In this document: piece by piece, positions 1 through 64,000 of the stretch | How the letters are laid out: each line of letters opens with the position of its first letter | Position numbering within the stretch: the stretch's first letter is position 1 | Origin: Daucus carota subsp. sativus | Lineage: Eukaryota > Streptophyta > Magnoliopsida > Apiales > Apiaceae | NCBI RefSeq assembly: GCF_001625215.2 | Contig: NC_030383.2 | Coordinates: 2,058,779 to 2,122,778, forward strand | Direction of reading: 5' to 3' | Length of the DNA stretch: 64,000 nt | Translations under genes and position numbers: made by a program | The notes under the pieces: generated by a model | Told to the model about the DNA's origin: nothing | The model's database searches: none | The model's input: the letters and a program-made list of their open reading frames with translations, nothing else

Positions 1-122
1 GGTTCAATCCTCATAAATACAATGATATCTGCATATAAATCATCCCCACAAATTAAAATATACTCATCGTTTATCTTTTGATACTTATTCTGGGACCTAT
101 TTTGATAATTCTTGAATCGGTC

Positions 123-303
123 TTTCTAATGTATGCCCAAGGCACACAATAATCATTAAATTCTATAAAAATGGTCTATTCTGATTGGTGGAGTTGATGA
201 ATGCAGGGGGACCATTATAATTTATTATTCATCCACCAATCAAAATGAGCTATTTTTATTGGAGTTGGGGACTATTGTGTGCCCTTGGCACACCATAGAA
301 AAT
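123..303. repeat. Fold-back MITE
   Basis: The two ends are imperfect inverted repeats of about 30 bp containing TGCC-AAGG-CACACAATA (left near 128-155, right near 270-300). The interior pairs as well: ATTGGTGGAGTTGATGAATG on the left against CATCCACCAATC on the right. It has no coding capacity. The superfamily is not clear because I could not settle a target-site duplication. Confidence 0.6.
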
Positions 304-2130
304 CCCTTCTTGAATAAGTGAAAGATTTCTATTGACTAAATCTCATTAATAATCATGACCCTGTATATGCAAAAAATCATGACTAGTAAAAAACCCTCCA
401 ACTCAACAAAAATAATTGTTGGCGTGTGTCTGTGGGCACACAACCACACACTAGAAAAACTCTTTAAATAATTAAATTTTTTAAATGCTGATCACTAATT
501 GATCTCATCATCTGTATAGTTGAACCAAACGCTGAAGTAGAGCAGGTCGTGATTAGGCAACAGCTACCCTGTATTTTCAGGAATCAAATAATCAAAGGCT
601 GTCCTTTTAATACAATAAAATCCAAGAGAATTAATTGTGTCTTCTGATGGTCTCAGCAGTCAACACACGTTTGAGAGCTTGGAAGTGTGGTTTCTTGGGG
701 GTGGTAGTACTTGATAAAAAGACATCTGTGCGTGTAATTTCGCGTACTGTGTGATGATTATTTTGGTGGATATCACTGTTGACCGGGAACTAGGCCCTTG
801 ATCAGTCACTTTGACGAACTCCGAGAAGTTATAAACAGCAATAGCATCATATTTTTATATTTGGCAGATGTTTAATCGTTCTGTAACAAGAGGTTGAAAG
901 TTCGAATATGAATTGAACAATCCTAAAATCAAATCCTGAAACCGATTCTTATAATGAGAACCAAGAATTTGATGAACTCCAGCTTGGAAATTCAAAAATA
1001 TTTAGTTACGAAATTTTCAGTTTGTTATGTATATGCACTAACAATCACTTTTCATTTTTCGGTTAGTGAATTTCTATGAACTCCAATCTCATAATGATGG
1101 TCTCTCCTCATGGACAAAATCTCCATTGAAAAAATATTCCATTTAAAATAAAAAATGATGATAGTATCTACTTCTGTGCCCGGACAAAAAAAAACTAAAA
1201 TAATTATGACAATGCATACATATTTTTCATATGGCCCAGGTTTGCCATGCAGAATTGCAGAAAGAGAGTTTGTTAATTTTCCCACACATTTATACTTTGA
1301 CTAAGCCTAATATTCCCGGGTCAAAAAGCAAAAATAAATGGACCGGTGAGGTGATGTCAATTGGGCTAGGCCCATATCATTTTTGCAGACATAGGTACAC
1401 ATGGGGTGGTGGTGGTAGTATTTCATTTGGGTGTGTATGACTATGAGTTCCAAAAGTAAAGTAATTTAGTATCCATTCCCAGCTCTGCTCGAGAGTGTTA
1501 CTAAAAACTGTTCAGAAAAGTACAGGTGTTACTTAATTATTTAATAAAATATTTAACATATAAATATTTTAAATTATAATATAATATTTTGATCAGATCT
1601 GATAATAAATATATAATCATTTTTACGAGAAGATGAAAATCCAAATATATGAGGGAACCTGTTTTTTCCAAAATCAAATTTTGAGCTAAAAATTATTGTT
1701 CGAAAAACTGACGATATTCTTGTTTACAACATGAATGACAAAAAGAACCTTAATTTGGCTTACAAAAAATTTAAAAATATTTCTTAAATAACCTAGAACT
1801 TCCATTATTAAATTGACCATGAAAATACTTCAAATCACACTCCACATCTCATATTTTATCAAATTAAAAATACGATTTATATATAAATCCATACGACTCG
1901 CTCAATCTCGGAAGGAAGATACATCAATTCATCTACTATTCTACTTGTTTATAACAAACAAAAGAAATGAATTGTTCACACACGGCTATGGTCAAATTAA
2001 AACTTCACGACGTCATCGAAAACAGAGTCAAATAAAAAGAAAAAAACAAAGTCGTGAACGCGTCCGTTAACAAACAAACACCCCATATTGGGATTATTGT
2101 ATAATGTTGATAAGAAGCCGCCAAGCTCTT
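304..2130. other. Intergenic, no gene recognised
   Basis: AT-rich sequence with scattered short open frames (for example 1231-1440 and 1813-2070) that have no recognisable domain and no splice or promoter context. I see no RNA gene or clear repeat here. Confidence 0.5.
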
Positions 2131-2176
2131 GGCATTATTTTACACTTTTTTTTTTTTTGAATAAACCGTACTTGCA

Positions 2177-2554
2177 TTAAATAGAATCATAGATCAGTAC
2201 ATCAGTAAGGAAATCAGGAGCGACATCTATCCACTCCTGCAGGCCTGACTCGGAATGAGACGCCCTAGCTAACGAATGAGCAACTACATTCGCAGACCTA
2301 TGCACAAACTGCACTAGCACATTTTCAAATTGCTTACTTAACTCAATACATTCACTAACAATGGAATAAAAGTAAGATCTTCCTTGCCCTCCATTAAACG
2401 CATCTGCCAGAAGTTTTGAATCCGTCTCGAACACACAATTGGAGAAACCATGCCTCTTTGTCCAGGATAGAATTTCTTTAAGACTAATAGCCTCCGCTTC
2501 CCTCACTTGCCATGTTCCACTCACCTGCTGACACATTGCTCTCACAAACTCACC
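2177..2554 (-). pseudogene. LINE RNase H domain, 3' part after MITE insertion
   Basis: This is the continuation of the RNase H domain in the minus frame after the MITE. It shows KGEFVRAM, AEAISLKEIL (catalytic Glu region), FETDSKLLADAF (catalytic Asp) and HRSANVVAHSLAR (terminal HRxxN...AH motif), the RVT_3-type RNase H usual at the end of plant L1 ORF2. It ends VLIYDSI. Before the MITE inserted it was continuous with the frame upstream. Confidence 0.88.
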
Positions 2555-2562
2555 TTTGTCAT

Positions 2563-3086
2563 CAGTGGCGGACGTACATGGAGGCTGGTGGGGGCACTGG
2601 ACCCCACTAGAATTTATAGGTTTTAATATATTATATATGATACTCATGTACATGCATAAACATAGCTAGCTGATATTGTGAAAAAAGGGTTTTGTTTTAG
2701 TCTGCAGAATTGAACATCATCTCGGGACAAAAATACAACAACACAGAGTAAGGGTGATCGAGACTTGAGAGATTAATCATCCACCTTTAATCTTCTTCTT
2801 CCAAGTTTAATGGTTATTCATCAATTACTTATTGGATGTTTATTGTCATTCCTTAATTTTCTTTTTATCCAAAAAACAGAACACGAATGAGGTTGTTTGA
2901 CGTTTAAATTTTTATTCAGAAAAAATAATAATTAAAAATGCGTTATAGAACTATACTCTACAAGAGTCTAAAAATGCGTGCAAACAGTGTACGTAAACAA
3001 TTTGATAGGACGGAGGGAGTATCTATTATGATGTCTTAAAAAAATATTTTGGCCCTCACTAAAGCTTGTGGCTGGCTCCGCCACTG
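2563..3086. mobile_element. Non-autonomous hAT-like MITE nested in the LINE RNase H domain
   Basis: The element begins CAGTGGCGGA and ends TCCGCCACTG, perfect 10-bp terminal inverted repeats. An 8-bp target-site duplication TTTGTCAT lies at 2555-2562 and 3087-3094; this length and the CAGnGGCGG-type end are typical of hAT elements. It splits the RNase H frame exactly at the duplication. No transposase is present. Near its right side (about 3010-3025) lies GACGGAGGGAGTA, a Stowaway-type end without an obvious partner, so the element may carry a piece of another MITE. Confidence 0.88.
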
Positions 3087-3094
3087 TTTGTCAT

Positions 3095-5129
3095 CTCTTA
3101 TTACTCCACCTACACCAATCGAGTGTATGCCAGAAAATATTGCAGCGTCCACATTAACCTTCACCCAACCAGCTTGAGGTTTTTGCCACTGTCTACTGCT
3201 CGAACTAACTACTGGTTTGTACTTTTGTCTCTCTGTTTGAGCCTTTCTCCAATCTGCCAAGAGATTTAAAGCAGCTGCTTTAGTACCAAACACCGACATG
3301 TCAATTTTGTCCCACACCCACTTATTACGCCGATTCCATAAGCTATAACAAAGCACTGCAACTAAGACACTCTGCTCTTGTGTAGTAGTTCTAAACAGAC
3401 GCTTGAAAATATCCATTTCTTGCTCACCTGGTACCATTTGGATCCAATCCTTCAACCCCACTGCTTCCCACACCAACCTCGCAAATGAACAATCAAATAA
3501 AACATGATTTACGTCTTCATCTCCCATACGACACCAAGGGCATCGACTATCAATCTGCACTCTTTTTTCTATCAAGGCTTTAGCTGTTGGTAAACACAAT
3601 CTACATATCCTCCATAAAAAGAAAATGATCTTTCCAGGAACCTCTAACGACCACATCTTTTTCCAAAAACCTGCATCTGGAGTACTATGTTCACCTACTA
3701 ATTTTCGGTAACAGCTTTTAACAGTAAACTCACCTTTTTCATCAAAGAACCACATCCAGGAATCATTACGACCAAAAGCAGATAACGGAATATTTTTAAT
3801 AAGCTGAACATCCCTGTCATTAAATAGATCTGTCAAAATCTCTTCATCCCATTTTCTCTCATCTGTCACCATTAAACTCGTCACAGTAGCATCCTCCAGC
3901 TCACTTGGCATTTCTGTTGTAATGTACCCATTTTCACTGTTTGGTAACCAAGGCACCTTCCATATAGAAGTCTCCAACCCCGTACCAATATTTCGACGAC
4001 ACCCCTGTTTCACAACTTCCTGAGCTTCAAGAATGCTCCTCCACATATAGCTTGGATTATTTCCCAATTTCGCGTTTAAAAAATCAGTATTTGGAAAGTA
4101 CCTTGCTTTCAGAATATTGGTTACAAGAGGATTCTCGTTGTTTAACAATCTCCAACCTTGCTTTGCTAGCATTGCAACATTAAAGCTCCTCAGGTCTTTA
4201 AAGCCTAAACCTCCAGCTTCTTTAACCTTACACAACCTCTCCCAAGACATCCACCGAATTCCTTTACTATTATTCCCTCCTCCCCACCAAAAGCTATTCA
4301 TTTGTCGTTGAATTGTCTTACACACCTCGCTTGGAATAAGCAACAAGTTCATCCAAAAATTCGGTATAGATTGTGCCGCTGTTTTTAGAAGAATGCATTT
4401 ACCTGCTTTTGACATTGCTGTGTTCCTCCAACTTTGAAGCCTTTGTCTGACACGGTCACTTAGAAAGTTAAACACCTCATTCTTTCTCCTTCCCACATCC
4501 ATAGGAAGGCCCAGATATTTTCCCGGAGTACTTCTCTCACTAACCTCCAAAATTCCACATATAGCTTCACGGTTTACTTGTGATGTGTTAGGGCTAAATG
4601 TGATAGTTGATTTTTGGAAATTAATTGCCTGACCAGACAACTCCTCGTATCTCTTTATAATGTTTTTCATTACCCTTGCTTCTGACTCTATTGCCTTGAA
4701 GAAAAAATAGCAGTCATCAGCAAAAAGTAAATGTGAAATAGCAGGAGCTCCTCGAGCCACACTACAGCCATGAATCAGACCAGCTTCTTCATTTCGTTTA
4801 ATTATCGAGCTCAGGCCTTCAGCGCAGAGAATGTATATATATGGGGACATAGGGTCCCCTTGCCTGATACCTCTTTTGGGACGAATATCACCAAAAATCG
4901 ACCCCTGTTGTAGAAAACTGTATGACACTGACTTGATGCACTTCATGACCCTTTGAATCCAAATTTCATGGAAGCCAAACTTTTTGAACATTCCCTCAAT
5001 AAATCCCCATTCCAACCTATCATACGCCTTGGATACGTCTATTTTTAATCCAGCTACACCGTTAATGCCTTGAGAACGGCGTTTAATATAATGATTAACC
5101 TCAAATGCTATTAAAGCATTATCCGGCAT
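3095..5129 (-). CDS. LINE reverse transcriptase / zf-RVT / RNase H (5'-truncated, 5' part)
   Basis: About 680 residues of a plant L1-like ORF2. Visible landmarks are KIDVSKAYDRLEW (catalytic Asp of the palm), RQGDPMSPYI, LLFADDCYFFF (the FADD active site) and YLGLPMD. These are followed by the zf-RVT zinc-binding region with FFLWRICRLCLPTAKAL and a C-P-W-C / H-V-L-F-D-C pattern. It ends in the start of RNase H (VKVNVDAAIFSG...GVIRDD). The endonuclease domain and the first part of RT are absent, so it cannot be autonomous. The frame is interrupted by the hAT-like MITE and resumes at about 2554. Confidence 0.9.
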
Positions 5130-5141
5130 TATTTTACACTT

Positions 5142-6960
5142 GGTTTCGCGTCTTCAATAGAATCTTATCATTTTATTCTTTTTCTCCGGCAGACTTATGA
5201 GTCATTGCTTAATGTTTCTTGAAATCTCTTAAAATTAATTCTAATGATCTGTTAGAATATGATCTTATCATATTCTAACATGATCCGTAAACAAACATGC
5301 AAAGAATCATTCAATCTAAAATCTTAATACGTTACGGAAAGCTCATTAATGAATCTTACACTTGTATTTCAACAAAACACAAATCGACGTGGTCAGCTTT
5401 ATATGCGAATTGGCTATATTCCTTCCATCAAAACATTTCGGTTTCATGTGATATTAGTGTTGTAAATAATAAAATGATATTTTGTTGGTGAAAGTTTTTG
5501 TCATAATTTTAAATTAGTAACTATCAAATCTTATAAAATATTTCACTATCAAGTCTCATAATTTTTTTAATATTATGATTCAAAATATATAAATATAAAA
5601 TTTTTTATCGAATAATAATTTTATTCTTACAACAACACTTTTTTCTAACCACACAACAATAATACTCTCAAACAATCGTTCATTATTTAAAAGGCTGGAG
5701 GCGAAATTAATCGGTGATCGAACTATTAATTTAGAAAATTTAATCAGCTTTAAATCTTGTCCAGCAAAATATTTCGACCATTATAAAACTATTATCGAGA
5801 AGCTGTCAGTCGAGCTTAAAATTAGGTGGAATCAAACTTTTAATATCATCCCCTTAATTCTAAATTTATTGTTTCTGTGGAATGAATAAATGATGAGATA
5901 ACCCTGACGAGACTAATGCATATTGTTGATAAGGAGCCCTGGAGGCAGCAGCCAAATTTTTGGTTGTATATGAGACTTGTCATGTGCGATGAATGGAAGC
6001 TTATCACTTTAATATTAATTTTTTTATTTATAGCATATTTGAGTGTTATTGCCTTGTGTTTCTAAAAATGTCTTGAAATTAATCATACACAAACTTTTGC
6101 ACTCCATTAACAGCACAAATCGACATGAATTGCTTTAAATTCATTTTCGAAGATAAGATCTTTAAAATAATTTTGTCTCCTATCTTCGAAATGTTAAAAT
6201 TCTCATGATATTGTAATAATACGAATTATTGTTCGGGAACCAAAAAAAATTAACATCTAATAAACCGGAAATTCTTAGACACATCGCCCATCTGTCTTGA
6301 CATGTTGGCACCAGCTTTGCTAGGCTAGATAAGGATAAGAAACTCAAGACTATTCTGGTTTCAACAAGCCGCAAAACCCCCCGGTTTTCAAATTTCAGCT
6401 GCTAGCACCGACTTGTAAAAATCACGCAGCTTGTTGGCAAACAAAATTTCGTAACAAATTCCTTGATGACTCACTTAAAATTCTTAGGAACTTATTCCAG
6501 AACAATACTCGTAATATCACAAATTTCGAACCGAGAGATCGATAAATCGGGATCCTGATATAATTTTTTTGCGAATATTGAGTTAGAGAATTAATTTTTT
6601 AATATTAGTTGGAAATGCATTGCCCTGTACGGACCGTTACTTGTTAGGTTCGTTGATGTCCTACCAAAGAAAAACGAACAAATAATTTAAACTTGAATAT
6701 GATTAATTACAATTATTTAATTATGTAAACTCATGAGCAAAGTCTTGAGCCACCGGATGCTGACAAAGCTTAGTTAGCAATGTTAGAACACGGACTTTCA
6801 AGTCAAACTTTGACAAAATTGTTGTTCCAATAAGCTTTTGCCTACCATTGTAACAAAATTTTGTCACCTTTTCTTATTTATTATCTTAATCTCCGTTGAT
6901 CATGTCTTATCTGGTTGGCTCTGAATTATTCCACTCTTTCACCTCTCTTTCCCCCTTCAC
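5142..6960. other. Intergenic; short perfect hairpin, no gene
   Basis: AT-rich. At about 5252-5280 there is a near-perfect hairpin, GTTAGAATATGAT with its reverse complement separated by 3 nt. Near 5700 a fragment resembling the dispersed AATCGGTGAT-type repeat occurs. Short frames such as 5297-5491 and 6180-6374 show no domain. Confidence 0.45.
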
Positions 6961-6967
6961 CTTACTA

Positions 6968-7005
6968 CATATATACCTCAACCTTGTTCCCACCCTTCCA
7001 TAAAC

Positions 7006-7038
<33 letters not shown>
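6968..7038 (+). promoter_or_regulatory. Likely core promoter and (CT)n 5' leader of the 7171 gene
   Basis: A TATA-like CATATATAC at 6968-6976 lies about 200 bp upstream of the ATG. It is followed by a pure CT dinucleotide run at 7011-7038. CT-rich tracts at this position are common in plant 5' leaders. The TATA assignment is by position and motif only. Confidence 0.5.
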
Positions 7039-7044
<6 letters not shown>

Positions 7045-7170
7045 CTCGTTAACGGAGAAATCTGGTGATAACAGAGGAATCTGGTGATAACAAAATTCAG
7101 TACGAGTCGAACCTACTACAATTGTCTAGTGAAGCTAGCATAACCAAAGTTTGTCATTTAGGGTTCAAGA

Positions 7171-7758
7171 ATGGGTGGCAAAGGGCATCACAACAAGTTA
7201 TTGAGGATCATAACACTACCATTTAGGTTCTTGAAGAAAGGGAAAGACATGTATGTGAAGAGCATGATGGATGTAGCATCAAAGCCAAGATATGGGAGTA
7301 GCCAAAACATGATGGGATCAAGGAACAAGAGCTCAAAAGCCAGCTCAGCTCTGCCCAAGAGTTTTAGCACAAGCTATGCACCTTCATTGTCATCAACTAA
7401 TTTCGATGGTGATGACTTGAAGGAGCTCATTAGAGCCAACTCCACAACTTACAATAACAATGATCCAACTAATAAGTTGAGAACAGAGATGGACTTATAC
7501 TTGAAACAAGTGATTAAAGAGCAACAAGTGAAGAAGCTCAAGGAGAGCTTGGTGATGGGGACTAATAGTAGGCTTTCGTCGTCTCAAGGGGTGGTTCCGA
7601 GGAGTGTTAGTGTTGGAATGGGGAAGATTGATGAGGAGAAGCCTTTTGAGGAAGAGGAGGAAGAAGAAGAGGATAGTATTCAAGTGAAGAAGAAGAAAGA
7701 AGTCATGTTTCCAAGAAGTAGAAGTCATGCTGTTTCACAAACAACTGCTGTGTTTTGA
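7171..7758 (+). CDS. Plant-specific basic protein of unknown function
   Basis: A single-exon gene of 195 codons starting at the first ATG after a CT-rich leader. The N terminus reads RIITLPFRFLKKGKDMYVKS, resembling plant proteins that begin with a basic LPFR-L-KARDFYVRSM-like motif. A Ser-rich segment follows (about 45-75), then a predicted helix around 100-130 (LRTEMDLYLKQVIKEQQVKK). Next come a VPRSVSVGMGKIDEEKPF motif, an acidic run (E-rich, about 160-172), a Lys run and a C-terminal FPRSRSHAV. There is no signal peptide or membrane segment. I do not recognise a described function; the basic N terminus could bind membranes or partners, but that is a guess. The full length and absence of breaks suggest a real gene. 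Confidence 0.82.
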   Translation: MGGKGHHNKLLRIITLPFRFLKKGKDMYVKSMMDVASKPRYGSSQNMMGSRNKSSKASSALPKSFSTSYAPSLSSTNFDGDDLKELIRANSTTYNNNDPTNKLRTEMDLYLKQVIKEQQVKKLKESLVMGTNSRLSSSQGVVPRSVSVGMGKIDEEKPFEEEEEEEEDSIQVKKKKEVMFPRSRSHAVSQTTAVF

Positions 7759-7799
7759 TTAATCTCTTTCAATTCTTTTGAATGATTAAGATCAAGAAC

Positions 7800-8515
7800 A
7801 CATGTTGTTGATCCTAATCTGAATCAGTTCTTTTTGTTAAGCTTAATGGTTTATAGGTTTGAGTATGTTATAAGTGGCATTGTTTATATGTTGTTTAAGC
7901 CACATTGTTGTCATTTTTTAGGTAAAATGGTCATGAGTTTAAAGAACTTGTTGTACTTGATGTTTGTCAATGAACACTGAATTACAAAATGCTGTGAAAT
8001 TGATTAAGAACAAAATGTACAAAACTCTGCGGTACCGGGATCCTTTGGTATCAGTTAAGAGGTATTGGGGGACACGTATCTCTTAAAAAAAATTAACATT
8101 CTTTTTTATCAATATAAGAAAACAAAATTATAAAATGCTCTCAAAATTATAGGAAAACAAAATTTTCGAAAATTTGTTTGATTCCTCTCAAAAATTTGAA
8201 TTCTAAACCTGTCCGTGGATGATATTTGTCGGGTTATTTCCTCTCGACTAAAAAGGTTATTCTGGTCGACATTTTTCTCCTATTAATGTTTACTTTACTG
8301 CTCTTGCATTTTTGTTGAAAGTCCAAAGTTAAAACGCGAGTGTGTTCAAAGTGTGTTTAAATATAAAAAATAGTTTTACAGAGAAAAAATAGATAAATAA
8401 TATTAATACGGGTGAGAGCGTGTCTCCATGGATAGGCATGCAGACATGTAAAGCAACATAAGTGCTTTTTTAGCGTTGAACACTTAAAGCTTGCTTATCA
8501 AACTCGTACACATGC
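7800..8515. other. 3' flank and intergenic DNA, nothing recognised
   Basis: Probable 3' UTR of the upstream gene to about 8020, then AT-rich sequence without supported genes or repeats. Confidence 0.4.
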
Positions 8516-8518
8516 TTA

Positions 8519-8765
8519 GGGGCTGTTTGAGTGAGTTTAAAATAAGTGCTTCTTGCTTAAAATAAAAAAGTGGAGTAGAAGTTAGAAGCAAGTTAAGACT
8601 TATAAGTGATTAAAGTGTTTGGGAAATAAACAGAAGCTCTGAAACAAAAGCTAGCATTCCTAGCTTTTTATAAGTGCTTCTTGACTTTTTACACAAACGG
8701 TACAAATAAGTGCTTCTAACTTATAAACCAGAAGCCCGGCTTAAAAGCCGGAAACAAACACCCCC
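8519..8765. mobile_element. Tourist-like MITE, copy 1 of 3
   Basis: The ends are GGGGCTGTTTG and CAAACACCCCC, flanked on both sides by TTA (8516-8518 and 8766-8768), the target-site duplication expected of PIF/Harbinger elements. The interior (AAGTGCTTCT, AAAGTGTTTGG, GCTAGCATTC-like words) is shared with the elements at 32553-32779 and 33639-33863. Confidence 0.75.
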
Positions 8766-8768
8766 TTA

Positions 8769-10199
8769 ATATGAGGTGTAAATCGTAATTAACTTTAAGT
8801 CCTCTCTGAGTAGTTAACCATCATGAATATCCTCTTTGATGCAATGCAAAGCTAAATGCACAGATCTAGCAATTTAAGGCCGAACCAGAATAGTCAAAGT
8901 TCTAATTAAAAAAATCAATTATTTTTTCCCGATAAAACATTATTGAGAAATAAAAGTTAATTTATTTTTTCTATTCGGCCGGAATTTTAGTCCGGATAAC
9001 GAAAGATCTTGGATTAACACGAATTTCTTGTATATCGTTTTTGTATATTTTAATTCAAATACCACTGAACGTGAAAGTTTGGTGCACCTACAGCATTTCA
9101 CTTTCGAAAACATACATTGTTTCTGGAAGATTTGAACTCGATTGTTCTAAAATCTTCGATTAATATTCTAACACGAGGAAAACGAACTCAAATTTTCCTT
9201 TTTAAGGGAAGATATGGCACATTTCAATTATGTTGATTCTTCTTTCTCGTTTCACACCTTTCAAACATGTAATGTCATTTCATTTTCCGACCCTTGCGAT
9301 ACTAATTCGGTTTTGACGTTTTAGGAGTTCCGGTTGAAAGAGAGAAAATTAAGTTCAAATATCCCGGCGCACAAATTTATAGGAAGAAAAATATAGGAGT
9401 ACGTGGTGTTGGCGAACTTACAAGTCAAAAGAAGCTTCTTCCTGTCGTCCGCGTAAAAAATTTATAAATCAATTTCTGACTTATAAGTCAAGAATCCGAG
9501 ATGTTAAATTTTATAAATTTTTAGTATTTTATTTTGAAATTTAATTTTATAAAAATATTATAAAAATATAAATGATTACCATAAAAAATAATTTATAATA
9601 TTTTATTATCATATTAATATTTTTTATACTCGAATGCTTTTTAAATATCAAAGGAAATTATCCACACATAAGATAAAAACTACTTTTCACTTTGTAAATA
9701 ACTTCACCCTTAATTCATAAAAGCTACTTTTTCCTTTGTAAATAACTTCACCCTTGTAGACACCAGGCATTAAGCCAAACGGTCCCATACATTGCTGTCA
9801 TTTTTAATCTCCGAGGAATGACAGCCAGAATATGTAAAACGTGAACCACAAAGCCCCTGGGGTGAGATATTGAACTCATAAACAACTGTCAGATCCCTGT
9901 TTCAAAATGCTGGCAGAAAGAATGACTACATCCATGCCGTAAAATCATACAATGATACACATTATCAAGAACAATAGAAAACATCGACTTCCCACAAGGA
10001 AATCCACAACGAGATTGATCATGCTAGGTACAAGTACTTTTATATAAAGAAGAAACAAATTTAAAATTGGAAACTACGGTATTATTCTTCTACATTATAA
10101 GAAACCAACAAATTTTAAGATAAGAGACAGTAATTGAGGATGCGTCTGATTCTTGATGACTGATCCTGGTACCTTGTGCGTTGAAGAGGAGAAAGCTCT
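8769..10199. other. Intergenic, partial repeats only
   Basis: AT-rich. Around 9680-9760 there is a short imperfect tandem duplication containing TTTGTAAATAACTTCACCCTT, followed by AAGCCAAACGGTCCC, which resembles a MITE end. The last 150-200 bp are probably the 3' UTR of the minus-strand gene that ends at 10200. Confidence 0.4.
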
Positions 10200-12170
10200 T
10201 TAATCCAACTTCACCGAGGAGAACAGATAATGCACAAACCAGAAAGAAGACAGGAACCCAACGGTACCGGTTGCAAGCATGACAGCTAGAACCATGAAGA
10301 GCGAATAACCCAAATATAGAGTTGCGGATACAGGCCCACTCAAACTCTTCAGATCAAAAACAAGGTAGTTGATGGAGTACAAGAAGATGTATATAGCTAC
10401 AGATCCTGAAGCAAAAAATGACTTCCACCACCATTTCCAGTCCTCCACGCATATGTGCATGTAGGTCAGAACCAGAGATACTTCGGCACAAACCACAACT
10501 AAAAGGATCAAAACGACAAAGAGGAACCCAAAAACGTAATATACTTGACCCAACCAGATACTGGACATGATGAAGAAAAGCTCAATGAAGAGTGTACCAA
10601 ATGGGAGTGTGCCAGCCCCGAAAACCAAAAGCCAAGATGGGTATTTCTGAGGAGGAATTTCTCGGGGTATTTGGTTAGTTCGAACTGGGTATTCAATATG
10701 AGGTGCCTTTGCCCCAAAGTAACCACCGATAAGGGTAAGCGGGACAGAGATGCAAAACCAGAGCAAAATGAGAATTACAAACAGAGAAAAGGGGATGGCT
10801 CCAGTGCTGTGACTACCCCATAGTAGGAAATTTAGAGTGGTTAGTATCAGAAAGGAAATACCCGGAAAGAAACAAGCAGCCTTCCAAGAGACAGAAACCC
10901 ATCCCTTGTGATTTCCACAGTATATTGTCCTCCACATGCGAACAGCAACATAGCCAGCAGCAATACCAAGTAACAGGTAGAAAAATATCATGCCTGTAAT
11001 CAGTGTCCCTCGAGCAGCTGGAGACATAAATCCTAGGGCTGCAAACAAAATTGTAACAACTGCCATTCCCAGAATCTGAACCCCATCTCCGACCATAACA
11101 CACAACAATGAAGGGTAGCTTGGAGCGCGGAAAACGTCACCAACAACAAGCTTCCAGCCTGACAACTCCTCGTTCATTTGGGCTTGAGCCTCCTTGTCAA
11201 GATCCTCATAATGAGTCAGGTCCCTCCTAACAGTTCTTAAGAAGATCACAAAGACAATTCCAGCCAAAAACGTGATCACCATCAAAGAGTTCAGAATAGA
11301 AAACCAGTGAACTTTTGCGCCCTCCATCTTCAAATAAGCATCCCATCTTGATGGCCATTTGATATCACTCTCCACAAACGCAACCTCATAACTGAATGCC
11401 AAAGGCTCATTTTCCTTAATATCCATCGCCACAGCAGTAGGATCACACTTTATCCCAGACGGATACTTACCATACATTTTCAAATTCTTCATTGCTGCAG
11501 CATCATGCTTAAAACTGCAAGGCACAACCTCAAACCCAACAACCATATATCCAGGAATCTCCGATCCCTTCTTATCTGTAGGAATCATATCCGCTGAATC
11601 CCCAGCACCCATTACCCGAGCCACATTCGTCTCCTCAAACTTATGCACAAGAACCGTAAACTTCAAATGATTAAAAACATAATACTTCCCCTGAATCTTG
11701 ATCCCAACCGGATACCCATTCCACCTCAAAAAATACCCATCTTTCTTTGTGTACCTAATTGCCGGCAAATTATCAAGAATCAAATTAACCTGATACATCT
11801 CATCGATCCTCTCCTTCAAAATCTTAAAGTCCTCACCCGACAAAACCCTGCTTGGACACACAACGATCTCAGTCTCATTCGTATACATCTTAAACCGATA
11901 CGGAGAATTCTCAATCCTATCCCCCACGAGCAACTCCCCAAGATTCTCAGCACTATCCTTAACACCCTCTTGAGGCTTACAAAAGGGCAAACTATAATAA
12001 CTATAAGGAATCTCAGTCTCAATTGAAGTCAAGGAATTAACTTTCACAGACAAAGTATCACCAACAACATACTTATGAGGGTAACTACCAGGAAGATAAA
12101 AGCCATGACCCAATTCAAATATCACCAAAATAAACAAAACCCAGATCTTGAACTTATCAAAAAGCTCCAT
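10200..12170 (-). CDS. Transmembrane 9 superfamily (TM9SF/nonaspanin, EMP70) protein
   Basis: An intronless coding region of 656 codons. I chose the ATG at 12168-12170 because it gives a hydrophobic signal peptide (FKIWVLFILVIFELGHG) directly before the family's conserved mature start FYLPGSYPHKY; the frame is open further upstream but lies in the leader. The lumenal domain has the family signature SYYSLPFC and extends to about residue 287. Nine hydrophobic segments follow, the first around 288-312, separated from the rest by a cytosolic loop. The protein ends in KLD, a KxD-type C terminus that in this family binds COPI and retains the protein in the Golgi. Nonaspanins are endomembrane proteins implicated in sorting of membrane cargo. 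Assignment to the family is very secure; the exact paralogue is not. Confidence 0.95.
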   Translation of the reverse strand: MELFDKFKIWVLFILVIFELGHGFYLPGSYPHKYVVGDTLSVKVNSLTSIETEIPYSYYSLPFCKPQEGVKDSAENLGELLVGDRIENSPYRFKMYTNETEIVVCPSRVLSGEDFKILKERIDEMYQVNLILDNLPAIRYTKKDGYFLRWNGYPVGIKIQGKYYVFNHLKFTVLVHKFEETNVARVMGAGDSADMIPTDKKGSEIPGYMVVGFEVVPCSFKHDAAAMKNLKMYGKYPSGIKCDPTAVAMDIKENEPLAFSYEVAFVESDIKWPSRWDAYLKMEGAKVHWFSILNSLMVITFLAGIVFVIFLRTVRRDLTHYEDLDKEAQAQMNEELSGWKLVVGDVFRAPSYPSLLCVMVGDGVQILGMAVVTILFAALGFMSPAARGTLITGMIFFYLLLGIAAGYVAVRMWRTIYCGNHKGWVSVSWKAACFFPGISFLILTTLNFLLWGSHSTGAIPFSLFVILILLWFCISVPLTLIGGYFGAKAPHIEYPVRTNQIPREIPPQKYPSWLLVFGAGTLPFGTLFIELFFIMSSIWLGQVYYVFGFLFVVLILLVVVCAEVSLVLTYMHICVEDWKWWWKSFFASGSVAIYIFLYSINYLVFDLKSLSGPVSATLYLGYSLFMVLAVMLATGTVGFLSSFWFVHYLFSSVKLD

Positions 12171-12201
12171 TTCAACTATATCTATCAAAATTGGCCTAGA
12201 T

Positions 12202-12440
12202 CTGAAATACCCAGATGAGAAATTGATCAAAATCAGCACCAAAAAATGTAAAAATTCAAGATTTTCCAAGAAAATAACAATTATAGATGAATAAATGTTG
12301 CAAAATAGATTATTTTAGTAAAAGAACTGACCTTTAGAGTGAGATGTTGTACATGGAAGCTCCAAAAATGGTTGGCAAGAGCAAATATTATGTATTGTAT
12401 GTATAGAGGAAGAGTCGGTGCCGTGTATATAGAGAAAAGG
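12202..12440 (-). promoter_or_regulatory. 5' leader intron and TATA of the TM9SF gene
   Basis: On the minus strand AAAG|GTCAGT (donor, intron begins at 12331) and TATTTCAG|A (acceptor, intron ends at 12202) delimit a possible 130-bp intron in the 5' UTR. A TATATA motif lies near 12420-12430, so transcription would start near 12395. No transcript supports this. Confidence 0.5.
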
Positions 12441-13425
12441 TATGACAGTCGGTGAAAAACAAGAGACGGAGGACTCGAGTCTAACGTTGGAGAAATTATT
12501 GTTCTTTTCACAATTTCAAGGGAAAAAGTTAAAAAATAATAATTATTTGTTTTAAAAAGATTTATTATCATTGTTATTAATATAACATAACGAGAAATGA
12601 TATCACCATAGACCATAGTCATAACAATATGAAGCTGTTTTTTCGTTTTCTTTTTGTCAAGATCTACATACATGTAGGATAAATTGTATTGAATATAATA
12701 GCTGTCGGGGAATGTTTTCATTAAAGAAAATTTATTTTCTAACTGATAGTCATGCAAGATGGCCCCAGAATTTTAGAAAATAAGACTTAATGATTGAAAA
12801 GATAAACCCCTTCTCTATTCTTCCAAAAAAATAAAACAAATAAATCAATACAAGAAAATAACAATAATTAAGCAAGAATCTTGAAAAAAGAAACAAAACA
12901 AAACAAAAAATAAATTAATACAAGAAAATAACAATAATTAAGCTGTTTTTGGTTTGATTGATACATATGACTCGGATTTCCCCTTTAACCAGTAAAAAAT
13001 AATAATAATTAAGCAAGATCTTTTTGTAATATATGATGTGAACTTGGCCTTTGATAAATTCGCAAGTTAAATTTTCAATGCGTGTAATTTTATTTTTTCC
13101 TTTTCTCTTTAGCATTTTTGGAAGTTTTATACATACATCAGAGACCAGTTTATGTTGGCTGATGGGTGTTATTTTCCTTTGCTTTTAACAGATTTGTAAG
13201 TTATTATTTAATAATTAAAAATTATTTATATTATAAGGTCGTTTGAGTAAATTTAGAAAAATAATATTTTATTTAAAGTAAAAAGTAACAAATTAAATGA
13301 CCCGGTACTTAGAAAAAGCTTACTCTTCACAAAGGTGGAGAACTCCTTTAACACACAATCAAGAAATAATATCTCAAATATCATATTACAGAAAATATGA
13401 TCTCAAATATTATTTCACAAAATTA
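12441..13425. other. Intergenic, A-rich, no gene
   Basis: Very AT-rich with a short direct repeat: ACAAGAAAATAACAATAATTAAGC-like sequence near 12850 and again near 12920. Open frames here are low-complexity and have no domain. Confidence 0.4.
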
Positions 13426-13427
13426 TA

Positions 13428-13730
13428 CTCCCTCCGTCCCACCAGATTCTTTACAGTTTCCTTTTTGGGATGTCCCATCCAATTCTTTACATTTCAAAAC
13501 TTACCAAAAATAGTAAATGGGTCCCACCACTTCCCAACTTTTCCTTCCTTTTCACACTACTTTTACTCCCTTTTCACACTACTTTTACTCCACTATCTCT
13601 CTTTTATACATTAAAAATTGATGGGTCCCGCCACTTCACCCACTTTTCTTTCTCTTTTCCACTACTTTATACATATTTCTTAACCTCCGTGCCCAAACCA
13701 AACGTAAAGAATTGGCTGGGACGGAGGGAG
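13428..13730. mobile_element. Stowaway MITE, copy A
   Basis: It starts CTCCCTCCGTCCC and ends GGGACGGAGGGAG with TA on both sides (13426-13427 and 13731-13732), the hallmark of Stowaway (Tc1/mariner) MITEs. The inverted repeat extends inward through ATTCTTTACA / GTAAAGAAT. The interior contains TGGGTCCCACCACTT and is closely similar to the element at 34040-34321. Open frames over this stretch are products of the repeat. Confidence 0.93.
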
Positions 13731-14019
13731 TATCATCTTACCTTTATCAAAAAGGATAGAAACCAAAATACCTACAAACACTAGAAATTCTAATGTTAGT
13801 CGACTCTTATTGTTAAAAAAAATATAATTTTTATATTATCTAGTTTTGAAAGTTCAAATAAAACGGAACCTATATAAAACATATTTCTAAGACGCATAAA
13901 TTTTAATGTTACAAGTCATAACACTACATGATATAATATTTTAATATAATATTCAGGATCATATTTTCAATGTGATAGTTAAGATATTTTTGACCAGATA
14001 TTTAGGTTTTTTCTCCTTA

Positions 14020-14376
14020 GAGCAAGTCCAACAATGTCCTACCAAATACCTTATAAATATAATAAAATAATATGTTTTAGTGGTTTAGGACATCTTAGTA
14101 TATCAACTCCAACAACATGCTTCATTATTGTGCCTTATTATTAAAATATTAATATATTTGAATTGTTATGGGAAGGAAATGAAAAGAAGAAAGGAGAGAG
14201 ATGTGGTGGAATGGTAGGAAACTATTTTTTTTATTGAATAGGGCATGCATAGTGGTGTCTCAAAAAATAAAGCATTTGTTACATGTCCTAGTGTTTTAAG
14301 ATACCACTAGAACATTGTTGGAACATTAATTTACTTCACATGTTTGATTTAGGACATCAATACAGAGGACTTGCTC
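14020..14376. mobile_element. Tourist-like MITE
   Basis: It starts GAGCAAGTCC and ends GGACTTGCTC, perfect 10-bp inverted repeats. TTA flanks it at 14017-14019 and 14377-14379. The inner arms also match (AACAATGTCCTA near the left, TAGGACATCAAT near the right). TTA duplication points to PIF/Harbinger. It has no coding capacity. Confidence 0.88.
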
Positions 14377-14429
14377 TTAGTGATCCATACCTGCATTTTA
14401 AATGCGTACAGAATTGTAATCTGTTAATT

Positions 14430-14663
14430 ATCCAAATAGTAGCAACTTGCAAGGGCCCTATGACAGACAACAAGTGATACTGGGCCTCACATCACACCCT
14501 CTCCCTCCACCACCATGAAGGCATGAACCCACCAGCCTACCCCAAACTCATCACTGGCAAGCTCTTCATGGCCTTGAGCATTTGCCCTTCTTTCTTCCTC
14601 AACCGAAACCTCGGAGACAGTCTCTCGCAATGCAAAGAAACCCAACTCACTGCCAGGCTCCCT
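14430..14663 (+). pseudogene. 5' fragment of a CYP28-type cyclophilin gene
   Basis: This stretch repeats the start of the intact gene at 26.5 kb, including untranslated sequence (CTTGCAAGGGCCC, CAAGTGATAC, CACATCACACCC, CTCCACCACCATGAA). The coding part matches residues LFMALSICPSFFLNRNLGDS of the intact LFMDLSICPSFFLNRNLGDS and stops at about Gln-Leu-Thr-Ala-Arg-Leu. Relative to the intact copy the segment encoding the transit peptide is deleted, and everything after about 14663 is unrelated. It is a non-functional duplicate, on the same strand and about 12 kb from its source. Confidence 0.88.
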
Positions 14664-15106
14664 TATGTTGATTTTTGCTGCACATGAAAAATGGCTACCA
14701 GCTTAATAAGCAGATTGCCTGAAGAACCTTATTGCCTGATATTGCAAACTGAAAAGTTATTTAAAATAGAACCTTATTGCTTATTGTACTAGAGGTTTCA
14801 ACTAAATATCAAAATCATGTTCTTATAATTCGGTGTTAGCACCCCTGCAGAATGACCAGTAGAATGATCTTAATTATCAGCAACGCAGATCTAATACCAT
14901 GTTAAGTTAGCAGTTCTCGGAGGGCTTACCAGGATGATAATAATTATATTCTAAAACGTTCGAAGAACAAGAGACAAATAGATGCCAGTGCCAACTGCCA
15001 AATACTTGATACCGGTAGGGCTAAAAAGTTTAAATTATTCACAAGATGAAGACATACATACGCAGTGCAAATTATTACAACAATATTATATATAGTCACT
15101 GGCAAT
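14664..15106. other. Intergenic, no gene
   Basis: No domain, repeat or RNA gene recognised between the cyclophilin fragment and the inverted duplication. Confidence 0.4.
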
Positions 15107-15204
15107 CACTATATGAAACTCCATAGATACAAATAAACAAGACAATAAAGTGTGCCAAAAGCACTAAGGCCCCCCCACAAACATACTTGTGCACATCTTT
15201 GTCA

Positions 15205-15396
15205 TTATTCATCATCACCATTTTCAGGATTGATCCTATTATTGTTGTTGTTGATTGTGGAGGTAACGCAGCCAACCATCGTCTCAGCCATCATCTTTTT
15301 CACCGACTTCTTTTTAGCAGGAATCACGGTTGCAGGCTTCTTCTTTCCATTACTTTCACTTCCTTGAGTACTTGAACTTCCCTTCTGGTCTGACAT
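15205..15396 (-). CDS. 63-aa basic microprotein, copy 1
   Basis: A 63-residue protein: a Ser/Gly/Gln-rich start (MSDQKGSSSTQGS), a basic centre KKKPATVIPAKKKSVKKMM, a short region with one Cys (AETMVGCVTSTI), an Asn run and an acidic tail. It has no signal peptide or membrane segment; the Lys-rich centre could be a nuclear signal or nucleic-acid contact, which is inference. It differs from copy 2 at 5 of 63 positions (E14G, V41A, T45A, T47A, G60D) with no frameshift or stop, which argues that both are real genes. TATA-like GTATAAAG (minus strand, near 15483-15490) lies about 94 bp upstream of the ATG. I do not recognise the family. Confidence 0.75.
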   Translation of the reverse strand: MSDQKGSSSTQGSESNGKKKPATVIPAKKKSVKKMMAETMVGCVTSTINNNNNRINPENGDDE

Positions 15397-15482
15397 TATC
15401 TTCTGATGAATGCTCTCACTTCCTTTATGTATTTATATCAGTTGTTTTGAATGTTTTAATCAAATCAAGCCTCTTTCATCTC

Positions 15483-15490
15483 TTTATACT
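15483..15490 (-). promoter_or_regulatory. TATA box of microprotein copy 1
   Basis: GTATAAAG on the minus strand, about 94 bp before the ATG, at the position equivalent to the TATA of copy 2. The following leader shares ACAACTGATATAAATA with copy 2. Confidence 0.6.
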
Positions 15491-16952
15491 CATCATCAAC
15501 GCGTTAATTCTATTGATGTCTGTAATTTCTATGAAATTATTGTGCATTTGAGGGAACTGCAGCTTTAAGCTCATTCACTTTTCTATCACACCATCTCTCT
15601 CATATATTTTGTGTCGCGTGGGAGTGATCTTAGCTTCACACTAGTGCAGCCCGGCTAGCTAAGTCCATTGTTGTGGGACAGAATGGAAGGTTACCATCAA
15701 TTAGAGAGAAAGTACATAGTAAATAACATGAAAATAACTTTGTATTTAAGCACATTTGCAGTTAATTTCCCTGAAATTTGAAATCATTACAAAAAAATTG
15801 TATTTTTATTTCTGAACTGCCTCCGGCCACGTATTAGATGGAAAGGTGAGAACTTTGCCGCGAAATGACGATAGTAGTAAAGTAGGCAAGTGGTCAAGAA
15901 AAATTAATCAGCAGCTTCTTTTCATCTGTAGTTCCCCAGCAGCAGCAACTCACATATTCTGGGAAATAATTATTGAAATACAGCATAAGATACATTTGGG
16001 GTCTTTTTCTAAAATCTTAAGATTTTAGATGTACTGGTTCTCAACATGGTAATCAGAGCTCGGATTTGGCGGAGGTCTCAAGTTCGACCATGATCCACTC
16101 TTAGCGGAAAATATTTTCATGTGGCTTTGCAGTCCATAGAAAATAAAATGTATTCCGAGTAGGAAAATAACTTTGAAAAAAGCTATGAATTCCTGAAAAA
16201 TGACTTCCAGTTTTCAAAACAAAAAAATATTTGCCCACCAATTTTCATAATCTTTTTTCATAACCATCCAATTACATAATATTTACCCTGAAAGTAATTT
16301 TGGACAAATATTTACTCAAAAATATATTTATGAAAATCAAGTTACTTTCTAACAAACAAACGGAAGTTTACTACAAACTGCTTAACTAAGCTTATTTTCA
16401 ACCCTCAATTTTAGCAATAACATTTGTTGATGAGTGTGTTCATACCGTTCTATTCAATAACAATGCAGCCTTACTACCTAGCTATTTCCTTGAATGTGTG
16501 ATTGGTGCTGCTGGGGCAGGGTAACCACAGGTGAAAACAAGCTCCAGATTAATTTGTCATGACCACTTGCACGCTTTACTGCTATTGTCATTTCGCGGCA
16601 AAACTCCCTCCTTTTCATATAATACGCGGCTGGTGCAAATCCAGAAGAAATAAAAAATAAAAATTTCATGTTATGCTTTAAAGAAATTATGAAAATTAAT
16701 CGCAAATGTGCTTGAATACCAATTTCTTTCCATTTTTTACTATGTACTTTCTTCGCAAATTTGGTGAAAATCTAATTGATAGTGACCTTCGGTTCTGTCC
16801 CACAACAATGGACGTGGCTAGCCTGCCTGCACTAGATTGAAGCTAAGAAGTGATACAAAAGTGAATGTGTGCGTGAGCCTGCAATTCCCCCCGAAATGCA
16901 CTATAATTTCCTAGAAAATATAGAAATTGGAAGTAAGGCATCGCGGTTAAGT

Positions 16953-16962
16953 ACTATAAAAG
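16953..16962 (+). promoter_or_regulatory. TATA box of microprotein copy 2
   Basis: ACTATAAAAG about 100 bp before the ATG at 17055. The leader between them (AGAGGCTTGCATTTGATTAA onward) matches the copy 1 leader in reverse orientation. Confidence 0.65.
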
Positions 16963-17054
16963 GTATGTAAGAGGCTTGCATTTGATTAACAAAACATACA
17001 AAACAACTGATATAAATATATTCAAGAAGTGAGATTTTCATTCATCCGAAGATA

Positions 17055-17246
17055 ATGTCTGACCAGAAGGGAAGTTCAAGTACTCAAGGAAGTGGAAGTA
17101 ATGGAAAAAAGAAGCCTGCCACCGTGATTCCTGCTAAAAAGAAGTCGGTGAAAAAGATGATGGCTGAGACGATGGCTGGCTGTGTTGCTTCCGCGATCAA
17201 CAACAACAATAATAGGATCAATCCCGAAAATGATGATGATGAATAA
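17055..17246 (+). CDS. 63-aa basic microprotein, copy 2
   Basis: The paralogue of the minus-strand gene at 15205-15396, transcribed away from it. It has the same architecture: MSDQKGSSSTQGSGSNG, Lys-rich KKKPATVIPAKKKSVKKMM, AETMAGCVASAI, five Asn, then NPENDDDE. The ATG is the first in the deduced transcript and a TATA box sits about 100 bp upstream. The 3' flank, through TTTGTCTTGTTTATTTGTA, is also shared with copy 1. Conservation of frame in both copies supports translation. Function is unknown; its small size and charge resemble regulatory microproteins but no family is recognised. Confidence 0.8.
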   Translation: MSDQKGSSSTQGSGSNGKKKPATVIPAKKKSVKKMMAETMAGCVASAINNNNNRINPENDDDE

Positions 17247-17337
17247 TGACAATGATGTGCACAAGTATGTTTGTAAGGGGTCTTAGTGCTTTTAGCACTT
17301 GTTTGTCTTGTTTATTTGTATTTATACAGTTTCATAA

Positions 17338-18363
17338 AGTAATGTCTACTCTTCCTGTGTAGAATGAAGTTTATGGTTTAACCAGTTTGGTTTTTCTTGA
17401 TAATTTACTCTGTGTATGTCTTAAGGTTGTGAATGAATAACAGTTTTTTACTGTACTGGTACTTCTTCTCTCTTGTTCTTGGAATGTTTTTCAGCGTACA
17501 AAATAGTCGAGACTAGTTAAACCTAGTTTATGATTGCTGACTGTTTATCTTTTTGTCCGGAAGTTGGAACCTAGTGAATTGTTACATAAAATCATGGTCG
17601 CAGAAATCGAGAATGAGATCTAATTGGTTGATCTGCCGATTCAGGATTTATCGTAGATTTTTCCAATAAATCGAATTTTTTTAGTCAAATCACAGTATAA
17701 TGATAAATCAGTAAAATATATTTAAAGGAATAATCGCGGATTTTTGGAACACTGCAGCTCTAACTAATTAATCATTCTAGTATAAACCAAAATTGAAAGA
17801 TCTAGATCATTAGAACAAGGATAAATGAAAACACAGAATGTAAGTTATAGTGATTATGTTCCCTCACTTCCCCATCACCTGAGAGTACATATGTTTCAGA
17901 TTTCTGGATCCAAGTACAGGCTGAGCGATTTAAAAATAATCACATACATAAACAAACAAAACAAAAGGAGGTGGTGACTGGTGAAATATATTAACAAAGG
18001 AAAACGAGAAACATGCATAGAAAGAAAAGCGCTTATTAGATAGTATCACATTCAAGCCTCAAGGTACCAATATCTTATTATCTTGGACTTGCTGATGCGA
18101 GAAGTGTTATTTTGGGATAATTCCTTGTCCTTTTTTTCCCCTACTTTCTTCCATAAAATATGTGTTTTATTTCATGGCGGAGGTGCCGCGGGATTACGAC
18201 CCCTTCCGGCATTGTTTCTGAGGTGTTCATTTCCGAGCCACTGCATCTGCTAGAAGATTTAGAGTTGTCAATTCTCAAGTTTTATTTAACAGAATAATTT
18301 ATTGATGATTGTAATTCCTGTCATTTTGTGCAGTTTTCTACTACCGCAAGTTTTTAACATACC
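17338..18363. other. Intergenic; one dispersed-repeat copy
   Basis: 3' flank of the microprotein gene, then AT-rich DNA. About 17585-17760 contains one copy of a dispersed repeat (AATTGGTTGATC...GATTTATC...AAATCAGTAAAATAT...GGATTTTTGGAACA), also seen near 26150, 35030 and 58480. No gene seen. Confidence 0.45.
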
Positions 18364-18941
18364 AAAATCAGTGTGTGATCACTCATAAATATGAAGAAGT
18401 CATATAAGAGACAGTAATAGTTATATATCTGAATTCTTTATTCTTTAAAACATGATAGTATTTCTTTTCAATCAATTTGACTGCATATAAGAGACTTGGA
18501 AAACTACACATACAAACTTCAGGATTACTAAAGATTAATTAGGTCCATTAGCGTTGAGAGCTACCTTACTTATATATGTACCATCTCAAAGTTACACAGA
18601 GCAAAACTAGTAAATGTCCTACAATTATTTTTCAAATTTTGTGCGCAAGGTAGATACGTTTTTGCATCCCTATTGACCAGGGGAACCAATATTTCTATTC
18701 ACGGAGATGAAATACGTTTTAAATAAAGGCTGATTGGATATTTTGTAGTATGATTGCTTAAGAAAATATCTGAAAGTATAAGAGAATAACATGAATATAA
18801 CTTTGATAAAAAGAATCCTCAATATAATTAGCTGGTGTATGATAGGATTAGTTAATAAGCCGAATAATAAGCTTAAAATAGACAGTTTTATCAAAGCTAA
18901 TAAGTTGCGCTAAGACAAAATTTTCACTGGTGTGAGTGCAG

Positions 18942-21900
18942 GTTTACTGGACGAGAATAATGTCTGGTGCTCAAGTGATGAGGAATGTAGCGAAATTGTC
19001 CGACGTTTCTATGAGAGCTTATTTACATCAACAATACCTGCAGTTGATAAGATAGAAGAATTGCTGAGCTCTGTTCAACCCGTAGTTACTGAAGATATGA
19101 ACAGAATATTGGATAGAGATTTTTCTGGCGAAGAAGTAAAGAAAGCCATGTTCTCAATCTCGGCAGACAAAAGCCCAGGAACGGATGGTATGAATGCCAT
19201 GTTTTACCAACAACATTGGGACGTTGTTGGCCCGCTCGTGACAAAAGCAGTGCTGGATTGTTTAAATGAAAAGGAAGATCTTGACTCGATAAATTCAACA
19301 CTGGTCACACTTATTCCCAAGGTAAAAGAGCCCACTTCGGTAGGAGATTTCCGCCCAATAAGCTTGTGCAATGTTTTTTATAAAGTAATCTCAAAGGTTC
19401 TGATCAACAAACTCAAACCAATTCTACCTTTAATTATAAGTGGTACCCAAAGCGCTTTTGTCCCGGGTAGACTTATAACAGACAACGCTTTGATTGCCTA
19501 TGAATGTTTACACCATCTAAGATTAATGAAAGGAAGGAAAAAATGTTATGTTGCAATGAAGCTAGACATGAGTAAAGCTTATGATAGAGTAGAATGGTGC
19601 TTCGTGGAAAAAATACTACTGAAAATTGGTTTCTCTGAAGGATGGGTGAACAAGATTATGAGATGTGTTAGTTCGGTGCGTTACTCGTTTCAAATAAATG
19701 GCCAAACATATGGGGATGTGGTTCCATCAAGAGGACTACGACAAGGAGATCCACTATCACCATACTTATTTCTTATTTGTGCGGAAGGTTTGTCAGCCCT
19801 TATACGTCAAGCAGAAGACAAAAGAGATATTCTTGGTCTAAAAATAGCACGAAATGCGCCATCTATAAGCCACTTATTCTTCGCTGATGATAGTTTGCTT
19901 TTTCTAAGGGCCTCGACAAGATCATTACAGTCTATCCAGAACATATTTTCATTATACTCGGAATGCTCAGGGAAGGTAAGATTTTTAAAAAACAATACTT
20001 TGTTGATTGATGAGTCAAATTCATATTAGATCAGGTTTATTTAGATAGAAAATAAAGAGTAAATGTTAGTGTTCTAAGATCTTTGTCTTGATGTATACTG
20101 ATGGCAACTTTGTCTATGTGCAGATGATCAACTTTAATAAATCAATTTTATGCTTCTCCCCGAATACTACAGAGGATGTACGAGAGGTATTTATATCTTC
20201 CTTAAGTATGCAGATGAGTGAGACTATTGAAACATACTTGGGATTACCAATGATGGGGGGAAAAACAAGAAAATCTTGTTTAGATCAATAAAGGACAGAA
20301 TATGGTCGCGATTACACTCTTGGAAGCCAACTCTCTTTTCACAAGGTGGAAAGGAAGTTCTTTTGAAAGCTGTAATCCAAGCCATGCCAACATATTTTAT
20401 GTCATGTTTTAGAATTACAGATGGGCAATGTCAAGAAATTGAAAAGTTAATGGCACAATACTGGTGGGGGTCTTTCCAATCGAAAAGAAAAATTCATTGG
20501 AGAGCATGGAAGAAAATTAGTGTACCAAAAAGTGAGGGAGGCTTAGGATTCAGAAGTTTCTCACAATATAATCAAGCTTTACTTGCTAATCAAGCATGGA
20601 GGATATTATCAAATCCTACTTCACTCACTGCACAAGTCCTACAAGCTAAATACTTCACAAATACAAATTTTTTGGAAGCAAATGAGGGAAGTTATCCATC
20701 TCTGACATGGAGAAGTATATGTTGGGGGAAAAGTCTACTAGTTAGAGGATTAAGAAGGCGAATAGGTAATGGGGAAAATATTAATGCTTACAAAGACCCT
20801 TGGATACCACGACCACCATCCTTCTTACCGATAACAAGAGGATTAAACGACAATATGAAAGTTTCCGAATTCATACAAGAACCAGGTAGATGGAATTATG
20901 ATCTGATCCAACAAAGGTTTTTGAGTCCAGATTCCGAGCTTATATTAACAATCCCGTTGAGTCCTTTCAACCATATAGACTCATGGTTGTGGCACTATAG
21001 TAAGAATGGAAGCTATTCAGTAAAAAGTGGTTATAATCTGGCGATTAGAGAACACAAAGATGGTCCATCTTCATCTTCAGAGGTGTTAGCAACATGGTGG
21101 AGAAAGTTTTGGATGATTAGAATACCACGAAAAATCTTACTTTTTGGGTGGAGAGGTTTTCACGAGATATTGCCAACGATGAAAGGTTTGAAGCGTAGAA
21201 ATATTTCTGGGCATAGCAATTGCCCAATATGTGGATTTGGTGAAGACTCAAATGCACATGCAATATTTTGGTGCCATTTCGCACAAAATGTTTGGGCTCT
21301 CCTCGAATTTCCATTCCTGATGGGACAAAAAGAAGATATATTTTTCAAAGATGTGCTACTGTACACCACTGAATTTTTGAGTGAGGAAGATGTTGAGATG
21401 ATATTAATCACTGCATGGGGAATATGGTCTGAAAGAAATAAACAAACACATGGCCAACAAGCAAAAGATCCATAGCAACTAAAAGTTGGTTTAACTTCAT
21501 ATCATGAAGAAATAAAGAATGTACAAATGCCAGAGGCAGAAGCTGGACCTAGAAAGGAAGAGGGACAGAGGGAACAACCTGAATTAGAACTTCATGATCT
21601 TACTCTGTTTGTTGATGCAGCTTTAAATACAACCACAAATATGATAGGGGTTGGAGCAGTTATCTTTAATTACCGTAGATAAAAGGGCTCAAGCCACACT
21701 CTCAAAACCACTTAAAGGTAGTTTATTAGTCTTCCATGCGGAAGCACTAGCGTTATTGGTGGGGCTGCGGTGGGCTGAAAATATTGGTTTGCCCATTAAG
21801 ACTATTTCATCTGATTCGTTGATGCTGGTCCAAGCATTGAATAACTCAAAGGTCTGCCACAATGAATTGGGAATGCTCCTGGATGATATTAAAATGTTGG

Positions 21901-22046
21901 TGGCAAACTTTCCTGGAGCAATTATTACCCATGTGAATCGCAAGTTCAACATAGCAGCTCATAACCTGTCCAAACAGGCCCTCCAATTAGACGATGAATT
22001 AATATGGATGGAAGATGACCTGCAGAGCACAGAGAATCATATGTAA
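18942..22046 (+). pseudogene. Decayed LINE reverse transcriptase / zf-RVT / RNase H
   Basis: The frame begins GLLDENNVWCS, runs through DKSPGTDGMNAMFYQ, LVTLIPKV, DFRPISLCNV and KLDMSKAYDRVEW (palm Asp), then RQGDPLSPYL and LFFADDSLLF (FADD active site) to ECSGK at 19975. A 148-bp intron-like segment follows, then MINFNKSILCFSPN and YLGLPMMGGK. A one-base indel in a G run near 20254-20260 shifts the frame. The zf-RVT part is visible in 20276-21475 (CPICGFGEDSNAHAIFWC). A stop at 21473 and another frameshift near 21676 break the RNase H (LFVDAAL...HAEALALLVGL...SSDSLMLVQAL...VNRKFNIAAHNL). It is not functional as it stands. Confidence 0.9.
19976..20123 (+). other. Intron-like 148-bp segment inside LINE RT
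   Basis: GGAAG|GTAAGATTTT at the left and TCTATGTGCAG|ATGATC at the right. Removing it joins Ser-Gly-Lys to Met-Ile-Asn in phase 0, matching the uninterrupted ECSGQ-MINFNKS-type sequence of plant LINEs. The segment is T-rich and contains stops. It has the features of a spliceosomal intron, which is unexpected in an element that copies through RNA. Confidence 0.75.
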
Positions 22047-22053
22047 GTATGAA

Positions 22054-22157
22054 AAATATAGTCAGTATGGTTGTTAGTGCTTTTATTAAAATAAACTGAG
22101 CTAGTAAATATAGTCAGTATTGTTATTAGTGCTTTTAATAAAATAAACTGAGCTAGT
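22054..22157 (+). repeat. 52-bp tandem duplication in LINE 3' region
   Basis: Two adjacent copies of a 52-bp unit (22054-22105 and 22106-22157), each containing AAATATAGTCAGTAT and AATAAACTGAGCTAGT. It begins just after the RNase H frame. Confidence 0.85.
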
Positions 22158-24837
22158 ACGATATTATTAAGAGGTCCAGAATTCAAATATTTAATAGTAA
22201 GAGATAAATAAAAAGAAACAGACGACTTAAGAACATATTCAGAATTTGATTATTGCCCTGTTAGAAGCTTAAGCTTTATGTTTGATCTTTTTCCTTGTTA
22301 TAGCATGGTAAGTTTAACAGCCACATTTTTTACCAACAGGTTATGAGCTATGCAGCCTTTAAAACCATATCATCACCTACTTGTATAACCTGATTTTCTG
22401 CTTTGTTTTTCTATCTATAGCCCATCCGTTATTAATCACGGACCTCAAATATGAGTCGTTTTAATTTTACTTTTAGGTTGAGATAAAAACATAGTTCTAT
22501 TTATTAATCAATGTCTTACTCTGGAAGAGAGGAGGCTAAGCTTTTCTCAGTCAAAAAACTGCTCAAACTGCAGGAAGTTCTCATTTACATTTTTCTCTGA
22601 TTTTACGTCTGAATGTTTAGCCTAACGTCAATCTTCTTTCTTTTTAAAAGTTCTTGAATTGAAGTATTGTTTAATATTGACTCATGAAATGCTGTTTATA
22701 AGTTAAGACTTCTTGGTGAGTTTTGTTGCATTTCATGGGGAGCTAGGTGTTTTATTTTCATGGGGATGTACTTGTTTTATCCTCTTGCAGACTGATAGTA
22801 GTAGGGCTAATACAAAAGCTATTGACAAATTGAAACCAGGGCCTTAAGGGTCTCCGATGAATTTTTATAGATAAAAATGGGTTGTTTTTTCCAATCAAAC
22901 TACTCTCTTCTGGTCTGTCTTTTAATACTACCGATAAAAATATTTTCTTTGTTTTTTCGCTGGCTACTATTTATGTTGAGTAGTGAAAGAATTGTTTGGT
23001 CGGTAATTAGAGGCAGCCCTGTTAGGATTCAGTTAAATTTGTGAGAAATGAGGGTTGAAATGTTGCCTGCAAAGTGGAGGGGAGGTTTGTTATCCGGCCA
23101 ACATTTTTTAGGGGAGCAGAGGGGTTTTGTGCTATGGAATTGCATGACTCTGGTACCTTCTGATTCATGCTGCAGCCCGAACCCTGTAATTCTTTGAGAT
23201 GTGTTGAAATGGCAACAAATGCTAACATCCCTCGGGACTATATTCCAAGGACAAGTGTTGATCTAATCTAGGATCTCTTAGCTTTTAAGCCAGAGGTTCC
23301 TTCAGTAAAAGAATTATATACAATTTTCTGTTCTAAATAAAAATTTATATTTCACTTTGTAATAAATATTGAATTATATTTAGAGTTATATGTTTTAGCT
23401 CATATTAAAGATAAATTAAAATGATACTTATTTGGGGTCGGGGAGTAATAAATAGATGGATAATAGAGAGGAAGTCATAGTAGAATATGTAGATTATACA
23501 AGTAGGTAATGACATGGGCTTAAAAGCTGTATTGTTGTTGGTTATATTGAGGTAGTTAATATTTTTCAGAACCAGTTTTAACTACTTTTAGCTGTCGAAA
23601 CTCTCATTTTATTTGGTAATGTTGTTCTCAATAGGAGACATACTGATAGATTTTCTTGTCTCTTATGGTTAAGTTCCATATATTTTGGTCAGTATTTTGA
23701 CTCTATTGCTTTTATCAATTCATCGGAGCTAACTATTTAATGATTAAGAAATCTTGTATAATCATATGTTAATGATTGCGGCATCATGTTGGTAATTGGC
23801 TAGACCCTTGTAGCAATACAATCGGAGTAGGTATTGTCTTTTAAGGACTAATCCGTTTTTTGGCACAATTGAGTGGACATTTTAAAATAGGCAATTCTTT
23901 TTAAGGTGCTTGTAAATGATCAAGTCATGGCACTTTATTGTTTTTAGTCATGGCAGGAGGAATATTTTGTCTTGTTGTTTGTAAAGTTGACTTCTTACCC
24001 GAAAGAGATCTTGATCTTCATGATCGCGGATCGGTTTGACTCTGCTTTTTTAATTGTCTAGCTTATCTCTGATGTTGAATAATGATTAGTCCATGACTAT
24101 ATGGGTTAGATTTTATAATGCTGATAAATTCACATGAATATATCAGGGAGGAATAGAAGCAAAGCTAGGGACTCAGTGCCCATGCAAATTCGAAAGCGGA
24201 AACCAGGGTGTTCGGAGGAATCGAAAAAATGAAACGGTTAACCACCAGGCTTTGATGATGAGTTTTGATCTCGCTTTTCAATAGCTTCCCTTTGAGGTAC
24301 TGGGTGCCTTGCGTACTCTATGTGTTTAACATTTTAATCAGTGTTTTCTGAACTATTGACATAGATTAAATAACTACTTTGCATCTGTCTTTCATATGTT
24401 TGTTCAGCGTGCCTATTTGTATTAAAGTACTTATCTTATTATTCTTAAAAGAGATTTTTAAAATGCTGTTGGTTAAAAATTAGGGGTGTGATTCTGGATA
24501 TTGTTTATGGATTAATATTCCTTGGAACTTTCAGCTGGTTATGAAGTAATAATAGCCATAGGCAAGCAACGAGATTTCTTCGAAGCCCTATAATACTATT
24601 TAAGAATCTCAGCAACTATTCTTTAGTCTCCTTTCTGTAATGCACTTGTTTTTATCTTGAATTTGACTTGATTAAGTGCTGGGATTCTTGCCTCTTTAAT
24701 GCCGGTTATTACAATAAGGCCTATTTCAATGTAATTGTATGCTGAAGTAGTTTCTTTTCATGAATGACTTTCTTATTACTTGCAACTTTTTGGTTTTCTC
24801 TCCTTCTGGTCCTTATAGTTAGTCTATAAAGAGGATT

Positions 24838-24841
<4 letters not shown>
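22158..24841. other. LINE 3' region, exon-like and intron-like blocks
   Basis: No protein domain is found. A strong donor AT|GTAAGTATG lies at 22041-22049 at the end of RNase H. Possible acceptors are CTCTTGCAG (ending 22790) and ATATATCAG (ending about 24146). A GC-richer block of about 150 bp at 24147-24296 ends TTTGAG|GTACTG. A second GC-richer block lies at about 23010-23250. These look like exons of a longer transcript carried by the insertion, but nothing in them is recognisable. Confidence 0.4.

Positions 24842-24902
<61 letters not shown>
24842..24902. repeat. (TA)n microsatellite
   Basis: About 30 uninterrupted TA repeats. Confidence 0.97.
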
Positions 24903-24904
<2 letters not shown>

Positions 24905-25053
24905 CCTTACTTAGTTATTAGAGGCACCATGAGAGTCAACTATATGAAATAGTATTAAATTCATTTTCTTTGTCAAATAGTTATGTAGGTTAACAGTTGT
25001 GCGCTTTTTATTAGTTGTACTTTTCTCAATAATTGGTTGTGAGTAGTACATTT

Positions 25054-25122
25054 GTCAGAGGATAATTCCCTTTTATAAGATATACCATGTCAGAGGATAA
25101 TTCCCTTTTATAAGATATACAG
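25054..25122 (+). repeat. 35-bp tandem duplication
   Basis: Two adjacent copies of a unit starting GTCAGAGGATAATTCCC and containing TTTTATAAGATATAC, offset by 35 bp. Confidence 0.85.
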
Positions 25123-25499
25123 ATCTGTTGAATTTTGTCTTCTAATAGATACCTGCTTGTTTATAGCTGATAGTATCTAACCAAAGGATTTCCCTTTGGT
25201 TCGATACTATCATAGTAATTTTCTCTCTAGTTTCTTTCAACACTTTGCTTTGATGTTTTTTATTTCAGGATTTCTTCCTTCCTTCTTTTCTCTGGTATCT
25301 TTCTTATCTCCCTTCTCTATATTTCTTTGTTCATATTGTTCTTTGTCACATCCTAGTTTCTTTGATCTTTTTGCTTTTGGCGCCTCTTGGTGTAATCTTC
25401 TCTTTTCATCTCTTCTTGCTGTGTTCATGTATCTAGTTTTTTCTATTTGTTTCTTCTTTTTTCTCTTTTCTTCTCGCTTTATCCTCCCTCGTGTTTTGC

Positions 25500-25827
25500 G
25501 TGTCTATTTGTTTTTGCATATTCAGGCTCTGAAGTGTCACTGTCTAAGTGTCCGGAGACATCTATGCGTGTCTTTCGGTTAGATGGTGGACTTTAGTGAA
25601 TGAATTTTATTTGGCTTTCTTCTGCTTCGTGTCTTATTTGTTTTTGGGTGTTTTCTTTTCGACAGTGAGAAGATTTTATCTAAATTTTCGGGGACATCGC
25701 TGCATGGCCTACGGTTAGATGAAAAAACTTTTACTTGATGGAAAGAAGCCATTTCTTTCGGTTATTGTACTATGGTACAACTCTTTCACGTGAAAGTGTC
25801 TTATGACAAAAAAAAAATAAATAAATA
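25500..25827 (+). repeat. LINE 3' tail with two copies of a terminal module, then poly(A)
   Basis: A module with the pattern TCTAA-T-T-CGG-GACATC-T-GCATG followed by ACGGTTAGAT appears at about 25538-25580 (decayed, CGGTTAGATGG) and again at about 25674-25720. It is shared with the retroposon ending at 55098. The A-rich tail is at 25807-25827. Shared 3' ends are usual in LINEs whose RT recognises its own RNA tail. Confidence 0.65.
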
Positions 25828-25843
25828 AAAATCAGTGTGTGAT

Positions 25844-26488
25844 AAACTAGTGCACCACGCAATACGGAGAATCCTCCATATTTTAACTATTTTATTTAAT
25901 TTCTTGAGTCTTACTAAATACTAACTGCAAAGTACTTCTAGAAATTAAAAAAAAATAGGGAATATTTTCACTATTTTTTTTAATTTCTAAAAATCTTGCT
26001 AACTCAATATGATTCCTCTGACGTTCGTTTTTATTGTTTGCTCTGGATCTAATCCACCAATTTTGAAAAAAGGATACTTGAACGAGTTTTTTCGAAAATT
26101 TTCAATGTGCCGAGTTCAAACATCTACTTATTAATTAAATTTTAAAAATTTTGACAACTATTTTAAATCATGATTATAGATCGATTAGAAAATTTTATCA
26201 GAGATTTGCTGAATGAATTAGAAATATTTTATTATATTAGATTATAATTGATAAATTGGTGATTCTTATTTTTTTAAAAAATAAATTAAATTTTATTATT
26301 AAATCAAGAAGCACTAGAATACTGCAGTTCAAATAGTTAATTATTGCTTTCAAAAAAAGTTAATTATTAAAGTAATTTCTTTTCGAAACAACTATTAAAA
26401 TTTTAATTTATTAATCATCCAATCCAAATTATTCCAAAATGGTAGTTACAACAATACAACTTGCAAGGGCCCCATTGACAAAAAACAA
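25844..26488. other. Intergenic; dispersed-repeat copy
   Basis: AT-rich; about 26150-26290 resembles the dispersed repeat also near 17600, 35030 and 58480 (TTTTATCAGAGATTTGCTGAAT). No gene. Confidence 0.4.
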
Positions 26489-26531
26489 GTGATACCCAAT
26501 AGCTCACATCACACCCCCTTCCTCCACCACC

Positions 26532-26549
26532 ATGAATCCACCAGCCTAA
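26532..26549 (+). promoter_or_regulatory. 5-codon upstream ORF overlapping the cyclophilin start
   Basis: ATG AAT CCA CCA GCC TAA at 26532-26549. Its stop codon shares one base with the next ATG (TAATG at 26547-26551), which is the chosen start of the cyclophilin. This arrangement would suit termination-reinitiation. In the pseudogene copy at 14.5 kb the same MNPPA codons run on without a stop. Confidence 0.55.
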
Positions 26550-29382
26550 TGAGCTACTCAACCACCACCCTCCTCCACACCCCCCCTACCCCCCACCCCC
26601 ACTCCCACCCCTACCCCCTTAAACCCCACCACCCCACCTTCCCCAAACGCACTCTCCTCCTCTCCACCCCCCTCCTCACCCTCCCCACCCCCCTCTCCTC
26701 ACCCTCCCCACCCTCTCCCCCAGACACCACCATCACTGACAGGCTCTTCATGGACTTGAGCATCTGCCCTTCTTTTTTCCTCAATCGAAATCTTGGTGAT
26801 AGTCTTTCACAATGCAAGGACACCCAACTCATTGGCAGGCTCATTCTTGGCCTCTATGGCAACCTTGTGCCTATCACAGTGTCCAATTTTAAGGCCATGT
26901 GTACTGGGACTTCAGGGTCTTCGTATAAAGGCACATTGGTGCATAAGATCTTTCCGGGCCAGTTTTTTGTCGCGGGGAAGCAGGGGAGGAAGGATAAGGG
27001 GGAGGTGAGTCCTCCTGTGAAGATGGTGAGGAATTTGGAGACTGTGAGTTCTAAGGCCTTTGAGTTGAGGCATTCTAAGGCCGGGGTCTTGTCGTTGTGC
27101 TTGTCGGAGAATGATGATGAGGATGATGTTAAGTTGGATCCTAATTATCATAATGTGGAGTTCTTGATCACTACTGGGCCTGGTCCTTGTCCTGATCTTG
27201 ATGGCAAGAATATTGTGTTTGGGACTGTTCTTGAAGGTGAATTTTGCTAAAGTTTCGATTTTTTTTGTTTCTTGATGTGAATCTGTATAGTTTTAGCATT
27301 GTCTGTTTATTTGATTTGTGTAGATTAAAGAATGTGTTCACTTGTAAATAAATAGGCAATTAGGTTTTGATGAGGACTGAAGGCAGACACTCGTGTTTGA
27401 TCCTCGAACCCTCTTCCACTAAAATGCTAGGGTAAATGATTTTATGCATCTTGTGCTGTAATACATATGAATTTAAACGTCTTTACACGGTATTGCCTGG
27501 AGGTTGGAGTATGAGTCACATTCTATCTGAAGTATTAAATAACAGTTTAGACTCCGAAATTCCAGATTTCCGATAAGTAGAAGAATATGTCTTCTAATTG
27601 ACAATTAATAGGCTCTTCTAATTGACTGTTAGAGTCTTCAAACATGTATAGGTTTTTGTATAACAATGATTGTATCATTATATTGTACACTTTAGTATTC
27701 TTACCTCATTAATGTATAGTTTACTCATTGTTTAACAATGATTGGGTAAGTGTGTTGATTATAAAAAAAAGAGAGTATGAATTAGCAGATATACCACAGA
27801 ATTGAAATGTTTTTCTAGTGTTTGTCGGAGAATGACGGTGAGGATAATTTTAAGTTGGATCCTAGTTATCATAATGTTGAGTTCCTGATAACTACTGGTC
27901 CTGATCTTGATGGCAAGAATATTGTAATTGTGTCTGTTCTTGTAGGTGAGAATTCTACTAAAGTTTTGAGATTTTTTTTTCCTTGAAGTTGGATTCCGTA
28001 TAGATTGTGCCATTTTTTATTTATTAAATTAATTTGCGAATAAAGATTGTTATTTGTTATAAAAAGATAGACTAAAACGTTATTATCTATGATAAGGATA
28101 TTGTGTTTGCTTCTGTGCATGAAGATTCGAACTTTATATGAAGTTAGGATCTTTGTAATTCCTTGAAGTGCATTACTAAAGTGTGTAGCACTGTTTTCTT
28201 ATTTGATTGATGTGTGGTTAAAAATTTTAATTAGTTATACTTAGATGGGTAATCAGGGTTCTGATGGGGCTTCAGGGCAGACACACATGTCTAACACTCG
28301 AACTCCTATTGACTAGAATGAAATAATTAGTTGCTAATTTGTACGCATTGACAAATAGATGTATCGCCTGTTTTAGTTTAACTTTTCTACCCAAAATGTG
28401 GTGAAATTTGATATTCCGAAAAATCAAGTCTTATACCTTCACCTTTTTATTTATTTTTTTCTGAACTGAGACATCTTTTTTATCTGCTCCATTCAAGACT
28501 TTAAGATGGTTTTACTTCTGAACTCTGAGGATCTGTCTCGTTTGTGCCTTCTGTAAATCCTAATATAACATTTGGTTATGTACTTATTGACTGTAATTCG
28601 TTAGTTTAGAAAGTACTTGAAAATTTTGCTTCCTAGAAGTTTGCAAACTGTAATGCCTCACTCATCAAGTATAGTGTTGTCGGACTTCGCCAGAGCTTCA
28701 TATCAATGAGACTGAGCTTAAATTATTCCTATACAGTATAAATTTGCTAAGATGCTATATTCCTTGGGGAACTTTCTGTATGCGGATATTTTAATATAGC
28801 CTTTGTTTAAGATTAAAGGTAGACAGAGTGATAGACTTTGGCAGATCATACTTGTGTGCAGTAGATAGAAAACTAGTAATCAGAACGTCTTTCTATAGAA
28901 TTGCCTGGAAGTTGGAGTGCAAGTCACAATCTGAGTTATCAATTAACAGTTTAGATTCCAAATTGCCAATAAGTAGCTCTTTTGATTGATTGTTAGTGTC
29001 TACAAACCTCTATAAGTTTTTTGCGTGACAATGATTGTGTTATCAAGTTGTGCAAATTAGTATTCGTATCACTAATGTACAAACAGCTCATAAATACGAA
29101 ATAGCAGAATTACCACAAAACCGTTCTTCATGTGTTTTCCAGTACATTAATCACTGCTGTTGAATTTTTACAGGGTTGGATGTAGTCACATCCATAGCTT
29201 CAATCCCCACTTACAAGCCAGGAGAACGTATCCGGCAATATAATGATTTGGCAGAATTTTTTGGAGATGAGAGAGCCAAAACTGCCCGTGCAATCTGGAA
29301 CAAGCCCCTTGAGACTGTATATATCAGTGACTGTGGAGTGCTCAAAGTGGCGAAAACAACTCTTTCGCCTACTCTACCTTGA
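26549..29382 (+). CDS. CYP28: Chloroplast CYP28-type peptidyl-prolyl isomerase (cyclophilin-like)
   Basis: Two exons, 26549-27236 and 29174-29382, encode 298 residues; the GAAG|GTGA...TTTACAG|GG junction is phase 1. The N terminus (to about residue 60) is rich in Ser, Thr, Pro and His with few acidic residues, as in a plastid transit peptide, and continues to TITDRLFMDLSICPSFF. The cyclophilin-like domain shows RLILGLYGNLVPITVSNFKAMC, YKGTLVHKIFPGQFFVAGKQG, LSLCLSENDDEDDVKLDP, VEFLITTGPGP and DGKNIVFGTVLEGLDVV. The end (FGDERAKTARAIWNKPLETV) is typical of the plant CYP28 group. Family members are thylakoid proteins with divergent active sites, so isomerase activity is uncertain. The start at 26549 is preferred over an upstream ATG that opens a 5-codon uORF. 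Confidence 0.88.
27237..29173 (+). repeat. Cyclophilin intron containing decayed copies of exon 1 end
   Basis: The 1.94-kb intron holds a copy of the end of exon 1 at about 27820-27945 (TTGTCGGAGAATGA, TTAAGTTGGATCCTA, CTTGATGGCAAGAATATTGT). A more decayed third copy lies near 28088-28150 (GGATATTGTGTTTGC). The intron sequence after each is also repeated: GGCAGACACTCGTGTTTGATC near 27384 against GGCAGACACACATGTCTAACAC near 28278, and TTGCCTGGAGGTTGGAGT near 27493 against TTGCCTGGAAGTTGGAGT near 28902. The intron grew by successive local duplications of exon-plus-intron. Confidence 0.85.
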
Positions 29383-29823
29383 CCACGTTTTTCCTTGACT
29401 TAAGGTTCTTACTCTTGCTATATACTCACATTGATGTGTTAAATGTCAATACTACTAAATTTTATTATCCTTCTCAAGGAAACAGTTCTATGATATATGG
29501 AAGTAAAACTAATTTATATACCTTAAATTTGTTAATCCACCATGTAATCTTGATCTTTATTCATCTCATCTCTCAAGATGATAAGCAGATGAATATGATC
29601 ATGATATTCCATTGTTATTTTCAGAATTATTCAGTGAATGTATTCGCTTTACATAAACCATGGGTTCAGGAGAATCTCAACTTTGCTATTTTCATTCTGA
29701 AATATGGTACCTTAAGCTGGCCAGCTATCATAATATTACGTAGGAGTAATTTTTACCCATCCAGTAAGTTTTCTAATTTTTTTTTAATCTATAAAATAAT
29801 TTCTTTCTGGGAGAGAGTATCAC

Positions 29824-30139
29824 CAGGGGTGGACCGACGTTGCTGCAAGAGGGTGCCTAGGCACCCACTCAGTCCTGGACTCAAGGATTAATATAGTATA
29901 ATTTTTAAATTTGGAACCAACTAAATTTTGGTCAGGAACCCGCAAAAATTAAGTAGCCCAATTTTATTCAATACAACCCAAAATTTGAGGCCCTAAACAC
30001 TAAAAGCACGGGAACAACTTTAAAATGTAATATATTTTCTATGTGTATGAATTTTGCACATTTTTATTAATATCCTAAAAAAAATTATTTTTATATTTAT
30101 ACTAGGAACCCAATGTAAAAAATTTCTGGTCCACCACTG
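29824..30139. mobile_element. hAT-like MITE
   Basis: It starts CAGGGGTGGACC and ends GGTCCACCACTG, 11 of 12 bp complementary. ATCAC flanks both sides (29819-29823 and 30140-30144); this is shorter than the 8 bp expected for hAT, so the class is tentative. It has no coding capacity. An open frame that enters it is spurious. Confidence 0.65.
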
Positions 30140-30880
30140 ATCACCCTCCCCGTCCTAAATGAATTTAAAGCACCATAATAATCTTAGATGGGAAGAAGTA
30201 GGTAATTCCCATGTTTCTTTTTCTAAATTAATTGGTTCAGTGTTACTAGCATCAAGAATTCTCTTCCATAGTGTAGAATGTGTTCTGTGGAGTTCGGGGA
30301 CCAGGCCGAGGGAAAATGCTGAGTGTTTATCCTCTTTCAGCTTCAGCCTTATCTTATAAGTTGTAAGGGCACTAACATGATGAATTGTGGATGGCATATC
30401 AGAAATTTGACATTAGTGTTTTATGCTCTTATTTAGAACACATTTGGTATTTCTGAAGCAAGACCATATCTTTTGCATATATATAGGAAAGATAGAGAGG
30501 CCATGTGCTTGATATAACTATCCTAGCGTACAAACTAAACAGCGAGTTACATTATAGTTGTATTGGATCTTATAACTCCGAAGTGAATCCCTGAGGTTTT
30601 AAGAATTTATAAATTAGGATGCTTTCGGTGGAACATGACTCTCTATATATTAAACTCCTCTTCTAAGACATTAAGCCCTGAGGACAGTTATAACTACCTG
30701 TATGCAAGTATGAATGGAATGCTTGATTTGTTTGCAGTACCCATAATCTTTAGAGCTGTTGGGGTCCCGGCAATGCACACTTGGCTGGGACAAGTGAGGA
30801 TATAGGTTTTAAGAGACGTGGTTATCTTCACCGATCCTATTCTCTTTTATGCAAAAGAGAATTCTAAGTGCTTTGAGGAT
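30140..30880. other. Intergenic, no gene
   Basis: No domain or clear repeat. An open frame at 30159-30359 has no recognisable similarity. Confidence 0.4.
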
Positions 30881-30882
30881 AT

Positions 30883-31111
30883 AGGTCCTTATTATAAGTC
30901 ACTAAAACTTTTTGCACACAATTCTAAGTGCTTTGACCACACACTTAAAATTATTTTTTTTAAAATTTTCTTTTTCTGAATTAAAATATATATCACATAT
31001 TTTACTTCAGAAAAAGAAAATTTTTTAAAAAGTAATTTTAAGTAGGTAGTCAAAGCACCTAAAATTGTATGCAAAAAGTCTTGGTGCCTTATAATAAGGA
31101 CCAGAGGGAGT
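30883..31111. mobile_element. Stowaway-like MITE, left end truncated
   Basis: The left side has GGTCCTTATTATAAG and ACTTTTTGCACACAATTCTAAG; the right side is its inverted partner (CTTAGGTGCTTTGAC-type arms, CTTATAATAAGGACC) and ends GACCAGAGGGAG followed by TA. The outermost CTCCCTCT of the left end is missing. The arms are about 100 bp and flank an AT-rich centre. Confidence 0.7.
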
Positions 31112-32552
31112 ATAATGTATCTTAATGTCCTTTTAAGGCTTTGAAATTGGAAGTTATACTCCCTAGAACTGGAGGAGTGCTACAAAATTAAGGCTCTAAA
31201 AAATTTGGACATGATTGAACTAATTTTTTTTATAAACTTTCACGAGGTGCACGAAGATTAAAAAAACATTACTAAAATATGGAGTAATACAAATTAATCT
31301 TTTCCTCGAAGAAGGGGTATGAGGAGAGTAAGATGCAAGCAGAGCTTTTGTTTCCTTAAAGATCTGAGCGCACAATAGTGCGGTGTGGCAGTTCACACTT
31401 ATCATATAAACCTGCAATTTACTGTTCTAGTTGTATTAATTTAAAATGACAATATGAGCTATCTGAAGATGGTTTCATTGCAGGTAGTCTATCCAGGGTT
31501 GCAGTGACAATTTACAGAACTTCTAAAAATGTTTAATATTTTTGTTCTTGTGATTCTGATTTTAGAAGCTTGCAAGTTGGGTGCAAATTAGTCAAATAGT
31601 TCTTGAGCTATTTGAGTTCGGCTCTCAGAATATTCCAATCCAGTCAGACAAAGTTTGAGCCAAGCTCGAGCTCGGGCACACAAGCCTAATCGAGTTTTTA
31701 TTTGTTACTATCATCATATTTGTATTATAAATATACTATTATATGAATATTTAATATTTATATATGTTTTGTATATTAAATTGAGTCGGACTCGAGCCGC
31801 TCGGATCACATTTAAGCTTTTCTCAATATTGCATTGATTTGCGCTTTCGAGTCCGAACTTATCGAACCGAAGTTTTGAAGCTTAAAATTATGAATAACTT
31901 GACCATGACTATTTATAACTCAAACTCGAAACTAAATTTAGCAGTGTTCGAATCGACTCGCTCATTTATATTCTCTGCCCTTCTGTTTGGGCCTTTCGTT
32001 CCAAAAATATATCGCGATCGACATGACTCTCCAGAAAATATGATCCCAGGTTCATTTTCCATTTATGATCCAGAGCTCTCTTATCTTTTTACTCCCTCTT
32101 TTTGCAGACTTTTATCAACATTGAATTATTTTAGCATTTCTGAATCTCTTGCAGTAAACAATACACAATACTAGCGTTATTAGCCTATATGCATTCAGTT
32201 GGGTCCTGAGCCTACAATATAGCCCTGAGATGATAAGAGATTGATATTAAGGCAGATACTGCATCAAGTAAAATACATACGGGACCTCTGCAACTTACAA
32301 ATAGGTCGACTAATGCAGCTGTGCAGAGGGCCAAAATTGAACTCGTCTCCGCGCTTCATTAATTATTTCTCTCCGTCTCAAATTTTTTGTCGTTTATTTA
32401 TATTCCGACTTCTATGTGAAAGTAAAAAATGTAAAGTGACAAATTTACTTATTTTGCTTGAGAAGTAGGAATGTTTTCAGAAAATGACCATGAATAAAAA
32501 AATGAGACGCGAAAGAAAAATACGAGAATCGCAGATATATGCAGAAGTCATA
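31112..32552. other. Intergenic; degenerate repeat-like sequence
   Basis: About 31590-31950 is rich in GAGCTCG/ACTCGAG-like words, seen in many old plant transposon remnants, but I could not define ends. No gene is supported; the frame at 31839-32174 has no domain. Confidence 0.35.
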
Positions 32553-32779
32553 GAGGCTGTTTGGGCAAGCTTAAAAGAAGTGACTTCCTGCTTAAACTAG
32601 AGAAGTGGAGCAGAATTGAAAATTAAATAAGTGAATAAAGTGTTTGGAAAAAAAGCAGAACTTGTGAGAGAGAAGTTAGGATTCTCAGCTTCTTAAAAGT
32701 GCTTCTGTTTCTTTACACAAACGGGTCAAGAAAAGCAGAGGTCAGAAGCAGCTTCTGCTTCTAATAAACAAACAGGCCC
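32553..32779. mobile_element. Tourist-like MITE, copy 2 of 3
   Basis: It starts GAGGCTGTTTGGG, ends CAAACAGGCCC and is flanked by ATA on both sides. The interior (AAAGTGTTTGGAAAA, TTTACACAAACGGGTCAAGAAAAGC) matches the copies at 8519 and 33639. Confidence 0.72.
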
Positions 32780-33638
32780 ATAGTGATAAAAGTTATGGAA
32801 CATGAAGTAATTGCATAAATTAATCGAATTTGAATTTAAATTCAAATTCATAGATAGAAGAAATTATTCAAATCTGAGCATACCATTACAGGTAACTGCA
32901 TGGCAATTGCTGAACAAGGACCACAATTCTACAATGCCAATAAAAATATAAAGACAGCTGGTCCGGAACATATAAATGATAGTAGCATGTATATAGCTAT
33001 AAAAAGTGTTGGACGCGAAAATTTTTAAAATTGAAATAATTTTCCGCTTAATAACACCATAACATCCCCTTATATACATTGAAAACTTAAAACTAAATTG
33101 TTAAGAATTTTCTTTCGCTGAATATATGCTACTAACCTACGTATGCGAGGGACACGTGAACTCATGTATAAGCCCATTTGCAATTATATATCCAACAACT
33201 CTCATCAATACAGTGAAAGCCAAAGCTGGACCACAGATAGCCAGACATGTCCTTAAGGAAAAGTCACAGAAATTTATCAAAAACTCCTTTTTTTTATTAT
33301 AATAATTTAAGAAATTCAGAAAAAATGAATTTTGGTCGAATAGTGAAAGTAATGGGCGATGGACAAAGGAGTTGTCACATATGTAGAAGATAAGGGACCA
33401 CTTGAAATTGGGCCAAACAGGTCCTTACAAAAAAGAATGGTTTTCAAGATATTCATAAACTTATCTTGCTAAAAGTTGTTGTGTACCATGACCAACAGGT
33501 AAAATCAGATGTTAATGAAGACAGATTCTTGAGTTGTCAATCTTGTCAAACAAATTGTCGAAACTGATCGTAAAATTTGTACACACATCCCCTCCATAGT
33601 CTAATCGAAGATACGTTATTCACACGCAGTCGAATATA

Positions 33639-33863
33639 GGGACCGTTTGAGGTAGCTTAAAAGAAGTGAGTTCTTATTTAAATTAAAAAAGTAGAGTAGA
33701 AGTGAGAAATAAATAAGTTAATAAAGTGTTTGGAAAAGAAGCAGAAACTCTTAGAGAGAAGCTAGCATTCTTAGCTATTTTTATGCTTCTACTTATTTAC
33801 ACAAACAAGTTAAGAAAAACAGAAGTCAGAAGCAGAAATGACTTCCGCTAAACAAACAGACCC
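33639..33863. mobile_element. Tourist-like MITE, copy 3 of 3
   Basis: It starts GGGACCGTTTGAGG and ends CAAACAGACCC, with imperfect 3-bp flanks (ATA and GTA). It is close to copy 2 along its length (AAAGTGTTTGGAAAAGAAGC, TTTACACAAACAAGTTAAGA). Confidence 0.7.
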
Positions 33864-34039
33864 GTAATGAGCATGGGTGACTAGAATCGGAATTCATGAT
33901 TATAATAATGTTGATAAGAAATTTGTAATCATAATCTTTTTATGTTAAAATGGTCCAAAAAATAAACTGGTATTTTGAATTTTAGAAAAAACATTACATC
34001 GTGTTGTGTTTAGGATTAAAAATCATTAAAAAAAAAATA

Positions 34040-34321
34040 CTCCCTCCGTCCCTCCCATTTCTTTACACTTTCTTTTTTGGGATGTCCCATCCATTTCTTT
34101 GCATTTCAAAACTTACCCAAAATAGTCAATGGGTCCCACCACTTCTTCACTTTTCTTTCCTTTTCACACTACTTTTACTCCACTATCTTCTTTTTATACA
34201 TTAAAAATCAATGGTTCCCACCACTTCACTTACTTTTCTTTCTCTTTTCCACTACTTTATACATATTTCTTAACCTCCGTGCCCAACCCAAACGATAAGA
34301 AAATGGGAGGGACGGAGGGAG
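34040..34321. mobile_element. Stowaway MITE, copy B
   Basis: It starts CTCCCTCCGTCCC and ends GGGACGGAGGGAG with TA at 34038-34039 and 34322-34323. The interior matches the element at 13428-13730 almost throughout, with about 20 bp deleted in this copy. Confidence 0.93.
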
Positions 34322-37130
34322 TACAATTTAACGTTTTAGAATGAAACGCTATATGAAATAGGTTCATTCTCTAAGACACTATACAATTTTGCGTTAAGAC
34401 TTAAGAAGTGAAAAAATAATCAATGATGTACAATCTAGCATTTTGAATTGTAAAATGATATTTAAAACAATTTTATTCAATAATAATATTTGAAACCTTA
34501 TTCCTAAAAAAATATAGATGAAGACAACACTCTCACAATCTTCTTTTCTAGACTATATATATCGAGACTATATATCGCGAGATTGAAAATTTAAATCCAA
34601 GGAGCGCGGGTGCATGACTTAATTAGTTATAAAATTGAACAACATTTTGTTTAGGAAAAATATGAAAAGGCCACATACAGGATAAATATAAAAAATTATC
34701 AAAATTCAAAAGGTTTAAAGGAAAAGAGTTGAGGCAACAGCTCACCAATTTTCATTTGTAAAAATCAAATCAAGGGAAAGTAGCTTTGCTTGCTAGCTGT
34801 TTATGCAACTTTTTTCATGCATATGTCTAATTTGTTTGAAATAAAAGAGACTACCTTACAATAATATCGAATAAACTTTAACGGTTAAAATCAAAGACCT
34901 TTTAATTCATTCGTATGACATTTTCTCACTTTAGACGTGACACGACTTCAGTCCACTTCAAAACATAATTTTTTCATAAAAGGGATTATATTTTACGTGC
35001 ACAATTTTGTAAAAATCGGAAATCAAAACTAATCGTTTAAACTGTAGATTCAAAATTTATTAGAGTTTATCAGAAATTTTTTTAATGCATCAGGATTTTC
35101 AATCAAACAAGAGTGTAATCGAAAAATTAGTAATATATATTATTAAGATTAATTAAATATTTTTAAATAAATCAACCTTATTTTTATAACATTGGGCGTG
35201 CGAGTTTAGCTGATTGCAGCGGTGATTTTCAGTTATAAATATAAATGACAATATATAATATGGAGGCTATCCCTCTGACAATATTTTTGTACTATAATAA
35301 TATTTTATGACATATATATAAACATGCGTATAAATAATTTGCTCGGATTAATATATTGGAATAGCTGCCGTAAGATAATTCAAAATTTGGATAAGATTTT
35401 GTAACCTGGCATAAAGGGCCTGTTTGGGAACAAGCCCTTCTGGCTCTTCTCGGAAAAAGTCGGCTTCTATTTTTATTATTCTTTTGACATGTTTGTGTAA
35501 AATGATAAAAATAATTGTAAAAAGGTTAAAATGTTGACTTTTAATTCAGAGTTTCTACTCTTTTTTTCAAATAATTTAATCGTTTATAAGTTTTAATATA
35601 CTTCTCAATTCTGATCCATTTCTTCACTTTAAGAAAAAAAACACTTTTTTTAAATTTGGTCCCAAAAACTGTTTGTCGAAAGTTTAAGTCAAACTTTTAA
35701 AGATGTTTTTCATTTTAAATTGAAAAAGCCTCGTTATATAATAAAGAAATTAATTTAAAATCATAAGTTAGTTTGAGTTGTTTTTTTGGTGACTTGAATT
35801 TTTTAAAATTTTCTTACAAAATTTACTTCCAAAATTATAATCAACACTTTAACCTCACTTATCATATTAAGTCATGTTAAATTATAAATTACAATTTTAA
35901 AAACTCATAATTTTTTTATTCAAAGTTCCAACTAATACCGCTAGACATTAGTTTAATAACAATCAATAAATTAACCTCAGTATCTAACAAATACTTAAAA
36001 TAATTTTATTTATCTTGACTTTATGCTCCATTTTTTTTAAATTAATATACGAGTCATTGCCGTCCGAGTGACGGGTGGGCACCCAAGGAGATAATGGGCA
36101 GCCAACTATCCTTTTGACACGTAGTCATAAAAAGGCCACTGGGACCCGTTTTTAATATGTTCAAGTGACGCACCTGTGACTTTAGCCGCCGGCGCACGAT
36201 TATATTAAATAGAAAAATAGAGAAAGACAAAGTGGGGCCCGCAAGCCTACGTGGAGCGGACTTGACGATGATATTTTTATATGTACAGTTCTATCCTTTT
36301 GTGGTCCCCCGTTTCGCCACTTGTTTTTAGCTGAAGTTTTTTTCTCGTTGTTCTTATTGTTAAAGCGAGTTCGGTTAATACCTTATTTAAAAAAAGTTGA
36401 GTTAATACCAATTCGAATGTATAAATTATCTGAAAGTGTAAATATTTGCGATGTTTTTTTTATATGAATCGTGGAGAACTCAATTTATAATCAAACCGTA
36501 ATTTGAGTCGGATTACCGAATTGAATGATCACGTTTTCACATTAAGCTTGTTATATAATTAAGTAGTTGTGATTTGACTCTCTTAAGGTAAATATGAAAA
36601 ATGTATAAGACAATAGATTGATAGATCGAGAAACTTAGATGATGTGAGTTAAAATTTTATATTCTAAAATTTTAATATTTTTAAAAAATTTGAAATGTGA
36701 GAAAAAAATTTCAGTAAGAAAAAGTGTAATTGTATAAGAAATGACGAGACTACGAGAGTATTAGAATTGTACTTAAATTATTTAGGTCCCGTGAAAACAA
36801 TTTAGGATATTAGTTTGGTTCTTATCAAAATTTGATTCAACTTCATCCACTTTAAAATAATAATGTGAAATTTTTATACGTAATTTAAGATGTAAAAAAA
36901 TATTATTTTACATATTATTTTCAAAATTTTCTTTTTTCAAACAAAAATTCATATCTATATTTTTGTTAAAAAATTAAAAATTAAATATAAAAATATTTTG
37001 TTCATGTATCTCATATCACTTGTAAAAAAATTAAACCGACTATTATTTCAGAATGGATAATTATTATATGAATCAGATGTCCGTAATGGCTCGCCTGGTA
37101 TCGAATACTTGTTGTCTCTTTCACCGTATT
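34322..37130. other. Long intergenic region upstream of the KNOX gene
   Basis: Mostly very AT-rich. About 35030-35170 is a copy of the dispersed repeat also near 17600, 26150 and 58480. A GC-richer island at about 36060-36260 contains ACACGTAG, GTGGGGCCC and CTACGTGGAG (ACGT cores, as in G-box-like sites). It stands out from the surroundings and may be regulatory DNA of the gene at 37287. No gene seen. Confidence 0.45.
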
Positions 37131-37286
37131 AAACAATGACAGATTGAAGTAACTCATACTCCTCTCTTTCCTCTCCCTCCGGAGACTTTCAGTAGCCATA
37201 AACCATACAAAAACCTCAGCACCTCCCTCTCGCATAAAATTTTCATCGACATTTAAATATTTAGCCTCCGCAAAATTTTATTCACC

Positions 37287-39637
37287 ATGTCTTTTCACGA
37301 GGATCATATTTCTCAAGCAATGGAGCTTCACCACTACACAGATAATGTCTCGAACTTTCAGTCTATGCTGCCTGATGATCATCACCTATCTGACCACTCA
37401 TCTCCGCCTTCGGAGATCAGTGGCAAGCCTGTGCCAACCTGGCTCAACAACGCGATACTTAGACAACAAAACCATCACTACACTGCCAATGGGAGCAATT
37501 TTTTGCACCTGCAGACTACGAATTCTGGCTCCTCATCAAACCAGTGGCTCTCCAGGGAGGTTCATCCGTCGAGTGAGGCGATGATTGTGATGAATAATCA
37601 GGAGAAGAAGCTGGAGAGTCATGAGAATCAGGAAAGTGGTGAAGGGGAGTGGAGAAATGCTAAGTATAAAGCGGATATACTTGGCCACCCTTTGTATGAT
37701 CAGCTGCTTTCGGCTCACGTTTCGTGTTTGAGGATTGCGACGCCTGTGGATCAGCTCCCGAGGATCGATGCGCAGCTGGAGCAGTCGCAGCAGGTGGTGG
37801 CTAAGTATTCTATGCTTCAGCAGAGTAGTAGTCAGCCGCTTGATGGAAAGGACCTCGACCAATTCATGGTAAGATGTAAACAAATCAGTCGTACTCAGTA
37901 TATCCCGCTTAGAACAGGGTCTGGTAACATACTATTTCTTAAGTTAGGTTTAAGTACTTAAATTTTGATCATACTGAAGTACACAGTGATTGTGCTTATG
38001 AATTAAGTTGATAATTTCAATTAACATTGCGCGCAACATGCCTTGCTCAACTCTGCTGATGGCGGAGCATGAGTAAGGTATGTTATTATCATTAGGAAAA
38101 AAAAAGGATGGGGTGTTTGTTACAATCTCGATTTTATAATTAAAATTTTTTTTTGGTCTTCCATTATCAAATACTGGAAATATTAGTTTCTTTCTCCCGA
38201 GTCAAGTTTAGGAACAATTTTTGGGTACCTAGCATTTTCCTATTCATATATCGTGATTCTCTTTGGTTTTCTGAGTGTGAAGGTTAAGGGTGATTGTTGA
38301 AAGGATGTCTGTCTATCTGATGTGAATCGGAATAACTGTGTCCACATACTAGAAGATTGACATCGTTCTGCATAATTTGATAGTTTGAGGCTGACTTGCA
38401 GAATTTCTCATATTGTTCCTCCACTTTTTCGATGCAATGTCTTTGTCTTCTGCTTTAATTCCAGAAATTAAGCATTTTTCTCTGGAAGTCTTTCTTTAAA
38501 AAAATCAACTTGTCTGAATAGAAATCAGAGGTTGCGGCTCAATGGTGTCTGAGCTGATTGAGTTGAACAACTGAGGGTATATCAAATCGGACTTCTAATT
38601 TTATAAATTTTGAGGGTGCCCTAAATTGCTTTTATAATATTTTGAATTCATTCGGGGGTGAGTCAGGTTGCAGTCGTAATTTTTAGAAGGCCAGATTCTA
38701 CGTACTGAGAAAACCAGAAAAGTCGAATCTAGTAATTTTTACTGAAATTTGCTGATATCATTTGTGTAAGCTCGGTCTCTTATACGAAATTACTGATGCA
38801 GACACATTATGTTCTATTGCTTTCTTCGTTCAAAGATCAACTGCAGCAACATGTTCGAGTTCATGCAATGGAAGCAGTCATGGCTTGTTGGGAACTCGAG
38901 CAGTCTCTGCAAAGTCTGACAGGTTATACTCTTGCTGCTTAATTCTTATGTATTGTCTTTGCACAGTAAGTTTGCTTAGAGTTCTCATATGTGTTTGGCA
39001 CTTGGACCAACAGGTGTGGCACCTGGTGAAGGCACTGGAGCAACAATGTCAGATGACGATGAAGATCACTATGATACTGAAACTAATCTGTTTGACGGAA
39101 GTCTAGACGGACCTGATAGCATGGGGTTTGGTCCTCTCGTCCCTACTGAAAGCGAGAGGTCCTTGATGGAACGCGTGAGGCAAGAGCTGAAGCATGAGTT
39201 AAAACAAGTATGCCTGCTTTTACAAACATTTACTTCAGAATTTAGTTTCTGCAGCTTATCTGTTTTCGGCTTCATAGGGTTACAAGAGTAAGATCGTGGA
39301 CATCAGAGAGGAGATTCTGCGTAAAAGAAGAGCAGGAAAACTCCCTGGTGACACCACTTCTCTTTTAAAAGCTTGGTGGCAATCACATTCCAAATGGCCT
39401 TACCCAACAGTAATCTTCGCCTAATCGCTGCTCATAATTACCTGTACTTGTTCTTTACTAATGTTTCGGCTCATTAATCAAAAATATGCTCTTTAGGAGG
39501 AAGATAAAGCAAGATTGGTGCAAGAGACCGGGCTGCAACTAAAGCAGATTAATAATTGGTTTATCAACCAAAGAAAAAGGAACTGGCACAGCAATCCCTC
39601 GTCTTCAACTAGCACGAAGAGCAAACGCAAGAGGTAG
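37287..39637 (+). CDS. Class II KNOX (KNAT3-like) TALE homeobox transcription factor
   Basis: Five exons: 37287-37868, 38802-38922, 39014-39207, 39278-39409 and 39497-39637, giving 389 residues. The His/Ser/Asn-rich start is followed by KNOX1 (about 122-165, [20 protein letters not shown]), KNOX2 (about 186-236, [20 protein letters not shown]), the [14 protein letters not shown] spacer, the ELK domain (from about 293, [20 protein letters not shown]) and the TALE homeodomain. The homeodomain shows [15 protein letters not shown] with its PYP insertion and [14 protein letters not shown]. Class II KNOX proteins act in the nucleus, often with BEL1 partners, in organ differentiation and secondary cell-wall control. 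The acidic spacer and [10 protein letters not shown] mark class II rather than class I. The ends converge on the Raf-like kinase gene. Confidence 0.94.
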
Positions 39638-40152
39638 GCTTCGTAGCTCTTGGTCCTTTCGTCTAGAAAATTTCTCAGGAAGTCACTATTAATTAATTTC
39701 TAATATGGGAAGAAACTAATGCAGGTGATACCAGAAGTGAAAAGTTTAGTTAACGACAACATTAGTCTGAACCCGATGTTGGTGAATATGCCTCAATCAG
39801 TAGCGCCTACACAGTAGATAATGAGGTGATGTAATTGCGCAAGCTCTAATCATGAGGTGTATTACAGTGCCTGTAAAATGATGCTGCAGGTCCCTGCTCC
39901 GAGCAGTCGACTCAGACACAGTACTGATTAGCGGTAGGACAAATCTCGACTTACTGTGTTTTCATTCGATTTCACCATAAATCCTTTGTTGACGAGTTTG
40001 TATAAATGTGAACAATATGTGATGGTTGTTTCGTATCCCCTGGTAGCCTGAAATGTATTTACAAATGCTGGCCTTATGTTATATCTTACCGCCTATTCAG
40101 GATTATGATTTGTATTTAGAGCGTGTTTTGGTTTATGAAGACGCGACATAAG

Positions 40153-40226
40153 TTTGAGAGGACAGAAACAGTCTCGACAAAGTTACAACTTTGAGAGGAC
40201 AGAAACAGTCTCGACAAAGTTACAGG
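40153..40226. repeat. 37-bp tandem duplication between convergent genes
   Basis: Two adjacent copies of a 37-bp unit containing TTTGAGAGGACAGAAACAGT and CTCGACAAAGTTACA. It lies in the space between the KNOX 3' end and the kinase 3' end. Confidence 0.9.
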
Positions 40227-40403
40227 CAACCAAGGAGCGAAAAATAGTGATTTAACAAATTGCTATTGGGGAATTTTATGTATGATGGAGGATTGGCACT
40301 GAAAAAAGAAATTTTCCATTGCTAACTTTAAATTTATATACATTTTACGTTACAACCCTATACAGACTGCAAAAATACCGGCAACAAGAGAAAGAACCTC
40401 AAC

Positions 40404-43400
40404 TTAACGATGCAAGTGCACTTTTGGCGGAACCTTGGCTGCTAGACTACGCAACTGGTTTGCTACCTCACTGAATTTTGGTCTTTCAAGAGGTTCTGTC
40501 GACCAACATCTCTCCATTAGTGACTTCCATTCGGGATCACAGTAATCTGGTATTGGGGGTCGCAATGTGTTGCTCACTATTCCACCTGTTGTTGTTCATG
40601 TAACATTCAGATTCAAATGTTTAAGCTTTTGGACAGAGACCGGAATTTACTAAAATTTTATAAAGCACTCGCAAAAGAATTACCAATAATCGCCCCGTAA
40701 TGTAGGTCTGCATATGGTTCATCTCCAGTAAGGAGTTCCCATAACACAACGCCAAATGAAAAAACATCAACCTAGCAAAAGTTGTGTTCAAATAAACTTA
40801 CAAGTATTCAAATGAATCTTTGCTTTTAGGGACCTTAGATGAGAGAAAAGGTCAAGCATACCTTCTCAGAAACGAGGCTACTGCTGCCATTTAAAAGTTC
40901 TGGTGCCATCCAAGGAAGTGTTCCCCGTACGCCACCTGAGATCAGTGTCTGGCATTTGACCTTAGATAGACCTAAATCACCAACCTGATGGCCCGAGATG
41001 TCAGAATTAAAAACCAATGATTACTGTCCTAAATATTTTCAGTCATGAACAAAGACTTGGTCTTTCAGATCACAAGTGATAATAGTTTATATCTAATTAA
41101 GTACCTAATTGTTCTGGTTTTTGAGAACTGCAGCAGTGGTAATTTTTTAGGAGGAAGATGTTGAATAACAAGATTACTTCTACACGATAACATTGTACCG
41201 AATTGGTTTAAAATAATTACAATCACAGACCTTGCATATTGGACGATGTGGATCACGAAGATTGACAAGTAGATTGTCACTTTTTAAGTCAAAGTGTACT
41301 ATGTTTTTCCCGTGCAAGTACTCCATTCCAAATGCCACATCCATGGCAATCAAAAGACGCTTGCGTTTATCAAGGCTCCTGATATGATGTGGATAAATGT
41401 CAATTTTCATGAGAGGCATGGCAAAAAAATTTATGTTAAACACAATAGTGACACAGAGATAATAAAATCAATGAAAAGGAACGTGTTAAGGCAGATTACT
41501 TCTCATTCTTCTGGAGAGCAGTTCTTAAAGAACCATTGACCATATATTCTGTCACAGTTGCCACAGAATCTCCAGGGCCGTCAAGCACAACACCGTAGAA
41601 TGCAACCACATTTGGATGATGCAAGTCAGCAAGGTTAATTGCCTCATTCCAGAAGTCATCTCTCTATTTGAAAACAATATAGCAGGGAATTAGCTTATAG
41701 CAACCACGAAATATGATATATAGACTAGAAGAATGCAATTAAGTGGAAAGGCATGTACCATGCGTTGTTGTTCTGAAGGTTTTCCAGCAAAACATCTATT
41801 ACTGATCCGTTTGATTGCAACCTCAGACCCCCTCCAGTTTCCATGGTAAACTGTACCAAAGGTGCCAGAACCCAATTCTCGGAGCTCTTCAAGGTCACTA
41901 TTTTTTATAATCTGGCATAATGAATTGAGAAGCAGGAGGCTTAGGGCAGAATAGATTATTAGATCAGTATTAGTTAACAACATGAAATTATAATAGATCA
42001 TAATCTACTACTAACCTGCAGGCGACCCATACCATCTGACATGGGAAATCCTAGATTCGCTCTTTCTGGCAGCTTGGATTTGTTGCCCTGTTTAAGAATG
42101 GAGTTTGAAATAAGTTGGGAAAAGCACATTATGGTAAAAATGCATATATAACAATGGAAAGCAACAGAGTTGGAGAACCTCATCTGTATCTGTATGGTGC
42201 ACTTCAACACCACTGTACTGAGCTCCACTGCTATGATTGGATCCTGAAGCTGATCCACTCCCTTGACTAGACAAGTTATTGTTAGAGGATAGGGAAGGAC
42301 GAAGAACTGGAGCAGCGGAACCATTTCCCTCCTGCTTACTATGTTCCTCTGTCGAACCTATAAAAATGTACAAAAAAAAAAAAAACACATTAAACTAGCA
42401 CTCTCAGAGAGTAAAATAAAATGGAATAGTTAAAAGTAGTTCCAGACCTCTGTTACTCCAAGCAGAGTTCTCAGTGTCCGATTTGACAGATCGATGGATG
42501 ACTCTGTCATCTGGTTTTAAAGTTGAACTGCCAATTTTCCTTGTAGATAGTTCACCAGTACTTCCATATTGCTGGTCACCCAAGTAAGCTTCTTTTTTGG
42601 TCAGGAACCTGTTCGGTTTAGGGGCTCGGAGCTGAACATCATGTCGCAAATACCAAGGATCCTGACTGCTGAAAAGAGAGTTTGAGCTATCCTCCGTATC
42701 TCCAGACCTACTAGAGGGAGATAACGATGAAGATGGCGTATTGTTCTCAGTATGAACTGGCTCCACATTTATACAAGCCAGGTTTGACTTCATTCGTGAA
42801 GGACTTTCATTCCACTCACCAATCAGTGCAGTTCTTTCACTTTGCTGAGGTGATTCAACAATAGGCACTGTACTAGTATTACCACACGCAGCACCATCTG
42901 GACTTAATTGGTTGACCACGAGCCTTGATTGAGGATGACCAGCATTAACTAAAACAGACTGAGTTACTTCACGTGGTGAATTAGTCGGCTGAAAGTTGTG
43001 GGAGTAAGGAACTTCATTTGATGGACAAGACAGCGTCTCATTCTGCTTGCAGCGATTAGTCTCAAAAACCAACTTGGCCTTGCTATAGGCCTTATCTCCA
43101 TATGGATCCGTAGTAGTTATAAGTTGTGTTCTATGTTCCACAATATCTTTCTTTCTGGACACATCAACTGCTGGCACTCCCAGCTCATTCTTGACAAATT
43201 GTTCTGGGGACCGTACAATAAATTTTTCTGTTCTACCGTCTGATTGTCTGATTTGATCATATACAAGAGAGGACTCAACTGTACTTTCTCTGGGAATATA
43301 TCCAGGACTAATGCCATAACAAGATTGAGGAGATTCATGAAAATCTGAATTTTGTGAAGATGTATCCCCAGTAGAAGTATCATCCACGACAACTGCTTTG

Positions 43401-45475
43401 TTTATCAAAGCCTCTTGTTTAATTTGGTAATGTGCTTGTACCACAGGCTTCTGAACAGCATTTTCTTGGGAATACTGTGGAACAATTCCCGTGATTACAC
43501 CATAAGGAGACTGTACACCCCCTGCCATGACAGATACACCCTGAGGAATCGATGTTTGAGGAATGTCATTACTGACTTCTCTCTGCAAAACAATATCATT
43601 TCCATACTGTCTGTCGACGCCTATTGGTCCATTTACAATGCCCTTATTTATAGGTCGATATCTTGTAGAGTCCTCCGACTGGAGACTCAGATAAGAGTTG
43701 AGCTCATTTGTGCTTGATGTTGGACTATCATTTCTAGAATGTGCAACTGTATCAGAATGTGCATGAGGCAAAGCCTTCTGACACATATAACAATCATGAT
43801 ATCTAGGCAGTTTCTCAGGGTACACCATCTGCGGATGAGTTACCCATGTCTCAGACATGGTAACTGGCTCAAGTTGCGGAGCCTGCTGCCATCCATATCC
43901 ACTTGTCATTTGCGGGGAAACTTGTGTATGATAAGTATTGTAGCCCTGGTCACCAGAGAATTGGACAACCCTCTGCCCATATGTGTTCTCGTCCAGATAA
44001 CGAACATGCTGGGGTTGAACTGTAGTTGGCTTGATATTGGCATAAGAGGAAGGGGTTGTTGTGGTGATATATTGATGAGGTGAAACATTAACAGCATTAT
44101 CCCGGTATTGTTGTTGAGCATACAGAGGTCCAACGTTCCCCATGAGCCGCGTAGGAAAACCCATTTGGGACGAATACTGCACATAATCAGTATGGTTTAC
44201 AGCTTCTTGTTGAGGATCCATATAAGTCTGCAAGGGAACTGCTGGTCCTGAACACCCCATTTGCTTCTGTTGCTGCATTTCAAAGTTCATCTGTTGTGGT
44301 GGCTGTGGCTGTGGCTGAACTATAGTAACTGGCTGCACTGATGTTGCAGGGGTATGAGATCTAACCATCTGAATACCTGATGGAGTAGCAGAAGTTTCGA
44401 GGTAAATTGCAGGGTTGGGATCAAAACAAACTAATCTGGGAACAGATTCTTGAGAGGCTGCAGAATTACTTCTAGGAGACAGCTCCCCAGTAGATGGTGC
44501 ACGAGTAACATCCGCGTGGGCCTGACAAGTGGTTTCGACAGCCTCATTACCACTCATATCCGAATTCTGTGTAGAAGTAACACTCAATATACTCTCTTTT
44601 CTAACAATGCCGGGGCCAGTTCGTTCAACAGCACCGTTTACAGCTTCAACATATCTCTGTCCATTATCTTCGAATTCACCCATCTGGACACCATCAGGAG
44701 AGTCCAACTCAGAAGTTGAAGACAGAAACATCCTTAACTTGGGGGATCCATCCAAACACCTCTCGAGCAGCTTTTCATATTCATCCATCAAATGTTCCAA
44801 GTCATCAGGAGACGAAACTGAAACAAGTGCATCGAGATCTTCCTCTGGAAGCTGGTACTTAATAGCCACAGTTTGGCCATAGGCATCCGCCAGCTTCTGA
44901 ACCAGCTCCTCGAAACTCACGTCTCTCCTAACGCTAATAATCCTAGTCTGGCCACCAACATACCTCAGTGCCCCATCACTTGGTCTAGGAAGAATCTTGC
45001 CACCAAAGCTACACAAAAACTTAACCTTTTTTCCAGAATTCGAGTCATCCCCTCCCTCATCACTAGCCTGATCAGAACCATTACCACCAAATCTATTCCC
45101 AATACCATGAGCAAAACAACCAACCCCAGCTGAAGTTCCAGGAGCCCCAGGAGAAGGTATGCGTTGCACCCACCCAGCAACACCAGGCACCCCTGCAGTT
45201 CCATATCCAAATCCCACATACCCAGAATCAGAAACCGCGACTGAATTTCCATAACCTCCCACCCCCACATACGCAGCATCAGAAACCGGTGCATGCTGGT
45301 AATAAACAGGAATGGAATCAGGGCTTCCAGAACGCGGAGGGGTAACATAAAGACCCTCCTCAATTTGCTTCCCAATAGCAGTAACCGGAGCAATACGAGG
45401 CTCTTCCACCACTGTTTTAGCCAAGTGTAAAGGCCTTAGATGATCAACAGGCACAGCGCTTTGTTCGAAAGCCAT
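40404..45475 (-). CDS. PB1-domain Raf-like protein kinase (B-group MAPKKK type)
   Basis: Nine coding exons on the minus strand: 45475-42448, 42357-42179, 42087-42016, 41911-41759, 41663-41500, 41378-41231, 40984-40862, 40771-40684 and 40585-40404; total 1378 residues, all junctions in phase. A PB1 domain is at about 149-245 ([18 protein letters not shown]). A long Ser/Gln-rich linker follows. The kinase domain (about 1099-1360) has [37 protein letters not shown] and [14 protein letters not shown] for HRD and DLG for DFG occur in Raf-like relatives. In Arabidopsis, B4-type Raf kinases of this architecture phosphorylate SnRK2 kinases under osmotic stress; that role here is inferred. The ATG follows an AG (TTGATTCAAG) that may close a 5' UTR intron. 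Confidence 0.93.
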
Positions 45476-46834
45476 TTCTTGAATCAAACAATAACATAAA
45501 ACTAGGAAACTGATACATGCATTGACACATACATAATGCAGATTCACATTCTCAGCACCATATCAAGAAATGCAAGAAAAGGCTCAATCTTTACACACAT
45601 TATCCACAATAACAGAAAGGGAGAAAAAGATGGAGATATAATACCAGATTTAAAGGGCTTCAATAAAAATCACAGGATGAAATCTTAGGTCTCAGATATA
45701 ACACAGTGGATAAACAAAGCTGGATTTCTGGTAATCAAGAATATTGTAAAATTGTGGAGAGAGGGATAACAAATGCTAATAGTAGTAGTTTTTTTTTTTT
45801 CTTTTGGTGGAGAAGAAAGATATAAAATTTCCCCTACTTTCCCTCTTCTTCGCTCTATTTTCCTGATATTTCTCTATTTATATCTATGTTTGTAACTAAA
45901 ATTTCCGATTTAACATATTTTGAAATATATACTTATATGATTCATAAAATTTTGATACTTATATGAATGGGTTTTAAGCCGAACAAGCCTTCAATATCCA
46001 CAAGTTTAATATCGTAGAACAGAAGGATGAAAATCAGATCAGTATATAATTAGGCACTTGACAATAAGTACAACTTCAATGGATATGGAACAGACAATAT
46101 ATATAACTAACTTAACTTCTGGGGCTGAGACCTTTGGATAGAGCAAGACAGAGTTATGGGAAGATGTAACTAACTTGGCTCCCGGGGCTTAGAGCGAGAG
46201 AGGCAATGTATCTAACTAAATTAACTTCTGAAGCTGAGAGCTTCGGATAGAGCAAGACCTCAACTTTAAGCTAAAAACGGGAAAAAAAAATGTCTTGAGG
46301 AATAACTAATTTCCCGTCCAGAAGAGTTTGCATGGGCAACCGCGGAGAAAAAAACCAATTAAACATTCTGAAGATGTCAAATCATAAAGCTATTCATGCC
46401 ATCAAAATATATGTACATTGTACAATCACATGATCATATCATATGTAATCAAACACGCACATATATGCTGTAGCAATAAGATTACTCTATCAGCTGATCA
46501 TAGACTTGCTAGTGCAGCATACTCGTACAAGAAAAGACCCTTAAGGCTGAAATGAATTGAAAAGTAATGGAAGGCGACATTCTTTAAAACAAGGTGAAGA
46601 TTCCTGCTTCACTACCATAGAATCCCAAACAATGGGAAAAATCCTCAATCCAAAACCAGCAGTATTTGTTCTAGCCACATTACAATTTATTATTGTCATG
46701 ATACAATAAATAGAATAGTTTCACAATTTTATTTAAGAAACAAAACATGTGATTGATCATAGAAGATAATTTACGCAAGACAAGCAAAATGAAACGTCTT
46801 ACAACACTATGAAACAATTATGCTAGCCTCCACA
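45476..46834. other. Kinase 5' leader and V-ATPase D 3' flank
   Basis: A possible 5' UTR intron of the kinase runs from about 45643 (AAATCTG|GTATTA on the minus strand) to about 45480. Around 46105-46260 a short imperfect duplication is present (GCTGAGACCTTTGGATAGAGC and GCTGAGAGCTTCGGATAGAGC). No additional gene is recognised. Confidence 0.45.
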
Positions 46835-47620
46835 TCAGAAGATTATATCATCATCTTTCTGCATAGTTGCAGTCAACAAGTTATGAGCAGCATTGACTGA
46901 AATTCCTTTCTGCAATGAAACCTTCTCAACAGCCTGATCCTCTGCAAACTTTCTGGCAGCCTCTAGTTGTCTCTGAATCTCCCTCTTCTTAAAAGCCTGA
47001 ATTTTCTTCAGCCTGAAAAAGTCCTCTCTTTCCAACTCATCCAGCTCCCCCTTGATGTAGGTTATAGTGTTCTCTAACCTGGGCTTCACAACGCTCTCCA
47101 ATGCATTAACCCTGCGATTTGTGGTCTTAATAGCCTCATCAAGTGTCAGAAATGATGTTTGGAGGGATGCTAGCTCTACAAGAACTTCAATGGCTCTCAC
47201 ATAGGCAACACGACAAGCTTGCACCTGCTGGCCACCTCTCGCCAATCCAGTCAAGTCATTCTTCGTCTCTCCTTCAGTGAAATGCTCGAACTTGGGAAGT
47301 TTCACACCTGCAACATTGTCTTGACGTGATCGAATTTTAATAGATGCATTTTGAACATTTTCTAGGACAATATGTTTGACGTTCTCTCCAGCAACATATT
47401 TGGCTTCTGTTAAAGCAAAAGAAGAAGATTTCATGATTGTTCCCATTTCTTCTTTTGTAGAGACAATCTTCTTTAGTATCGCACGAAACTGCACTGTTAA
47501 AGCATCACTTTTCTTCTTCAGAAGAGCATGACCCCTTGTGGCACCAATAAGGCGAGCTTTGATAACTCCAAGCACTGTAACAGTAGGAACAACATTCAGG
47601 CGTTGATTCTGACCAGCCAT
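46835..47620 (-). CDS. VHA-D: V-type proton ATPase subunit D
   Basis: An uninterrupted coding region of 261 residues, the usual length for plant subunit D. Family landmarks are VVPTVTVLGVIKARLIGATR, GHALLKKKSDALT, FALTEAKYVAGEN, GGQQVQACR, TNRRVNALE, EREDFFRLKKIQAFKKRE and the C-terminal DDDIIF. Long helical segments at both ends form the coiled coil of the central stalk. The protein is part of the V1 rotor that couples ATP hydrolysis to proton pumping into vacuole and endomembrane compartments. A 5' UTR intron is likely: TTGACAG|GGTAG ends it near 47640 and TTCAG|GTACGT opens it near 48555. Confidence 0.97.
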   Translation of the reverse strand: MAGQNQRLNVVPTVTVLGVIKARLIGATRGHALLKKKSDALTVQFRAILKKIVSTKEEMGTIMKSSSFALTEAKYVAGENVKHIVLENVQNASIKIRSRQDNVAGVKLPKFEHFTEGETKNDLTGLARGGQQVQACRVAYVRAIEVLVELASLQTSFLTLDEAIKTTNRRVNALESVVKPRLENTITYIKGELDELEREDFFRLKKIQAFKKREIQRQLEAARKFAEDQAVEKVSLQKGISVNAAHNLLTATMQKDDDIIF

Positions 47621-48659
47621 GTTGCCAAATAACTACCCTGTCAAGGAAAAAGTAGTTAGCTGGATACCAAATGTTGATACACTGACCAAGTCCAAACAAC
47701 ATAGTGTAAGAATCAGAAATAGCCTAAGTATATCACCATCTAAACTTTAAATACACACACACACATAAGCATTTTGTTAATATATTCATAAAAATGAATG
47801 CTAACAATGTATAAAAATTATAACAATTAATGTAAACTTCTAAATCTAAAAAGTACAAGGAAAATTATGGTTCCAGGTTTAACGGAGAAACAAGAATCAA
47901 CCTCCAAAACTTATCAATAGCCTCGCTATATTAAACCTCAGTGATCACAGGTTTTTTCCCCAAATCCTAATGACAAAACATTTTCCCGTATACCAATCTA
48001 AATCCCATTTCCTAGATATAGCTGCAGGTGAACACATCAAGAGTAGAAAACACACACGAATGTCCTTAAACTAACAAATATCAACATTCACAGAGAGTAT
48101 TTATAAAATTCAATAGCCCTATCAATTACAATCTCCCGACCAATACCAAAATTCCCGATATCTCATACTTTTAATCTTCTTCAAAAATCCATTCATTCTA
48201 TTCTTCCCGACCAACATAGCCCGCCCATCAAAAACCGCCTTCTTCAATATCACACCACACAGCCAATCATAAATATAACAAGTAATATTTTCAAAATAAA
48301 TAAATAAATAAATATAACAAGTAACAAGTGCATTCAAATAGTAGTCCCAATTAATACCCAAACAAACTAATCAAAACAAAACTAGTTTATCGAAAAATCA
48401 AGCTAATCATAACCAACTAATTCAGCAATTCAATACAATGATCAACTATATATACACAATCAGAAGCGCAAAAGAGTCGAGATCAAGAATCAAGCACTTA
48501 ATCAAACTTGAATCAAAAAATCAAGATTAATCAGTTGAATTAGATAGCTACGTACCTGAATTGTAGATCTGAAACACAATCAATTAGTGATTAAAAAACA
48601 GAAACCCTAGCTGTATAGATCGAGATAGAAAGAGATGTGTGTATAGAAAGATAGATCAA

Positions 48660-49633
48660 GGCATCAAGCTTTTGCTGCTGCTGAGAGACACACATGTACG
48701 AGACAATCATACAGCCCGTGCCTACTTATGTTATGTTCTGTATTAATCATTTATTTTACGGTACTAAAATATTTATTTATACATGTGAGTATGTTATTGG
48801 GCTTTATTACTGGGCTTTGGGTTTGTTTAGGACTGAGCAAAAACAGATTGAATTGGGCCAGATAGTGAACAGTGAATACCAAATACAAAAGGATATATCA
48901 GCTTTAGTACTTGTAAATTAAATTGAGTTGTTTTTATATATAATATATTTTTTTGTCACAAGTTGTTTTTATATTTAAGTTAGTCAATATTGGGAATGAT
49001 ATATACGAAAGAGTAATTTTCAAAAAATATATTCAAAACTTATTTTGCAAAAATCAAAAGAATACTTACTCCATCAACAAATTCTTTTCATAAAACTTGA
49101 AAATGAACGGAGTATATTAATTTATTTTCATAAGATTAGCGCAAGATTTATGTAAAAGTCACATATTTTTACTCACTCGTCAACTTGGTATAAAAATTTC
49201 AAAAATTTATCTTTTCTAGATGATGTTTTACTCAAAAATTAAAATTAAAAAGCCCCACATTCACATCAATTCCAACGATTAAAATAAAACAGATCAAATT
49301 TTTTATTTATTGTGTGCATTTAACCACACCTAAAAAAACCCATATATTTATATAGAAAAATATGGCTAGGATGGCATTTTGGTTATTTAACAGCACTAGT
49401 TCCATACTGAAAACGACATCGTACGCTTTAATAACGTTCAAAAACATAACCCCCAACGGCTAGTTCTTGGTTCAAAAATCAAACATACACACCCTCTGCA
49501 TCAGTCACAAATTAGCACCCAGACAGATCATAGTATCATACCCACTACAAAACTCAAATTCAAGACCCCCAAATATCGAACACATCGAATCTCCCAAAAC
49601 CCGATTGTCGAAAACAAAGATCCAGCAAAAAAG
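48660..49633. promoter_or_regulatory. Divergent promoter region between V-ATPase D and the LTR-split gene
   Basis: The two genes are transcribed away from each other. Near 48795-48865 there are TTGGGCTTT, CTGGGCTTTGGG and TTGGGCCAG, matching TGGGCY site II elements that are common upstream of plant housekeeping genes. They lie about 100-170 bp upstream of the presumed V-ATPase D start. The short open frame at 48694 covers this region and has no domain. Confidence 0.45.
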
Positions 49634-52553
49634 ATGGTGCATTCTTACACACCAGCCTACTACTCATCACTCCATGACTCCATCACATCTATTTGCAAGA
49701 ACATTCTCCCGTTCTCTTTTAGGAAAAAGAGACTGCCGGCGATAGCAGCTGCTGAGCAGAAGCTGTCTGAACACCAATCGGAGAATTTGAAGTGGCAGCA
49801 GAACTCGTTTCATCAAATCTTGAAATTGATTGGCTTGTGTAAGGAAGGGATTGTGCCTGATGAGGAGGTTTCTGCTTTTCGGACTCATCTTCTCGATACC
49901 CTTATTTCTTCTCCGCTTGATCATGAACACGAGTTGATTTTGAAAGATAAGCTCATCTTTTTGCAGGTTAGTCCATCAAGTCATTAATTTTGTTTCCTTT
50001 TTATATTTAAATTTTTTAGGCCTAATACTCCGGCACACATGCCTCCACTGAGACTCGGCCCTGTATTTTTTTTGTCGTTTTATTTTGTTGCTTAGACTTG
50101 TTTTTGTGGTTATGTGTTGAAGGAGTTGCTTTATGCACAATGTATATCCGAAGAAGAGTATCATTCGTCGAAAAGGCCTTTGTTACAGAGACTGGCTGTT
50201 CAAGGAGCTGTGATTGAGGCAAGACTTGTGATTGCTGGGAAACCGAAAGAGAAATCCGAAGAGGAATGGTCATCAATTGACTTGAAGGATGCAAATTGCT
50301 TGATTGGTAAAGAAAAAATGAATTTGGAGAGCAAATCGAAACATAATTCAGCTATTAAGCAAATTAAAGAAGCTGCATCTGTGCTTAGCTTTGTGTCACC
50401 GCATAAAAGTGCAAAATTTAAGGAAGACAAGGGGGTTTATGATCTTGACAAAGAGAATTTCAAGTCAAGTGATCATATATTTTCTTCGTCTAATTCTGAA
50501 AAGAATGAAATGAGGATCTCCCAAGAAAACCCTTTCTGGAATTGTCAAATGAGGGAGAAAGAGAGTGAAACTCGGTCAATTCTAATGGCATCGGAGAGTT
50601 TGCCTGAAGATTTTCCGAAAAGTGGAGGTTCTAAAGTGAAGAAGAAGCCATTTAGGACATTATTTCAAAGAGAAGGACAAGGTGGCGTGGAAAATGGTAG
50701 CAATGTGTTAGAAAATGGAAAGTTTAAAGCATATTTTTTAATATGTTCTTGATGTAATTTCCGGGACATTTTCTTAGTGAAATCCATTGAGAAATAGAGT
50801 TGAATACAGTGGCTTGAAAGAGCTTGAAATGAGAATGTGATTCATTTAATCTGGACAAATGAATCTGGTCAGTATATCTGACAGATACAGATTCATTGAA
50901 TCTGGACAAATGAATCTGGTCGGTATATCTGACAGATACAGATTCATTGAACCTGGACAAATGAATCTGGTCCGAATGTCTGACAGATACAGATTCATTG
51001 AACCTGGACAAATGAATCTGGTCAGAATGTTTGACAGATACAGATTCATTGAACCTGGACAAATGAATCTGGTCAGAATGTCTGACAGATACAGATTCAT
51101 TGAACCTGGACAGATGAATCTGGACGGTGTGTTGGTGCCTTGGCCTCACTATAAATAGTGAGCCTCGACACTTGAGTTGTAGCACGGGAAAAACACAAAC
51201 ACCATTCTCATTCTTCTCTCTTACACTCTCACCATCTACTCCGATATATACACATATACATACTGTTCTCGGGCGAACTGAGGTGTTGATCGCTGTTGAT
51301 CGTACTCGTGTCTGTGAGCGGTTCGGTCTGTGCTGTTTTATCCTGGGAGCGATATTGCGACTACCCATCACAGCGTAGTGGGGCAATAATCACTTCAAGA
51401 ACAGTCTAGTCTTCATCGAAGGGCTAGGCGACTCAGCTGTTCTGTATACTAATTCTAGCGACGGTGTAAGGTGCGCCTTTCTCTTCTTTTCTTGTAATTT
51501 ATCAGTCACTGATTATTGTATATACGATCTTCGTGCATGCTATATTGTTGTGGTTTCGTTGGCCTACACTTGTTTATATAATATAACTGCTCTATACATT
51601 GTTGCTGTGATTTTCACTGTGACTCCCAACACAATGTGCTAGAGGAGAAAGAGCCGAAATCTGGGAAGAAACAATGGGGATTTGAGGGTTTCAAGAAATG
51701 GAAGAAAAGTGATCCTTCTGAGGATGAAACAGCCCCTTTGTCACTAAATGAAAGATCTGATGGTGAAGCTTATTTAGGAAAGCTTGTCGCGAGTCCAATT
51801 GGAGAAGGACCTGATACCAAGCAGATAAAGAAGAAGCTGCATTCTGATGGTTCACCATCTGATTTTTTCGTTGATAAGGTGATAACAAATTCAACCTTTT
51901 TGGTAACTAACATGGTCTGCTAGTTCCTAAACTTGTGTCTAATCTTGAACTTTTTAAATGCAGGTTCTTGGGGATAAAATCAGGAAGGAGCTTTTGCGGA
52001 TTCAAAAGGAACTTGGTGAATCAAATCCTAATGCTCAGTTTACGTAAGCAAATATTTCACATAAATTAATATTTCATTTTTTACTCTTGTATGATGTATT
52101 GTAAGCTTATGCTGTCATCGTGTTATGATGTAACTACCAGGAATGACCAAATTGATGTAATTTCGACTAGGCTTCCTGTGGACAAGGCAGATTTAAAGAA
52201 ATTCTTTCCTAAGTAAGCAGGAAATTTATTTTTTACTCTTTTTAAATCAGATATATATTCTCGTGCTAGTATTTCAAACTATGATCTGTATTTGATTCAG
52301 GTCGTGGTGTGATCGGTATGGTGATGTTGTGTTAAATGTTGTCAGAAAGGAATTCAAGGATCATGTCGGAGAGATGAAAGCCAGTGGCAGGGAGAAGAAG
52401 CAGAGTCCTAAAAGATGGGAAACATTCGATGAAGATGATGATCAGAACTGTCATCCCAATCTCTTTGCTTCGTGTCATGTCCCAATCAAGCAAGCCAATT
52501 CAACTCCACTGAACAGCGATCGCCTTGCATATAGCAGCAGGCCATACTGGTAG
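49634..52553 (+). CDS. Conserved plant protein of unknown function, split by a solo LTR
   Basis: Exons 49634-49966, 50123-51878 (interrupted by the LTR at 50706-51631), 51964-52043, 52141-52212 and 52301-52553. All splice junctions are intact and in phase; without the insertion the frame would be about 520 residues. Visible motifs: YTPAYYSSLHDSITSICKNI at the start, EEYHSSKRPLLQRLAVQGA, ENPFWN, KESETRSILM, KKPFRTLFQREG, KKQWGFEGFKKWKK, ASPIGEGPDTKQIKKKLHSD, RLPVDKADLKKFFPKSWCDR and VVRKEFKDHVGEM. Relatives in other plants are sometimes labelled knotted-1-binding protein 36; I am not sure of that name. As it stands translation would end at 50752 after about 320 residues. Confidence 0.8.
50847..51125. 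repeat. 51-bp tandem repeat array in the solo LTR
   Basis: More than five copies of a 51-bp unit containing AATGAATCTGGTC, CTGACAGATACAGATTCATT and ACCTGGACA. Unit boundaries can be followed from T50864 to T50915 and on at 51-bp steps. Because 51 is divisible by 3, both strands have open frames with a 17-residue period; these are by-products. The array sits upstream of the LTR TATA box, in the position of a U3 enhancer. Confidence 0.93.
51149..51158 (+). promoter_or_regulatory. LTR TATA box
   Basis: CTATAAATAG between the tandem repeats and the likely R region. It points toward the 3' half of the disrupted gene, which it could transcribe. Confidence 0.65.
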
Positions 52554-52599
52554 ATCCTTTGAAAATGAATTATACTATTGCAGGCTAGCAGTCATGCTA

Positions 52600-53387
52600 C
52601 TAATACATATATAATTATTATCGGGTTTGTACAATATTTATTTGTATTACTTGCTGTTGTTTGTGTATTGCTAATGAAGAATGCTCTCTTCAAGCTTTTG
52701 AGATGTGTTATGTTTAAAATGATGATTCTATTGTATTATAAGCAAAACCATTAGTTCAGGTCATTCTCGGGCCTCTCGGCTCAGTTTACAGATGGTTATA
52801 ATTTCAAGTGCTGCTCTGTGATTGATTGTATGATAATTCTACAAAATTTGAAGCAAAACCGTTTGTTTGCATCGTTCTCATTTCTCAGCTCAGTTTTTAT
52901 AGTATAAAACTAAGGGCCCGGGTTCCTTACATAAGTACTAGCATACGTTCAGCTGAAAAAAAGCTCCTGGGATTTTTCACGTCCAGCGCATATGTTCTGC
53001 ACCAGCCCCATAAAACTAATATTTGCAGATTGTTGAAATGTAAAGTTCTGGTGTGTGATTAAACAAATAGGCATGTGCAATCAAAGACACATTTTTATCC
53101 AGATATGAGTCTGCAGACTTCTATTGGAATACAACAAATGCTTAAGCGTCTAATCTGTCTACCGCAAACAAGTTTAAAAAGATGATGGTGAAACTTAGAT
53201 GTAGCTCAAGTGTGGGGAAAAAATAAGAAGCAGATTGAGTAGTAGTAATTTGTGTAATCTGAAAATGTTTCCACTAATGACACTGTTACGTTTAGGAACA
53301 TTCGTGCAAACCTCCATATCTTTCATATATTACCCAAAATAGAAAGACAATTGGGAGAACTTTTATCAAACAAATGTTACTAAGTAA
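52600..53387. other. 3' flank and intergenic DNA
   Basis: Probable 3' UTR of the split gene, then sequence without a recognised gene. An open frame at 52826-53062 has no domain. Confidence 0.4.
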
Positions 53388-53396
53388 TATTTAATA

Positions 53397-54068
53397 GAGT
53401 TAATTACAGTTTGTAACCCCTAGGATTGCTCCAAACGCACTTAAGATCCTGAACTATCAAACGTGACATAATGCACCCTGAACTTTACATTCCCGTGCAA
53501 GTTGTAACCCATAGTCACTATTCCGTCCAAATATGCCGTTAACTTTAACTGTTTGAGAGGTAACAGTGTGTATATTAGTTTCTAACAGCTACTTTACCCC
53601 CTATGACTCCTCAAAGTTTATGTATTATATTTTGAAATTATTTCTGAACACACACAACGATGTAAAAACTATTAAAATAATTTTTAAAATATGTATTTAC
53701 TTTAAAATTTTAAAATAAGTTACATCGTTTATGTAAAAATAATAATAAATTTTCAGATTCTAAATCTAGATACATATTTTAAACTTATTTTAAATTTTTT
53801 TACATCGTTGTGTGTGTTTAGAAATAATTTCAAAATATAATACATAATTTTTTAGGGATCACAAGAGATAAAGTAGCTGTTAGAAACTAATATACACACT
53901 GTTACCTCTCAAACAGTTAAAGTTAACGGCATATTTGGACGGAATAGTGACTATGGGTTACAACTTGCACAGGAATGTAAAGTTCAGGGTGCATTATGTC
54001 ACGTTTGATAGTTCAGGATCTTAAGTGCGTTTGGAGCAATCCTAGGGGTTACAAACTGTAATTAACTC
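53397..54068. mobile_element. Mutator-type MITE with very long inverted repeats
   Basis: The 672-bp element begins GAGTTAATTACAGTTTGTAA and ends with its inverse, TTACAAACTGTAATTAACTC. A 9-bp direct duplication TATTTAATA lies at 53388-53396 and 54069-54077, typical of MULEs. The arms are at least 230 bp each and nearly identical (CCCCTAGGATTGCTCC, AAACGCACTTAAGATCC, CCGTTAACTTTAACTG). Inner segments such as CACAACGATGTAAAAA also pair, so most of the element could form one hairpin. Confidence 0.92.
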
Positions 54069-54161
54069 TATTTAATATATTAATCTTTTCAAAAAGTTTC
54101 ATTGTTTCAATATTTTATTATGATTATTGATTATATCAAATAAATATTAATATTTCTAGCT

Positions 54162-55115
54162 AAAAACTTAATATGTTAGTTTTTGTTGACATAAATTGGC
54201 TTGCTTCTGAGAGTTTGGTGGTGAAGAGAAAATGGGAATATGCATGGGAAAATCTGCAAAATGTGCTCATGCTTCTTCTAATCAGTTCATGGGTATGTCT
54301 CTTCTTGATTTTTGATATTTCTTACATGAACAATATGATATGGTATGCCCTTCTATTACAATTATTTACAATATTCTTTCTTTTTCTCATGATTTTGAGT
54401 GGAATTGCGAAAGGTGTTGATTTTAATTTTGTTTGTTTGTGTGTATTTGTTTGTTTGTTTAATCCATGTGTTTTGTTTGGTTTTTGGCAATTTTTCGTGT
54501 TACATGTGATACGCTTCGTTGTTCGTTTCGCATACGACGAGGCAACTTGATCGATAGCATAGCGGTGGTGGCCGATGGTGGCGGTGACGGCGGCTTCAGG
54601 ACGGGATCCGGTTTCAGAAAGGAAAGTGCTCTAATTGTGCTTTAATTGAGGGCGGTAATTGTGCCTAGTTAATTATGCCTATTTATTGAGGACGTAAATT
54701 GTGCCTCAATTATTGAGGGCATAAATTGTGCTTATTTATTGAGGGCGTTAATTGGGCCTTATTTGAGGGTGTTAATTGTGTCTTAATTAAGGATATTAAT
54801 ATTTTATTATTATGCCTTAATTAAGAGCTTAATTGTCTCAATCATGAGTTATCATGATTGTGGGAATATTTTGATATAATCTGTTAAATATATCGACTTA
54901 TATTCTTTTTGTTTCTCTTGTTTTATTTTCAGGATTCTTGGAAGAAGGCCGGTTTTCTTTTCGGACATTAAAGTTTTATTGTCTAAATTTCCCCGGTCAT
55001 CTTGCATGTCCGACGGTTAGATAATAAGCTTTCTTGAATGAAAAAATTATCACGTGCCGATTCTCGTTGAGATTTATTCTCATTCTAAAAAAAAAAAAAA
55101 AAACTTAATATGTTA
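54162..55115 (+). mobile_element. Short poly(A)-tailed retroposon with 17-bp target-site duplication
   Basis: AAAAACTTAATATGTTA at 54162-54178 and 55099-55115 flanks a 920-bp insert ending in poly(A) (about 55087-55098). The last exon-like piece starts after TTTTATTTTCAG|GATTC (about 54933) and shares its end (TCTAAATTT-C-CGG, CATC-TGCATG, ACGGTTAGAT) with the LINE tail at 25.7 kb. It is probably a 5'-truncated copy from a related family. The open frame at 54173-54550 starts in host DNA and shows no domain. Confidence 0.85.
54640..54800. repeat. Degenerate tandem repeat, about 25-35 bp unit
   Basis: Around six diverged copies of a unit like TTTATTGAGGGCGTAAATTG followed by TGCCT, inside the retroposon. 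Confidence 0.7.
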
Positions 55116-55227
55116 ACATCTTTTTAACTACTTAATCTATTTTGTCTTCGAAGACATTGACAAAATTAAATACATTCTATATTAATTATGTCTAAGCGTT
55201 CGGTGACATTATTCTCAATCATCTTTA

Positions 55228-55261
<34 letters not shown>

Positions 55262-56135
55262 TAACCCTGATTTTATATATATTATAGGTATTAAATCTAA
55301 ATATTTGTTAGAAGTGTTTTGGATAAAAATATTGATCTATTAAAAATGATTGCTTTCATCTCATTGTGATTCAATTTTTTGATGCGTATTTCATTATTTT
55401 TAAAAATAATATTTGGGTATATTATATTTGAATTTTTTTATATAAAAAATTAGATTTTAATTTTTAAAAGACAGAAATATTCAAATATATAATACATACA
55501 TGGATACTTTTTATATTTTCAATTTTATAGTCAAACACAACGAAAATTTTATGTCATATTTATTTTTACACGCAGAGTTTAGAAATTAATACAAACATAT
55601 TTGTGCCAAGGATCTTCAACCGAGGTCAAAATAGTAATATATGGTATTTTATTTACTTTTATTTATAAACGTTAAAAGTAGAGTTTATATTTACAAAATT
55701 ATCATTTATTCTAAATTATTTTTAATCTCAGGAAATCTATCCAATTTTCTCATACAATATATATTTTTTACTTATAAGTTATAACCCAGAAAACCTTTGG
55801 ATAGAGGTGCAATAAAATTAAGACAAATCAAAAAACTTTTTTTTTTGCTAAATAATCAAAAAACTAGTTATTACTTAGCAAAATAAAATAAAATTAGAGA
55901 AATCAACTTAAATGCAGACAATTCAACGAACGAAAGAAAGGTCTCATCAAATTTCTTACATTCAAAGAGGATGAGACGGATCTTGTCCTAAACCAACACT
56001 CATGAGACTCAGATTCTTACAGCCTCCAAACATCCATCTCTGTAAGTTGTTGTACTAATCTAAACTCTTTAATTAATCAACTTTATAGATTTGTTTATGT
56101 ACATATGTGTTTTATTGTCTTAAGAACACATTGAA
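55116..56135. other. Intergenic and 5' leader of the transporter gene
   Basis: AT-rich; a (TTA)n microsatellite at about 55227-55260. A possible 5' UTR intron from CATCTCT|GTAAGT (56042) to TGTCTTAAG (56124) precedes the ATG at 56136. No other gene. Confidence 0.45.
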
Positions 56136-58222
56136 ATGCAAGAACTTGAAACCCTAACACAAATTCAAGATCCACCAATAGGCTTCAATCTGTTGCCAAA
56201 TCTGAAACCCCCCAACAAAACTTTAACTTTTCATCAAATCTCTGTGCTTTTTCTCACTTTCTTGGCTTATGCTTCGTTTCATGCCTCAAGAAAGCCTCCT
56301 AGTATTGTGAAATCAGTGTTGTCCCCTCAAGATGGTGATGATTCTCATTCTGGGTGGGCCCCATTTGATGATTCTCATGGGCCACATAGGTTAGGGGAGC
56401 TTGATCTTGCGTTCTTGTCAGCCTACTCTGTTGGGATGTACTTTTCGGGGCATATTGGTGATCAGATTAATCTTCGGGTTTTTTTGAGTGTTGGGATGGT
56501 GGGGAGTGGTGTTTTTACTGTGGTTTTCGGGTTGGGGTATTGGTGGGATGTTCATGTGTTGGGGTTTTTTGTGGCGGTGCAGATTGTGTGTGGGTTGTTT
56601 CAGTCGATTGGTTGGCCTTGTGTTGTGGCGATAATGGGGAATTGGTTTGGGAAATCGAAGAGAGGGTTGATTATGGGTGCATGGAATTCGCATACGTCGG
56701 TTGGGAATATTGTTGGTTCGGTTGTGGCTTCGTCGGTTTTAGGGTTTGGATGGGGTTGGTCTTTTGTGTTACCTGGAATTTTGATACTTTTGGTGGCGGT
56801 TCTGATTTATTTGTTTCTTGTTGTGTGTCCGGAGGATATTGGGTTAGAGTTGACGGATAAGGAGGTTGAGATGAGTGTGGAAGGAGAGGCATTGGTGAAT
56901 TCGGAGAAAAAGGAAACCGAGGGTGTGGAATTGCACGAGGGAGAGAATGTAGAGTCCAAGGCTGCTATTGGGTTCTTGGAAGCGTGGAGGTTACCCGGTG
57001 TGGTGCAATTTGCATTTTGCCTTTTCTTCTCGAAACTGGTTGCTTACACATTCTTGTATTGGTTACCATTCTACATAAGGCACACAGGTACTTGCTGGCT
57101 CACTATGTTTTCTTGTGAAGTTTCAATACTTTTGATTTGGTAGAAATGGATTTCTGTTCAAGGGTTTTGCATACATTGCCAATTAAAAGATAGCTAGGAT
57201 TTGTAGCTTAAAACTAGGTGTGCCTTCACAAAAGTTAGTGCTCTGTATCTGGCCATTGGTTTGCAGAATATTTATGACCTGATGTAGTAATAATCTATCA
57301 TCTATACATAAGTATACACTTCAAACATAAATCTTAGACCTCCAGTGCTTTTAACTTGCCTCCATTTGATAGAATCTATTGTCGCCTTAGGCTCGGACCA
57401 ACTTTTTCTTGGTTTAACACTTCATAATTATTACATATACATGGCAAGCAGGTAACAAGTTAAGTTGCAAGAATTTTTAGAATCGCAAAACCTGCCCTCC
57501 TAGGCCAAGCCTGTGGTGACCACATTCTTGTAACTCATATAGAAGAATAATTGATTTTGTTAGGTTAAAGTTGTTCTTGTGACTGAATTAGCAAAAAGCA
57601 GGATATGTGTGTATTTGTTAATGTGACTATACCACGGTGAAGTAGAAGTACTGATATACATTTCTGTTTTTTTGCAACTGTAGCTGTTGCTGGTGTGCAT
57701 TTGTCGCACAGAAGTGCTGGGATCCTTTCCACAATCTTTGATGTTGGAGGAGTTATCGGAGGAGTTCTGGCGGGTTATATATCTGATTTGATTGAAGCTC
57801 GTGCAGTTACATCAGTCATGTTTCTGATATTATCGGTTCCTGCCCTCGTGTGCTACCGCATTTATGGGAGCATATCTATGTTTGCAAATGTTTTCCTAAT
57901 GTTCCTATCAGGATTGCTTGTAAACGGACCATACTCATTGATAACAACTGCAGTTGCAGCTGATCTTGGTACGCAGAGTACAATTACAGGAAACTCTCGT
58001 GCTTTGGCTACTGTAACTGCAATTATAGACGGTACTGGATCTGTTGGAGCTGCTCTTGGTCCACTTCTTGCTGGATATATTTCAACTAGAGGGTGGAACA
58101 GCATATTCTTTATGCTTGTTCTATCTCTTTCTATTGCAGGGTTATTGTTGTTCCAAGTTGTTAAAAGCGAGATCAAAGGGAAGCAGAATGCGGGAAGATG
58201 GCTTTGGCTTGGCACATGCTAA
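56136..58222 (+). CDS. Glycerol-3-phosphate transporter-like MFS protein
   Basis: Two exons, 56136-57087 and 57684-58222, encode 496 residues; the junction splits a Thr codon (CACACAG|GTACTT ... CTGTAG|CTGTTG). It is a major facilitator protein with about 12 hydrophobic segments. Family landmarks: FLAYASFHASRKPPSIVKSV in the first helix region, GELDLAFLSAYSVGMYFSGH, GLFQSIGWPCVVAIMGNWFG, RGLIMGAWNSHTSVGNIVGS, FYIRHTAVAGVHLSHRSAG, FDVGGVIGG and DLGTQSTITGNSRALATVTA. The charged loop between halves (about 240-280) is variable. Plant relatives are phosphate-starvation-responsive putative glycerol-3-phosphate permeases; substrate here is inferred. It converges on the PP2C gene. Confidence 0.93.
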
Positions 58223-58299
58223 TGTAGGCAGCGCCGCTCCTCTACTGTATTTAAACCAGACATATGATACGAGAAGCTTGCCTAGAACATAAATTCACT

Positions 58300-59196
58300 T
58301 TTTTTTTTAATTTCTTCAAAGTTGTTTTTCTGATGTAAAGCGATCATGTACAAACTTTGTACCATACTACAGTATATATACACAAATTTTTGTGACAATC
58401 AATTTTACTCGTTTCATTTGTTAAGTACTTCTAATCATATTCAAGTATAAGCTTCTGGTGTATAAGCATGATGGGAATCATAATTAATCAGTTGACCTAT
58501 TGATTCATAATTAACTGAGAATTTATCAGAGATATTTTGAATAAATCAACAATTTTCAGTCAAATAGGAGTGTAATTGGCAAATCAGTAAAATATTTTTA
58601 AAAGATTTGGGATTTTTAGAACAATGGCTATAAGGTATTAAGGTATGCTTAGATTTTAAAACAAACAGTAAAAATTTGATGTACTCAGAAATCAGAATTG
58701 GAAAATTATATCAAGCTACTTGCAAATAAATCTCATGTATATCAGGTACTGATCACAATGTGCTACATTATAATTCATGCCCTGGATTACAATGTGCTAA
58801 ATCATAATTCATAGGTACAACCAGCTAAATTGTTCAAATATAACTTCCTACACTTGGCAGTGAGTTCTCATTTCAAACACCACATAGAACATAGTTTGCG
58901 ACGCAACATTTGTGAAACGACACAGGACCATACAACTTGGACTCACAAACCCATCTACAACTTGATGTCCCCCAAAGTGGAATACAATGGTATTCTTCCC
59001 TCAAATCTTATTGCTTTTTCTCAACAATTCTGGCAAGCAATTGCAGTTTTAGTTATCTATATTATTTCCTAGGGATGAATATTATTTACAACAATCACCT
59101 AATTTATCACAAGGTAGTCTATCATTGTGTCATCGTCCATCATCATCATCATCATATTATATATTTGTTGAATTGCCAAGAATATTAGTGATCTCT
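58300..59196. other. Convergent intergenic region
   Basis: 3' UTRs of the transporter and the phosphatase. About 58480-58640 is a copy of the dispersed repeat (AATCAGTTGACC...TTTATCAGAGATATTTTGAAT...AAATCAGTAAAATATTTTTA...GGGATTTTTAGAACAATGGC). A (CAT)n run lies at about 59138-59156. Confidence 0.5.
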
Positions 59197-62100
59197 CTAT
59201 CCATCAAGATGAAACCTGAGATTTTGAAGCCCCTCTGCGGAAATGCTCCTCCGGACTCTTCCCCTTTGAATCACCATGTTAGGAGGTGGCTCTAAGTGAA
59301 AACAAACAATCACCACTGTCAAGTTGTCGATTGCTCCCCTCTTCATCGCTTCTTCCACAACTTCTTTGCAGCATAGCTTCACATCATTGTGTTCCTGGAG
59401 TCTCCTACGGACATAATCTACTGCATTTTGGCTACGAAATACGTCCCAGATTCCATCACTACCAATTATCAAGAATTCATCTTCCTTTGTAAGTGTTACT
59501 AATTTAAGTTCTGGTTCAGCACTAAGGGGACCAGTTTGGGCACCATTTTCTTTCAGTCCTTGGATATGCCAATCACCTAATGCTCGAGTGACCCCCAACT
59601 GCCCATTTAAATAGCCATCATCTATGAATCCACCCAAGGACTCGATTCTCGTCCGTTCAATGTTACAGCAAGGCCTGTGATCTTTTGACATCTCCATGGC
59701 CACTCCATGTCGAGATAAGACTGCCCGACAATCTCCAGCATTAGCGACAAGTAAAGATCTGCAGAGACATCACATTTTGTTAACATCAAACAACAAGAAA
59801 TTACATTGGAATTCCTCCATATTTTGCATATTCAAAAGATGTATTCTTGGCCACTGGGAGTCGGATCAAAATACACAGATTCATGTAATCTAGGAACCGC
59901 ACAAAATTTTGGGTCCAGTTTTTGGTGTAGGGCAGCACAGAGAAAACATTAATACTCTGCTGTACTGTCATAAATTGTTAACATCAAGCTAGAATCTTTT
60001 CCAACGTAACTGAAAATTTGAGATGCCAAACCTAGTGTGAGGACCCTTCCACAGCAAGTTGACTCTTTTTATGATCCTAAGATAAAGAGCTAAATTTAAA
60101 CAAATGTTGAGAAAATAGAAGTACAACTCACCTCCCAAATATCATTGCAGTAAGTGCAGTTGTTCCAGATGACAAGGCAGACTCAACGGAGCATGACTTA
60201 GCAAAGGCAGCATCAGTCTCCATGAATGATCTTGAAATTACTTTTTCGAGTTCAATAGGAAAATCAGCATCCTCGACAATGACCCTCGGCAAATGATCTC
60301 TAACAAAATGGGCTGCACTCTTCCCCCCATGGCCATCAAACACCTGCAAATTAATTGCTAATTCAGACCTATATATAACTAATTAACAAAATAGGATATA
60401 AAATAGATGCCTAATGGGGAAGGGAAAAAATATAGTAAAAGGAAGCGTGTCCCTCAGCACCCAAATAGCCATATTATCAGTATATCATATTTGTCTAATC
60501 TTGTGTTTTCGTACTACACACTCATATCCCCACACCCATATCCTTGCTTCTTCACCATTATTGGTATAACCACATGTTGCTCCATATACTTCCCTTTGTC
60601 TAAAAATCACATCTGCATCTTGCAGGTATACACTACCAGCATGATCATAAATCATAATATTGTTATATGTATGTTTCTTAATAAGGTTGTGATACGGACC
60701 GAGGTTAAACTTTGAGATCCATAATCTGTTGTACTAATTTTTAGGATTTAGCCAACTGACCACATCATTGTGTTGCCTTTGATACAGGAAAACATAAACA
60801 TGTCCACTAATTTTATGCGACCGCATGTAAGCCATGTGATTAACAAACTATCATACTATCCAAATAAAGACATCTAATTACTCCATTAATAACAACATAA
60901 GCAACATTACTCGACCAAGTACACAACACTACAACAGCGTATTAGTTCCCCGTACAAGTTGCGGTGACAACTTAATTTTTCACCACATCAATTAGTTGTC
61001 ATCATTGTCAATTCTGTCAAGTAAGAATAGTCGAAAAGGACTTACACCATAGAAGGAGATAGCTTCCTTGCCAAATGGATAACCAAACTTCTTAGCAAGG
61101 TCTGCAATACATATGTGAGTATCCTCCATGTAAGACCGATGACCAATGTCAGACCATTCGCCAGAACGAAGGGAAGGCATGAATTCACTTAACAAGTTCT
61201 GTTTTTTGTCAGCAACAACTGTATCTTCACATATCTTCTCGAGCTGAAAATAAGAGGGATTGGACAATTTTAATTTCAGAAAAAAGAATAACAAAAGCTA
61301 TATATCTGTTTGCATTAAACATAACGTATATACTGGATCTGGAATTCGCTATGATGTATCTGATGATTAAAATTTACATTCTATGGAAAAACAAGCATTC
61401 CAAAACCAAAAAATTAACAATTGCAATTATTAGAAAACCAGACAATATACCGATGTACAAGAACATGATAACTTAAGAAAAGCAGTTCTGCCGTGTGGTT
61501 GGAAATTTGCAGGAGAAATGACAATGATCTATGTGCAATTGCTTCTGAAATCTGGCTTTAGGCTCTAGCATGCAGGGTGATAGAATAGACACATGTGACA
61601 TCTCCAAGGGGACGACATAGAGAATATCCATAAATATACCATAGGTTCTAGGCTTCTAGCAAGGACTAAGATATATAATTTTTTGAAACTTTGAATATAT
61701 TTCACCTCATTTTTAATAACGCAGTGGACCTAAATCGTAACTACTGTGGATTAAAAAGCAACGAATGAATAAAGAAGGTACATTAGATGATAAATCTGAA
61801 AAAAGGAGAATATAGAAGATAAATTATAATAGCGGGAGGATTCCATTATAAATAAATAAATGAACAGATCTTGTCCAGAATAATTCTTTATGATAAGTGG
61901 AAACCAAATCACAACTAGCTTCACTTTTTGGTTAAAGTACACGTCCAATTGTACTAATCATAACTTATAAGTTCAGTAGGGGCCTAATATAAACTCGCCT
62001 ACAGATCTAATACTTACATTGATAGCTGGACATAATTAACAAAACAATCGTTTATGGATGATTACATAAATCATTAAGCTCTAGTATGTAAGTTCATTAG

Positions 62101-63812
62101 TCAGACACCACACAAAAGAACTAATCATTATTGAGTTAACACGGCACATTTTACATTGAAATATTAGCCAGTCTCACATCCATTTTAAGATTTGTGCAGA
62201 CCATAGAAGCTATCATATACATAGGGCGACTAGCCAACTCAAGTCCATTCTCTCTTATCTTCTGGGAAAAAAAAAAGAGAGAGACAAAATGCCCAAGGAG
62301 GATAGCAACTTCTACTGTAACCTATAGGCTAAGTGACTGTTCGGCTTCATAACTAAAACACTGTTTTCTATTTTAAAAAACAGGGAGACGGTTTTCAGAA
62401 AACAGATGTGGTGTTTGGTCCCGTTTCAAAACGGTTTCCAGAAATATATAATTAGAAAACAGTTTTTTAAAACATGAAAATGTTTTGTCTGTATATAGAA
62501 AACAGAAGTAAGGCCAAAAAACACTTAAGTTTGTCACGTGGGACTAATAAACCCTGGACAAAGGACTTATGTGCTTCAAGTCTATACAGAGTTCAGTCCT
62601 TAAGTTGTTTCATGGACCAACATGTTAAGGGTTTAATTGCAATATATTAGGGGGAAATTATAATTCTTGGAAACATAGTGCAAGGGTTAATATATATGGA
62701 AGTTTATCCAGAGAAATCTTGTTGTTTCATCAACCATTCCCACTACAAATAGTAGCTGGAGAATTTAAGCTACTATCACAGGCACTCGAATAAATAAAGC
62801 TACCAGTTCCTTGAAAGTTGCGGTAAGCTACAAACATGTAAATGACAAATTAAGAACGAACCTTAACCCTCCACCAAAGGTGACCACTTAGTGACACTTC
62901 ATGAATATGGCTCACTTATCAATTATTTAGAGATCGATGGAATAAGATATAGAGCACAAAAATATAGATGTATCCAACATAACACAAGGGAGTTACCTAA
63001 TACTTAAACCCAACGAAGCCAAACAATAAATTCCATATTAACTAAGAAAACTTAATTACTAATTGTATGAGAAGATCCTCTCCAAAAAACTTATCAGAAA
63101 TAATATACAACAAAACCTAAACACACTATCTAGTGGATGCCCCTCCTATCGTAGATACTCCTCTCATTAAAACAAGAGATGAGATTCGAGCAATCATTGA
63201 GGCATATGTGTGGGATTATCATGTAAAATCTATGTGGATGCTCACTTGCCTTCCAAAAACAAAGCATATCCAGCAAAATCAACCAAATAAGAAGTAAAAA
63301 CAGGTAGTTACATAAATTCCCATGGTACAGCAAACTATAAGCCAAAAAAAATATTCCCTATACACATCAAAACCAAAATTCAAACTATGCAACTAAACCA
63401 ATCAACTCAAACAAAAACAGATCAAGATCATAATTTGAAAACACACACATAAATAAACCAAACAACAAGCAACCCAAATTGACCAACCACCACAAAAAAC
63501 ACACCAAGACTTCATTTTTACTTTGACCAAACAAAAACCCACCAAAACAAGCATCAAACAAACCAAAAAAATCACAAAAAACAAAGAAAAAAGACATATA
63601 CATACAGGAAATGAATCACCCAGATGGCCAATCTGCTCAGAATCATCATTTCCATCACCAAGATCACATTTTGACAAGCTTTTACCCCAATTCTGGATCT
63701 GGGTATCCACCAAATTGACAGGCTGCTGCTGCTGCCATTCCTCCTCGGGATTCTCGCCACAACCCAGCTTCTCCATTCCTTCACAAACTTGCTCTGTGTC
63801 TTGCAAACACAT
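59197..63812 (-). CDS. Protein phosphatase 2C (PP2C 27 / PP2CG1-like)
   Basis: Four exons on the minus strand: 63812-63606, 61243-61046, 60343-60132 and 59758-59197, encoding 392 residues with all junctions in phase. The ATG at 63812 is the first in the deduced transcript; a second Met lies 12 codons on. After a variable, acidic N terminus (about 1-90) the PP2C domain shows DIGHRSYMEDTHIC, VFDGHGGKSAAHF (metal-binding Asp), SGTTALTAMIFGRSLLVANA, GDCRAVLSRHG, LGVTRALGDW, GSDGIWDVF and RGAIDNLTVV, all the usual metal ligands. The tail RRSISAEGLQNL is typical of this plant subgroup. These are Mg/Mn-dependent Ser/Thr phosphatases; Arabidopsis PP2CG1 has been linked to salt and ABA responses, a role not shown here. 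The first intron is 2.36 kb. Confidence 0.95.
61244..63605 (-). other. Large first intron of the PP2C gene
   Basis: Intron 1 is much longer than the others. About 62330-62520 contains repeated GTTTTC and AAAACAG words (AAAACAGGGAGACGGTTTTC, AGAAAACAG) and a GTTTGGTCCCGTTT-like stretch, possibly a degenerate MITE. No coding exon is recognised within it. Confidence 0.55.
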
Positions 63813-64000
63813 TATAAACCACCCACTAGTTAAAAAATTCAATCTTTCTTTAATAAAAATCTGATCTTTATAGTGTTTGAGCAACTTGTGTGTTTCACAA
63901 GGGGAGAGAGAGAAGAAAGGAATCTAAAAGCCCAATAATTTATTAAAATTTTGAAGAATACAGGGAGATATATAAGGTTTTTCTGTTGGGGAAGTTATAG

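Follow-up and report, generated by a model that had tools for sequence, protein, structure and literature searches.

The DNA between 18364 and 25843 of the window, the 64,000-nucleotide stretch of the carrot genome that was analysed, is very likely a single 5'-truncated insertion of an element that carries two old spliceosomal introns in its ORF2; its spliced RNA would be translated and its unspliced RNA copied. New copies of this family arose with the introns retained. One L1-type insertion, truncated at its 5' end and closing in an A-rich tail, lies between the two copies of a perfect 16-bp duplication (18364-18379 and 25828-25843), and its parts were assigned as follows.

18364..18379, + strand: left copy of the target-site duplication (TSD); exact 16-mer, found elsewhere only at 25828
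18380..18941, + strand: 3' part of intron A, within which the insertion is 5'-truncated; acceptor TGTGAGTGCAG/G, the AG being present in 8/8 copies
18942..19975, + strand: ORF2 exon, reverse transcriptase (Pfam RVT_1, 3.2e-29; human L1 ORF2p, 2.9e-37)
19976..20123, + strand: 148-bp intron B in phase 0, with borders GTAAG...TGTGCAG, after SGK and before MINF; 12/12 clade copies
20124..22046, + strand: ORF2 exon with the remaining RT, zf-RVT and RNase H, TAA at 22044-22046 (Pfam, translations)
22047..25520, + strand: long 3' part, most readily taken as 3'UTR; partial homology to relatives L009, L010, L011 and L014
25521..25806, + strand: conserved family 3' tail, starting TTCAG/GC (acceptor-like); genome matches and 11-copy alignment
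25807..25827, + strand: A-rich tail, from the sequence
25828..25843, + strand: right copy of the TSD, exact 16-mer

The window has just two occurrences of the 16-mer AAAATCAGTGTGTGAT, starting at 18364 and 25828. When 40 bases from 25821 were used as the query and the upstream 20 kb was shuffled 1000 times under a dinucleotide model, two of the shuffles gave a match of at least 16 bases, adjacency to an A-rich tail not being demanded of them; the real match at 25828 does adjoin such a tail. In the window copy the tail reads TTATGAC-A10-TAAATAAATA and lies immediately 5' of the right duplication copy, while the 5' end consists of sequence closing in TGTGAGTGCAG/GTTTACTG at 18941/18942. Self-comparison of the window gave no repeat longer than 70 bp linking both ends, so that LTRs are not present and the ends are those of a TSD and an A-rich tail. 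A first, sequence-only reading of this DNA had described a 16-bp duplication around 7.4 kb, an RT-RNase H frame and a poly(A) tail, each of which was recovered here, and had named several independent insertions as the finding that would overturn it. That candidate was rejected for 18380-25827, where the TSD encloses one unit.

Pfam searches of the window copy identified RVT_1 (3.2e-29), zf-RVT (9.9e-15) and RVT_3 (RNase H, 3e-17), and the best PDB match of the RT was human L1 ORF2p (2.9e-37), which makes it an L1-type RT. The APE-type endonuclease (EN) that lies 5' of the RT was truncated off the window copy and was found in relative L033 (L071; Exo_endo_phos, 9.3e-10). The GIY-YIG endonuclease of Penelope elements was not found, an APE-type endonuclease being in its place, and a DUF4283 piece was present in relative L038. 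L1-type RT, APE-type endonuclease and zf-RVT with RNase H are those of a plant L1-clade LINE of the RNase H type, and the poly(A) tail, variable TSD and 5' truncation of that clade were all seen in the window copy. Only the uninterrupted ORF2 is missing, replaced by one with two introns; in our view this trait is usual for the L1 clade yet does not define it. The feature would be classed as a single 5'-truncated insertion, made by target-primed reverse transcription, from a LINE of the plant L1 clade (EN-RT-zf-RNase H). The window copy itself is defective, with frame changes at about 20270-20285 and 21669-21681 and an in-frame stop at 21473-21475.

The comparison of copies, all of them from one genome, places introns A and B at fixed positions as family features of one LINE clade; splice sites are mostly kept, intron bodies have largely diverged and the RT exon has been under purifying selection. 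Both introns have the marks of spliceosomal introns, namely GT...AG borders that restore the frame and an AT-rich body. The 148-bp segment at 19976-20123 breaks the RT frame precisely after ...ECSGK and before MINFNKS..., and contains five in-frame stops. It had been noticed earlier as a gap bounded by splice sites and proved to be a shared family intron, located at the identical codon boundary in all 12 fetched clade copies having both flanking exons (a subset of 15 distinct clade places). GT and AG were both kept in 10 of these 12, the acceptor having decayed in L041 and L042, and lengths varied from about 83 to 424 bp. Intron B bodies were 45-51% identical in 8 of 10 pairs drawn from five lineages, against a mean of 46%, a 95th percentile of 56% and a maximum of 65% in 400 shuffled pairs; the more alike bodies were those of L029/L030 (58%) and L030/L032 (71%). 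Their AT content was 0.71-0.78 in seven copies, versus 0.62 in the RT exon of L030. Copies with and without the segment, a comparison that the sequence-only reading had recommended, were sought genome-wide with exact patterns, which would miss spliced copies mutated inside the 29-base pattern. The intron-B acceptor junction was matched 10 times and the spliced junction not once, reversed controls giving 0.

For intron A, all 8 copies examined share the position of the AG acceptor (18941 in the window copy), which bears out the earlier impression that the left end begins within an intron; the truncation point of the window copy thus falls inside intron A. A donor, LIK-G/GTAYG, was found in four of the eight, with intron lengths there of 560 and 469 bp, and no linker was found in the three remaining relatives within the fetched 711-732 bp upstream.

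The RT exon gave dN/dS values of 0.06-0.19 in the nine pairs with measurable dS, and dS was saturated in 17 of 28 pairs. In a tree the intron-bearing copies formed one group against four LINEs with an uninterrupted B site (support 100/99), the branches among these four intron-free LINEs being long. Recent copies may be decaying, since dN/dS was higher in near-identical pairs (0.55 for L030/L031 and 0.42 for L032/L033, from very few changes) and stops were present in L033 (exon 1) and L030 (exon 2, after 218 codons). L032 and L033, on contigs C1 and C8, differ at 27 positions in 3896 bp (99% identical), and in both exon 2 is open over 632 aa. Each carries introns A and B, and they share the identical last base before tails of A19 and A15, with unrelated flanks; unspliced RNA was therefore retrotransposed. 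A TSD was looked for at L032 and none was found, its 5' junction lying at the end of a Stowaway-like repeat. ORF1 pieces were fused to later element parts in three copies (L011, L038 and L040); the joins show overlaps of GG in L011 and CACAT in L038 and no canonical splice site is visible, but accidental splicing may conceivably lie behind them.

A genome search for copies with the same 3' tail, as had been proposed from the sequence, yielded 40 scored matches out of 80 candidates. Mean column identity was 84% in an alignment of 11 copies, and flanking direct repeats of 12-18 bp were seen in 5 of 20 tail-family copies, taken as a raw count. RT was linked to a tail of the 25521-25806 kind in the window copy and in the L032/L033 pair only. 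The tail holds two copies of a hairpin unit, TCTAA..TTAGATG, and the 3' region before it contains a 43-nt hairpin at about 25168-25210, also present in relatives, and, at about 25216-25520, a run rich in pyrimidines. The tail hairpins are suggestive; a proven RNA structure was rejected, as both sides had changed in only 1 of 72 predicted pairs, and Rfam gave nothing at gathering scores.

The sequence-only reading had also extended the gaps into a multi-exon 3' region, and spliced exons within 22043-25525, which would bring the introns to three or more, are the alternative that survives best, while still being unlikely. L029, L034, L035 and L016 have GTAAG after the RNase H frame; of the 12 copies with a best match starting at the tail start, 10 keep TTCAG there, and TTTCAG/G recurs in L032. 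However, the in-frame stop that closes the RNase H frame (TAA, 22044-22046) falls within the GTAAGT at 22043, and this GTAAGT was rejected as a secure donor, because GTAAG holds an in-frame TAA in all four of those relatives; moreover, the frame ends without GTAAG in L030-L033, and GTAAG is also absent from L036 and L038. On the acceptor side TTCAG is lost in L019, in L027 and just upstream of the L020 match, and L019, which has an 18-bp flanking repeat, continues unspliced through the point at which the tail starts. Likeness to L011, the only relative with sequence near 22790, starts at 22805, 15 bases beyond the acceptor proposed there, at the join to its ORF1 piece with the GG overlap, so that L011 speaks neither for nor against that acceptor. 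The 3' splice sites proposed earlier are best treated as impressions. The donor put forward for a multi-exon 3' region coincides with a stop codon, and this region, with its candidate exon at 24147-24296, is unsupported without being wholly refuted.

Two further explanations concern the route by which the introns were retained, and both are improbable. The clade could be a domesticated, host-gene-like LINE family duplicated at the DNA level without an RNA step, the window copy being an exception; the few RT-bearing copies (15 clade places) and the strong purifying selection would agree with this, but L032 and L033 end at the same base with poly(A) tails of different length in unrelated flanks, a TSD and a tail mark the window copy, and 5 of the 20 tail-family copies have flanking repeats. 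Equally improbable is an antisense template, or one that could not be spliced for some other reason, as suggested for Penelope; such a template would account for 0 spliced versus 10 unspliced junctions, whereas the sense-strand 3' poly(A) and the 5' truncation fit priming on polyadenylated sense RNA. That an otherwise intronless LINE gained introns, for example from a host transcription unit, and was copied once from a single unspliced pre-mRNA is scarcely credible: the window copy is indeed unspliced and truncated inside intron A, but both introns occur throughout a clade with saturated dS, other recent copies bear them, and their shared positions contradict it.

The preferred reading is thus copying of unspliced RNA from an intron-bearing LINE family. 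The sequence-only reading had put reverse transcription of an unspliced pre-mRNA and a family with stable introns and a multi-exon 3' region as an either/or; the two hold together, with two stable introns in ORF2, and with reverse transcription of unspliced RNA indicated by the truncation inside intron A and by two other recent copies with both introns, while the multi-exon 3' region is unsupported. The RNA that is copied seems to differ from the RNA that makes protein. Translation is most likely from spliced RNA, since introns with stops prevent the unspliced RNA from encoding RT, and the template is most likely unspliced RNA; the splicing itself we infer. The primary transcript would have two fates. 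A spliced fraction would be translated to the EN-RT-RNase H protein, and an unspliced fraction, probably nuclear, would be bound at the conserved 3' tail and poly(A) and serve as template for insertion. With a spliced message and an unspliced template, the protein would therefore act in trans, on an RNA molecule other than its own message. An obligate division, in which the protein comes from spliced RNA, unspliced RNA alone is copied back and the introns set genome apart from messenger, with the protein acting in trans, is about as likely as not.

Elements copied through RNA are expected to lose introns, and LINE proteins to copy the RNA that encoded them. Two ORF2 introns kept through saturating synonymous change, with 0 spliced intron-B junctions matched in the genome, fit badly with these expectations, and the clade offers a natural system for studying how a LINE picks its template and in which part of the cell it does so. 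SpIREs and similar splicing products of human L1 are accidental, and spliced copies there are regarded as dead insertions. The carrot element would resemble these in that LINE RNA meets the spliceosome; it differs in that no spliced intron-B copy was found here and splicing would be needed for the protein. Penelope-like elements were reportedly treated by Arkhipova in 2003.

Among the results of literature searches for intron-bearing LINEs, as excerpted, there was no plant LINE with introns, and the precedents for intron-keeping retroelements are Penelope elements and Ogre. In Penelope-like elements spliceosomal introns are retained and intron-containing DNA can spread (PMC3846280). The carrot clade is likewise an intron-retaining retroelement, but theirs are a GIY-YIG endonuclease and terminal repeats, whereas here there are an APE-type endonuclease, poly(A) and an L1-type RT. 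Celine of poplar, a plant L1-clade LINE with a DUF4283 ORF1 and an EN-RT ORF2, is described as having unspliced transcripts and two ORFs (PMC11288735). It shares with the carrot clade EN and RT, a poly(A) tail, 5' truncation, TSDs (mean 15 bp in Celine) and DUF4283, the last present in relative L038; unlike Celine as described there, the carrot clade has two conserved introns in ORF2, plus zf-RVT and RNase H. In the LTR retrotransposon Ogre an intron is removed from only a subset of transcripts, enabling translation of the whole polyprotein (PMC6317226), and BARE is reported with distinct RNA pools (PMC3735527). The split of RNA roles proposed here resembles that in both; Ogre and BARE are LTR elements, whereas the carrot element is a LINE.

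The carrot LINE clade represented in the window has two conserved introns in ORF2, termed A and B, a constrained RT exon and new copies that carry the introns. The 7.4-kb unit in the window (C3:2058779-2122778) is one L1-type insertion, bracketed by two perfect 16-bp copies, ending 3' in an A-rich stretch and containing RT, zf-RVT and RNase H domains; human L1 ORF2p was the solved structure that it matched best. Sequence and domain matches thereby bore out the sequence-only reading, which had proposed a 16-bp duplication around 7.4 kb with an RT-RNase H frame and a poly(A) tail. The whole analysis concerns the DNA sequence of one genome (441 Mb, 11 contigs searched). The following features were identified in the insertion:

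18364-18379, first copy of the target-site duplication
18380-18941, intron A sequence, directly after the duplication
19976-20123, intron B, breaking the RT frame
25521-25806, conserved 3' tail
25807-25827, A-rich end
25828-25843, second copy of the target-site duplication

Elsewhere in the window, the following were observed:

2180-5153, minus strand, second LINE of L1 type, likewise carrying zf-RVT and RNase H, whose RNase H frame is broken over a few hundred bases; these include CTCCCTCCGTCC and resemble a Stowaway-type MITE
14443-14660 and 26457-26842, 84-86% identity, one stretch inside open frame 26399-27250; the sequences suggest a duplicated gene piece
15105-15968 and 16483-17343, 0.9-kb inverted repeat pair, 77% identity
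50839-51123, tandem repeat, unit of about 51 bp, open protein frame throughout (HLSRFNESVSVRHSDQI repeated)

Removal of the 148 bases of intron B restores the frame, the translation reading ...FSLYSECSGK/MINFNKSILCFSPNT. A genome search with 19700-20600 as query gave at least 22 matches, with 20 candidates; among the matches listed, 17 represented the same clade, at 15 separate places, three belonged to different LINEs (L046-L048) and two were short. Both flanking exons were present at 12 of the 15 clade places listed, and all 12 had an insert at the intron-B codon boundary; of the other three, L038 and L044 had the acceptor side only and L036 starts farther downstream. The site is uninterrupted in the second window LINE and in L046-L048, at approximately 45% protein identity. 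All donors begin with GT (variants GTAAG, GTCAG, GTAAA, GTAAT and GTACA), and most acceptors read GCAG/ATGATYAAYTT, with decay in two of 12 (L041, L042). The inserts range from about 83 to 424 bp, with four to seven in-frame stops in each of seven copies examined. Among five lineages, eight of 10 pairs of intron bodies showed 45-51% identity, the level given by shuffled introns (400 pairs, mean 46%, maximum 65%); L029/L030 (58%) and L030/L032 (71%) lay above the rest. Intron B of L043 contains a MITE-like insert with ends TACTTCCTCCATCCC...GGGATGGAGGGAGTA.

The AG acceptor of intron A was found upstream of the RT exon at the same position in all eight copies examined. The frame of L030-L033 reads ...NTKFFHQRAN.RNK..LIK-G/GTAYG... 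before the intron (560 bp in L030/L031, 469 bp in L032/L033) and /GT(or GC)-TTG-TTT... after it, and the joined linker reads on as LIKGLFNEEN. This linker is continuous in L047 and L048, and was not found within the 711-732 bp fetched upstream of L034, L035 and L045. Since the window copy begins inside intron A, its template was RNA with that intron still in place. Both the 148-bp gap in RT and the intronic left end noticed in the sequence-only reading were thus upheld, by the restored frame with its shared codon boundary and by the common acceptor.

Copies L032 (C1) and L033 (C8) both have introns A and B and differ at 27 of 3896 positions. They stop at the identical base, followed by 19 A and 15 A, respectively, and then by unrelated sequence, which together mark two separate insertions of polyadenylated RNA. 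Sampled downstream flanks were alike at 1, 2 and 3 kb and unlike at 4 and 6 kb, while upstream flanks were unlike at all five sampled points. An APE-type endonuclease domain lies upstream in L033; L032 breaks 5' within this domain, at the end of a Stowaway-like repeat, and no target-site duplication was detected for it. Genome-wide exact-pattern searches gave no match to the spliced intron-B junction and 10 to the acceptor junction, all at loci already identified (reversed controls, zero in both).

For the 1035-bp RT exon, dS was saturated in 17 of 28 pairs; dN/dS was 0.06-0.19 in nine of the 11 unsaturated pairs, and 0.55 and 0.42 in two near-identical pairs with very few changes. Intron-bearing copies formed one group against four intron-free LINEs (support 100/99), with a long-branch warning among those four.

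Searching the whole genome with tail segment 25640-25806 gave at least 40 scored matches among 80 candidates. Of the tail relatives, the 20 retrieved as L009-L028 were inspected for flanking repeats: direct repeats of 12-18 bp flank five of them (L019, L020, L022, L024, L026), and none of 12 bp or more was found at the other 15. Likeness to the window copy starts variably, from 24644 in L009 and in pieces from 22805 in L011; in L016 a 3.9-kb stretch separates the RNase H end from the tail. An ORF1 piece is joined to the 3' region at 22805 in L011 (oriented about 7100-7660; GG overlap), to intron B in L038 (857-1135, DUF4283 match; CACAT overlap) and to RT in L040. The joins in L011 and L038 look like internal jumps or deletions, and all three loci could be internally deleted, non-autonomous copies. 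The 3' exons proposed earlier were not supported; the acceptor at 22790 and the stretch 24147-24296 are no more than candidates. There may be a 3' intron with its acceptor at the tail start, because an acceptor-like TTCAG is kept there in 10 of 12 copies whose best match begins at that point (not in L019 and L027; L020, whose match begins later, has TTCAT) and TTTCAG/G also occurs in L032. Strong hairpins lie in the tail and in the sequence just ahead of it, with weak covariation support for those of the tail. A 43-nt near-perfect hairpin at 25168-25210, around AACCAAAGGATTTCCCTTTGGTT, recurs in L009, L011, L014-L017, L024 and L069, with outer stems changed in some.

We propose that transcripts of this clade are partly spliced, in which case spliced RNA would give protein and unspliced RNA would be the template for insertion. 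Literature searches turned up no plant LINE described as having introns; Celine of poplar has transcripts described as unspliced in PMC11288735. In partial splicing the carrot element would resemble Ogre, whose intron is removed from only a subset of transcripts according to PMC6317226, and in intron retention the Penelope elements, as described in PMC3846280; unlike these, it is a LINE.
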